Below, piece by piece: positions 1 to 64,000 of a DNA stretch of 64,000 nucleotides (the stretch's first letter is position 1; every line of letters begins with the position of its first letter). Both the position numbers and the translations under genes were made by a program. Origin of the DNA: Muricea muricata (Eukaryota > Cnidaria > Anthozoa > Malacalcyonacea > Plexauridae); contig OY979717.1 in NCBI GenBank assembly GCA_963855995.1, positions 65,667,855 through 65,731,854 of the forward strand, given 5' to 3'. The notes beneath the pieces are model-generated. The model made no database searches and was not told the DNA's origin. It saw nothing but the letters and a program-made list of their open reading frames with translations.

Positions 1-1485
1 TATCAAAACGGCTGCACTGCTACATCAGCAATTTTACTTCAATAGTAAACTTTTAGAAGTTTATACTGTAATTCATATGCACCAATCTTATGAGCTGAAA
101 TTAAAATAAAGTATTTAACTGATAGTAATACTTTTAACTGTACCGATACTGACTGTACTGTAGGACAGAAATTGTCCACCATATATGGCACAATATATTT
201 CAAAATCTTGCGAGCATCTGCTAGAAGTCAAGGTTTCTATAAACAATGCTACTTGTGAAAAAGGGGGGGGGGGGTTAATATTCTTAAAAATTTTACACAT
301 ATCTAATAAAAAATATAAATGTTCGTTTGTTTTGTTTTGTTTCCTAAAGGTTTCCTGTTATGTAGAAGCTGGATTTCAGAACAACTGAAAAAGATGTTGG
401 CGGCGATAGCCAATTACTGGAAGAGTTATTAGCCAACGTGTAATAGTTAGGAAGTAGCTTATTCAGAAACAGTCACCCTGTAACAGCGTGTGTGCCGTGA
501 AACCAATGTTGTGTAGCGTCCTACAACTTCTACGGTGACGAAATAGTGATAGTACTGACTTCAGCGTACATATACTAGAAATACATGCATGCATGTAAAA
601 CCCCTCGCTTTAATATATCAAAGATGCAACTATATTTTCGGAACAAGAAGTATTCTCAGGCTTGTTGTCACAGCAAGACGCCGACACGGCAGTTTTTAAT
701 AATGAGTTTTATATTTTTTAAATAACTGTGAAAATAATGAAAAAATTACCAGCTTTAATGACAAAATACTTAATTTTTTAAATGTCTGTGGTCCGTATGT
801 CATTATGCGTAGTGTGAACTCTGGTACGGTATGAAATACAATTTATTACGCCACATTATTAAAACGTTTGATGAATATTTATAAACTATTAAATCTTTGC
901 TTTGCAATAAGAACCATTTCAAGCCATAATTTTTTCGTTAAAATAGCTACGGTCGTATTTTTTATCTGTAAATTATTTTCACACTTCCAATAAAACTAAA
1001 GTCTCGCTTTTACAAAACAAAGAAACGTAAACTTCGAAATTAAAATGTGGAATCATTACGGCTACGGAATAATCTGAATACGGCAATCTTTTAATAATAA
1101 TAATAATAATAATAATAATATAGTTTAATTAGAGAAAGTTTAAAGTATTTACAAATAAATACACCAGTTTAGCTAATAATGCTAATCTTCCACTGGGCCT
1201 TCTGTATAAACAATATGACTAAAAATAATTCATGCATCGATTTACAATTATGAAGAACATATGAATAAATTAAGAATGAAATTATAAACTTTACGCTTAA
1301 ATATAGATAACGACTCAGATGACTTAATATCTGGTGATAACATGTTATAAATAACTGCTCCATTATATTGAAGACCATGCATTTCTAGTTATGGCCAGCT
1401 TAAAGTTCGGTACCCATAAGTTCATATTAGAGGAGCTTCTAGTTCGACACTGGGAAACATACGAAGCTGGTTTAAACATACTACT
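1..1485. other. No gene recognised
   Basis: Only short spurious ORFs are present. A G-run lies at about 265-276 and a TAA microsatellite at 1092-1121. The stretch at about 785-834 recurs in inverted form at about 32286-32333, so at least part of this region is dispersed repeat. Confidence 0.5.
1092..1121. repeat. (TAA)n microsatellite
   Basis: About ten uninterrupted trinucleotide units can be read directly. Confidence 0.9.
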
Positions 1486-1893
1486 TCAATAATCTGGACT
1501 TATTAAGTTATTTACAGCTTTGTAAACTACAATAGCTACTCTATATATAACCCTATAATTGATTGGTAAGATCTTTGACTGTTCAAATAGTGATTTGGAA
1601 GAATAAAACTTAGACTTATCATAAATAAGTCTTAGGATAAGTTTCTGCAGCTTGTATATTCTTGATCTATGCGCTGATTGTCCCCAAATGGTGCAACAAT
1701 AATCAATCCTTGACTGAAAGAACGTTTTATAAAATAGTATCCTTGTGTTAAGAGGTAAGTATATTTTGATTCTACGAAACAACGCCATAATTTTACTAAG
1801 ATTGGATGCAAGTTCGTCAATGTGGGCTTCCCAAGACAAATGGTTATCAATTATTAACCCCAACACTTTTTCACACCTAACATTCTTGAGCAC
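1486..1893 (-). pseudogene. LINE reverse transcriptase 3' fragment
   Basis: An open 135-residue fragment matches the C-terminal end of the reverse transcriptase of non-LTR retrotransposons. It has the thumb-region pattern LGLIIDNHLSWEAHID followed by a lysine/arginine-rich helix and RIDYCCTIWG. The catalytic palm with YADD and the endonuclease are absent, so this is a truncated dead copy. The clade (CR1, L2 or Rex-like) cannot be fixed from this piece. It lies just left of the large P-type transposon. Confidence 0.75.
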
Positions 1894-3377
1894 CTTTTAT
1901 GAACGTTTCCGTTAACGTTTCCTTGTTGGCGCGTTTTTCGTCGTCTTTTCCGTATTTTTGATTTTTTTTATTGTTTTTTAATGATTTCGATTTGTTTCCC
2001 TACAGATTTCATGACATTTATCCTTAAAAACCCTCGGAAATCAATGACGTCAACTAAAAGGTCGAACGTCCAAACCAAACCAAACCAAACGAACACATAA
2101 TGGCGGATGACTTTCGCACACTGAGCTTTATTACATCTGGAGAAAGCACGCGCCGCCATCTTTGAAGCCATTTTAATGGCGGCGATTTGCAAAATTGGTT
2201 CCACTGAGCTCTATTTATATATCTGGGGATTGCGCTCCTATACTTTCGTCAGTCAAAAAGTGAAACCAAAAACATGGTGGCCGCGTGACGTAAAACGCGT
2301 CATTTGACATCACAGTCTGCTTATTCTCAGGTGATTTACCACTGACCGCGATTTTAAAGTTTTCAATCCCTCCTGTTTTCAGGCTTAAACTATAATTATA
2401 TAGATTTATCATTTGACTTGAGTGCTGTGTCCTGTTCTCAACAAAGTGTTCAGAAAGTTAATAAGAGTTAACTCCTTTGCGTTGGCTTTGTGTTTTAAAA
2501 TGTAAAAGAGGAAAACGAGTATTAAAAGTGTACTACAGTTGAATACAATATTTTCCGCATGTATTTAAAGTTTTACAATGATCTAAATTCAGAATGGGAC
2601 ATTTACACTACGGCGAACAATTCGCTGTAGTTCGCTGTAGCTTCTTCAAGATTTATTACTTTTCGTTCCAAAGCAGCAGATATGGTAAGAAAACAATAGC
2701 GATTCATTCAGTGGTATTTTAAGGAATATACAAAGCAGGATGGCAAGGAATTTCGAGGCAAATGATCAAAATAATTTGTATAAATTAATATTTCGAACGC
2801 AAACAAAGTCAACGTACTACATGGTGTATAAAAAAAGGAATCGAACTTAAAAGTGCTCAAGCGCTTTAAATATTCAATGCACACAAATAATTCTTTCATA
2901 GTCGAAGACCAGGCTTTTGGCTTTCGAATATCATCGTTTGTGAAATTTGGTGAAAGATTGAGCAAATACGAATCAAATTAAAATAGCCGTTCGAAGTTGC
3001 ATATTTTCACCTCTGCGCGTTACACTACAAGACAGCAAATAAGAAAAGAAAATGCTATTAATCACTTATCTGTCACGAGAAACGAGTAACTGGGCTAATA
3101 AGATTCATAAATTTTACAACCTAAGCTAAAATTTGTCAATTTTAATCCCAAAATGGGAGTAAATTTGAACGGATTCCGAACTGTGGAAATATGCGATTTC
3201 GACCGGCAATTTTTATTTCAGGATTCCTATTTGCTCAATTTTTCTTCAAATTTTACCAAAACGGTGGCATTCAAAAGCTAAACGCCTGTTGTTTCCAATT
3301 GTAATAATATACAAGGAGATGTTTCTGGGCTGTGATTGGTTGATTCGAGTGCAGTTAATCCCAAACATCACCCAGAA

Positions 3378-3480
3378 CAGTGCAAAAATCTGTAACACAG
3401 TGCAAAAATCTGTAACAACAGTGCAAAAATCTGTAACAACAGTGCAAAAATCTGTAACAACAGTGCAAAAATCGGTAATA
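3378..3480. repeat. 21-bp tandem repeat, five copies
   Basis: The unit GTGCAAAAATCTGTAACAAC repeats five times with little divergence; the first junction has lost bases and the last copy has CGG for CTG. The period is a multiple of three, so frames stay open and give the repeated peptide VQKSVTT. That reading frame is a by-product and is not called as a gene. Confidence 0.9.
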
Positions 3481-3777
3481 AGCTCTTTGAGCGATGGGAT
3501 TTACTCGCTGAAAAACCAAAAATATGGCGGCCGAATTTTCACGTTTGCTTAAAGATTTCGTCGAAATTTCAACACAACTTGGGATTCTTCTCTGACAATT
3601 ATGATCACAAAACAAACTCTAAAGTATGCTGGAACTTTGTACATAAAACTTTTAGCCATGGCTTTTGTAAACATGAATTTTTTAAGCGAAGAAATTCGAG
3701 AATGAGTGCACTTGCATAATGCGAAGTTGTAAGTACAAAATGCTTGTTTGGACATTTCCTTTTTATATTATTAATAA

Positions 3778-3938
3778 GTAATAGTATAATTTCTCGTGCA
3801 ATTACGGAAAACAAGCGCTCGTGAGTTTTTAAAAACCGCAAATAGCACTCGTCCTTCGGACTCGTGCTATTTTGCAGTTTTTAAAAACTCACTCGTGCTT
3901 GTTTATCCGTAATTGCACGAGAAATTATACTATTACCT
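3778..3938. mobile_element. Fold-back element (about 160 bp)
   Basis: The arms AGTAATAGTATAATTTCTCG (left) and CGAGAAATTATACTATTACC (right) are inverted copies that continue inward to a small centre around CCTTCGGAC. It could form one long hairpin. No coding capacity; probably a miniature inverted-repeat element nested in the 2202-4656 element. Confidence 0.75.
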
Positions 3939-4656
3939 ATGCTTAAAGAATTATTTCCATACAATAAATATTGAGTGTGCTAGGCCACTCCAAAGTTCGA
4001 TTACCTGTTTTATACACCCTTTATACATTAGATTTCTCTGTATTCTTTGACTTTTTACTATTTTCGCATTAAACTTCGCTTAAATGTAGAGAAAACGGCG
4101 GCGATGTTTTTGGTGGTATTTTCCGAAATGTATGTGTTTTCCTGGCGATGATATCGCCGTATAGATAGACAGATAGGTATTTGGTCACGATAATATTGTA
4201 AGCTACAAGCTTGCTTACTAATTAACTTTAAAACTGTGAAGTTTTCTGCTTTTGAAGGGAAGATAATCACTTTTATGCATAGTAAATTTACAAATAATAG
4301 GCTAGATTGAAAGAAATTTTATTGCCATTTAAAGTGGCGTTTTCCTTGTGTAAATAGCTTATATTAAACCAGAGATATGCTTCGCAACATCCATCGTTCG
4401 AATTTGAACGAGCTACTAGTAATATGCCGTCGGCAAGGAGTTTTGCATCTTGGCGTAGTGTACACGGTCCCACCCTGGGAAACTGAACAATAAACTTCAC
4501 TATTTTAAAAATATTTCCTGATTTCATTTGAAAGAATCGCCTTTAGCTGTGGTCAGTGAAAACTTTATGAGAATAAGTCGTTTGGTCCGCCATGTTTTTT
4601 GGCTTCGGCGCTTATTCGAGAACGCCATCTCCAGATATATTAAGTATAGCTCAGTG

Positions 4657-5484
4657 ATTGGTTTCCGATCATTTTCCCGATTGGTTCCAGTGAACTCTAT
4701 GAAGACTGGAACGATACCTTCAGGTAAATATATCTTATTGAATGCTCTGACATATAATCCGGCCGAGTATTTTACGAGTTTCGAAAACAAGTTGCGAGTT
4801 GCATACTAAATAAGGAAAAACAGTTTACACTGACATCATCATTCTTTTATCTGATTGGATAAAATATTGCAAATACAAAAACTGTCAATCAAGTTTTACA
4901 TTTTTCATTTTGACCGCAAAAAGTCGGATTTTTGCTTCGTCTATACCAGAAAAACCGGTATAGACGAGGGCAAATACGGCTTTTACCGTGTAATCCGCTC
5001 TCAGATTTTTCGTGTTCTCGTGACCTTATTTGGTAAAATGGCGTCATTGTCATATAATAAATAGCCTTATCTTTAGGTGAAGCCAAGATGGCGGAAATTG
5101 AAGGCCGTCTTGTAGGTATAAAACACGCGTGTTTTTTGCGTGGGGTAATCACGAGACAAAAAAGCATGGTGACTATGGCGCGATTCTCAATCGAAGCATC
5201 CTGTCTAAAGACCCAAAAATTTGTACTTTTGGTTTGAATTTACACGATTTTTATGGTATTTTTAAAAGAACTTGTGACTGAGAAGGGGTTTTTTTTGGAT
5301 AAAAATAGTGGATCAAACGGATATTAAACTTATTCTACGAGGATTTTGAATGTGGTTAAACCTGGGTCAATAAACACATTCGAACGTCGTTGAACAGCAA
5401 AGAATGCATTTGTTTTAAATAAACAATCAACGAAATATAAGATAAGTATTGTATTATTTTAACACCCTTTACAAACTTGGATAA
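4657..5484. other. 3' flank of the P-type transposase gene, non-coding
   Basis: This stretch lies between the nested element and the end of the transposase reading frame. It contains a short perfect hairpin at about 4939-4967 (CGTCTATACC paired with GGTATAGACG) and no supported gene. Confidence 0.5.
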
Positions 5485-8084
5485 CTATTGATTTCTAAAC
5501 AAGATTAATTTGTTCAACTGGTGCCTGGCACTGGGCATTCCACTATGTACAACTGTCTCGCTAAAATGTTTCCCGTACGTAAAGAGACGAATGGTAAAGT
5601 ATTTATTCGATGTCCATTTGATTAGTTTTATTTGATGCTCATTTTCCTCCACGTTCGCGTTTAAACCCATCTCATGGTCTTCAAATACAGAATTGTTGAC
5701 ACTTAGAAGAAAATGATTGCAAACTTCGAGTATCATCTTGGTTTTTAGATTTTTCGCGTTGCTGATTCCGTTTTGGCAAACATATTGTTTGAAGATGTGT
5801 TCACATTGTTCAATGGTAGTAAAAACGGACTTTGATGGTATACGCAATCCACCGTTATTCACAAATTGCGTGAATGCAGCAGCTGTTGAAACTTCATTGT
5901 ATGCAGACTGTCCACAGTAATCGTGATTTGATTCTGCTCTGTTAATACTGCCAACAAGACAATCTTTGCATGCTTGACAGGTGAGTTTCTTTACGAGTTT
6001 CGACACCATGAACCCGCCAATATAAAAAAGAATGTTCGAAATAAAGTCAGAGTGAATGCCCCGGTCCAAATGTTCGAACATCAAACTCTCCTCTGCCTCT
6101 TCCAGGGAATTGTTTGCATCGGCATTCTCATCCTTGTCCTCTTCTAAAGACATTCCACTTAATGGGGACTGGTGTTTGTTACTGTGAAAAATTGGAATGA
6201 TAGAATTGTCTGCAAAATCTGTACAGTTTGCATTTTTTGATCCAGTGATAGCATTCTTCATCATCATTTGGCGCAGGGCATACTTGAACTGCAAGCAGTT
6301 GTGATTGTTGTTCCATCCGCTTCGAGACCGAATGCAGGAGAACAAAAGTTCTAGGTGATCTTGGTGATCTTGAGGTCAAGTTTATCTTTAAGGAGAGTAA
6401 ATATTTTGCTGTGGATTGCAGCATATCTTCACACATAACCTTGTTTGTTGAACGTAGGGGCTGTTTGTATCCTTTTCCCACAGGGTTTCTCGAATTTAGC
6501 ATGTCGAAAAGCCGATCAATTGTTCTTACAAATTTAACTGTTCCACTGCTATTTTGAAATTTTTGATTTTTCATGCCAACATCTAAAAACTCTGTCGCAT
6601 CAGCCACAGATGAACTGAGTGTTTGTGCCGCAAGTCTTACATTCATCTTGTGCCTTTCATACTTGATGTGGTTGAATGAAAGCTTGTTTGCCATCTTTAA
6701 ACCCTCTTCCTGTTGAAGCATATGGAATTGTTGGAAATAATGCCATTGTATTTTTTGACCATCTTCATCAGTAATGGTACCAAAGAATGCCAATGCATTT
6801 CTTGCCAATTTCACCATGTGGCTTGGATCTGCAATCATAAACACGTCTTCTCCTGTAGTTGGATGTTGGAATTTTGTCTGAAAGGTATCATATGTGGTAC
6901 CAAACTGACATCTTAGTAGCTCAAAAGTACTCAAGTTTACTGATGTTCCGTCTGCAGTTACAGACCATACCTTTAAACCAGCATCAGATGCCATTTCCAG
7001 AGCTGTCTTAATTAATTGTGCTTGAGTTGTTGATTCAACTTTAGCAGTTAGAAAGTAGCCAACAGGGCACTTCCAATGGCTTCTGGTCCCAACAAGAAGA
7101 AAAACGTGTGCTTCTGATGCTAAGGTGTCTGGGTCATCAAGAACAAGGCCACCCTCGCCATAGTCTACAAAACCAACGTATCGATCATTCTTTGGCTCCC
7201 ATACTGTTTGCTTTCTAATAGACATTGCATCTATTATTAAGCAACAGTCCCTTTTAATGGCTTTTTTGCTGACCTTGCTTTCCAATGCAGTAAAAGCTTC
7301 TTTGGAAAAGCCTGGTTCGTAGTTGACAGAGGATAACCATTTTCGAAGCAATGAAGGATGAGGCAGAGGAATTATTGATCTCACATATTTGAAGGCCTTA
7401 GCCGAATAAAAGTAGAGTGTTAGTGCAAACTCTTTTACTTGATCATCATATCTTCTTGCTGATGGTGCACTTGTTACATTGTTCTTAGTATTTTGGAAAA
7501 GGAAGAACTGTAGGTTGTCAAATGCTGCGTGTAGTATTCCTGCTCGCTCGGAACTGATAACTAATTTTTCCTGTAAGTGGGAAATCAAATTTGCCATATT
7601 CTCTAACTTTTTCTTTTATCGTCTTAGCTTCTGTTGCAAGTTCTTAATTTTTTGTCTCAACTTTTGCTGCAAATCTGGCTTCTTTTCCGGTTTTTCCTCT
7701 TCGTCAGTTGACTCTTCTTGCGATTCATCTTCATGTTGTTTTCTTGCGTAGTTGTGCTCAAGGAAGATCTTTTTTGCTGGTGACATGTCATCTGGGTCAT
7801 CAGGGGGAAGTGGATGTTTCCTTGGAATCCCTAACCTGTTTCTTTCTTCATTTAAAAGACGCATTGCATTAGGTTGCTCCAATGTTGAAAATACTGATGG
7901 AATTGCATGTTTTTTTAACCTACAGGTCTTACCAGAAGATGGTGGGATAATATAATCATGGTGTTCAAAATGGTGACTACAAATGAAACTTTATTTAGTT
8001 GCTCTCCACAGTTGGCCATCTTTGTTTATTATCACAACAGTATTCTCCCATTTGTTAAGCAAGTGTGGATCTTTTAAAGGGAAC
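5485..8084 (-). pseudogene. THAP/P-element transposase, broken
   Basis: Read on the minus strand from a splice acceptor at 8085, the sequence starts with the second half of a THAP zinc finger: FPLKDPHLLNKWE, then ICSHHFEHHDY and KKHAIPSVF. A charged coiled-coil linker follows, then a THAP9/P-type RNase H-like core with LIIDAMSIRKQTVWE and SVTADGTSVNLSTFELL (two candidate catalytic aspartates), HMVKLARNALAFFG, and a C-terminal block LFSCIRSRSGWNNN. The known role of the family is cut-and-paste transposition. Breaks visible: an in-frame TAA inside the THAP domain (about 7997), another TAA at 7616-7618 where glutamine is likely, and a frameshift near 6365 joining the 7597-6179 and 6345-5485 frames. 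The first THAP exon, with the CxxC pair, was not located. The gene is inactive as it stands. Confidence 0.85.
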
Positions 8085-8122
8085 CTGTAGTAGTTATGGT
8101 TATAATATGAGTTGGTAAAAAT

Positions 8123-8783
8123 TAGGCTGTTGCGGTATATCGAAATATCGACAAATATCGGTTTTTTTAAAATATCGGTTTATCGATATTGCTTTTTTCG
8201 GTTTATCGATATTTGATATATCAAAATTATCGAAATAAATTCGGTATTTTCGATATTTTCGGATTTCTTGGAGTAGCTAATAGGTTTTTAATCGCCTTTT
8301 GATTACTTTTTAATTATTATCGCACGCGCTTTAATGGTCTAATTAGCAAATATGCCTTGTTGTTTTTCATGAAAAGTTTCAATGTAATGCATTCCAAGCG
8401 CGTTTCATGTATGAGTCACCACCAGCATTGAGACATTGTTTATTTCAAGTTCATCTCGATTCGACGATAACCTGGTAACTTACGATATTTTATCATGCCA
8501 AGCGCTGTTTGGGATCACTTCGAAAGGGGAAAAGATAACGATCCCATATGTCGTCAAAAGGCCAAAATACGCTCGCTTCCCTAACCAGCATGCGCAGGTA
8601 TCGCGGACGACTTCAATCATTTTCCGTTACCTAAAAATTCTTGTGTTGGACGATCGGACGTTAGGCGCACACAATTTTTTCAAGGACGAAAAAAATTTTA
8701 AAAAAATATCGAAATATCGATATTATCGGTATTTTTTTTTCGATATATCGATATCGGGTTTTTTTCAATACCGCAACAGCCTA
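8123..8783 (+). mobile_element. Non-autonomous hAT-type element
   Basis: Terminal inverted repeats TAGGCTGTTGCGGTAT (8123) and ATACCGCAACAGCCTA (ending 8783) are perfect inverse copies. They are flanked by the perfect 8-bp duplication GTAAAAAT (8115-8122 and 8784-8791). An 8-bp duplication with TAGG-type ends fits hAT. Many ATATCGATAT-like words form subterminal repeats next to both ends. It sits in the likely first intron of the THAP transposase. Inside is a remnant of a BED zinc finger (8495-8584), so it looks like an internal-deletion derivative of an autonomous hAT. Confidence 0.85.
8495..8584 (+). pseudogene. BED zinc-finger remnant of a hAT transposase
   Basis: The ATG at 8495 opens a 29-codon frame containing SAVWDHFERG and later a single cysteine in DPICRQK. 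This resembles the start of BED fingers (S-x-V-W-x-F, then C-x2-C), but the second cysteine is not preserved and a stop follows. I infer that it is the N-terminal stub of the transposase from which this element was deleted. Confidence 0.5.
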
Positions 8784-9088
8784 GTAAAAATGTACTTCAG
8801 ATTGAATTCATGATATATATGATTGTATATATTTTATATTTTGTAGTGTATATTAGTTCTACTGTTTTATACCACAGCTTGTTTCTCTATGCCCTCTGCA
8901 TATGACCGTTCGACTAATTGTCTGACTACTCCAACCTACTAAAGACAATATCTGTTGTTTTTCTGTAAATAGCCTTTATAGGAGCAAACGTGCTCATGAG
9001 CATAATCCTTAGGTTGTCCTTAGCCCTGTTTTAAAATTTGCCCTCTCTGAGCCAAGTGAATTAAATTATCCAAAATATAAATGTTTGA

Positions 9089-9140
9089 GTTTATTGTACA
9101 ATATCCTTGCCATATTTGGCAAGGATATTGTACAATAAAC
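9089..9140. repeat. Perfect 24-bp hairpin
   Basis: The arm GTTTATTGTACAATATCCTT plus four more bases is followed by the loop TATT and its exact reverse complement. The 52-nt perfect stem-loop lies inside the large P-type element upstream of its transposase gene. It may be a remnant of a small inverted-repeat insertion; no function is assigned. Confidence 0.85.
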
Positions 9141-9746
9141 ATTTTTCCTTGCAGCAGAAAATTGTATTAGGAAAATGATGACTTTAACTCCCCTTCCTTA
9201 AAAAGGCATAGAACCCACAAATCAGGGTGAGATGTGTTTTTTGCAGACATATGTGTCAATTTGTGCCAGAGTAGAAAATGTATGTATTTTACTTTCTGAT
9301 TGCATACAGGGTGGTTAGCTTTACAAACTGTGTGTCAATGTACCTGAATAAAAGAGCTAATTTGGGAGAAATATGAGATTTTTAGAGGGTCCTGAAAAGG
9401 GTAAACTGGGGGCTAGGAATTGCATATTTTTGCTGGGAAAATATGACTCCATGCACTGGGACTTTCCACAAAACAATAGAAAATTTTGTGCACTTGGACA
9501 ACGGGATTAGTAGCCCTTCAGGACCATGTTTTTATAATTCAAAGATATAAAATATACCAGAAGGCAATTTCAACTTTTTACATCCAACTGATCCAAGTTA
9601 TACATACATAAATCTGTACATTCAATGAAAGACTGTAGAGTATACTCAGGCGCCAAGCTTACAAATTTTATATACAACAACATTGAACATGAAAATTGAA
9701 AAAATAAACTTAAAAGAAAGAAACTCTAATTTTCAAATACCTGTTA

Positions 9747-10344
9747 TGCCTCAGTCATTTGTAACCACGCCCCACCCCCCCCCCCTTACCCCCCCACCCC
9801 CGGGACACAGCGGGGAACTTAACACTAACCAAGTGTTAAAAACTGTTAATTTACCCACCCCTGGTGCAAAGTTACTTGTTAAACCCCCAGTATGGCAGGG
9901 CCAGAAAACATCCAAATCAACCAGATCACACATTAATTTAAAAATTATAACAAGAAAATAGTAACAGTTGATACAAATATATAAAGCTCGTGTTTATAAA
10001 TTGCGTTCAATCATGCATATCAAATTTCAAATAGATCTTTTAATATTGCTGAAATAAATAAGGTAAAACCTGATTTAATGTATACCTACTGTAAGTTTAT
10101 GAATTGCTAAGGATACATAAACATATTAAAAATCATGCTTTCTACAGTTGTTTTGTAGGACGCCATTTTAAGACCGGCTGATAAATCCTGGTTTGATTCC
10201 CCGGTGTTAAAATTCGTAGTTAATTCCACGGCACTACGGGGCATATTGCGCTGTTAAATGGCGTTAAATCCCCGTTATATTTTTGAACATTCCCGCTATG
10301 TCCCGGGGGTGGGGGTGGGGGCGTGGTTACAAATGACTGAGGCA
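9747..10344. mobile_element. TTA-flanked inverted-repeat element
   Basis: The ends TGCCTCAGTCATTTGTAACC (9747) and GGTTACAAATGACTGAGGCA (ending 10344) are exact inverse copies. Similarity continues through a C-rich (left) or G-rich (right) tract to about 75 bp. TTA occurs on both sides (9744-9746 and 10345-10347). A 3-bp TTA duplication suggests a PIF/Harbinger-like MITE, but the ends alone do not prove it. There is no coding capacity. Confidence 0.75.
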
Positions 10345-10796
10345 TTAAATACAAAACTTCAAATAGTTCAGGCTGGTGTTCCTCATCAAAAATCTTGCAA
10401 TTGTCGACATTTTCAAGACTTTATTAATTTTTCGTTCCTGTCCAAGGCCAAGTATATAATGAATAACTTGTACATCTTTGAATAAATCGTAAAAGTCCCA
10501 AAAAATTCATCAAAATCATTCTCATTGACAAAAAAATTCACTTCGAAAAAGATCCATATCACATCCAGAGGGGTGGGGGGGGGGGGGGGGGTGAAAAACG
10601 CCGCGGGCTCAAAATTCAGCCTGGCTAGCGGTTACTACCTTTAGCCGTTGCCATATATATGGCGTCAAATGGCGTGAGATGGCGTCAAATGGCGTCATGA
10701 TTCGTCAGAAATCCGCCATGTTTTTGGCTTCCACTGCTTGACTGAACAGAGATTGGCGTGCTCTCTCCACATGTAATATAACTCAGTGCTTTCGCA

Positions 10797-11654
10797 TCTC
10801 AGAATTAGTAACCCTCGCCCCGGGCTTCGTCCGGGCAGCGCTCCGCGCTGCGGCTCGGAGATTATTCCATCAAAACTCGTCAAACTAAAATAACACAACA
10901 AAGCTACGCTAAATACAATTGCACTCTATGCAACAATATAAATACATAAGCTAAGTAATGTCAATAGGTACTAAGTGGTAACATAAAGACTTACGTTTGT
11001 GTAGGAACACGTAACAACTTGACAAAATAGACTATATACCAAAGGACTAACTAGAGACACATTGCTATAACATCAAAGCGAACGAGTTCTACGTAAAAAC
11101 GTCACGCCCCTTTGTGGGCAGTTCCATTAATATGTCTATCAATATGTCGCAAAACATTATACATATCACATTAAAGGCGGATTCCGCAACACACCCTACT
11201 TGGAAAAAACATTGTCCATGCAATCCATAGCTAATTACATTTTATCCTTAATGAAGACTAAGAGAAATGTATCTTAGCATGTGCCAGTTAGCGAAAGACA
11301 AGTCACTAAAAATGCTATGAAACTGTACTTATACTATACTTACTAATTTTGCAGTATTAGGTGCTACAGGTGATAATATTCATGTATCTTCTTTTAATAC
11401 AGTCGTTTTCGTTGCTGTACAGTATTGCATTTGTTTGTACAGTAATTATGTACGCTGATGTAATATAATTAATAAATTAATACTTAATTCTCCGTTGTGA
11501 ATAAAAATTTTATTGCGTTTATTGGGTACTAGAAGACGTTTTCGCTTGGGACTCTGCAGACCATAGAGTGACTATATTAGAACCTGATATATATTGAAAC
11601 CATTTTACGTTAGTCTACTATCCAATATATAAGCTGCGTATCCAACTTTAAATT
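10797..11654. other. Intergenic, no gene seen
   Basis: Immediately right of the large P-type element is a GC-rich patch (10818-10860) with two small hairpins (CCCGG-GCTT-CGTCCGGG and CAGCGCTCCGCGCTG). The rest is AT-rich with no supported ORF. Confidence 0.5.
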
Positions 11655-12050
11655 CGTCATTGCACCAATGATACCATTACACCAATAACGTCCACTACAC
11701 CAATAATGTCCATTACACCAACGACGTCCATTACACCAAGGATGTCTACTGCACCAACAACGTCCATTACACCAATGACGTCCGCTATACCAAGGATGTC
11801 CATTACATCAATAACGTCCATTACACTAATAACGTCATTAGACACACGTCTATTACGCAAACAATGTCTATTACACCGAATAATGTCCATTACACTAATA
11901 ACGTGCATTACACCAACAACGTGCATTACACCAACGACGTCTATTACACCAATGACGTCTATTATACTAATAACGTCCATAACACCAATAACGTCTATTA
12001 CACCAATAACTTCCATTGCATCAACAACGTCTATTACAACCAATAACGTC
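11655..12050. repeat. 18-bp minisatellite
   Basis: The unit ATTACACCAATAACGTCC recurs about 22 times with point changes. The period is divisible by three, so both strands carry long stop-free frames (128 residues on minus rich in GVMDVI, 115 on plus rich in SITPTT). These frames follow from the repeat period. Confidence 0.9.
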
Positions 12051-12059
12051 TAATACTAC

Positions 12060-13255
12060 CCAGTATTGACGATATAGGGACAATAAATCACAATAATTTC
12101 AATACTCCCGCCTTAGTAAAGAATTGTAAATCTATCCAGCCTTTAGCTGTTTCCAGTCGCATTGATAGGATTTCAAAGAAAAAGATTAACATCAACAACC
12201 TAATTAGCACACCAACAAGTGATGCTAACAACTATCTCCCTAAATCATACGGTAACAAGACGCCTGCTAAGGCGTTCACTCCGCCTGCCGAAACGAAAAT
12301 GGGCACAAGGCCAGGCAGGGCTGTAACTAGAGAGTTCCTTGGGGGTGGGGTATATTCACTTATTTCTGTTAAGCCCGACTAATTCCTTTTTAAATCAATT
12401 ATTATTAGGGTACCTTCCAAGGCATTTTAGCAGTAAGACATTGCTAGCACATCTTATTATTCACCTAAGATAACCAAAAATCAATGTCTGAGTGACTTGC
12501 CAGGCAATCTGTCCAGAGTCCTAGCAGGATTGAATTTTTTAGAATTTAATTCATAATACCACCAACATATAGCTGTTTTATTTTGCAAGTAAAGAAAATT
12601 TTACTAAAAGTCTACACAATACATCAATATATTAACCTGATAGCATCATTTAAATCTATTCTGTAGCACACTGCCTGAAGTCTTCACGATATAATTTCTT
12701 GGGAACTTTAAACTAATTATATACAACATATGTATTTCTGGAATTGGAATGTAAAATGTCTCTTACCTTTTATAATTATATGAGATCCCACAAGCAAATA
12801 AATCATTTTGAGCGAAATATTAGCATCTCAACATAGGAAAGAAATCACAACGTGCTTAGAATGAGGAACACATTTCCTAGACTCACTCCTTAATCATGGA
12901 ATGATGGAGCCTACCAGAATTTGCCGTTTCAAAACATTTCTCGAGCAATGTTTTAATTAAGAACCTTCCTGTCCCTTTTTGTTAACTATTACATGTAAAA
13001 AATTGTGTTTTGTATATAGACATTTCAGTAGAACTTGCGTTTGATTCTTGTGTAGAAAATTCTAAATATCCTTAAAAGAAGGAACACAACAGAAAATTAC
13101 GGAAACACGCTATCAAAACTTCATGGCGATACATCGCTCCTCGGTAAAGTTTCGCGGTGGAATTTGTCGTTATAAAACATTTTGCATGAGAATCATTGCA
13201 CTTAGAACCTTCTTGTGCTTAAAATGTTGTAGCATACATGTTAAAATGTGTGTTT
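12060..13255. other. No gene recognised
   Basis: AT-rich sequence without domain-bearing ORFs. If GTDC1 continues leftward, this may lie in one of its introns, but no further exon was identified here. Confidence 0.45.
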
Positions 13256-13767
13256 TGTTAAAGTGCTTATGAAACGAAATTTTCTCCAACAATTTTCGTA
13301 TTGCATTGGAAAGATCAGTTAAAATCACTGTATAACTTCTTTGATAGAATTTTTGTAACTGCCTTACTTTTCGAGATATTCAATTTCTTTGATCTGAAAA
13401 TTACCTAACCAGTGACGTCATACTGCATAATGAGCGACTGTTAGATTGCTTATTTTGCAGCATATAATAGTGGAAAATAACTAAAACTACACTAACATGT
13501 GTGTAGGCTATGTTTAACATCCAGACCTGGGTATTTAGGTGCTATATCTTGAGTACTTTTTAAATTAATTCAGCTTTTTTGAAAAGTGATTATGCAGTAT
13601 GACGTCACTGGTTAGGTAATTTTCAAATCAAATAAAATTGAATATCTCGAGAAGTAAGGCCGTTACAAAAATTCTATCAAAGAAGTTATACAGTGATTTT
13701 AACTGATCTTTCCAATGCAATACGAAAATTGTTGGAGAAAATTTCGTTTCATAAGCACTTTAACATA
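13256..13767. mobile_element. Fold-back element, about 175-bp arms
   Basis: The left arm from about 13256 (GTTAAAGTGCTTATGAAACG) is inverted at about 13590-13764 (CGTTTCATAAGCACTTTAAC). The arms share the block CTAACCAGTGACGTCATACT and enclose about 160 bp. A diverged relative lies at 55361-55803. No ORF. Confidence 0.8.
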
Positions 13768-13949
13768 TTCCGCTAGAAATTGAGTTTAAACGCCGTGTTT
13801 AGATCGGCTCACACGGCTGGTGCCAGCGGTATCACCCATGAGCGGCAGCCCAACTTTCGACACCGAAAAAAAAAAAGAAAACAGAAAAATTGAGCGAGGC
13901 GAATTTATAACTCCGCCACGCCTACGGCAGGCGGAGTAATAATTTTGTT

Positions 13950-14620
13950 CCAATTTTTTTGTCGAACGTAATTTCTCTGGCCCCTAAAGTAGACGAAGTT
14001 CGTGCTGTTGCCCAGATAACAGATTTTATCTCCATGACAGAAACATGGCTTCTAATTCATATACATAACTTTATTAAGCTACATAGCTATCATCTTATTC
14101 GCAAAGATAGACAAGAAGGTATACACGGGGGGTATCTGTAGCTATATTAAAGAATCCATCAAGGTTTCACTTTTAGATACATTGTTCACTCCATCGCTGT
14201 GGAAGTTTTGTTAGAAAAACTATGCGCCGTTAGGCTACCACGGGGTAATCATTCAATCATTGTAGGGACTATTTACTACCCACCAAATGCAGATAACACA
14301 GAAATATTTAAGTATTTAATGAAAACGTTGTCGTTAATTGAGTTCAAATACAAAAATTGTGGTATTATTATTATTGGTGATTTCAAAAATAAAATATCCT
14401 TGACCTTGTGTTAACCAACATGGAAAAGTACTACGAAAATCCTGGATAATTATCACCGTTTGGTCTCTCTGACCACGTGATAATTGAAGCAAAATCTAAA
14501 TCGAGAAATATGTCTAATTACAAAGTCGATCATAAAATCGAGAGATCTGCGACCAAGCCATCATCAAAAGAAGGAGTGTTTAATGTTCACTCATTTCAAA
14601 TGGCAATTTAATACCGTCTG
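13950..14620 (+). pseudogene. LINE endonuclease (APE) fragment
   Basis: Disjoint frames on the plus strand encode parts of a LINE apurinic-type endonuclease: KVDEVRAVAQITDFISMTETW, SYHLIRKDRQEGIHGG, then RLPRGNHSIIVGTIYYPPNA and GIIIIGDFK, followed by LDLVLTNMEKYYENP and FGLSDHVIIEAKSKSR. Several frameshifts and stops separate them. The TETW motif and the GDF motif (normally GDFN) are typical of the domain. Truncated and inactive; no reverse transcriptase follows. Confidence 0.75.
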
Positions 14621-16623
14621 GTTGCGCCCTCTCAGAGATCGAAGCCCAGCAGATTGCAATGTGGTTCGAATATGTTTTAAGTGCTTGCTTTATCGCGAAA
14701 AAAGCTGGGTTTTCAGTTCAAGAAGATTCAGAATCAAGTAAAAGGAAATTATTTTGTCGAACACCACACAATTGCTTCTCTACGACAATTGTTTTTGTCA
14801 ACAATAAACATTATACAGACACAGTACAAACCCCCTACAGGAAATGAATACACGATATTGTCGACATTGAATACTATATTGTATCTCTCAAATACATCTT
14901 AGATTGATTTTCTGTGCATTCTGCCATATCCCATCTGCACAAGTTCATAAAATTACTGCAGCAATGATGACCTGGTTCAAGCGGTTTAATATTTGTATCA
15001 AATACACTGTAGCTTAAGTACTGTAATTATAATGTAACTTCACGTCCTTACACTGCTGTCCATGGTAAATATAGCATGCTTTATGACATTTATTTCTAAC
15101 AGTGTTATTGTGTTAAAATGTTACACCTTGTAACTCAACTTTAGAGAATAGAGATCATTGCACTATGGGTCTACTACATCTTCACTGTGTAAAATAAAGC
15201 AATAGCCAATTCCAAAGACCAATTCAAACGCAATGTTTAACCTTGATGACTTGTCTTTAAGTATTTTGGTAAACGTCTTAGCATTAGGAAAGTCCCCGGC
15301 CGACCAAACAGCTTAGCAAACACATGTTCTGGTGTGTATCGCAATCTCTAGCGTTCATAAATCCATCAAGACTAACACACCTTTACAAGTTCGACGATTT
15401 TATCAGATATAACGGCAAAACATCTCTTCCTTCAAGTAATAGAACAAACAGTCAATTCTTGCTCCTTTTTTGATCGAAAAACGTGACGAGGTTCAACTTT
15501 AAGCTAACGGAGAGCCAATGCAATAAATATACTTGACTCCATCTTGAAATTCTCTAATTATAGAATCCAACAGCAAACACAGCCAATCAGAACGCTGTGT
15601 TCGTGCGCGAACACGACAAGAAAAAAAATACAGGGTCTTCCCAGCAGGCCCACTATTCCCTCCCATCCGTGGGCCTGGACGCAGGCTATCCGTAACATAA
15701 CGAAATAATGTAACAGCTCATATAAGTTGTATTCTAGTATTGATACAGCATGTGGTGCAGAACAACATTATTGTCCAGCAAATGGACGTTATTAAAGACG
15801 CAAATCTGAATGCTCTGTTCTGAATGTCCTCTTATATAAATTATGTATGTTTGTTGTTCAAGTTAAAATTAGTATTAAATTACGGACAGTAAACATTACC
15901 GTATTTGACATTGAGTTACTTATATTATGTACACGTAGATTAAGTCATCAAATTAAGTAGTTTACTGGGTGGGGAGTCGAAAAGGTGATTTTGATGTATC
16001 TAATTTGAGAGAGAGAGAGAGATACAGAGAGAGACCGCATGGCCAGATGTAAGGACGTCTTGGGAATATTAAAGTGAGGTTTTATGAAAAGAGTTATGTA
16101 GTGCGTTTGATGAAATGAAATAATGCGAAATCGAGAGGTTTACGGTATTGTTGGGAGGGGGGGAGGGCTTCGTTACATCCGCAGCTTAGTCAGCAGAAAA
16201 TACAAAGCTCTGAAGAAATACCGTATAAGCAAATGTATTACCCGAAAAAGATAATTAATAGCTCTAACTCAAAGAATAAAGTACCAATTGTAATCAGATG
16301 CAAACACCGAGAGCACCTCTCTAAAGTAGAGAATTCCTTTAGCAACAATCCTAAACTGTTCTGGTCCAACCATAAAGCCATTCTACATCGCAGAAAACGT
16401 CAGCGTTAACCCCGTAACGTTACACTCGTAACGTTATCACTCATGACGTCAGCATCCGCCGCCATTTTGAATGCTAATTTTTCACCATACGAACGGGATA
16501 GTGCTACTGTCATAACCCCCGATACGTTTTTCGTAGTCCTTTATTAACTGTTATAACCTTCGGTCAAGTTATTCTTCCAGTCTAATATACCGTAGAGTTC
16601 ACTGGTTTATTGCGCACAATACT
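14621..16623. other. No gene recognised
   Basis: No ORF with recognisable content. There is a short GA-rich tract at about 16008-16036 and a patch near 16400-16480 with repeated GTAACGTTA and ATGACGTCA words. Confidence 0.5.
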
Positions 16624-18364
16624 TTAAAGTGCATATGTGATAATCACCATTTTTTTTTCAAAAATTCACCGTGACGAGACGATTCGAATGAAATATACCA
16701 TTCTTCGAACAGATAAATACTTCCAGAGATATTCGGCTTCGCCAAAAATTGGGTTTTTGAAATTATGGCTGGGAGAAAAGAGGCTGGGTCGAATTAGCTC
16801 TGTGACGTCATACCGGGAACACATCTCAATACTGCATATAAAAACAATACGAAAATATTGTCATATGCGAAGCAAAAAATAGCCAAAAATAATTACTTTT
16901 GGGGGATATTTGTTTGTATATGAACTTGTACATTCAAGGCGACTGAAAACTCATCATTGTATCTTGGAAACTGAAGGAAACAGCTGAAATTTAGAGAATT
17001 GAGTCAAATGCAACGTTGGCATTGAGTCAGGCGTCATGTGTCGCATAACGCGTCTGTTTACAAAGGAATTCTTCGCCTTGAAGCTGTAAAAGCACCGGAC
17101 AAGGTGATATACAGGCATGAATACACAGAACACAAGGATATTGAATCGCTAGCTGAGTAGACGCGTGAAAAAGTCGCAAGCACTCGTGTTTTCTTCGTTG
17201 ATGTAGTTACTGTAAAAACCATACTTATGTTGTTTGCAGTATTTGTACACACATCATCTTGCCCATTTAAATCCAGATGCAAAGCTTATCAAATTGCCAC
17301 ATTGGATGCTGAATACTTGTTATTTTTATGTTCGTAATACTTTATTATTATGACTGCGTGAGGTATAGAAAGAGATTGAAAAGTTTACTGTAGAGCCATA
17401 TTAGGCTTCTACAACCATCTTATTTACGAATATAGTCATAAACCTAAACGTAAAAAATATTGAGAAACACTACAGTTAGATTAAGCAGCTGCACAATGAT
17501 GCATGTGATACAGGAAAATAAAAAGCTCATCTAAATGCTGACATTCACTCTACTCTCAAAATTTGCTATATATAGAGAGAGATACAGTGATAAATAATAC
17601 ATCCAATGTATAAAACACATAAAGATTCATTGTTGCAAGCATTCGAATTTAATTTACCCATCGAAGACTGCAGACTGCATGCCAGTCAAAAGCTTGTGAG
17701 AAATGAATATTTTAACCAGACAACGTTTACACGATTAGCAGAAGTATATATCCCAAATATTCGTGGTCATTAACATAAGCACATTCAACATTGTTATGAT
17801 ACGTGCGCCATTTAACTTTTTCATGCGCCTACTCAGCTAGCGACTTAATATCCTTGTGTTCTGTGTATTCATGCCTGTATATCACCTTGTCCGATGTGCT
17901 TTTACAGCTTCAAAGCGAAGAATTTCCTTTGTAAACAGACGCGTTATGCGACACATGACGCCTGACTAAATGCTAACGTTGCATTTGACTCAAATCTCTC
18001 AATTTGAGCTATTTCCTTCAGTTTCCAAGGTACAATGATGGGTTTTCAGTCGCCTTGACTGTACAAGTTCATATACAAACAAATATCCCCCAAAAGTAAT
18101 TATTTTTGGCTATTTTTCGCCTCGAACATGACTATATTTTTGTACTGTTTTTATATGCGGTATTAAGACGTGTTCCCGGTATGACGTCACAGAGCTAATT
18201 CGACCCAGCCTCTTTTCTCCCGGCCATGATTTCAAAAACTCAACTTTGAACCCAAATATCTCTGGAAGTATTTATCTGTTCGAAGAATGGTATATTTCAT
18301 TCGAATCGTCTCGTCACGGTGAATTTTTGAAAAAAAAATGGTGATTATCACATATGCACTTTAA
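16624..18364. mobile_element. Large fold-back element, about 540-bp arms
   Basis: The left end TTAAAGTGCATATGTGATAA (from 16624) is the inverse of the right end TTATCACATATGCACTTTAA (to 18364). The arms can be followed to about 17165 and from about 17835, with moderate divergence and a central spacer of about 670 bp. The arms include ATTAGCTCTGTGACGTCATA and its inverse. No transposase ORF is present. It lies on the 3' side of GTDC1 exon 2, probably in an intron. Confidence 0.8.
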
Positions 18365-18604
18365 TTGTTCAGCCAATATATGGCCGCTACTAGATGGTAC
18401 GAAATCGGTTATTTCTTTCAAGCCAAACTCATGTTCAAAAACCAGTCTCTTTCTATTGTTTTTCTTAACGCGGCTGACACTAGTTGTTGTGAATGAACAG
18501 ATATTTAGTGTTTTCACTTTTATGGTTTAATACCAACACTATCAATCAGTTGTTCTCTACTGGCAATAGAAATTACATAATATACAAATATAAGACCTGC
18601 TTAC

Positions 18605-21600
18605 CATGATACTATTTGATTGTATCCATACTGAAAATCCCTCTCTTGTTGTTTTCGAACAGGATAGACAAGTTGGTTTTCATGAAAATACAAGACTTTC
18701 TTTAGTGAAGCTAAATCTGGTCTTAACGCAATGAGTTCTGCTAGGCTAAGAACCGAACTTGAAAATAAGACTCTATAAAAATCAAGAAGTAACAAAATAA
18801 TAATCATTTAAAAAGACACCAAAACATATACACTGTACAAGCAAACATATAACATACTTGACTTTCCCAAAATAAAATTACCCGCCAAAATTGAACCACC
18901 GGTTGCAAATAATCTGGGAATTAAAATACATTAAAATTCAAAATGTGATCAATCGATTTTAGAGTGTTGAAATATAAAATATTTTCCGTGTTGACAGGCA
19001 GTACATATCATCACAAGTCGAAACTGCAAAAACGATACATGGTGTAGAAATATATCACGAACGAAAAATGGTTTTATAATATAGCAAAAAAAATTTGATC
19101 AGAAGAGCAACCGACATTTTAGTTGTTGACATTGAGTTAATATCAACACGGATCTAAGCCAACGAGCGTTCAGATAGCTACAAATGTAAATTTGTAACCA
19201 TTTGTAAATTGTGAGCGCACGTCGCACTTCTGTAAAGTAATTTTATATTTTGTGAGATATTATAAAAAATATAAATTTAACATTTTCCTGTGTATTAAAC
19301 ACACTCGTGGATATTGTAAGTACTCGTCTTTCCAATTTCCACCCGTGTTGATATATTAAATATTTAAGTGTATAATTATCAACTCGAAAAATGTTTTATT
19401 TATTTAGTTCTTAATAATTTCATAGATTATGTTTCGACAATCTCCGCTTTTTTTTTGCTTAATTAATATGCAAACAAATACATTCATGGGCTGTAAGCAT
19501 TTCAACCTGGACGGGGAAATGAGTTTAGAATGGTCATTAGCTCCATTCTTTCAAGCAAGTACTTTAAACCTTGTGAGTTGTGTCAATGTTTCCTAACTTC
19601 TTTATTTATTCCATTGCCTGGTAGAATCCAGTATCAAATTACACATTTAGATTTATAGTTTAACTAGATCATTGAAGCAGGCTGAATTTATTTAATACTT
19701 ATACTACCCATCATGTTTTAGGGGTGGAAGATGTGGAACACTTTCGTTGGGATTCTATCTAGTGGTAAACTAGGTATTTTTGCAAAATGCAATGAAATTA
19801 GTATGTACAATTTGATTTTGTATATACATACAAAATGCATGCATGAGGACCTTAAAAAGCTCAAAGGTTACAGAAATGCATTAGTTGAGGGGGGGGGGGG
19901 GGGGAGTAATGATTTAATGCCAATAAAATTTGTGTTGCCAAAGCACCAGCAGTAGCAGTGCCTGGTTGATTGACTGGCATGAATATAATAAACTGGAGTG
20001 TGCTAATTTGTTGAGAAACGAAGTCCAGAATTAATTTACCCCTATTCAAAACAAAAACCTCAGAAAAGCCAACAGACACAACACAACACTACACAACACA
20101 AACAAAACTACTAAAAAAATTCAACAGACCCATTAAAACCCCAACCCAACATGCCCAATAACAATTAACAACAACATGTTAATTAAGTCAAAAAAGGGCC
20201 AACAGACTCAACAGACCAAACAAATTTAACAACCCATAGACCTAATAGAGCCAACTAACCCAACATGCCCAATGCAAAGCCTCAATGTTATGAAATTGTT
20301 GCTGAAATTTAACTTAATGACACCCTTTGTATTTGTTTGACATGTTGTATTTGTTAGGTCGGGTGTGTTTGCTGGATTATTGAGCTTGTTGGGTCAACAA
20401 GAATCCTGGGCAACAAAAATGTGCAAATGCAACTGATATGTATCAGGAAGATGACACCACTTTGGCTCAGAAATGTAGCCAGGTGGAAATGAAGAAGTCA
20501 CATCTTTCCCCTCCTTTTGTTGACAGAAAGATACTGCAAGAAAGATAATGCAACACAAACAATGACATATGAACATGGAAATATCGTAAGCAACTCCATA
20601 TTCAAGCCATTTGGCATTGCCATCGACACCGACATGCCTTCTCGGCTATTATAATGATTAGTTTCTACAAAGCTCACTCCCTTTGAAAGTTCAGGCTACA
20701 TACATGTTTGCTTGAAAATGTCCTCAAAATATCCTAGTAGCACCCTTCTCTGGGAAAATCTTGGCATTGTAACACCATAAATGTCATTTGAGACCTACTT
20801 ACTGTTATTTACTTTTACAAACAGATATTTATCTCTTGCCCTACAAATTGTATACTGACTTATATATATACAGCTAATTCAATAATCGTTTTTCCTTCTA
20901 ACAGCATAAACTTTAAACTATGAGTACAGAAGGGATGATGGCTTATCCCTTATTTTTACCTCTCAACACAGAATTGTTTCTTTCGAACAGTGTCAAGAGC
21001 ACTTAGGAAACTTACAATGACAAGTTTACTTGCTGCAAATTAAGGTGATGTCCTAAGTATCAGGGCCTAAATAAACAATAATCCATCATCTCTGGGATGC
21101 TCATAATTCACAGTTTACACTTTTAAATTCAAGAGAACCTTATAATCAAAATGGCTGCATAAATTGCCCAAAAACTGTTTTGGGGCTGAACTGCAGAGTG
21201 TGGCCGTTTCCGCCGAGGTCTCGGGTGCAAAAAAGATGTAAAATCTCGGGGTAGGGGTACAAAATGATCTAGGGGCGGCCAAAGGGCGGTAATTGCCCGA
21301 AATTGTAAACAAATGGCGGTTTCACTATAATTATAAAAAATGACTGACTGTACTGAAGTTAGATGAGTTTCGAACCAACATTTTATACGCTACAATTATC
21401 AGGGGGGAATCACTACCTCACGGGCGTTCTTTGCGGGTGACGTCAATATTTTTGGCATGCGGTTGTTCATACAAATTCGTTATTTCTTCGTAAATAATCA
21501 TAGCGTTTTCGTAATGATATTGCAAAACGGTGTTGGGTACCCTTCGTGTTTTGTGTATCCCATACTCATATCACTAGCAAAGTAGCAAATATGTCACTGT

Positions 21601-22251
21601 GGACTTAGACGTAAGCGTACTGTTTTGCTATATTAAACTTTTCTAGCAAAAGTTTAACGCCCGTGAGGTAGTCAATCCCTTATCAGGGCGGTCAAGGCTA
21701 TTCAAGGTTGTTATGTAATGCACCTTAGGGGCGCCAAAAATTGTGACGAAATAAATCTCGGGTGCGCCAAAGCCAATACTCTGCAGTCTGGGCAATGTCT
21801 AATTACTGAATTACACAATCAAACGCGGCAAAGGAATTCATGTACATTAAGTCTTTCAAAAACTGCTGTCCACACATTGACGACAGGCAAGTTGTTTCAA
21901 TTTATGTAAACAAGGTTTACGGTTTACCCATCTATACCTCCCGCCTCCATCTGCCTATGGACATATGGTTTATGGTCTCAATTTTGGTCTCACAATTACC
22001 CAGATCTAGCTAAGCTATAAATACTTTGACACTATTTCATTTTATATAAGATATGTGGATTACCTATATTCTTCATTAGCTGGAATATTTTGTGCAAAAT
22101 ATAAAGCACTTGTCCTCATTCTCCAGTGCCATTTCTTGGCAGGCATTGTATACAAAACACAACCAGGAATTTTCTCTAATAACAAATCGACCAGCTTTTT
22201 ATGCGAGCCGCCATAAAAAGCTTCAAGTAACAATGTTCTTGGTTTTTCCAT
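18605..22251 (-). CDS. GTDC1: GTDC1/QTMAN-like glycosyltransferase, exons 1-2 (partial)
   Basis: Exon 1 (22251-22064) encodes [20 protein letters not shown] and continues to [16 protein letters not shown] and NEEY. Exon 2 (18772-18605) encodes [20 protein letters not shown], then [14 protein letters not shown] and [14 protein letters not shown]. The GT donor at 22063 and AG acceptor at 18773 keep frame (arginine split 2+1), and a GTAAGC donor follows exon 2. These blocks match the N-terminal quarter of the GTDC1/QTMAN family, which mannosylates queuosine in tRNA-Asp. The frame is open upstream to 22428; the chosen start is the methionine just before the conserved first strand, and 22305 is the alternative. 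About 118 residues are encoded here. The catalytic GT4-like C-terminal part must lie in further exons, which I did not find to the left. It is divergent from EAF. Confidence 0.85.
18807..22063. other. GTDC1 first intron: repeats
   Basis: The intron contains a G-run at about 19888-19904, a long AC-rich, purine-poor tract at about 20036-20280 (repeats of CAACAGAC and AACCCAAC words), and a small inverted-repeat element at 21401-21680. No exon-like sequence was recognised. Confidence 0.5.
21401..21680. mobile_element. Miniature inverted-repeat element
   Basis: The ends AATCACTACCTCACGGGCGTT (left) and AACGCCCGTGAGGTAGT (right) are inverse copies, and TTATC occurs next to both. It is about 280 bp with no ORF. 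Superfamily not assigned. Confidence 0.6.
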
Positions 22252-22369
22252 AAGCTCTTGACCGTCACCACTTGTAATGCTGAGCTGACTGGCACCACTA
22301 CTCATTCTGACTTGAGAGAATTCATATGCATGTGACAAACGTTCTGGTGTTTTCGTTTTAAACAGCCGA

Positions 22370-22407
22370 TGCGCATGCGCATGAATGCGCATTTGAGCAA
22401 GATGGCG
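22370..22407. promoter_or_regulatory. Bidirectional promoter motifs (NRF1-like, YY1-like)
   Basis: TGCGCATGCGCA at 22370-22381 is a perfect palindromic NRF1 consensus. CAAGATGGCG at 22398-22407 matches the core of the YY1 motif found at many TATA-less promoters. Both lie in the interval of at most 180 bp between the start codons of GTDC1 (minus) and EAF (plus). Shared control of the two genes is inference. Confidence 0.65.
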
Positions 22408-22432
22408 ACACTGTTGATGACTTGACAAGAAA

Positions 22433-31158
<8,726 letters not shown>

Positions 31159-31811
31159 TGCTGAGTTCGATCGTGAAAAAGTATTTACAGTATATTCATA
31201 TCGGTATAGATACTCTGAAAATGTCAAAAACGTACGAGGCGAATTTGTGAAAGCATTCACCGTGCGGCCAAATAGCAACAAATTCGCTTCCTCGAAATGC
31301 CTCGTAGGCTTGAGCTTCTTCCTCAAATGCAAAGGTTGAATATTAGGTAGCGATTGTTTCAACTTTAAAGTTTCCAAAAATCTGAGCCAATTTAGAATAG
31401 GGTCGCTCACGGTCTACGCTCGTTTCCATTAGGCAAATTCGCGCAGCGCGAAGCAAAGTGTTTTTCGCTAGGGTATATAAAGAGAAACCAGCCATAAAAC
31501 ATGACTGGTATAACCTAAACAACAACACAGTCAACTTAAAATAAAAAAATGGATTATTTCTAAAAAAGAGATGTAAATAGGTATTGAATTTACAAAATAC
31601 AAATTAAAGAACACTACTATAAGTCACTGTGTGAAAATGTAAGGCCGCAAACTCTATAATGCTACCTTCTTCATTCACGTTTTAACCTTTATACCAGGTA
31701 TACAGTAGCTATAGGTACACTAACATTCCAATAACGCCTTCAAGCACGACACAGGTATACGAGTTTCGAGCTCGCTAATTGACTGTTGCTGTTTTTACAG
31801 CGATCAGTGAC
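31159..31811. other. EAF 3' untranslated/downstream region
   Basis: No further ORF of note. AATAAA occurs at about 31532, a possible poly(A) signal for EAF. Confidence 0.4.
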
Positions 31812-31997
31812 AATTGACCGTAACGAAAAAGATGGCGGATATATATTTTACCAGAATGCATCGCGGTCGGAAATCGTTACAAAAAGCAAATTGACGTCTA
31901 TTGTATGATAAACATAAGTGTCCTAGGACCTAAGGTGTTTTTAGTAATGCATTCTGGTAAATTGTGCATACTGCAATCTTTTTCGCTATGGTCAATT
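31812..31997. mobile_element. Small inverted-repeat element, family shared with 45439-45689
   Basis: The ends AATTGACCGTAACGAAAAAG (left) and CTTTTTCGCTATGGTCAATT (right) are inverted, with inner blocks TATTTTACCAGAATGCAT and ATGCATTCTGGTAAA. A second copy of the same family lies at 45439-45689. No ORF. Confidence 0.65.
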
Positions 31998-33161
31998 AAA
32001 ATACCAAGGGTGCTAGGTAAACGCGCGATGAATGTCAAAATGTTAGTGGAGAACCTTCTCGTGGAAAAAAGTGAAGCTAAAAAGATGGCGGATTTTGGTC
32101 CTTGCTGTTGTCATCTCCATTTCCCTGCGAATTCTGCCAATCACCTTAGTCAACCCTCCGATTAATGACAATTAATTTGTTTATGAGTTTTATGACAATA
32201 GTAGTTCAATAAATTGTTGCGTAAATCTATTTAGCTGCTGACCCTGCATATTATTTTTGAGGAATAATCAAATATTTTCCCTGAGCCGTACCAAAGTTCA
32301 CACTACGCATGATGACATACGGACCACAGTGAAGATACGTTTGACGTGCGCTACGAATCAACATCGGCACAAGTTAAACACGACACAAGTGGTACAGCGC
32401 ACTTGCCTTATAGCCTGTGTTCAATCCCTGAGCCTTTTTTCCACTAGTGACCGATTAAGGAAAATTATCGGGACGAGAAGAATGCCACTGATCTGTGTAA
32501 AAACAACTGAGCGCCTGAGTACAAGGATAATTTTCTAATAGTCGAATTTGAATGAAACAAGAGAAAATTAATCCTATACTGGCACAAAAAAGATAACAAA
32601 ACGTGTAAAATAAAAAAATTTATATATTAGTTATTTACTAGCTCTGAATCGTATTGAAGACTATGGCAAAGGCAAAGTAGATAACTTTCAATTCGCAGTG
32701 AACTCTAGAAGGTGCCAGATAAACATGATCCTTGCAGGCTTGCACTGATGGTCCGTCGCTCCATCCAAGCTTCGAGGGATAAGTCGCATACAATCAGAAC
32801 TTCGCTCTTTAGGCACCTTTGATACATGCGAAGTCGACGTTCGAGTGAAATGGAATGGGCGAGAAGCTATCCATTCGTTCATCTGTTTCAAGTGCAAAAA
32901 TTAACTCTGTTATATAGAGAGTGTTAGATGATAGAAAATCTAAATGAAAAAAATTAGAATTGATTTGCGGAAAACGTCTGCCTTCATGTCCGTGCATATC
33001 CAACCGTACATTTTTATCCGCCTTTTATCCAACTACCATTGAGATGGTTGACATTCGAGATTGATTTATCTAGAGATCTAGAAATTGAGGACTAAACCCG
33101 ACTGTAAATTGAATAACGTAACTTAAATCTTAGGCTATTTTACGTGAGATATTTTTATCGT
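31998..33161. other. No gene recognised
   Basis: Only short ORFs without recognisable features. The piece 32286-32333 is an inverted copy of 785-834. Confidence 0.5.
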
Positions 33162-33680
33162 CAATTCTAGGCCCTGTCTGCGGCCCTGTCACTTCTAGGC
33201 CCTGTCGTCAATTCTAGGCCCTGTCAGTAGACGATTTGCATGTTAGACTAACTTTCAATCTAGGCAAGACGAACAAAATCTTTTACTATAGTTAAAAAGA
33301 GCATCCCAAAATTAGTAGAATTGCGAAGTTTGGTGGCGAAATGTTGTAAAACATGGAAAATATGGCCTCGCAAATTTTGTAAATTTATATATATTTGTAT
33401 TACGCGACGAAAAAGTTACCACTTTTGATACAATTTTAGCTGAAAAGTGGTAACTTTTTCCTCGCGTAATACAAATGTATACAAATTTGCAAACTTTGCG
33501 ACGCCATATTTTCCATGCTTTACAACATTTCGCCACCAAACTTGGCAATTCTACTAATTTTAGGATGCTCTTTTTAACCATGGTAAAAGATTTTGTTTGT
33601 CTTGACTCTTGGCTAGACTGAAAGTTAGTCTAACATGCAAATTGTCCATTCTAGGCCCTGTCTAGTGACTGTCTGCGAAA
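33162..33680. mobile_element. Fold-back inside a CTAGGCCCTGTC tandem array
   Basis: A degenerate tandem word TCTAGGCCCTGTC occurs four times at 33165-33226 and once more at about 33650. Between them lie two inverted arms of about 205 bp (for example GAGCATCCCAAAATTAGTAG against CTACTAATTTTAGGATGCTC), meeting near 33435 at ATACAATTTTAGCTG. The element appears to have inserted into the array. Confidence 0.75.
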
Positions 33681-33844
33681 ATTGTTAAAACAACAAATGA
33701 ATATATTATCGGGTTTTAATATTTGTCTCATTGTTATGCAAAGCTGAGTGAGGGAAGCATTGTTGCATTCATTCGTATAAGATCAGAGTCAAGTATCAAG
33801 CGAATTTCAATTTACGACTTACAAGATTTATTAAAAGTCTTAAG

Positions 33845-34081
33845 ATGAAGGACAATCGTCGTAATTCACCGCAACATAATGCTCAGTTTTTAAGACGTAA
33901 AGCACAAGAATTTTTTCTCATGGATACAATCGAGAATATACTGAGATCAAAACCGACTGATGTGATCATTGGTGCGTTCATTGCGGTATCAGTTACGGTT
34001 CTGACATTTATTGTTGCCTTATTTTGGGGAAATTATACAGTCGCTATGTTGGTGATATTTATATGGATTATGTCGCCTTAA
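33845..34081 (+). CDS. Small membrane protein, 78 aa, unknown
   Basis: An intact single-exon frame starts at 33845. Residues 1-38 are polar and basic (MKDNRRNSPQHN at the start). Two hydrophobic segments follow (about 40-60, VIIGAFIAVSVTVLTFIVAL; about 66-76, VAMLVIFIWIM), separated by WGNYT, and the protein ends in SP. The C-terminal half resembles the ORF at 36769-36491 (minus): both have a VxV-rich first segment, a short polar turn with T, and W-x2-SP at the end. This suggests a paralogous pair of two-pass mini-proteins. No family recognised. The start has no strong context, and spliced extensions cannot be excluded. Confidence 0.5.
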   Translation: MKDNRRNSPQHNAQFLRRKAQEFFLMDTIENILRSKPTDVIIGAFIAVSVTVLTFIVALFWGNYTVAMLVIFIWIMSP

Positions 34082-34610
34082 ACAGTAAAGATAAGGGAGT
34101 TTTAACCACATATTTCAAACCGCAAGATATATCGCTGAGCGAGAATAGATTAACATTTCTGACCGACAGCTGTTGGGACATGTGAACATCTATTATTATC
34201 ACTCATATTCGTGGCGTGTTCGACAAATATGCTATGTTATATACACATACTAAGATGCTGGCTAGACATACTATGGCATTATGTAAAAAGGACTTCGTTT
34301 CGGCCAGAAAAGTTTAAGCTTTTTGTATATATAGTTTGTGGACTTTGTGTAAATATTGTAAGAAGCTAGTCCAGCGACAAGGAAGCGATGCGGCAGACGA
34401 GATCGAGTTCGAACAATATAGATTATAGGCTTGCATGACGATGGCAAACGATGTAATTACCAATTCAATATATACGACAAATATACAAAACCCTATTACA
34501 GACTTTGAAGAAAGGACAAAAAGCTTGGGTAGTTTGTAATAAAAATTATGTAAATATGTAATACATGGCGTGACAATTAAGAGTAAGGGTAGGGTTGCCC
34601 AATATAATCC

Positions 34611-34846
34611 AATTCTTGGGTTTCACTAGGGCATTTTGCAGTAAATATGAGTGGAGGTCAACCCAAAATATATTGATGATTATACTGTACTGGAGTGAAC
34701 AAATCTCACGAAATTGCACATATTTGCTGCCAAACACAAGGTCAACGCATACAGTGAAAAATTATTTCCCTCCAATGACTGTGTATCGATTTGGAGTTGA
34801 CCCCCAGGGAAAATTATGACGTCACGTGAAACCCAAGAATATAAAG
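34611..34846. mobile_element. Miniature element with TTCTTGGGTTTCAC ends
   Basis: TTCTTGGGTTTCAC at the left and GTGAAACCCAAGAA at the right are exact inverse copies about 235 bp apart. No ORF; superfamily unknown. Confidence 0.55.
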
Positions 34847-35262
34847 TATTAATTTACAAGATCAAGCCTATATGTTTTACATATGTCTATTGAACGCTTT
34901 GTTCCCGGTGAAAATGTCTAGCAACAGATATCGGATCCTGCGCTGTTTTATTGCTAAAAATTCTAGTTAGATGGTCAACATCAACACTAGGGTCGGGAAG
35001 ATCCCCGTCTGGACATATTTTCAATTTCGGTAGAGCAGTTTGAAATCACACAAAAACATAAAATTGAAATGTCCTATTTTGGCCTGTTGCAAAATGTAGT
35101 ATAAATACTATGACACAACGTGGAAATATCGTGGGCGCCTTCACAGATAGATAATTCAACCCTGAGTGCATAAAATGATTAAAAACCTGTGATTAAAAAC
35201 TATAAAGTCTAATTAAAATACATTCAAATTTACGCCAAGCAGGCGAAAGCATTGATCTGTCA

Positions 35263-35553
35263 GGCGCGGTCTAGGATATTCAAAGGGGGGGTGGCTGAAG
35301 AAAATTTTTTAGAAAAGCACGGCAAACAAACTATAGCGCACAAACTGTTGATCACGACTTTATATATATTTAAATATTCAGGGTAAGTAAAAAAAACTCA
35401 TGCCCTTTCAATTTCATTACGCTGCCACGATATAGATATATATGTGAATTGGCCAGAAATTGGGCATGTTTTAGTAGAGGCTAGCACAGTCATGTGTGTG
35501 TGTGTGGGGGGGGGGGGGGCTAGACACCCTATCTCCCCTCTAGATCCGCTCCT
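35263..35553. mobile_element. hAT-like miniature element (CAGG-GCGG-TCTAG ends)
   Basis: CAGGCGCGGTCTAGGA at the left and TCTAGATCCGCTCCTG at the right are imperfect inverse copies of the widespread hAT end CAGGGGCGGATCTAG. TCTGT flanks both sides, short of the full 8 bp. A GT/G-rich tract lies at about 35492-35520. Confidence 0.55.
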
Positions 35554-35556
35554 GTC

Positions 35557-35838
35557 TGTACTGGATCACGCATGCAGTTGCATCATTCGAAGCCAACGGG
35601 AATGACGAATTTGGTCACCAAGATGGCGGACAATCAGCATTTCCAACATGTAAATAAACATGTCTTGGTACACCAGGACCAGTGCTCTTTGCGGGTGTAA
35701 CATGTTATAATTTACGGAAACTGAAAACACTGCTTAAAAGATTACTCTCAAACCCGCAAAGAGCACTGGATCTGGAGTACCAAGATGGCGCGGCGATGGC
35801 TTCAGTTTTGAAACTGGTTTTGAATGCGTGATCCAGTA
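35557..35838. repeat. Fold-back repeat
   Basis: TACTGGATCACGCAT (35559) is inverted as ATGCGTGATCCAGTA (35826). Inside, CCAGTGCTCTTTGCGGGT is inverted as ACCCGCAAAGAGCACTGG. No ORF of note. Confidence 0.65.
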
Positions 35839-36490
35839 TTATATAGATCAATAGGCGAAAGTTGAGCGTATGCAAACTCGTACCAGTACCTCTGGTAATG
35901 ATAATCGGCATAGTCTCTGTGAGTAGATGAGATTGCAAGTTAATCATCAAGCTAGCCACTTTCTTTAATTAACACTAATATTCTTTTCGTTGATCTTTTA
36001 AATGATACTGATGTTAGGTATAGCTGGCTAGCTGACTAACCGGCTAACTGCCGACGTATTGTTGGTAATTATTGGATAAACAAAAGTTTTACTCATGATT
36101 GATGTCCATCAATAGAAACCAAGCCTTATATAAGAAAAACCCCATTGTCCGGGATTCAAAAATCAAAATATTAATCATGACAAATGCTGTTAGATAACAC
36201 TGTATCTAATACACGATGTAGTATCTGCTAAGTACGTATATAAATACTGCAAATTTGGTACTTCTACCTGCCCCTTACTTAATTTTATTCACAAAAATAC
36301 ATAGATGTTTAACAATGTTAAACGCTAAACTATTTTAAATATCAGTGCTCAATAGCTTAAGATACTCATTAAACAAAATTTAAAGGCATTTACTCGTTCA
36401 TTGAATGTATATATTTATATATCAACAATTTGAACCACTTGATGCCAAACTTGGAAGAAAAGGAATTTCTTGCATGAAAATCTAAAATTT

Positions 36491-36769
36491 TTACCAAGGA
36501 CTTAAGAACCATACCGCTGGAACTATTATTGCCAAAGTAATATCTTTAGTGAAGATAGCAAGCAAGATAACAAACACATTTAGAGCAACAATTATGCTAG
36601 TTGCTCTTTGTCGGTGTTTCTCCTTGTTCGGATCAATCATTTGATAGATAGCTGCATCCATTTTGTCAATTTTACTCAGTTTGTGTTTTTTCCCTCCAAA
36701 TTTTGACGGCCTCCCCGCTCCAGCTGCTGTTCCATACGTCTGAGATAATTTATCTATAGAATCCAGCAT
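36491..36769 (-). CDS. Small membrane protein, 92 aa, unknown
   Basis: A single-exon frame starts with ATG at 36769. Residues 1-54 are polar and lysine-rich (SKFGGKKHKLSKIDKMDAA). Two hydrophobic segments follow (about 56-74, TSIIVALNVFVILLAIF; about 78-90, TLAIIVPAVWFL), and the protein ends SPW. It resembles the 78-residue protein at 33845-34081 in its C-terminal half, and the two genes converge. The fold suggests a membrane hairpin with a cytosolic basic N-terminus. Function unknown. Confidence 0.55.
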   Translation of the reverse strand: MLDSIDKLSQTYGTAAGAGRPSKFGGKKHKLSKIDKMDAAIYQMIDPNKEKHRQRATSIIVALNVFVILLAIFTKDITLAIIVPAVWFLSPW

Positions 36770-38103
36770 ATTATGTCACAAATGTACTCTTAACTACACA
36801 CAGAAACGAACACTGTTCGCGAAGATTATCCAAAGATTATTTATTACGCGACTATATTCACAGAAAAGAGGAAACGACTCTTCTAAGTAAGTTCGCACTG
36901 ATCACAAAATGTACGCGAAAATAAGCTTTCACATGCAGCAAACGCAGCAACAAGTTACAGCCATGATATTCAACTCCGAGTTTCTTTTTAGCAGTGTAAA
37001 ATTCAGCTGCCTTCTATTATGGATCCAAATTGACTTTGCATCTTCTTAATCATTAATGAGCTCATAAAAAACTACTTGGTTTACTTTGTTTTTATCAAAA
37101 TAAGAAATCATCTAAAACATTGAACACACACTTTAAAATAAAAAGCAAAGTTAATCAATGCATGAATACGAATAACGTAGCAGAAAAGAATTTAGACAAA
37201 ATATACAAATTTTTCTTTCATTTTTAATTCATTTGATTTTCTCACTTATGCCTCACGCTTTCCTGCTGATCACCTGACCTTGAGTAAAAGGCCAAGAACT
37301 ATCTACTAAAAGAAATCCGTTTTCGTAGCTGTCTTATATCTTCTACTTTCCTTTGCCAGACTTGATAGTTCCATATGATCTCATCTGTATAGCTGAGGGT
37401 CTTCTTGGGGAGAGAGCAGGGGGAGAGGGGTTGCGAGTTCCCGCGTGCTTCCTTGTAAAACTTAACCATGTTCCTTGTATTTTTGTTACCTTTCTCTTTT
37501 TGCTTTGTTCTCGTATTTCCATTGTAAAATTTACAGTGTTTCCTTGTACCCCCCCCCCCCCCCTCCCCCCCATGAAAAGAAAACCTCTGGAGACTCTCGT
37601 AGTCAACAAGATTGCTTTATAATCTACTTTAAATAATAAATTTTTGGTAAGCCATGATTGATCTTGACTTAGTTTTAAAAATGGAAAAAAGCAGCAAACC
37701 CCCAAATGGACAGCATTTTGAAAATATTGTATATTTGTCAGTATATATTGTTTTCTACTTTATCAAAACATTCAAGGTGTATAAAAAAAGTAGACAAGTT
37801 TATAAGCGCTCTGTGTTTCGCGAAGCGCCTCAATGTACGATGTTTTTTTATTAAAATAGATTGTTTTGGTACTTATGATCTAAAAATACCCCACGAAAAT
37901 CAGAAATTTAGGGACCGTTCATTATTTATTAGGGAGGGGGGGATGGGTTATTTTTAAATTTTTTACTTTTTTTTCCTCTCTTACCCACTAATGATCATCC
38001 CAAAAACTTCAGGTCCCCGCTTTAGATAGCAACAAATTTTCGAGACCCCCCCTCGAGAAATAATTATGAAATTTTAAATAAACAGTACCTTAAATGGTTT
38101 GTT

Positions 38104-41100
38104 CTAATTATATTTTAAAAATGCATTTCTCCAAGACGCCGCAACTCTGCCGCTTCGAGTTGTCGTTAGAAGCATTTCACCATAGGACGATGAGAAATCT
38201 CCTCCTGAGCTTTGTACTTCTACTTCATCTTCCGTGGTTTCTATTTCTCCTCTCACCACCTCTTCTCCAGAACTCTCACTACTGCTACTCTCTGTGTCGG
38301 GCTTTGCAGTTTGTCCTTGTTTTGAAGTGACCAAAGGCAGTGTTTCTACACTTCGGGAAACGTGACAGATGATACGTTTTACTTTATCTGACTTTCTGCC
38401 TGTTTTTGGAAGCTTGTGGTAGTTGAGGTATTTGTCTAATTCTAATACTTTCAGTTTCTTTAGGTTACCATCAATAACAAGTTGTTGCCAGTCATATTTA
38501 TCATACGGCTTCTCATGCTTTTCTTGTTGATTTACTTTACGTTGGTTGTTACGAATGTGCTCTCTTCTTTCAATGTCAACAAGGTGTTCGATGGCTTTTT
38601 TATTAGATCTTCTTCAACAGCATAGTTTGATGCAAAATCCTCAATAGCTTCATTGTTTTCCATGTTAAGGCTTCCTTCCTTATATAAACGAGCAATCTGG
38701 ACACGAGGCTGGTAGTCATCGGCAGGTCTTGGTTTACCTTGTAGGTCTGTGAGCGGGGTTTTCCAAACTGGTAGATAGTTCGGTAAATTTGAATTGTCTG
38801 GAATTGGCTGAGGTATCCTGGAAATTGCAGGTCCAGTCCAAGAATGAGATGAGCGGTAGTCACACAGAATCCCGTCAAGGTGCTCCAAGCAACCTTGCTT
38901 CACATATTCTGTGAACAATTCCCCACGTCTGTTGTGACTTTTCTGAAACATGCAAATTTTTTGTATGTAAGCTGAACCTGGAACATTGTTTCTCGAAGCA
39001 TCAGAGTTACATTTGTGGTAAGACGCTAGGTTTTCTTCATTAAAGAAAAATAAACTGTCGATTTTCTGTGAAGTGTATGCTGTGATGTACTCCGATAAGA
39101 CTGGTGCATCGTCTACTCTCTTTTGAACTTCATGTACAACACTCCAAGCGTTTCTCTCCATTCTTGCATATTCATATTCTTCGTATTCTTGTAAAGAAAA
39201 ATTACCAATTTCTTCAGAAGTCATGCCTTGAAATCTTTTCTCATGTCCCCATTCAATTGTACTGCCATCTACAACAGCGTCCCCGATCGCGCTGTTCGTT
39301 CTTTCCGCCTCATTCTGTCCACTGTCATCCCTCGATCGATGACATCTTTCATGTAAATCTAAGCTAAAAAGTCGGGCAAGCTCTGCATCGCGGAAATTCA
39401 CAGCTAAATTTGATACCCCAACCCCTGGGCCTGCATCTGTAAGTTTCACCCATCTGGGCTTCACAGGTGGCAGCTTTAGCTCTCTCATAGTAACCTGGAT
39501 TTGTTTGCTTGATTTCAGTATACAATTCTTGATCTCAATAAGATCGTTTGTTGAACTCTCAGCAGAACCCTCTAAAAAATCCATGATTACTTGCAGTTGA
39601 TCAAGCAATGTACCAAGCTGTGGCAAGATACGGCTTTTAAATATAGCCATTTCACTTTCTTTTATAGCTTCTGAAGAAGTTTCAAATTCATCACGAGCAT
39701 TTGATAAGTGCTCCCAACAATGAGTTGCGCGTCGTTTTTCGTACTGGTTGTGAGGGCATCCAGGGTGTGAGGTAACATTTGCAAGATCGCCTTTTTCTGA
39801 CATGTCACAATATTGATAAATGTAATCATTAAACTGTGCACACAACTTTCGGAATTCTTTAGAATAGGTTGTTGATACCATACATTTGGCTTCGAAAACA
39901 GGATGATTATGACGAAGCATGACGGTCTCACTAGCCCATACAGAACCAGTACTCGGAACAAAAGCTTTTGGTCTTATGATAACAAAGTGATTGTCTTCCT
40001 TGTTTGTCAACACTGGTTCCTCATTCTCCATTTGTACTTCCTTCGTGAATATTCTATGTGCAGCTGGGGTGACGTAGACCAACTTTTCCGGCCGGTCATA
40101 CTTTGGTAGTTTTTTTGCTTTCTCTGCATCAGTGAGGGTAATGATTCTCTCATTTCGTGTCTTTGACAAGCCCTCGGACGTGCCTGGTCTTATGTAATTC
40201 TTATCATCGGCACTGTACAAAATTGCCAGGTCATCTGTTGCATAATGTTCATTTGAATCAGTGAAGTACTGCATTCTACTTTCATTTGTCTGGTCGTCAT
40301 TAGCTACTTCTTTGGAAGGACTCTTCGCAAATAAGGCATACTTTAAGTTTTTTACATGGCCGCGTTGATATTTTGTGTTTTCATTATCTCGGTCCTCTGC
40401 TTTAGGTGGCTTTTTAAAGCAGAATAACCCTTTCCCTTTGTGTTTTTTAGCCTGGATTGACCTCTTATTCTTCGGTCTACTTCTGTTGTATACAGTAGTA
40501 TATGACTTTACAAGCTTTCGCCCTCTTCTTTTCAAATTATAATTAACAATGTTGAGGCAATCTCTGGATTTCACTCTGCGATTTGTGTACATCACTGCGT
40601 CTTTCCGTCTGCCATGATATGTGGCCTTGTCCTCTATAGCCTTTGCCAGAAATTCTTCATCTTCACTGTCAAGTAGGCATGGTCTTCCCTGGTTTGAAAG
40701 TGCTCTTCTCTTTACTCTTCTTTCTTCGAAAAGTTCTTGGGCTTTCCTTTTAACTCTCTGCTTCCACTTCTGATCATTCTTGTTTGAGAGTAATGCTTCA
40801 AAAGAAGCTATTGTATTTTTAGTTTTGCATATGTTGTCCTGGATTTTATCTAGACCACTTCTCCAGGTTTTAGATTTTTTTGTATAAAGAGATTGCAGAA
40901 CTTCCAATTTCTGTTGTGCATTCTTAAGCTTTTCTTCAAGATGCGAGTGCTCCAGATCTTCAGCAGCAGTTATAGTGTTTTTCCAATCCTCTGTTGTTTG
41001 AATAATTCTATCTGTTGCTCGTTTAATTTCATCTGATTTTATTCCAAGATGATCCAGTTCAGAACGGGATCTTAAAAGATGGGGAGAGAAACTAGAATGG

Positions 41101-41920
41101 TGATGGTTGCATTAACTTATTGTCATTACTGTACATCATTAACATGCTATGAAAAATATTATGCACATCTTATATTCAACAAATCATTAAAATTTTAAAA
41201 GGTACAAAGCTAATATAGCATAAAATTTGTAAAAATAACTGTTTCTTTGACAGTTCGTGTGGTGATAATACATTAAAATCACCTGTTAACACCAAGGAGA
41301 ACACATGCAACCTTTTTATCCCATTCTGAATCCATTGTTGATAAAATGGAATGCACAGTTTCTGAATTTAAGTCAAATCTGTTTTTTTCTTCCTGTTGGT
41401 TGTTCAATTCTTCTAAAATAAAATCAAGTGCTGGTTCCATATTTCCATCAGGTGGTCGTAGAACGATGTAGGATTTGCCTAAACTTGATAAGCGAATAAT
41501 AGAGACAAACAGACCAGTATTTGAGTTAAGCAGAGTTTCGGTAAACTGTATTTTTATATCTTGGGTCGCTGTATTTGGGACATAACCAGTTTGATATCCT
41601 AGATATAGTTCTAATGCATAATCAAATGGTAGAATAGCAGTCGCATATTCCCTACCATCGCGGGCCTGAAACTGTGCAGTAAGCTCGTTGAGGAGTGCCA
41701 AAAGACCACTTATTTTATCTCTTTGCTGTTTAGACTTAGCGATGGCTAGTTTTTGCACAAGTTTCTCACGAAGTTCAGAAGTAGATGACAGAGTTTGCAT
41801 GGATACTGTGATGCACTGACTGACACCAAACTTCACACTTTCTCTTAGACTTGAGCGAGCATCATGCGGCCCAGCTTTCTTCTTGCTAGGTTCTCCACAA
41901 TTATTATTATGTCCAGACAT
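38104..41920 (-). CDS. Large DDE-like transposase candidate with SAP-like tail
   Basis: Exon 1 (41920-41283, starts MSGHNNNCGEPSKKK) and exon 2 (41070 onward) join in frame across a 212-bp GT/AG intron. The zero frame ends at 38532 (1058 residues). A basic region (residues about 320-430) precedes a core with candidate catalytic residues SADDKNYIRPGTS (about 500), KLTDAGPG (about 757) and DDSGQNEAERTNSAIGDA (about 800), a D-D-E order seen in RNase H-like transposases. A -1 frame overlapping at the heptamer A-AAA-AAG (38601-38595) continues 163 codons to 38104, adding a SAP-like segment (LVIDGNLKKLKVLELDKYLN) and an acidic serine-rich tail ending TTTRSGRVAASW. Either programmed -1 frameshifting or a one-base indel explains this. 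I have seen similar unnamed proteins attributed to cnidarian genomes; no family name is claimed. Confidence 0.75.
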
Positions 41921-42076
41921 CTCAGTATGAAATTGAAGGCACTTTCAGTATTATTTTACATCATTCACAAAATGAACAACAAATTCATTAAATGCCACAA
42001 AGCTGACCCAAAGTATTTCTCTATGGCGAGTTTACTGACCTCATTATATGCAGGCGCATCAGATCAAACAACAAAA
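41921..42076. promoter_or_regulatory. Divergent promoter region of the 12-kb transposon
   Basis: These 156 bp separate the start codons of the two divergent genes (minus at 41920, plus at 42077). It is AT-rich, with no clear TATA box. Shared control is inferred from position only. Confidence 0.45.
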
Positions 42077-42247
42077 ATGGCGGATCTTAATGTACTATTC
42101 ATGTTTGAGGAGCAAAATATTGCAACAAAACTGCCCCAAGGGACTTCTTTACCGCTTCTTCGTGAACGCTTTTGTCAACTTTTTGGCCATGAATGTGGTG
42201 CTTTGCAGATATATGATAAAGATTGGAGCGAATGGGTCAATATACCG
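42077..42247 (+). CDS. 5' exon of the transposon accessory gene
   Basis: The ATG at 42077 (context AACAAAAATGGCGGA) opens a frame reading MADLNVLFMFEEQNIATKLP, then LLRERFCQLFGHECGALQIY and DKDWSEWVNIP. The pattern of a short beta-rich domain ending in YDKDW-EWV resembles PB1/ubiquitin-like N-termini; this is a weak structural guess. At 42248 the sequence becomes CAGGGGCGGATCTAGG, a hAT-like terminal repeat, so the exon end or its splice donor has probably been disrupted. The natural continuation is likely the frame at 48451-49611, where the phase suggests NIP followed by EDFTL. Confidence 0.5.
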
Positions 42248-42440
42248 CAGGGGCGGATCTAGGATTTTCGAAAGGGTAGTCAAATAAAAAATGTAGGGCG
42301 TGGCCAAAGGTGTGACTATGGGCGTGGCCAGCAACCACAAATTTATGATTTGGTTGAAAAACTTCCCCAGGCCCCAAAAATGCCCTCATGACAAAATAAA
42401 ATATGAATATCACCTCCAGTATGCTCAGCATTTTCCCTTG
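42248..42440. mobile_element. hAT-like terminal fragment
   Basis: CAGGGGCGGATCTAGG at 42248 is the common hAT terminal sequence, followed by GGGCGTGGCC repeats at about 42297 and 42320. No matching right end was found downstream, so it is a one-ended fragment. Confidence 0.5.
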
Positions 42441-43576
42441 GTTCAACAAATTGATTGAACAACAATTTGTTTCTAAATTTTAACAGAGTCTGGATAATAA
42501 TAAGTACAAATATTTCTATGCAATACAGTAGAAAGACCAAGAATACACAGAAATAAAGACCACTTCTTATCAGTAATATTTAAAAAAGCTTCAAGTCCAA
42601 CCAAGTCATTTTTAGCTATCCCTGTATCTAAGCACTCAACTGAAACAGACAAAGGTAACAGTCACAGGTTATTGATACTTTTTTGGAAGTGCTTACCATG
42701 CTCTTTTATAAGAGAGAAAAAAACAAGGAGGATTGCAATAATACCCGGCCTTAAGAAAAAGTTCAGTAGATTTTAAAATCCGAAGGGTTTTCACTTTTCA
42801 CTAAACTATTGTCACCTACCATTACCAAGGGCACAGAACTGTACAAGCAATTACCAGACCTTAGACACACAATTAATGTTTGGTGAATCATGGTTTGTTA
42901 AATTTAGCTGTCTTAGCACTAACAATAATCACATATTCACATCATCGCATTACATAATTGGTGGAACAGTTACTTGAGTTCTTAATCTAATAATATTTGT
43001 TAGTTATCATGACTGAATTTATGGAACACATGTGGTCTGTGGTCGATAAAACTCTATTTAAATTATAAAGTCGATTATAAACTGATAAACGTATTGAATA
43101 TTCACAGCAATTTTTTATTGTCAATTAAAATAACTCCTAATAATGCATTTGACTCAATGTTTCAACAACAAACATTACATATCATGAAGCTATAGAACAC
43201 ATAACCTTCGACCTTTGCACCGACCACGCGAACGTGTGCTAATTTGAACTGACATATTAAATATTCATAACAAATAAAGGATAGAGCTACGCATTAAACA
43301 AGGTGTCTTGCCTTATTGCTGTACACTTCTTGCCCTGCCTCCTTGCAAAAGATAGGATGATGGTTTCAGCACTAAAATTTCAAGCCAGAGAACATCCAGT
43401 GTCGTTAAGAGCGTCTAGCAGTTTATCAGCCGACTTGGCTTTCAGGTTGTCGAGTCTTCAAAAGCGCGTCATTCGCCTTTCGAACGAACTCATCGTCATT
43501 CGAGTCAAACGCAGCTTTAACTCCCTCGAAGTCGCATTCACTTATTTTAAAACACTGTCGAGTGTAAACTTACAAC
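42441..43576. other. Interior of the 12-kb transposon, no gene seen
   Basis: An ORF at 43303-43650 is composition-driven and overlaps the left end of the nested P-type element. No domain recognised. Confidence 0.4.
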
Positions 43577-43812
43577 CACTGAGCTATACTATATATCTGG
43601 AGATCGCATTCCCGTCCAAAAAGTGTAATCGAAAACATGGCGGATTGTGACGTAAAACGCGTCACTGTTCCCTATTTTTTTCGGATGATCGCTGACCAGA
43701 AAAGCAGTCCAAAGCTTTCCTCCCCCCCTGTTCCCCCTGGATCATTGCCTAAACTTTCAATGCAATTTTCCCTATTGAAATTTTGTAAACTGCGACTCAC
43801 TTTGTTTAAAAC

Positions 43813-44571
43813 ATGCCTCGTCCTTGTTCCTTTTTTTGGTGCAAGAACTCTCGAAAGAGAAAAGGAATATCTTTTCACCGGTAAGTTTTCCTCAATATTT
43901 AACCTGTGCTATAGTTATACGCATTTCTTTTATACGCGAAATGTTCGTCACTCAGTTGTTTTGCATCTCGCCATGTTTTGACGAGATCAAAACTTTTGCT
44001 GTATTTTTTCAGCTGAATATGTGGTAAGGCGATGTTTGTTTTTCGTGATTCTATACAAGCTTGTTTTTGCTTTTAAGTTTGAAATTATTAGGAACAGGCC
44101 TGACAAATGCAAGCGAAATTTAGTTCTATAATGCAAAGAACTTACAGCTTTGGCTGACACTTTCAAAAGCTGAGCTGTTTTCGTGAAAGTTTAATAGCTA
44201 ACTGTGGTTTAAGCAGTGATGGTTTAAGTCCTACACTAAGAAGTATAGTTAATGATTTACAGTGCTTCTCAACCGGAAGCCGATTTCATACACACGACGT
44301 CGACATGCTTTATAAAATTTACAGACAATTGTTTTTTGATCTAATTACAGTTTTCCAGGTAAAGTAAAAAGTCCAGAACTGCTCGGGAAATGGGTTCAAC
44401 TCAAGGATTAAACAGCTGTTCACCAGTAGAAATTGTTCCTGTGCAAGACAGCCGAGTTTGTTCGGAGCATTTCAGTGCTGAAATGTTTCACATGCTGTGC
44501 CAACAATATTTGAAAATCTTGAACTTCATAGCGAGCAAGCGACACCAACAATATTTGAAGTGCATTCTCAG
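43813..44571 (+). pseudogene. THAP zinc-finger gene, decayed
   Basis: Exon 1 (43813-43880) encodes MPRPCSFFWCKNSRKRKGIS, giving the two N-terminal zinc ligands (C-x4-C). The donor GTAAGT splits an arginine codon. Exon 2 (from 44351) restores HRFPGKVKSPELLGKWVQL, then shifts frame to DSRVCSEHFSAEMF (C and H ligands) and again to HAVPTIFENLEL, the AVPTI box. It ends at a GTCAGT donor (44572). THAP domains bind the ends or subterminal sites of P-type transposons. Two frameshifts mean the finger cannot be made as one chain from this copy. Confidence 0.8.
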
Positions 44572-45438
44572 GTCAGTACTTTTCACCCAAAAATTATGCG
44601 TATACCAACATAGGCTAGCTTGGAGTTTTTTACATTATTTTGCATTTTTACATGACTGTTTTTATACAAAAAATAATAGAGTTAAATACAATAATGTTCT
44701 TAATGAGAAGTACCTGCCAGGTTAGTTGAGCATATCACTTGTTATGGTTAGTGTATGATTTCTAGCATACCAGCATGCACATAGTGGTAGTACTTTAGCA
44801 ACCATGCATGGTTAAGAAATCTGGGGTGCTGGTTTTTGTTTCTTTATATAATTTATTTTTTCCCTTACACTAACCCAGTCAGTGTTATATATAACAAAAT
44901 GTATATATATATTTATAACAGTGAATTAAAATGGTAAATTTATTGATGTTTTCTAATTCCAGGAAGATATCACAGATGGTTTAATTGGATCCACTGGAAT
45001 GTCATTGGCATATATGTCTAGACCAAGAGAGTATTGAGCTATTGTATTATTTGGAATAGTGAGTCTAAAGCACTATACTATATCAATGGAATCACAGGAA
45101 ATGCTGGTTATTTTACTCAATATATTATATTACTGATTACAGAGATAACTCGCTGGTTAGGTCATGAATTAAAACATAGTGTGCAATGAACAGCGGAATC
45201 AAGGAAAGTTATCAGAACAATTAAGACATATTTTGCTTATTGTATATGCATTACGCATCTAATGCAGTTAATAGTATCAACATTGTCTCAATAATTTGGG
45301 GTTGTGTGTCCAATACTGTCATAATATAGAAAAATTGTGCCAGATAAATGAAGGAAGTTAGCAAGTAGATTTTCCTAATATGTACAATAAATCTGTTTAC
45401 TAGTTGTCGCTGGTACATTAGCTCTGGTATTTCATTAC

Positions 45439-45689
45439 AATTGATGATAATGAAAAGGGTGGAGGATGTATATTTTACCAGAATGCATTAGGAGTATCAA
45501 ATATAAATAATGCTGAAAAAAGGTGACAAGTTGCACAAAGCTAATTGATAGAAATTTTCAGTTGGCATAAGTAAGAAAATAACCTACTATATTCTGTCCA
45601 TTCTTCATTAATTTACTTTTTAAAAGATTTTGAACCGCTATGCATTCTGGTAAAATGTGTAACTGCCATCTTTTTTATTATGGTCAATT
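45439..45689. mobile_element. Small inverted-repeat element, family of 31812-31997
   Basis: The left TATTTTACCAGAATGCAT and right ATGCATTCTGGTAAAATGTG, with outer AATTGATGATAATGAAAAGG and its inverse ending GGTCAATT, match the element at 31812. No ORF. Confidence 0.65.
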
Positions 45690-45787
45690 TGATGTTTATG
45701 CTATATCTAGTGCATAGATAGGCTAAGTTCACCCATAAAATTGAGGTAAGACAAGTTGCCAAAAATGAAAAAAATATATACTGATTA

Positions 45788-46048
45788 GGAACTGGTCATA
45801 AAGTATGGGGGGGGGGGTGGGGGGTGAACTATAAGAATTTAATTATTTAAAGGCTAAAGTTTGTGTGCCCCACCTGTGATTTTTGTACAAATATACATGA
45901 CCCATCCCCTATTTGGCACTGGAAATTATAATGACACCCCCCCCAGTATATCCTTAAAATTTTCATGTCCCACCTCTATTTGCAACTTAAAAAAGTCATG
46001 ACCCACCCCTCAATTTCTACAGCCCCCACATACTGTATGACCAGTCCC
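45788..46048. mobile_element. 261-bp miniature relative of the 12-kb transposon
   Basis: The ends GGAACTGGTCATAAAGTATG and CATACTGTATGACCAGTCCC are inverted. TTA lies on both sides (45785-45787 and 46049-46051). The GGGAC-TGGTCAT pattern and TTA flank parallel the GGGACCGTTCAT ends of the 12-kb element, and both carry G/C tracts next to the termini. Confidence 0.7.
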
Positions 46049-46184
46049 TTACATTTTAGTTTATAGAATAATTCATTAAAAGAAATGTTATTATTTATTA
46101 AACAATTAAAACAAATACATTACAATATTCAACATTAAATTATTATTAAAGTTGTATATACACTCATTAAAAATTTTTTTAAAA

Positions 46185-47506
46185 TTAGTTATTAAGTGTA
46201 ATATTAGTACAATTATTAAAAATGTTGGATTTTTTGCGCCCTGTTCGCCTTTTCTTTTGTGCAAGAGGCATACCAATCTTGCGTGCCCGTTTTCTCAGCA
46301 GAGCCAGCATATCATTCCTGTAAATCATAATTTAAGATTTAGTAGACATAGCACAGTATATAGAAATTATTTTGTTTTTGGACATACTCGCAGTTGTTCA
46401 TTTGGTGGTCTTTTAGGCCACATTTCCAACAACACCCTAATTAAAAAAGAAGTCAATCTATTTATTGTTGTTGATTGTATTTGCACATTTCATACCAATA
46501 TACACTGTAACTCAATTCAACCTAATATTACCATACCTTTAACCTTCCCAAATGGCTGGTCAGCTTTTTGTATGGAAACAAATAAAAAGATCAATTTTTA
46601 ATTAAAAATTTACAATAATATAAAGATTAGCAAATCAGGAAATTCAAGAATGTGTTGGCAACCTAACCCTTATTACCATTTGGTATGTGCATTACAATAA
46701 TAGCCAATAGAAAAGAAAGTGCATAATTTTTACCATTTCCTCCTCCATAGTTTTCATCATCTACAAATAATAACAGATAACTAAGCAATGAACAAAAAGA
46801 TCCATTTTTACTTAAAAAATATACAATAATATAAAGATTAGCAAATCATGAAATTCAAGAATGTGTTGGTGACCTAACCCTAATTACCATTTGGTAAGTA
46901 CATCACAATAATAGTCAATAGAAAAGAAATTTTTACCATTTTCTCCTTCATAGTTTTCTTCATCTACAAGTTACAAAAAAATAATTGGAAATAAGATACA
47001 TGTATGCAAGTAATAAACAGACTGCAGATAACTACTTCAATGAAGTGAACAAAAGATCAATTTTCAATAAATAACCACCCATAATAATATAAAGATAAGA
47101 AAATCAAGAAATTCAAGAATATTTGACATGTGCATTACAATAATAGTCAATAGAAAAGAATTAGCGTATAATTTTTACCATTTCCTCCTTCATATTTTTC
47201 TTCATCTACAAATTACAAAAAAATACTTGGAAAATAAGATAGATGTATGCAAGTATTAATATAAACAGACTATAGTCAGTACAGATAACATAACTGTTTT
47301 ATAAAACTCAGATGATGAAATATACTGTATATGAAATACCTTCATTCATTTCGTCCTGTTTGTTTGCTAAAGGATAACAGATCGTAATAATATATTGACA
47401 TTTAATTTATTTGACAGGTATTTGTATGTAAGCACATTTGTAAAGGTTTCGTACATGTAAAAAATAAAAAAAATCTCACCTTTTTTCTCTCGTTTGCTAT
47501 CTGTCA
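46185..47506 (-). CDS. Zinc-knuckle protein encoded by 27-nt micro-exons (5' end missing)
   Basis: Five micro-exons of exactly 27 nt, each bounded by AG and GT on the minus strand, lie at 47506-47480, 47366-47340, 47205-47179, 46963-46937 and 46760-46734. A 49-nt exon (46436-46388, donor GTATGT) and a terminal exon (46317-46185) follow. All junctions keep phase 1 until the last one. The translation gives acidic nine-residue units (EEKYEGGN, DEENYEGEN, DDENYGGGN), a CCHC knuckle CWKCGLKDHQMNNC and a basic tail (RKRARKIGMPLAQKKRRTGR) before the stop. Nucleic-acid binding is likely from the knuckle. The last three micro-exons lie in tandem repeats of about 200-250 bp, so they arose by duplication. 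Upstream exon(s) with the start codon were not found. Confidence 0.65.
46578..47210. repeat. Three tandem copies carrying micro-exons
   Basis: Blocks at about 46578-46765, 46794-46970 and 47046-47212 share ATATAAAGATTAGCAAATCA, AAATTCAAGAATGTGTTGG, AATAGAAAAGAA and the micro-exon at their right ends. The spacing is about 200-250 bp. Confidence 0.8.
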
Positions 47507-48450
47507 CTAAAAAACCACACAATTTTCCGTTATTATTTTTTATTTGAGCAATAGAAAAAATATAAACCATAAACGATGCTGAGCTATCAGTGAGGGTCGG
47601 TAAAGACTATTATTTCAGCATGAAAAAAGTCGCGTCGTAACTCAGTTTTAATCAAAGCAAAAAATGTTATGAATAAGCTCCTTTTTTTCAAGACCTCTAG
47701 TTAATGCCAAACATATAGTACACTAAAACTCAAAACAGTCTTTAATTCAATATAAAATTTAAAAAAATACTTACAACACTTATCGGATCTTGATCGGATC
47801 TGATTTTTTTATTTTTCCCAATTTATTTTTCACAAAATCAGGGGGGGTGAAAATCGAGCCCACTATCCATTGAGCCCCTATTGGTCAGCGATCATCCGAA
47901 AAAAATAGGAAACAGTGACGCGTTTTACGTCACAATCCGCCATGTTTTCGATTACACTTTTTTGACCAAAAATATTAAGGAGTGCAGTCTCCAGATATAT
48001 AGTATAGCTCAGTGCTTACAACTCAATTTTACTTATGCGAACGCATATTAATTTTAGTTAGGCGGAAGTCAGCAAGTGTATAGTTCAATGCTAAATACTA
48101 CGTAATTCAGTTTAGGCAGACTCTGCATATTAATTTTAGTTAGGCGGAAGTCAGCAAAACATGATGTTTTGGCCAATCAGAACTCCTGAATATTGCGTAA
48201 AGTTAGGCAGACCCCCGCAAAGTTTAGGCAAACGTCATTTTGCCTAACTCGAGATCAGTTATGAAATCTGGACTGTCAATAAACGCCACAAAATTTATGC
48301 AAAGTTGTTTTGCCTTAACTAGAGGTCAGTGAGAGTAACTGGACCGCCAACAAATGTAAAATGTGTATTTCTGTATTATATCTAATTTTGGAGAGATAAC
48401 TATCGCTAGAATTTTTAATTGGTGAAATTTTGCGCGTGTCGCGTGCCTAA

Positions 48451-49611
48451 CTACCAGAGGACTTCACTCTGACAACAGGTCGACTGAAACTTAAAAGTGT
48501 TGAATTTCACAAGAATGTCACGGAGTCGGGGAGTATAGTTCCAAAAAGCAGCAAACAACAAGCAACACTGAAATCAAGCAATGCCTGCCTAGTTGTCAAT
48601 ACAGATAGACTTATTACAGCAAACCCACCTTACTTTTCTTTACTTATTCCTAATCCACATTCACCAAGACTGAGGTACTATAATGAAATCACCCCGATCC
48701 TTTACAATGAAACATCAGAAGAATTCGTGAGTGCAGAAAGATATCGACATTATGTAATTACTCAAAGGAGATGGAGATATGATACTAACAATTTGATTTC
48801 TGGATTCACATCTTTTACTGATAATATCAATGAGTCAGATGATCACAGTGGACTGAAGCAAAATGTTATTAGATATCAAAGCGTTCCTGGCAACCTCAAC
48901 AGTGGTGATGTACATCGTTGTGGTAACACCATTTCAACACTAGAGAAAAAAATCTCAGAAGGTGAGAAAATTAAAACTCAATTGGTGGAAGAAAGGAAAA
49001 CCTGTTATTCACTGGACATGAATGTTCTCCCTGGGGGAAACAACACACTACAGTTTATAGAGCAAAAGATTTCTGCTTTAACAGATTCAATACAAAAGTT
49101 GAAGCAACTATCTGGAAAGGCAAATGAAGTTTACAATGTACTATGCAGGAAGTTTGATAAGACATCTGCTGAGAAATCTGAACAAGGAAGAAAGAAACGA
49201 AGGAGAAAAGAACAAAACAAAAAGAAAAGACAAAAACGACAGAGGAACCTAGAGAAACATACCATAAACTTACTGTCAGTTATTTTAATTGAGCCTCCAA
49301 GCACTTTTTCATTAATGCAAGAACATTTTGAGCCATTTATAGCAAAAGACTCTTTAAATCATAGCAACTTGAATTTAGATATCTTAAAACCAAGATTTCA
49401 TCTCCAACCCATAAAACAACTTCTTGAAAAAGGGTGTGTTAGCAAAGATGTGGAGGAAAGCATGAAGTCTCTCATGTTAAGACTAGTTTCAAAAAAGGAA
49501 GAAAGAGCAAAAAAAATGGTGAAAAAAAGAAGAAAATTAGCAAGAGTAGCACTCAACCTACTTTGCCTTCTTACTTCAATAAGCCAGCTAGAGAGATACA
49601 TGCAAAGATGA
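48451..49611 (+). CDS. Transposon accessory protein, basic coiled coil (3' exon)
   Basis: The frame is open from 48451, beginning LPEDFTLTTGRLKLKSVEFH. It runs through NPPYFSLLIPNPHSPRLRYY and SAERYRHYVITQRRWRYD to the stop at 49611 (387 codons including the stop). The middle is heptad-like (STLEKKISEGEKIKTQLVEE, then NTLQFIEQKISALTDSIQKL), followed by a strongly basic stretch (KKRRRKEQNKKKRQKRQRNL), a likely nuclear-localisation and DNA-binding patch. It has no initiator near its start and is probably the continuation of the exon at 42077, with the nested insertions in between. Just past the stop, another frame reads DEYLSDQECSTDSSWCQD, suggesting a small C-terminal frameshift. Function unknown; it is the second gene of the 12-kb element. 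Confidence 0.6.
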   Translation, partial: LPEDFTLTTGRLKLKSVEFHKNVTESGSIVPKSSKQQATLKSSNACLVVNTDRLITANPPYFSLLIPNPHSPRLRYYNEITPILYNETSEEFVSAERYRHYVITQRRWRYDTNNLISGFTSFTDNINESDDHSGLKQNVIRYQSVPGNLNSGDVHRCGNTISTLEKKISEGEKIKTQLVEERKTCYSLDMNVLPGGNNTLQFIEQKISALTDSIQKLKQLSGKANEVYNVLCRKFDKTSAEKSEQGRKKRRRKEQNKKKRQKRQRNLEKHTINLLSVILIEPPSTFSLMQEHFEPFIAKDSLNHSNLNLDILKPRFHLQPIKQLLEKGCVSKDVEESMKSLMLRLVSKKEERAKKMVKKRRKLARVALNLLCLLTSISQLERYMQR

Positions 49612-50040
49612 ATATCTGAGTGACCAGGAATGCAGCACTGACTCATCATGGTGTCAGGACAGTAACAATGAATAGTGTACAAAAAATTAAAAAACCAGCA
49701 AAAGTTGACATTTGTGATTTATGAGAACATGTTATTACATAATAAAGTTTTTTATTGGATAAAGAAGAATTTATTGCATAATAAAGCATTTCTAGTTAGT
49801 GTTACCCACAGACAATTTCCTTTCTCCAAAAAATTCACAAGTTTTATGAAGAAAGAAATTTTTTCAGGTCCCTCCCCATTTATATTTGAAAGAATTGGAG
49901 GCCCCCCATTCTTCTTTCTGAAAAACTTCAGGTCCCCCCATTCTCACACCCATACCCCCCCCCCCCCCATCCCATAAATAATGAACGGTCCCTTAAACTT
50001 CAATACCCGGAGGAAGGTTGTGTCTTTTACGACAAGTTAA

Positions 50041-50475
50041 ATATGCCTTGCGTGCAAAATTTAAATGCTTAAAAGTAATTTTGACCTGGTAGATGTCGGG
50101 TGTTGTATTGCTGCACAAAATCTCAGAGAATGTGCTCTTGTCTAAGCCGTTCAAAACGTCGCACGGACTTCCATATCTTTAACAAAATTAGCTTTGTGCA
50201 TGTTTAATTTATGTATTTACGTAATTTGCACACATCTCCCAAGGGACATTTGATTAAAATTGGAACATTTCTACGGAAAAACGATTCTTATTAAAAAAAT
50301 ATACGTTCGTATAAAAAAATATACGAAATATACGTAAAATAGACGTTTTGAATTTGCTAAAACTCAATCAAATTTCTTGAGATTTGAACAGCAATAAAAC
50401 GCTTAACATATTTTCTATACCTACCAACTCAAAATAACTTTTAAGCATTTAATTTTCGCGCGCAAGCCATTTTTA
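50041..50475. mobile_element. Imperfect inverted-repeat element
   Basis: ATGCCTTGCGTGCAAAATTT at the left and AAATTAAATGCTTAAAAGTT-type words inverted at the right (AACTTTTAAGCATTTAATTT, then GCGCAAGCCAT) pair over about 90 bp. No ORF. Confidence 0.5.
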
Positions 50476-51340
50476 ATGTGTTTCAAAAACACGAACAATA
50501 ATTTTATTTATACTACACCGTAAGTACCCACGCAATGTTTATTGATAAAAACGTCATACCTCAAACCGCTTTGCGAGTTTGAGAGCTGTTTCAGAATTGT
50601 CTACTTTTTCTTGATAAACCCTGTAGTAATTAATTATAAAATCATTAGTTTCAGTACATCAAAAGATTATCCCATTTGCGATCTCGTACTGGTTTGTGGG
50701 ATTCAGTTTGGACAGTTTCCGCATCGTACTTATCACATCTCCCGGTAATGACACGTCAACTTGCATTTCTTTGCGAACCGAATTGCCGAAAACGCAGTAA
50801 ATAGTACATTCAAACACCCAGTATGCTGAAGGAAAACATTACACACTTTATTTACAGCGGTTTTTCCCATTTTTGTATAGATCTAAAGCTAAACCCCAAT
50901 AGCTAAATGAAATGCTGCATAACACCCAAAAATTATTCTGCACTATCGGTGATAGCTGAATAATTAAGAAGAGAAAAAACAACGACGACGGACAACGGTG
51001 ACCGTCTCTTAAAATTCAAAGCTATAATTTAAACAACAAATGTAAAGCGAAACAATTCCTTATGGTTTCCAGTCTACTCCTAAAGGCTTCTTTATCACAG
51101 TCACAAAATCTTGAATTCGTTTCAGATTCGTCCATAGCACTGCATGTTCTTGCCAAGCAAGCCCTGGTCCAGATTTCGTCTATTCATTTTGCCTGATTTC
51201 CGTTTTATTGCTTGACTCTCTATTTCCATAGGTTTCTTCCAAGCCTTTCGTTCATTATTCTACATTGCGAATTCATAGAAAAAATTAAAGAGAGAAAGAA
51301 CTTCATGTCATTATGAGGGAATATAATACTTATAGTATGC

Positions 51341-54300
51341 TTATCCGTTTAAACAGCGTAAACGTACCATAATCTCACATTTGTCACCACACTTTTCATG
51401 ATAAAGGAATTGATGTTTGGAACGCCAAAAAGGATCTTCAGCGCTGTAGTATTTTGGGGGGTTTTGACATTGAGGAAGTTCATTAAGGGCGATTGTCATG
51501 CCTCTGTTACTGTGAGCATCAATATGACAATGAAGGTACCACCATCCTGGGTTATCTGCCAGAAACTCAACCACCGCATAACCACCAGCAGGCACAATGA
51601 TGACGTCTTTACGAATTGTGTTTCTGTTCACCTCAATGCCGTCAGGTACTGTTCCATTCGTCCAGTGCGCGGGACCACAATCTTGGCCGGTCAAATCTGG
51701 ATTTACTTCCTCAATAGCGCCATTGTCATCATATTTGGGGTACGCAATCTTTGCCACAAAAAAAGAATGACCGTGTAAATGAGCTGGATGTGTTGCGAGG
51801 CTTCCACTGGAAAGCGACGAAAACACAAATCGCACTGTTCGAGGCTTAGATATCGGTAGAATTTTCCCCTGGCCAATATGAACGGCATGCGCACATGTTT
51901 TATTGCACGTGGTAATGTCTTGATACTTGCATTCGTTTTCAACAGCTTTGTTCTCGGTGTTAACGAAGGGAATATTGTTGGGTAGTTCATTTGAAAGGCC
52001 GTTCAATGCTGGACCCTTTTCTCCAAAACCAAAGTTGAAAAAACGCTCGATGACACGACGGTTATGTTTTGGAATTTGGGGCCACGGTGTCGGGTCAAGT
52101 AAACGAAGTTCCTTTACATTGTGACAAGTAGTGTTGGCTTGTGAAGGGTATTGTTCAAATGGACAGTTCAGTGCTGTGCATTTTTCCTCCTCACAACGAT
52201 AACGACCATCATAATGATCAACTAATACTGGTTCACCAGGAGCCTGTTCTTTATCAACATATTGAAGATACGCGTAGCCAACTTTAACAGGTGTTGTGTA
52301 ATCGTTGCATTGTACCGCCACAGTCTCGATTCGAATTGGGAAAGTCGTACCAGCTTTGAAGGTCTCGTAGGTTTCCAAAATGAAATCATAACGCTCAGCG
52401 ATATGAAAGATTAAAATGTCAGTTTCGAACTTTTCAGTAAGATAGCCGTCCGTAGACATTACATGTAACTTATGTCCGTCAATGGAGAAGCGCAGGACAT
52501 TGCTTGACATAATTCCAATGATTCGAAAACGATATTTCTTACCACTTTCCACAAAGAAAATTGGTTTTAAGTTATTTTCATCTAAATGGTCAGCCAACTT
52601 CACTCCATTTAATCTGAATAAATCCAAACGTGTACCGTAAAGACCGAACAATGGAACAAGCGGAAACATTGAACGGTCTGGCTCGCATATGGCATTCGCT
52701 GTGAAAGTAGCACTACTCGTCATTGACTCTTCAATATGATCTCGTATAGCAAACATCTTTTCCTGAGGGTTATCTACCACGTTTTTTAGCAGTCTTTTAC
52801 TTCTTATAGTGTTTCTGTCTCGCACGATTAAAGCACCAACGATGCCTTCATCTCTCTGGAAAAGCGTGTGAGAGTGATACCAATGTGTCCCAGGAGGATT
52901 GGCGCGAAATATATACCTAGAATTAGAATTTAAAACTTGTTGAGAAGTTTGAGAATTAATGCTGTTGTTAACACAACAATACCAATTAGAGCGAAACATT
53001 TTAGCCATTTATTCATTTTAACACGGTGTCGGCTGTAAAATGGTGTAGAAAATTACTGTAAAAGATGCTTGCTTATAAAAGCAATCGTTGCAAAGTCAAA
53101 ATTTACACATACTATTACTTCATATTGTATACACCTAATTCATTTAAGGTTGACATTGACAATAGTCAGATGTGCAATATGATCGATCGAGTGCCAAAAG
53201 AATGGTGATTCTTTACATGCGAATGTAAAAGATATCATTATATAGATACTACATTTATAATCCAGCAAGGCTGCTGATGTGTTGATCTTATTTAAAACTA
53301 TATTATTACCATCATTTTTTATGCTCATGCATATTGCACATTTGCCATTTGACTATTGTTGATATTATACCTCAAATTCAAATTGTCCAATCAAAATATC
53401 GTATTGCTACCACGTGATGAGGTGATTTTTCACTGTATCTCACTTTTAAAGTGAGATTCAGTAAATATCTCACGCTGTCATGGCAACGCTTGTACACGCA
53501 AGCACAGATTGGCAAGTTTTCGTAAACAAAAATGGCGGAATGTGCGAAAAGTTTGATGAACTTCACGAAGAATTATAAGTATTTTGGAGGACAAGGACGT
53601 TGAAAACACAAATATTTAAAAAATTAAAAGGAATTTTATGTACTTCTCGTTATAAAAATAAACAAAGAACTGGCTATTTTGTATTTTAGAGCATCATATT
53701 CACGAAGGTATGTTCAACTTGAAAAACTTAAAAGTTTATTCTTACGAAAGTTTTTGATTTTCGGTACAATATATCATTTATAGACCCTCCGCTCGGGGGA
53801 TTCAGTGAAATATTTCCTTCAGTGATGATATTTCCCGAGGGCAAAAGCCCTCGGAAAATATCATCACTGAAGGAAATATTTCACTGAATCCCCCGAGCGG
53901 AGGGTCTATAAATGATAAATATTATACCTCAAATTCAAATTGTCCAATCAAAATATGGTATTGCTACCACGTGATGAGGTGATTTTATAACAAACTTACT
54001 TGCAGGGAGGTTGGTTCGGGATTAACGCACCGAGGGGTCTGACAGCTGTTCGAACCTACCGAGCGAAGCGAGGTAGGTTCGGACAGCTGTCAGACCCCGA
54101 GGTGCGTTAATCCCGAACCAACCGAACCTGCAAGTAAGTTGGGTTTTTATCCCATACTAGACTTATCTTCTTGTGTTGTTTTCCGATTCTCGCCGAGTCG
54201 CCGATGTATTTTGTCAACATTTTCTCTTCTTAAACTTATTGGTCTCTTAATATTTCTTTATCAGGCTCTCTATTGTCTTTAGTTTACAATTTTCCGTTTC

Positions 54301-55805
54301 TTTTTGCTTGGTTTCTGTGACGTCTTTAGCCCAAAAATGTTCTTTAAAGTGTAGGTTTAATCATCAGCTAAATTTTGTTCGCCATTGTTGTTGAGCAGTT
54401 TGAGGCGGACGGCAGCGTAAGCAGCAAGCAGGTAAGTTCGGGTTTTTGTAACCAATCAGAAAGCCGGTTTTATCGATAAAGAGAAAAGCGGGTAAGTTCG
54501 GAAAAAGCAGGTTAGTTCGAAAAAAACTTACCTGCTGAGAACCAATCAGAAGCCCGCTTTCATGACACATATGGGATAACTCACTGAATCTCACTTTTAA
54601 AGTGAGATTCAGTAAATATCTCGCGCTGTCATGGCAACGCTTGTACACGCAAGCACAGATTGGCAAGTTTTCGTAAACAAAAATGGCGGAATGTGCGAAA
54701 AGTTTGATGAACTTCACGAAGAATTATAAAGTATTTTGGAGGACAAGGACGTTGAAAACACAAATATTTAAAAAACTAAAAGGAATTTTCTGTACTTCTC
54801 GTTATAAGAATAAACAAAGAACTGGCTATTTTGTATTTTAGAGCATCATATTCACGAAGGTATGTTCAACTTGAAAAACTTAAAAGTTTATTCTTACGGA
54901 AGTTTTTGATTTTCGGTATGATATATCATTTATAGACCCTCCGCTAGGGGGATTCAGTGAAGTATTTCCTTCAGTGATGATATTATCACTTAAATATCAT
55001 CACTTCAGGAAATATTTCACTGAATCCCCCTCGCTCCGGGTATATAAATGATAAATGTCAACCTTATTTGAATTAGCTGTATTCATATTGAAAAATTCAC
55101 AACTTCCTGTTAAACCCTACAACTTCCTTTTAAAATGTACCAACCAAATTAAATTGAGTAAATCAAATTCAGTCCTCTGGTAAGACTGCATTTGATTAAC
55201 TCAATCAATTTTGATTGGCACTTTTAAACAGGAAGTTTTGAGTTTTTTGCAGAATTGATCAAATGAATTCTTCAACGTCACCAAATGAACTGATCAGCAT
55301 TTTAGGAACGCTTCTGTTGGCACGGCTGTAATATCAATAGAATGATTTGTATTGTAATTAAATGCCTATAAACGAAATTTTGTCTAACTATTTACAGTAT
55401 TGATCGCATAGCAAAGATCCTTCTTGAGATATTTAGCCAACTTTGTTCAGTATGTAAATCACACAACTTATGACATCACAGTGCATGATAACTTTTCGAA
55501 AATCATCAGCAATTTGCAACGCGATTGGTATATTCTTCACAAAAGTGCAGACAACATGCCATTAATCGTAGTTTACACCCGTAGAGCACAGTCTTAGTTG
55601 TTTCTTTTTGTCACATGCTACAAAATTAATAATCTCAAAGATACTCATTATGCACCGTGATATCATAAGTTGTGTAATTTACATATCAAATAAAGTTGAG
55701 TATCTCGAGCAGTACCAAAAAGTAATACAGTAATTTTCAGCGATCTTTGCAATGCAATCAATAAATAGTGGTACAAAATTTCATCTCATATAGGAACTTT
55801 TAACT

Positions 55806-55870
<65 letters not shown>

Positions 55871-58800
55871 TTAAGCTTTACCATTTAAACATATAACAAC
55901 ATTTACATGAAACAAAACATACAAATAGGACAAAATGGTTGGGTAACGCAACAGCTTTCGCCATTAAAAATTAAAGCCAGAGCACAGTTCCAATTAAAGC
56001 CAGAGCACAGTTTTTCGAAGTTTTCTCTTCGAAAATATCAACTACATTACTGATTATTGAAACCATGCATTGTCCTTGGATTCCTAGTTCTTCAAGATTT
56101 TTAATAATTGTTAAAATATAAAAGGGTTTCACTATACGTTATTGACCTTGATGTATTTGGCAAAAACTAAAATCTAAAATCTGGTTGTTCATATCCTGGA
56201 TATTTTCCATTTTCCCTTACCTTGAAATACTAATTAAACTGCACCTTAAATACATGTATTGCAGATTTGTGGAACAAATCTATCTTTAATTTTCTAACAT
56301 GCATTGAAAACATTGATTGGCAATTTTGAGGGCAAAATCTTTGTAATGAAAATTTAATATCATGCACGCATATGTATTGAATTCGAAAATTGATCTACTT
56401 TGCGTGTACCAAGATCGTGAATCTCGATTGTTTATGCATGAGACCACTTTTACTCAGGTTAATTTCCTTCGAAAAATTCTCCGCTGGAAAGTTTCATTCG
56501 TTGTATAAAAATTTTAGTTCTGAAACGCTGACTCCCTTGTAGTTTTTCTTGCGCGCAATTTGCAGTGCAATTCAAAAATATAATGTTATTAGAATGTTGT
56601 TCACAACTTCACATTGTGCTTTGTTTATCTTATGCACCAAACCTGTAATTTTTAGAACTGAAAAAAAATAAAATAGAGACGACGACCATACTGTTCTATA
56701 AATATTGTAAAGTCTCCCGGTTGCTTCCGACTACAAGTGCTGTTTGCATGTTAGATATTCACCTGAGTGCAATTGCATTCCAAGTTGCGAGGAAAAAAAT
56801 GCAGTGTGTAATCACGCCTTAATGACAAAACCTAATAACCCCTGAGTGTCATTTTCAAAGAATGCCCTGTATCACAGACTATAACTTGATGAGTTGTCAC
56901 TGTACTGCCTATTTGAAGCATTACTGCTCGATCTATAAAGTAGATCAGCTCTTTTGTTTACTTTATAGAACAAGTGAACAAACTATTTATAAATGAGAGT
57001 TATCTAGATAGATGTGTATACTGACTACGTATACATGCACTATGTTTTAGAGCCAAATCACATGTTCTTGCAGTATTGACGTGTGAGTTACCCGGAGAAT
57101 GTGTAACCATAATTGTAAACAAGCTTGCGCTCTTTTCGGCATGTACAATTACTATGAAGTAGTTAATTTGCATCTTAAAACTTGGACATCAAGATTGCAA
57201 CATTCGATTACAATATTGCAATATTGCTCGAAAAAGAACATCGAGAATCGCCCTAAAGATCCCCATCTTGATGGACAGATGCATGTGCTCATAAATAAAC
57301 TTTCCCTTGTAGCATATTTAATATATACTAAAAATCTCCTTTTTTAAATTTCACAGCCAATGATAGATGCTTTCCAAGGAACTCCACATAACAATTCTAC
57401 TGTCTGGTTTTGATAGTCACAAGAAAAGACAAAAAAAAAAACAAGACCATGGACTTGTTTACTTAACAGCTGCACACGACAACTGATAAAAGCCACAGTA
57501 TTCTTGAACAAAAAAAATTTAAGACCTGTTCGAGTTAGAGACATTGGCCAACCTGAACAATTGAGCACAACATGAATAAATGAGTTGGCATTGCTTAGAA
57601 ATTTAAATATAATACACACCAAAGCCTAGTTTTCATTCAGTCGTAAATATCAAAGTGGCTGATCTGATGCAGTATGTACGTTTATCCACACTTTAATACG
57701 ACTAATTCAAATTAAACACAGGCCACAAGAGAAAAGGTAGATCCAAAGTACATCCCATTGTCAAGAATGACTTTGTGCTGATAATTATTATTAGATCAGT
57801 TCCTATGTATATTTAATGTATTCAGTAGCATATAGCACTTTGTAATTGGGGGCAGAGGCCTGCATATTCCTGTGTATGTTTTTACAGACCACCAAAACAA
57901 TTCATTCCAAATCAAATGTGCTCCTCCTCTCACTATTATCAAGTGAAATACAATACTGTATGTTGTGAAGTTCATACATATAGTTTCATGAAATTAAAAA
58001 TTTATTTTCTAAGTCACATAATGCTATGGTCACTCACTCCTAAATACAGGTCCCAGAATCAATACTTTTAGCGGTGTTAGTAAAGAACAAATCCAATATA
58101 AAAATTTAGAGCATTAGTTTGCTTGCAGTATTAACTAAACTAAAAGCTTGTTTCATTTCTAATTTTTAGCCATGTGACAGGTTGGTTCTTAAGTTCGGCA
58201 AAAAAAATATTTTTGCTAAGAAATGATTTAGCATCATGCATAATCTTATATTCATAGCTATATTCATTTGTATCATATTTCTATTAATTATGCCCCAAAC
58301 ATATCTCTCTTTCTAAAGTAATTACAGAGCCCCCCCCCGCGAAAAATCATACTAAATTGCGTAAGTAAGATGGGAGAAACCCCGTTGTTAACGCTACACT
58401 ATATAGTTGTATCGTGTATATCTGCACCTGAATGTTGCATTGGGTACAGTAGGCCACTGAGTTATCATACCAACGCCATCCATCCATGCGGTGTTCCATT
58501 GATGCATCCCGTGCCAATGCATTGAAAGATTGGCGTTAGCTGGGTGCTCCATGTCAACGATTTCATTGTAAACATCAACAACCACCAATGCATTGTGGTT
58601 TACAATAATAGTCGGCCCAATTCTTCCTCCATTCACACTGAAAAGTTGGGCTTCGTCAATAGCTCCATCGTCAAATTTGTTTTTCGTGACTGTAAGGTTA
58701 ATAAAACAGTCCATCTCCGTGCATTCACACACGCCGGGATTAAACTCAGTTTCTGCAGTGCACTCCAAATAAGGACGATTAAGGTTGGAGTTATGCGCCG

Positions 58801-58882
58801 TTTCAGTGTTGGTTACTAGATGGAGGGCAACCAATGAAAAAATAAACCAATGCATACCTAAGAAACGAAAAATCATTGACAT
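51341..58882 (-). CDS. Laccase-type multicopper oxidase, secreted
   Basis: Exon 1 (58882-58428) starts at a methionine followed by a hydrophobic signal (MHWFIFSLVALHLVTNTETA) and ends in TF. Exon 2 (52916-51341) completes the arginine codon (RYIFRANPPG). The 5.5 kb intron is GT/AG. All four copper motifs are present: SMHWHGMHQ (about residue 122), GTHWYHSH (about 163), HPAHLHGHSFF (about 527) and WYLHCHIDAHSNRGM (about 613, axial methionine). Length is 676 residues if the frame reads to 51341. A GTACGT donor after CEIM (51368) and an AG at 51268 could instead add a basic final exon to about 51130. The family oxidises phenols, amines or metal ions with O2 reduced to water. The substrate is unknown; roles in cuticle or skeletal tanning or metal oxidation are only analogies. 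No breaks were found. Copies of a repeat lie upstream of both exons. Confidence 0.9.
53033..53098. repeat. Dispersed copy of the laccase upstream repeat
   Basis: GAAAATTACTGTAAAAGATG followed by CTTGCTTATAAAA matches 59150-59200 and 60838-60892. It lies about 115 bp upstream of laccase exon 2, whereas the 59.1 kb copy lies about 250 bp upstream of the start codon. Confidence 0.75.
53365..55070. repeat. Direct duplication plus fold-backs in the laccase intron
   Basis: The block at about 53428-53912 (with AAAGTGAGATTCAGTAAATA and ATGGCGGAATGTGCGAAAAG) is repeated in the same direction at 54581-55052. Each copy ends in a fold-back (53780-53912 and 54930-55048) around TTATAGACCCTCCGCT and its inverse. 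A further fold-back at 53994-54141 pairs CGGGATTAACGCACC with GGTGCGTTAATCCCG. Outer words ATTATACCTCAAATTCAAAT occur at about 53373 and 53930. No real ORF. Confidence 0.75.
55361..55803. mobile_element. Diverged relative of the 13.3-kb fold-back
   Basis: Inverted arms include AACGAAATTTTGTCTAA against TACAAAATTTCATCTCA and AACTTATGACATCACAGTGC against its inverse. The order of blocks parallels the element at 13256-13767. Confidence 0.55.
55808..55873. repeat. (TTTA)n microsatellite
   Basis: About sixteen uninterrupted tetranucleotide units. Confidence 0.95.
55874..58427. other. Laccase intron, no further features seen
   Basis: Only short spurious ORFs. No splice-bounded conserved segment was recognised. 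Confidence 0.5.
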
Positions 58883-58974
58883 ATTTCTAGGGCACATAGC
58901 ACATGTAGTAACGAGGTTGCCACTTCTCCTAAAACAAATTGATTGTAAATGTAACAATCCTGGGATCAAGGTTG

Positions 58975-61165
58975 CTATAATAACAACACTGATCGGTGAC
59001 GTAACGAATCCAATATCCGTTTAATTAAAGATCAGTTTCAGAGTCTCTGGCGATATCGGACTGGCTTGTCAAAACATAGATATGGAAAATTTTAGAAACC
59101 TCCAGACACTTCCGATTACACAAAAAAATCGGGTGTAAATGGGGGTGAAAAATTACTGTAAAAGATGCTTGCTCATAAAATCAATGTTTGCAATACTGAC
59201 CAATAGTTGAATCCTCCTTTCTGAAATAGTGGGTAGGCATTTTCTCATTGCTACTGTACTTTCGATTCTAAAATTACACATCCACGCTAGCTAACCAGGT
59301 CACGTTGGCACAATGAATCATACACTGATTATCCTAAAGCATTTTAAGAAAAAGGAGTACCAGGGGAAGTGCACGAACTTGGTGAACCAAACGTTCAACC
59401 TTGGTGAATCGAACCTGAACGTAAGGTCAAAAAATTTAAGTGATTTGAATTTTAATCCCCCCCCCCCCAAAAAAAAACCCCCAATAAAGCACGAATGCTT
59501 CATTTCATCACCCAAACCTAAAAAAAAACTGTTTAAAGTTACGCCCAAAAATTGTCTCTAAAGTCTAAATTCGTCTTGTCACCTGGAACTTTATTTTTCA
59601 CTCCCTGACGAAGGTACTTCATTTGATCGTCGAAGATTACTTTATCGTTATTGGTAGACTGTGAAAGAACCTAGTATACTTTTCGTGTACTGTATTAATT
59701 AAAGTCACTATAATTAGACTGGCACTTTCAATTCAAGATACATGAAACTGAGCCATACCTGTGCTCTGTGTCTTTAAACGAGAGAACATTTATCAAAGTA
59801 CTTCCTAAAATAAAACCGTACAACTTCTGCCCTCAACAGAACGAGCTTGAAACAAATGATGCGTTCAAAATGACAAACTTTTTATGCAAGCGTGACAACT
59901 TTGCACACGTGATAGCGTGCAAGCGATGATATTGTTGATTTAATTTTCACCGCGGACTTCACATCTTCTGTAGTTGTTTATCATCGCAAGAACAATAATG
60001 AAGAAAACTAATGAACATGGACATATTACAACGTCCGTGCCAACGTGCATAATTTTTATAACATGATTATTTGGCTTCGCAAGTCAAAACGAATTGATTT
60101 AGTTTTGAAATTCATTTTCTGTTGTTTAATGCTTTTTTCAAGAGCGCAGAAAAGCGGAATACTTTAAAAAATTACGTTACAGCACTTGATTACAATTTTG
60201 GCAGAATAACAGAAGTGATATCAACAATGGTTATTTATATAACGGTGACGTACGTATCCAATATCCGTTTAACGATCAGTTTACGAGTCTCTGGCGATAT
60301 CGGACTGGCTTGTCAAAACATAGATGAGGAAAATTTTAGAGCCCCCCCTGACACTTCCGATTACACAAAAAAAATCGAGTGTAAAATTTAATCATTTAAT
60401 TTTCACCGCGGGCTTTACATCTTCTGCAGTTGTTTATCATCGCAAGAACAATAATGAAGAAAACCAATGAACATGGCCATATTACAACGTCTGTGCCAGT
60501 ATGCATAATTTTTATAACATATTTGACTTCGCAAGTCAAAAAGAATTGATTTAGTTTCGATAATAATTTTCTGTTGTCTAATGCTTTGTTCAAGAGTGCA
60601 GAAAAGCGTAATACTTTATTACGTTACAGCACTTAATTACAGCATTGGGAGTATAATAGAGGTGCATATAAACAATGATTATGTAAATAGGGGTGACGTA
60701 CGTATCAAATATCTGTTTAAAGATCAGTTTACGAGTCTCTTGCGATATCGGACTGGCTTGTCAAAACATGGACGAGGAAAGTTTTAGAAACCTCCTGACA
60801 CTTCCGATTACACAAAAAATCTGGTGTAAATGGGAATGAAAAGTTACTGTAAAAGATGCTTGCTTATAGAATCAATGTTTGCAATACCGACCAATAGCTG
60901 CATCCCCCTTTCTGAAATAGTAGGTAGGCGTTTTCTCATTGCTACTGTACTTTCGATTCTAAAATTACACATCCACGCTAGCTAACCAGGTCACGTTGGC
61001 ACAATGAATCATACACCGATTATCCTAAAGCATTTTACCAACCATCCCTCTATGACGAAAAAGGAGTACCAGAGGAAGTGCACGAACTTCGTGAACCAAA
61101 CGTTCAACCTTGGTGAACCGAACGTAACCTGAACGTAAGGCTAAAAAATTTAAGCGATTTGAGAT
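58975..61165. repeat. Tandem/segmental repeats upstream of the laccase gene
   Basis: A unit of about 450 bp occurs at about 59940-60390 and again at 60394-60830 (TTAATTTTCACCGCGG to TTCCGATTACACAAAAA). Its last third also occurs at 58975-59130, overlapping the 5' end of laccase exon 1. The adjoining block at 59150-59445 is repeated at 60835-61155, both including AACCAGGTCACGTTGGCACA. Together these indicate a direct duplication of about 1.7 kb with internal tandem expansion. Confidence 0.8.
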
Positions 61166-62534
61166 CGGAATACTTTAAAAAAATACGTTATTGCACTTAA
61201 TTGCAAAAACAAGAGCTATGTAGACGAGGTCCTACCAAACGTTAATAAAAAAAATGATGGCACTGTGAACTGGCACGGGTAACGTCATTTTGTTAATGGT
61301 ATTCTTGACTTGCAACAAATCTGTCGGGATACACAAGACAATGCTTGTCGCCCACGTTGGCTGGTATTCTTTTGTGCTTCACCACCAACATGGCCAAAGT
61401 GCAGGCAAGAATTTCTCCTGGTGAAAACAAAGTTTGATCACATCTTTTCTGTGTATTGTGATAGACTATGGTCTTTTGCGACAGGAAATTGATATTTGAC
61501 GTCATGTAGAAGAAGTGGTTGTTTATCTCATGACATAAAGAGTCATGCAAAGGCTACTTTCCCATTTCAAAACACGCCAAAACATTATACGAGTAAAACA
61601 CAATGACGTCAACCGCCGAGATCAAGTGAAAACCACAGTAATAATGCAGTTGTTTACTTTCAAGCCATTATTGTGCTTTGATAAACCAATATTCTTTAAC
61701 AGGAATATATGAATACCCCCCCCCCCCCTGATGAATTGTTACATGTTTATTTAGTGCTTAAATTTTTTTTCTGCTGTGTAAGAATTTTGTTGTTAACACC
61801 GTAAAAAATATAAATGCTTCAACTATGATTATTTCCTCAAAAAACGTGGACACCAGGAATCTTAAAATAGGCTGGTAGAACGGACAGCTCCCCATAGAGG
61901 ACTCCTCATGTACCAGGTGTAGAAGAGAAGGGAGAGGGGGTTGCAGCCAACAGCACTCCCTAAAAGGCATTCACATAATTTTTCTACAAGAGCCCAAGAG
62001 AAGATCTTTGTTTTGAAGATCTTGGGTTTCTCACCAATGTTTCGCACGGAACTACATACTCGCGTTCAACTTGACATATTGTGGCTAATAATTGCATGAA
62101 TATTTGGATTTGGTTAATTTACTATTACTACAAGATCACTATTTCACGTACATTGATAAATACGCGCTGTGTCGAATAGGCTGATAGAGAAACATACATT
62201 TCAAGGACAAAATTACCAATTTTTAATACACCATGCGAACTACTGTATTAATACACTACGCTATACTACAATATTTATTACAAAGTGAATTTATCGCGAT
62301 TAATTTGACTATTTACGATCACGTGATATAAAATAAGTGTAAGGTTTACTAGCTAGGAAAGCAAGGAGATAAGTTTGTCATTACGCCAATTACATCTAAC
62401 TGACTTATAAATGAAATCATTCAACCATACCTGGTGTGTTTGTTATTCTGCACAACAGTATCGGTTAAAAGCTTAGGGAATTCTTTTTTAATGGTTTATA
62501 CAGATTAATACTGAAATAACCATGTTGCAAAAAT
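61166..62534. other. No gene recognised
   Basis: There is a C-run at about 61716-61728. Short ORFs (61293-61550 and 61758-62047 on minus) show no recognisable motif. Confidence 0.5.
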
Positions 62535-63646
62535 CAATTACGATGCAGGGTTTGCCAGCAAGGAATGCTAATATCCGTGGCTTGTGGCTTATGCTAATAT
62601 CTGTGCACAATCGATTTCCGCATTCGTTTAATTAAACGTGGCTTATGGCCACTACCGTAACGTCTGTTGTTACAAAAATTGTCAAATTTGACCCATCACA
62701 TATTAATTTAACATCGGTTATCCTGTTCAAACGCTTTGTATAATCTTTAGATTAACATCCAATGTTTGAGACTTGAGATCATTCAACCTACCTTGTGTTT
62801 TTGTTTTATTCTGCACAACAGTATATTGGTTAAAGGTTTAGAAAATGTCGTTTTTAATGTTTTACACAGATCAATACTGAAATGACCATGTTGCAATAAT
62901 CAATTACGGTGTTAGGTTTGCTACCGAGGAAAGCAAGATAATAAGTTTATCATTTGATTCTATGCCAAAGTGTACAAAATTGATTAGTGTACCTTAACAG
63001 ACGAAGAACCAAAGAAATTTAATACAATCAGAGGAAATCGGTGTTTGTGTTCACTTATCCTTGAAGAATGTTTCGTAACAAAAGTTACAGCAGTTACCTA
63101 AGTCGTGTCTAGTTAAGCAAATCTTGCCGCGAAAATCAATTGTGTACACTTTGGCATAGAACCAAATGATAAACTTATTATCTTGCTTTCCTTGGAGCAA
63201 ATCTCACTAATTAATTATTGCAACATGGTCATTTCAGTACTAAACTGCATAAACCATTAGAAAAGACATTTCCTAAACCTTTAACCGATATACTGTTGTG
63301 CAGAATAAAACAAACACATAAGGTACCCTTGAATGATCTCAAGTCTCAAATAGACAAAATAAATCCTAAAGGCTAAAACAATTGCAACATGGTCATTTCG
63401 ACATTAATCTAACAATTATACATAGCGTTGGAACAGGAAAACCGATGTTAAATTAATATGTGATGAGTCATATTTAAAAATTTTTGTAACAACGAACGTT
63501 ACAATAGTTACCACAAGCCACCTTTAGTTAAACGAATCTTGCCACAGATATCAGTTGTGCACAAATATTGGCATAATACTAAACGAAAGGCGTTAGACTT
63601 AAAAACACCTTACTTTTCTTGCTAGCAAACCCTGCATCGCAATTGA
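62535..63646. repeat. Complex inverted repeat
   Basis: CGATGCAGGGTTTGCCAGCA (left) is inverted as TGCTAGCAAACCCTGCATCG (right). Within it, words such as ACTGAAATGACCATGTTGCA and TTTGATTCTATGCCAAAGTG recur inverted at about 63130-63240. A direct copy of the ACAACAGTATCGGTTAAA region lies at about 62450 and 62815. The centre is near 63070. No ORF. Confidence 0.75.
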
Positions 63647-64000
63647 TTATTGATTATTGCGGGCATCGGAGCTTGAACATCATATGGGGAGCTGTGCAAA
63701 CAAATTTTGTAGAAAGTGTAATGTAAGTTTATTTCCAGACTTTTTAAAATGTACTTTGATAAAATGTTCGTACATATTTGTTGACCTGGCATACTATCCA
63801 CGTAAAGGTTTAGATGCATGTTTACAACGAGTGTAAAGAATACAGACTTGCTTTCCTATTCCTTCGCATTGTTACTTACTTAATAACAAAAAAGAAATAG
63901 TATGTGGACTGTAATTGCTCAATTTCATTGCAGTTAATCCCGAATAGGATCCCGTTTATCCTGATGGAACATGAATATGTGAACATAGTTACACTCTCCA
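63647..64000. other. No feature seen
   Basis: A short ORF on minus (63622-63819) has no recognisable content. Confidence 0.4.

What the first reader, a model, noticed from the sequence alone, without database searches (positions are those of the whole stretch)
37911..49992. Twelve-kilobase two-gene transposon with an unassigned DDE-like protein
The ends are 19-bp exact inverted repeats flanked by TTA. Inside, two genes diverge from a 156-bp spacer: a large protein with a plausible D-D-E set (SADDK, TDAGPG, NEAERTNS), a basic region and a SAP-like tail, and a basic coiled-coil partner with a possible PB1-like start. The two-gene divergent layout and TTA duplication recall PIF/Harbinger, but the protein does not. 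This is the best candidate here for an undescribed transposon superfamily.
Basis: partly seen in the sequence, partly recalled or inferred. Interest (0 to 1): 0.8.

Follow-up and report, generated by a model that had tools for sequence, protein, structure and literature searches.

The report
Animal transposon family lacking known superfamily
This stretch of an animal-type genome holds a 5.9-kb jumping gene, split by another inserted element, whose predicted cutting enzyme matched none of the enzyme families it was compared with, although it marks its target sites much as the well-known Harbinger group does.

Summary
The element is real: exact 19-bp inverted ends (37911-37929, 49974-49992) flanked by TTA. 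It is not a 12-kb unit but 5,873 bp plus a 6,205-bp nested insertion (42247-48451, TACC duplication). Three other copies in the same 453-Mb genome end in the same TIR and lack that insertion.

The protein matches 33 further places in the genome, mostly at 30-55% identity; one founds a second clade (23%). They share a D..D-43 residues-E set. Four variants of the TIR were seen at both ends of elements. Of 27 two-ended elements checked, 26 have identical 3-bp flanks (25 TTA or TAA, one TAG). Two MITEs with the same TIR have natural empty sites with one trinucleotide. No transposase profile of Pfam matched 26 relatives; hhalign against three Harbinger-type proteins gave nothing, against the second clade E 9e-35.

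Best reading: a cut-and-paste DDE transposon group with Harbinger-like TWA targeting and a transposase outside Pfam, so a candidate superfamily.

The parts
37908..37910 (+). left target site duplication TTA
   Evidence: sequence; same 3 bp on the right; TTA on both sides in all four copies of the family
37911..37929 (+). left terminal inverted repeat GGGACCGTTCATTATTTAT
   Evidence: 425 sites genome-wide at up to 1 mismatch, reversed-pattern control 0
37911..49992 (.). whole element as it lies in the window: 12,082 bp = 5,873 bp element + 6,205 bp nested insert + 4 bp duplication
38104..38590 (-). C-terminal tail of the transposase, SAP-like at about 38362-38466; out of frame in this copy because of a frameshift near 38590
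   Evidence: frame continuous here in L031, L033, L035; SAP E 0.14, below cut-off; Ku70 SAP chain 1jjr at E 0.25 with profile A1
38532..41091 (-). transposase exon 2 as open in this copy (852 codons from 41090), holds D295, D552 and E596 in the numbering of window:38535-41090:-
40206..40208 (-). first conserved acid, D295 of SADDK
   Evidence: D in 18 of 19 distinct divergent places with a residue there, E in 1
39435..39437 (-). second conserved acid, D552 of TDAGPG
   Evidence: D in 19 of 20, N in 1
39303..39305 (-). third conserved acid, E596 of QNEAERTN
   Evidence: E in 19 of 19; 43 residues lie between D552 and E596, same number in L067
41092..41282 (-). intron of the transposase gene (191 bp, GT..AG, frame kept)
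   Evidence: sequence; inferred, no transcript seen
41283..41920 (-). transposase exon 1 (212 codons plus 2 bases)
   Evidence: similar stretches in other families
41921..42076 (.). 156-bp spacer between the divergent genes
42077..42246 (+). 5' part of the partner gene, cut by the nested insertion
   Evidence: contiguous with the 3' part in L031, L033 and L035
42247..48451 (.). nested 6,205-bp insertion with TACC duplication (42243-42246 and 48452-48455); not part of the transposon
   Evidence: absent from three other copies; coordinates
48456..49611 (+). 3' part of the partner gene (coiled-coil-like, basic stretch); frame shifted near its end in this copy compared with L033 and L035
49974..49992 (-). 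right terminal inverted repeat
49993..49995 (+). right target site duplication TTA
12835..12995 (-). paralogous empty site of a MITE (L053) that has the same 19-bp TIR: single TTA at 12891-12893

Best explanation
The feature is one damaged copy of a cut-and-paste DNA transposon of about 5.87 kb. Shown: it ends in a GGGACCGTTCATTATTTAT inverted repeat; elements of this group sit at TTA or TAA, once TAG, with the 3 bp duplicated; their shared large protein keeps three acids (D295, D552, E596), and the spacing of 43 residues between the last two is the same in the window and in the most distant relative. Inferred: the large protein is a DDE transposase that binds the TIRs, cuts the element out and joins its 3' ends to the two target strands 3 bp apart, and host repair makes the duplication. 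It or a close relative also moves short MITEs with the same ends in trans. The basic coiled-coil-like partner may help DNA binding or assembly, as the second Harbinger protein is thought to (recalled, not tested). The transposase matched no Pfam transposase model, so the group is best filed as a candidate superfamily with Harbinger-like targeting. The window copy is probably not autonomous: its partner gene is split by a 6.2-kb insertion and its transposase has a frameshift.
For: Copies: three others end in the same TIR, 5,873 bp (L033), 5,855 bp (L035) and 8,551 bp (L031 with L047, which has extra sequence of its own near one end). TIR: 425 sites at up to 1 mismatch, control 0. Of the first 100 listed sites, 39 pair as + then - within 20 kb and 22 are unpaired: 34 pairs are 356-374 bp apart (MITE size), 4 are the transposase copies, 1 is a MITE carrying an insert. 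TSDs: 4 of 4 family copies TTA; 18 of 19 fetched short elements (of 35 listed non-transposase pairs) have identical 3-bp flanks, 10 TAA and 8 TTA; four divergent two-ended elements give TAA, TAA, TAA and TAG. Empty sites: found in held sequence for 2 of 24 elements whose flanks were compared. Protein: 74 matches in 37 places; acids conserved in 18/19, 19/20 and 19/19 distinct divergent places; the second clade L067 keeps DDK, SDAGPG, AEK and the 43-residue spacing and aligns at E 9e-35. MITE-to-transposase link: the MITE aligns with both ends of the transposase-bearing L042 element (86 bp at 75.6%, E 6e-11; 82 columns at 74.4%, E 2e-5).
Against: The RNase H fold was not tested. None of the four copies of the window family has a transposase frame intact from end to end, so activity is not shown. 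The empty sites belong to MITEs that share the 19-bp TIR, not to the window element, and in one of them (L064) the single trinucleotide reads CTG, not TTA. Of seven divergent places fetched with long flanks, both ends were found in four (L037, L042, L040 with L041, L045 with L068), one end in L043, a doubtful one in L044 and none in L046. D295 and D552 are 256 residues apart with a helical stretch between, so D295 as first catalytic acid is assigned by conservation only. In the loci searched the partner is significantly similar in only two other places (L046 E 8e-7, L019 E 6e-5), with no significant match to the candidates in L042 and L037. dN/dS between family copies is 0.34-2.95 in exon 1, 0.42-1.17 in exon 2 and 0.45-0.98 in the partner, little support for constraint within the family.
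Confidence: 0.85

Rival explanations
1. It is a very divergent member of the PIF/Harbinger (PHIS) superfamily: same TWA target, G-rich ends, two genes, but a transposase too diverged to see.
For: TTA/TAA duplications, GGG..CCC termini and two genes; published PIF/Harbinger features are TWA TSDs and, mostly, a second ORF (PMC4482050, passages).
Against: No DDE_Tnp_4 match in any of 26 aligned members at E up to 1 or in L067; hhalign against three Harbinger-type proteins from the same genome E 0.74 and 0.86 (three sequences make a thin profile); 0 of 125 listed PF13359 hits on contigs 1-3 lie inside a TIR pair, the nearest to a TIR being 9.5 kb away; exon 2 alone is 852 aa; no Myb/SANT match in the partner; one relative uses TAG.
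Confidence: 0.2
2. It is already in Repbase or Dfam under a superfamily without a Pfam model (Academ, Sola, Novosib, Kolobok, Dada, Zator and the like) or as an unclassified DNA transposon.
For: Pfam does not cover every superfamily (recalled). Zator makes 3-bp TSDs (PMC10045372, passage); Academ is recalled to make 3-4 bp TSDs. Neither Repbase nor Dfam could be searched.
Against: TSD length speaks against several: Zisupton 8, Kyakuja 7, IS3EU 6 (PMC12730594); IS481EU about 4, 15 or 25 (PMC10045372). [quoted passage not shown] A literal search for TDAGPG and the TIR in the open-access library gave 0 papers, which says nothing about databases.
Confidence: 0.3
3. It is a distant branch of the rve (retroviral integrase / IS3-like) group.
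For: By eye TDxGP and NxAERxN resemble the second and third rve motifs (recalled pattern). 3-bp TSDs occur there: most IS3 members have 3 bp and LTR elements 3-6 bp (PMC10045372, passage).
Against: No rve match in 26 members; D295-D552 distance of 257 positions is unlike rve (recalled).
Confidence: 0.08
4. The large protein is not the transposase but a passenger; the ends are mobilised by an ordinary Harbinger element.
For: Harbinger-type genes are very common in this genome (1218 first-look candidates, 150 scored) and the TSD is Harbinger-like.
Against: The same protein lies between both ends in four TIR variants and beside one end in about three more; no listed PF13359 hit lies inside any listed TIR pair.
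Confidence: 0.07

Closest known systems
PIF/Harbinger (PHIS)
   Same: 3-bp TTA/TAA target duplications, short GGG..CCC inverted ends, two genes, many MITEs
   Different: no DDE_Tnp_4 match, no hhalign signal, much larger transposase with a long helical stretch before the second acid, partner without Myb/SANT match, TAG used once
rve-type elements (Ginger1/2, IS3EU, IS481EU, IS3, retrotransposon integrases)
   Same: second and third acid motifs look alike by eye (recalled pattern); 3-bp TSDs occur in most IS3 and some LTR elements; PHD finger in one relative (L037), a domain recalled from some Ginger elements
   Different: no rve match in 26 members; the eukaryotic DNA transposons of this group make 4-6 bp or longer TSDs; wider first spacing (recalled)
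KDZ (Kyakuja-Dileera-Zisupton)
   Same: large transposases with accessory domains (recalled)
   Different: 7-8 bp TSDs; no KDZ match in 26 members, while the 66 listed KDZ matches of this genome lie 39 kb or more from every place of this protein
P elements
   Same: animal DDE transposon; a P-type transposase lies in this window
   Different: hhalign E 0.012, probability 3.7%, judged chance; Pfam sees the P gene at 1e-45 but not this one

Membership tests
cut-and-paste DNA transposon | terminal inverted repeats | tested here: met
cut-and-paste DNA transposon | fixed-length target duplication, single in the empty site | tested here: met
   26 of 27 two-ended elements have identical 3-bp flanks; 2 empty sites, both of MITEs
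cut-and-paste DNA transposon | DDE/D transposase with RNase H fold | tested here: inconclusive
   three acids conserved and D2-E spacing shared with L067; fold prediction switched off
PIF/Harbinger (PHIS) | TWA target duplication | tested here: met
   25 of 26 duplications are TTA or TAA, one TAG
PIF/Harbinger (PHIS) | transposase of the DDE_Tnp_4 / IS5-like family | tested here: not met
PIF/Harbinger (PHIS) | second protein with Myb/SANT domain | tested here: not met
   no Myb/SANT match in the partner
KDZ | KDZ transposase profile and 7-8 bp TSD | tested here: not met
   TSD 3 bp
rve group (Ginger, IS3EU, IS481EU) | rve catalytic domain by profile | tested here: not met
   no rve match in 26 members; the 23 listed genome hits lie 319 kb or more away
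rve group (Ginger, IS3EU, IS481EU) | TSD length | tested here: inconclusive
   3 bp differs from Ginger, IS3EU and IS481EU but occurs in IS3 and LTR elements
CMC/Transib | C(2)C and H(3-4)H between D2 and E | tested here: not met
   C(2)C in 0 of 21 rows; H(3-4)H in 7 of 21; a few rows incomplete here
MuDR/hAT/P/Kolobok/Dada | C/DxxH between D2 and E | tested here: not met
   5 of 21 rows only; a few rows incomplete here
Academ, Zator, Sola, Novosib | transposase similarity | not testable with these tools
   Repbase and Dfam not available; no sequences of these at hand

The most novel reading that the evidence does not exclude
A new superfamily of eukaryotic DDE transposons with a transposase of about 1,200 aa (D..D-43 residues-E), GGGACYGKTCATWATTTA-type ends and Harbinger-like TWA targeting. 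Because non-autonomous elements are sorted by TSD length and terminal bases, its MITEs may have been filed as Harbinger or Tourist, making it a hidden driver of part of the 'Harbinger' MITEs in animals.
Probability: 0.45. Interest if true: 0.75.

Novelty: new variant of a known kind. Interest (0 to 1): 0.6.

Why it matters
Eukaryotic DNA transposons are sorted into about two dozen superfamilies (24 in Repbase, PMC12730594 passage). A group with several families and hundreds of TIR sites in one genome, but no Pfam model, would add to that list. It would also show that a TWA duplication and G-rich ends do not by themselves identify Harbinger, which matters because non-autonomous elements are classified by just such features (PMC4455052 passage).

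Tried and rejected
Tried without result: Pfam on the window proteins, on 26 relatives, on L067 and on partners. The only match over a cut-off was the PHD finger in L037; otherwise noise, the best among the 26 being CHASE5 at 0.0027 in 3 members, none a DDE-type profile. NCBIfam and PHROGs: noise. Solved structures with profiles A1 and A2 and with the partner: Ku70 SAP at 0.25, an E8 chain at 0.046, coiled coils and designed bundles, or nothing. Relatives in viral contigs, in prokaryote genomes and in phage records: none confirmed; these collections hold few animal sequences. Rfam on 36000-52000: none. Nine literature searches: from the listings, no title or abstract start describes such a group; only passages of four papers were opened. 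dN/dS within the family was too noisy to use.

Rejected: the 12-kb single element (nested insertion); the partner's 6.2-kb intron; the intron before the SAP tail (frameshift); PB1-like start (no support); the P-element hhalign hit (probability 3.7%). The mean MITE identity of 75% mixes orientations and is not used. Some TIR-like matches at 5 mismatches are plainly chance (inside coding sequence or without G-rich continuation) and were left out; the one in L044 is doubtful. Three listed KDZ hits and their neighbours lie 3-6 kb outside a TIR site (by coordinates), none between a pair.

Rows dropped before counts: L024 and L028 (second loci of the same places) and the three near-identical copies; A1 used 26 of the open frames found, the rest being repeats of the same places or short. 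L059 is the one short element without matching flanks. L061 and L062 share flanks, so the 18 matching short elements are 17 independent insertions.
Full report
WHAT IS THERE. The window is part of a 453-Mb genome (G000, contig 2). The 19-bp ends are exact and are the only matches in the window at 3 or fewer mismatches (expected 0.02). They are flanked by TTA on both sides. Genome-wide the TIR occurs 425 times at up to one mismatch; the reversed control occurs 0 times.

THE TRUE UNIT. Three other copies carry the same genes between the same TIR: C1:85135913-85141785 (5,873 bp, L033), C2:38393774-38399628 (5,855 bp, L035) and C1:88834081-88842631 (8,551 bp, L031 with L047, with extra sequence of its own near one end). 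Against all three the window has one extra block, 42247-48451, flanked by TACC. Without it and one TACC the window element is 5,873 bp, the length of L033. The insertion splits the partner gene, which is one open frame of 534 aa in L033 and L035. Among the four copies the frameshift near 38590 is in the window only; the tail is in frame there in the other three. Each of those has other breaks, so none of the four has an intact transposase frame from end to end.

GENE MODEL. Exon 1 is 41920-41283 and exon 2 starts at 41091, with a 191-bp GT..AG intron that keeps the frame. Exon 2 runs on into a tail with a weak SAP resemblance (Pfam SAP E 0.14; Ku70 SAP E 0.25 with a profile). The partner starts at 42077, is basic and coiled-coil-like, and has no significant Pfam and no PDB match. 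In the loci searched it is significantly similar in two other places only.

A GROUP, NOT ONE FAMILY. The exon 2 protein has 74 matches in 37 places of the genome; 4 places are the window family, the other 33 match mostly at 30-55% identity. One of them, a 962-aa open frame at C1:67398614-67401499 (L067), is 23% identical and founds a second clade; as a query it gives 57 matches in 34 places, and both queries together reach 47 places. On 20 distinct divergent places D295 is D in 18 of 19, D552 in 19 of 20 and E596 in 19 of 19. There are 43 residues between D552 and E596, and likewise in L067. Of seven divergent places fetched with long flanks, four show both ends, with their own variants of the TIR: GGGAGTGTTCATTATTTAT (L042, 5,700 bp), GGGACTGTTCGTTAATTAT (L037, 6,087 bp) and GGGACTGGTCATAATTTAG (L040 with L041, about 9.2 kb; L045 with L068, about 7.1 kb). 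One end only was seen in L030, L043 with L022, L020 and L023; L044 is doubtful and L046 gave none. L037's transposase has a PHD finger (E 2.8e-8), and there the gene reads inwards from one end instead of diverging from the middle.

TARGET. All four family copies have TTA. Of 19 short TIR-bounded elements fetched (of 35 listed pairs that are not transposase copies), 18 have identical 3-bp flanks, 10 TAA and 8 TTA; L059 does not. The four divergent two-ended elements give TAA, TAA, TAA and TAG. Flanks of 24 elements were compared with the held sequence. Two MITEs have natural empty sites there: L053 against window 12835-12995 with one TTA, and L064 against L041:1314-1525 with one trinucleotide, which reads CTG. 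The MITEs share more than the TIR with a transposase-bearing element: 86 bp at one end (75.6%, E 6e-11) and 82 columns at the other (74.4%, E 2e-5) of L042.

WHAT IT IS NOT, AS FAR AS TESTED. No transposase profile of Pfam matches any of 26 members at E up to 1 or L067, whereas the same library finds a P-element transposase in this window at 1e-45. Harbinger-type genes are abundant in the genome, but 0 of 125 listed hits on contigs 1-3 lie inside any of the 39 listed TIR pairs. A profile comparison with three of them gives E 0.74 and 0.86, against 9e-35 for the second clade. The listed KDZ and rve matches of the genome lie 39 kb and 319 kb or more from every place of this protein. Published TSD lengths and motifs speak against several other superfamilies (passages of PMC4482050, PMC10045372, PMC12730594 and PMC4455052; only passages were seen). 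They do not exclude kinship with the rve group, where 3-bp TSDs occur in most IS3 and some LTR elements, nor with Zator, which makes 3 bp.

HOW IT LIKELY WORKS. Inference from the anatomy: a DDE transposase binds the inverted ends, excises the element and inserts it into a TWA site with a 3-bp stagger; the gaps are filled to give the duplication. MITEs with the same ends ride in trans. The partner may assist binding or assembly. Shown are the ends, the duplications, the empty sites of MITEs and the conserved acids; catalysis, fold and the partner's role are inferred.

NOVELTY. Works like: Harbinger in target choice. Member of: no family tested. The kind (a cut-and-paste DNA transposon) is known; the transposase lineage may be new. 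The untested fold and the lack of Repbase and Dfam keep this at a candidate.

Noticed in passing
window 5485-7615 (-): P-element-type transposase in two overlapping frames (Pfam TNP-like_RNaseH_N 1e-45, GBD 6e-43, HTH 1e-19; C-terminal part in another frame, 2e-12)
   Followed up: partly
window 51341-53008 (-) and 58394-59020 (-): Two multicopper oxidase (laccase-like) genes or gene parts next to the element
   Followed up: no
window 42247-48451: Nested 6.2-kb insertion with 4-bp TACC duplication and dissimilar ends; inside it 43574-43698 and 47882-48017 are 90-98% complementary arms of what may be a further nested element
   Followed up: partly
L037:5592-6122 (-): A related transposase ends in a PHD finger (PF00628, 2.8e-8) and its element is flanked by TAG rather than TTA/TAA
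   Followed up: partly
L059: MITE with a doubled left TIR and no matching flanks, perhaps an insertion next to or into another copy's end
   Followed up: no
L061 and L062: Same MITE with the same flanks on contigs 1 and 2: a duplicated genomic segment
   Followed up: no
L057: MITE of the same family that carries a 2.2-kb insertion of its own
   Followed up: partly
G000 contig 1 around 103485059-103520915: Two TIR sites and two KDZ matches in mirror order, suggesting an inverted duplication; the KDZ matches lie outside the TIR-bounded side
   Followed up: no
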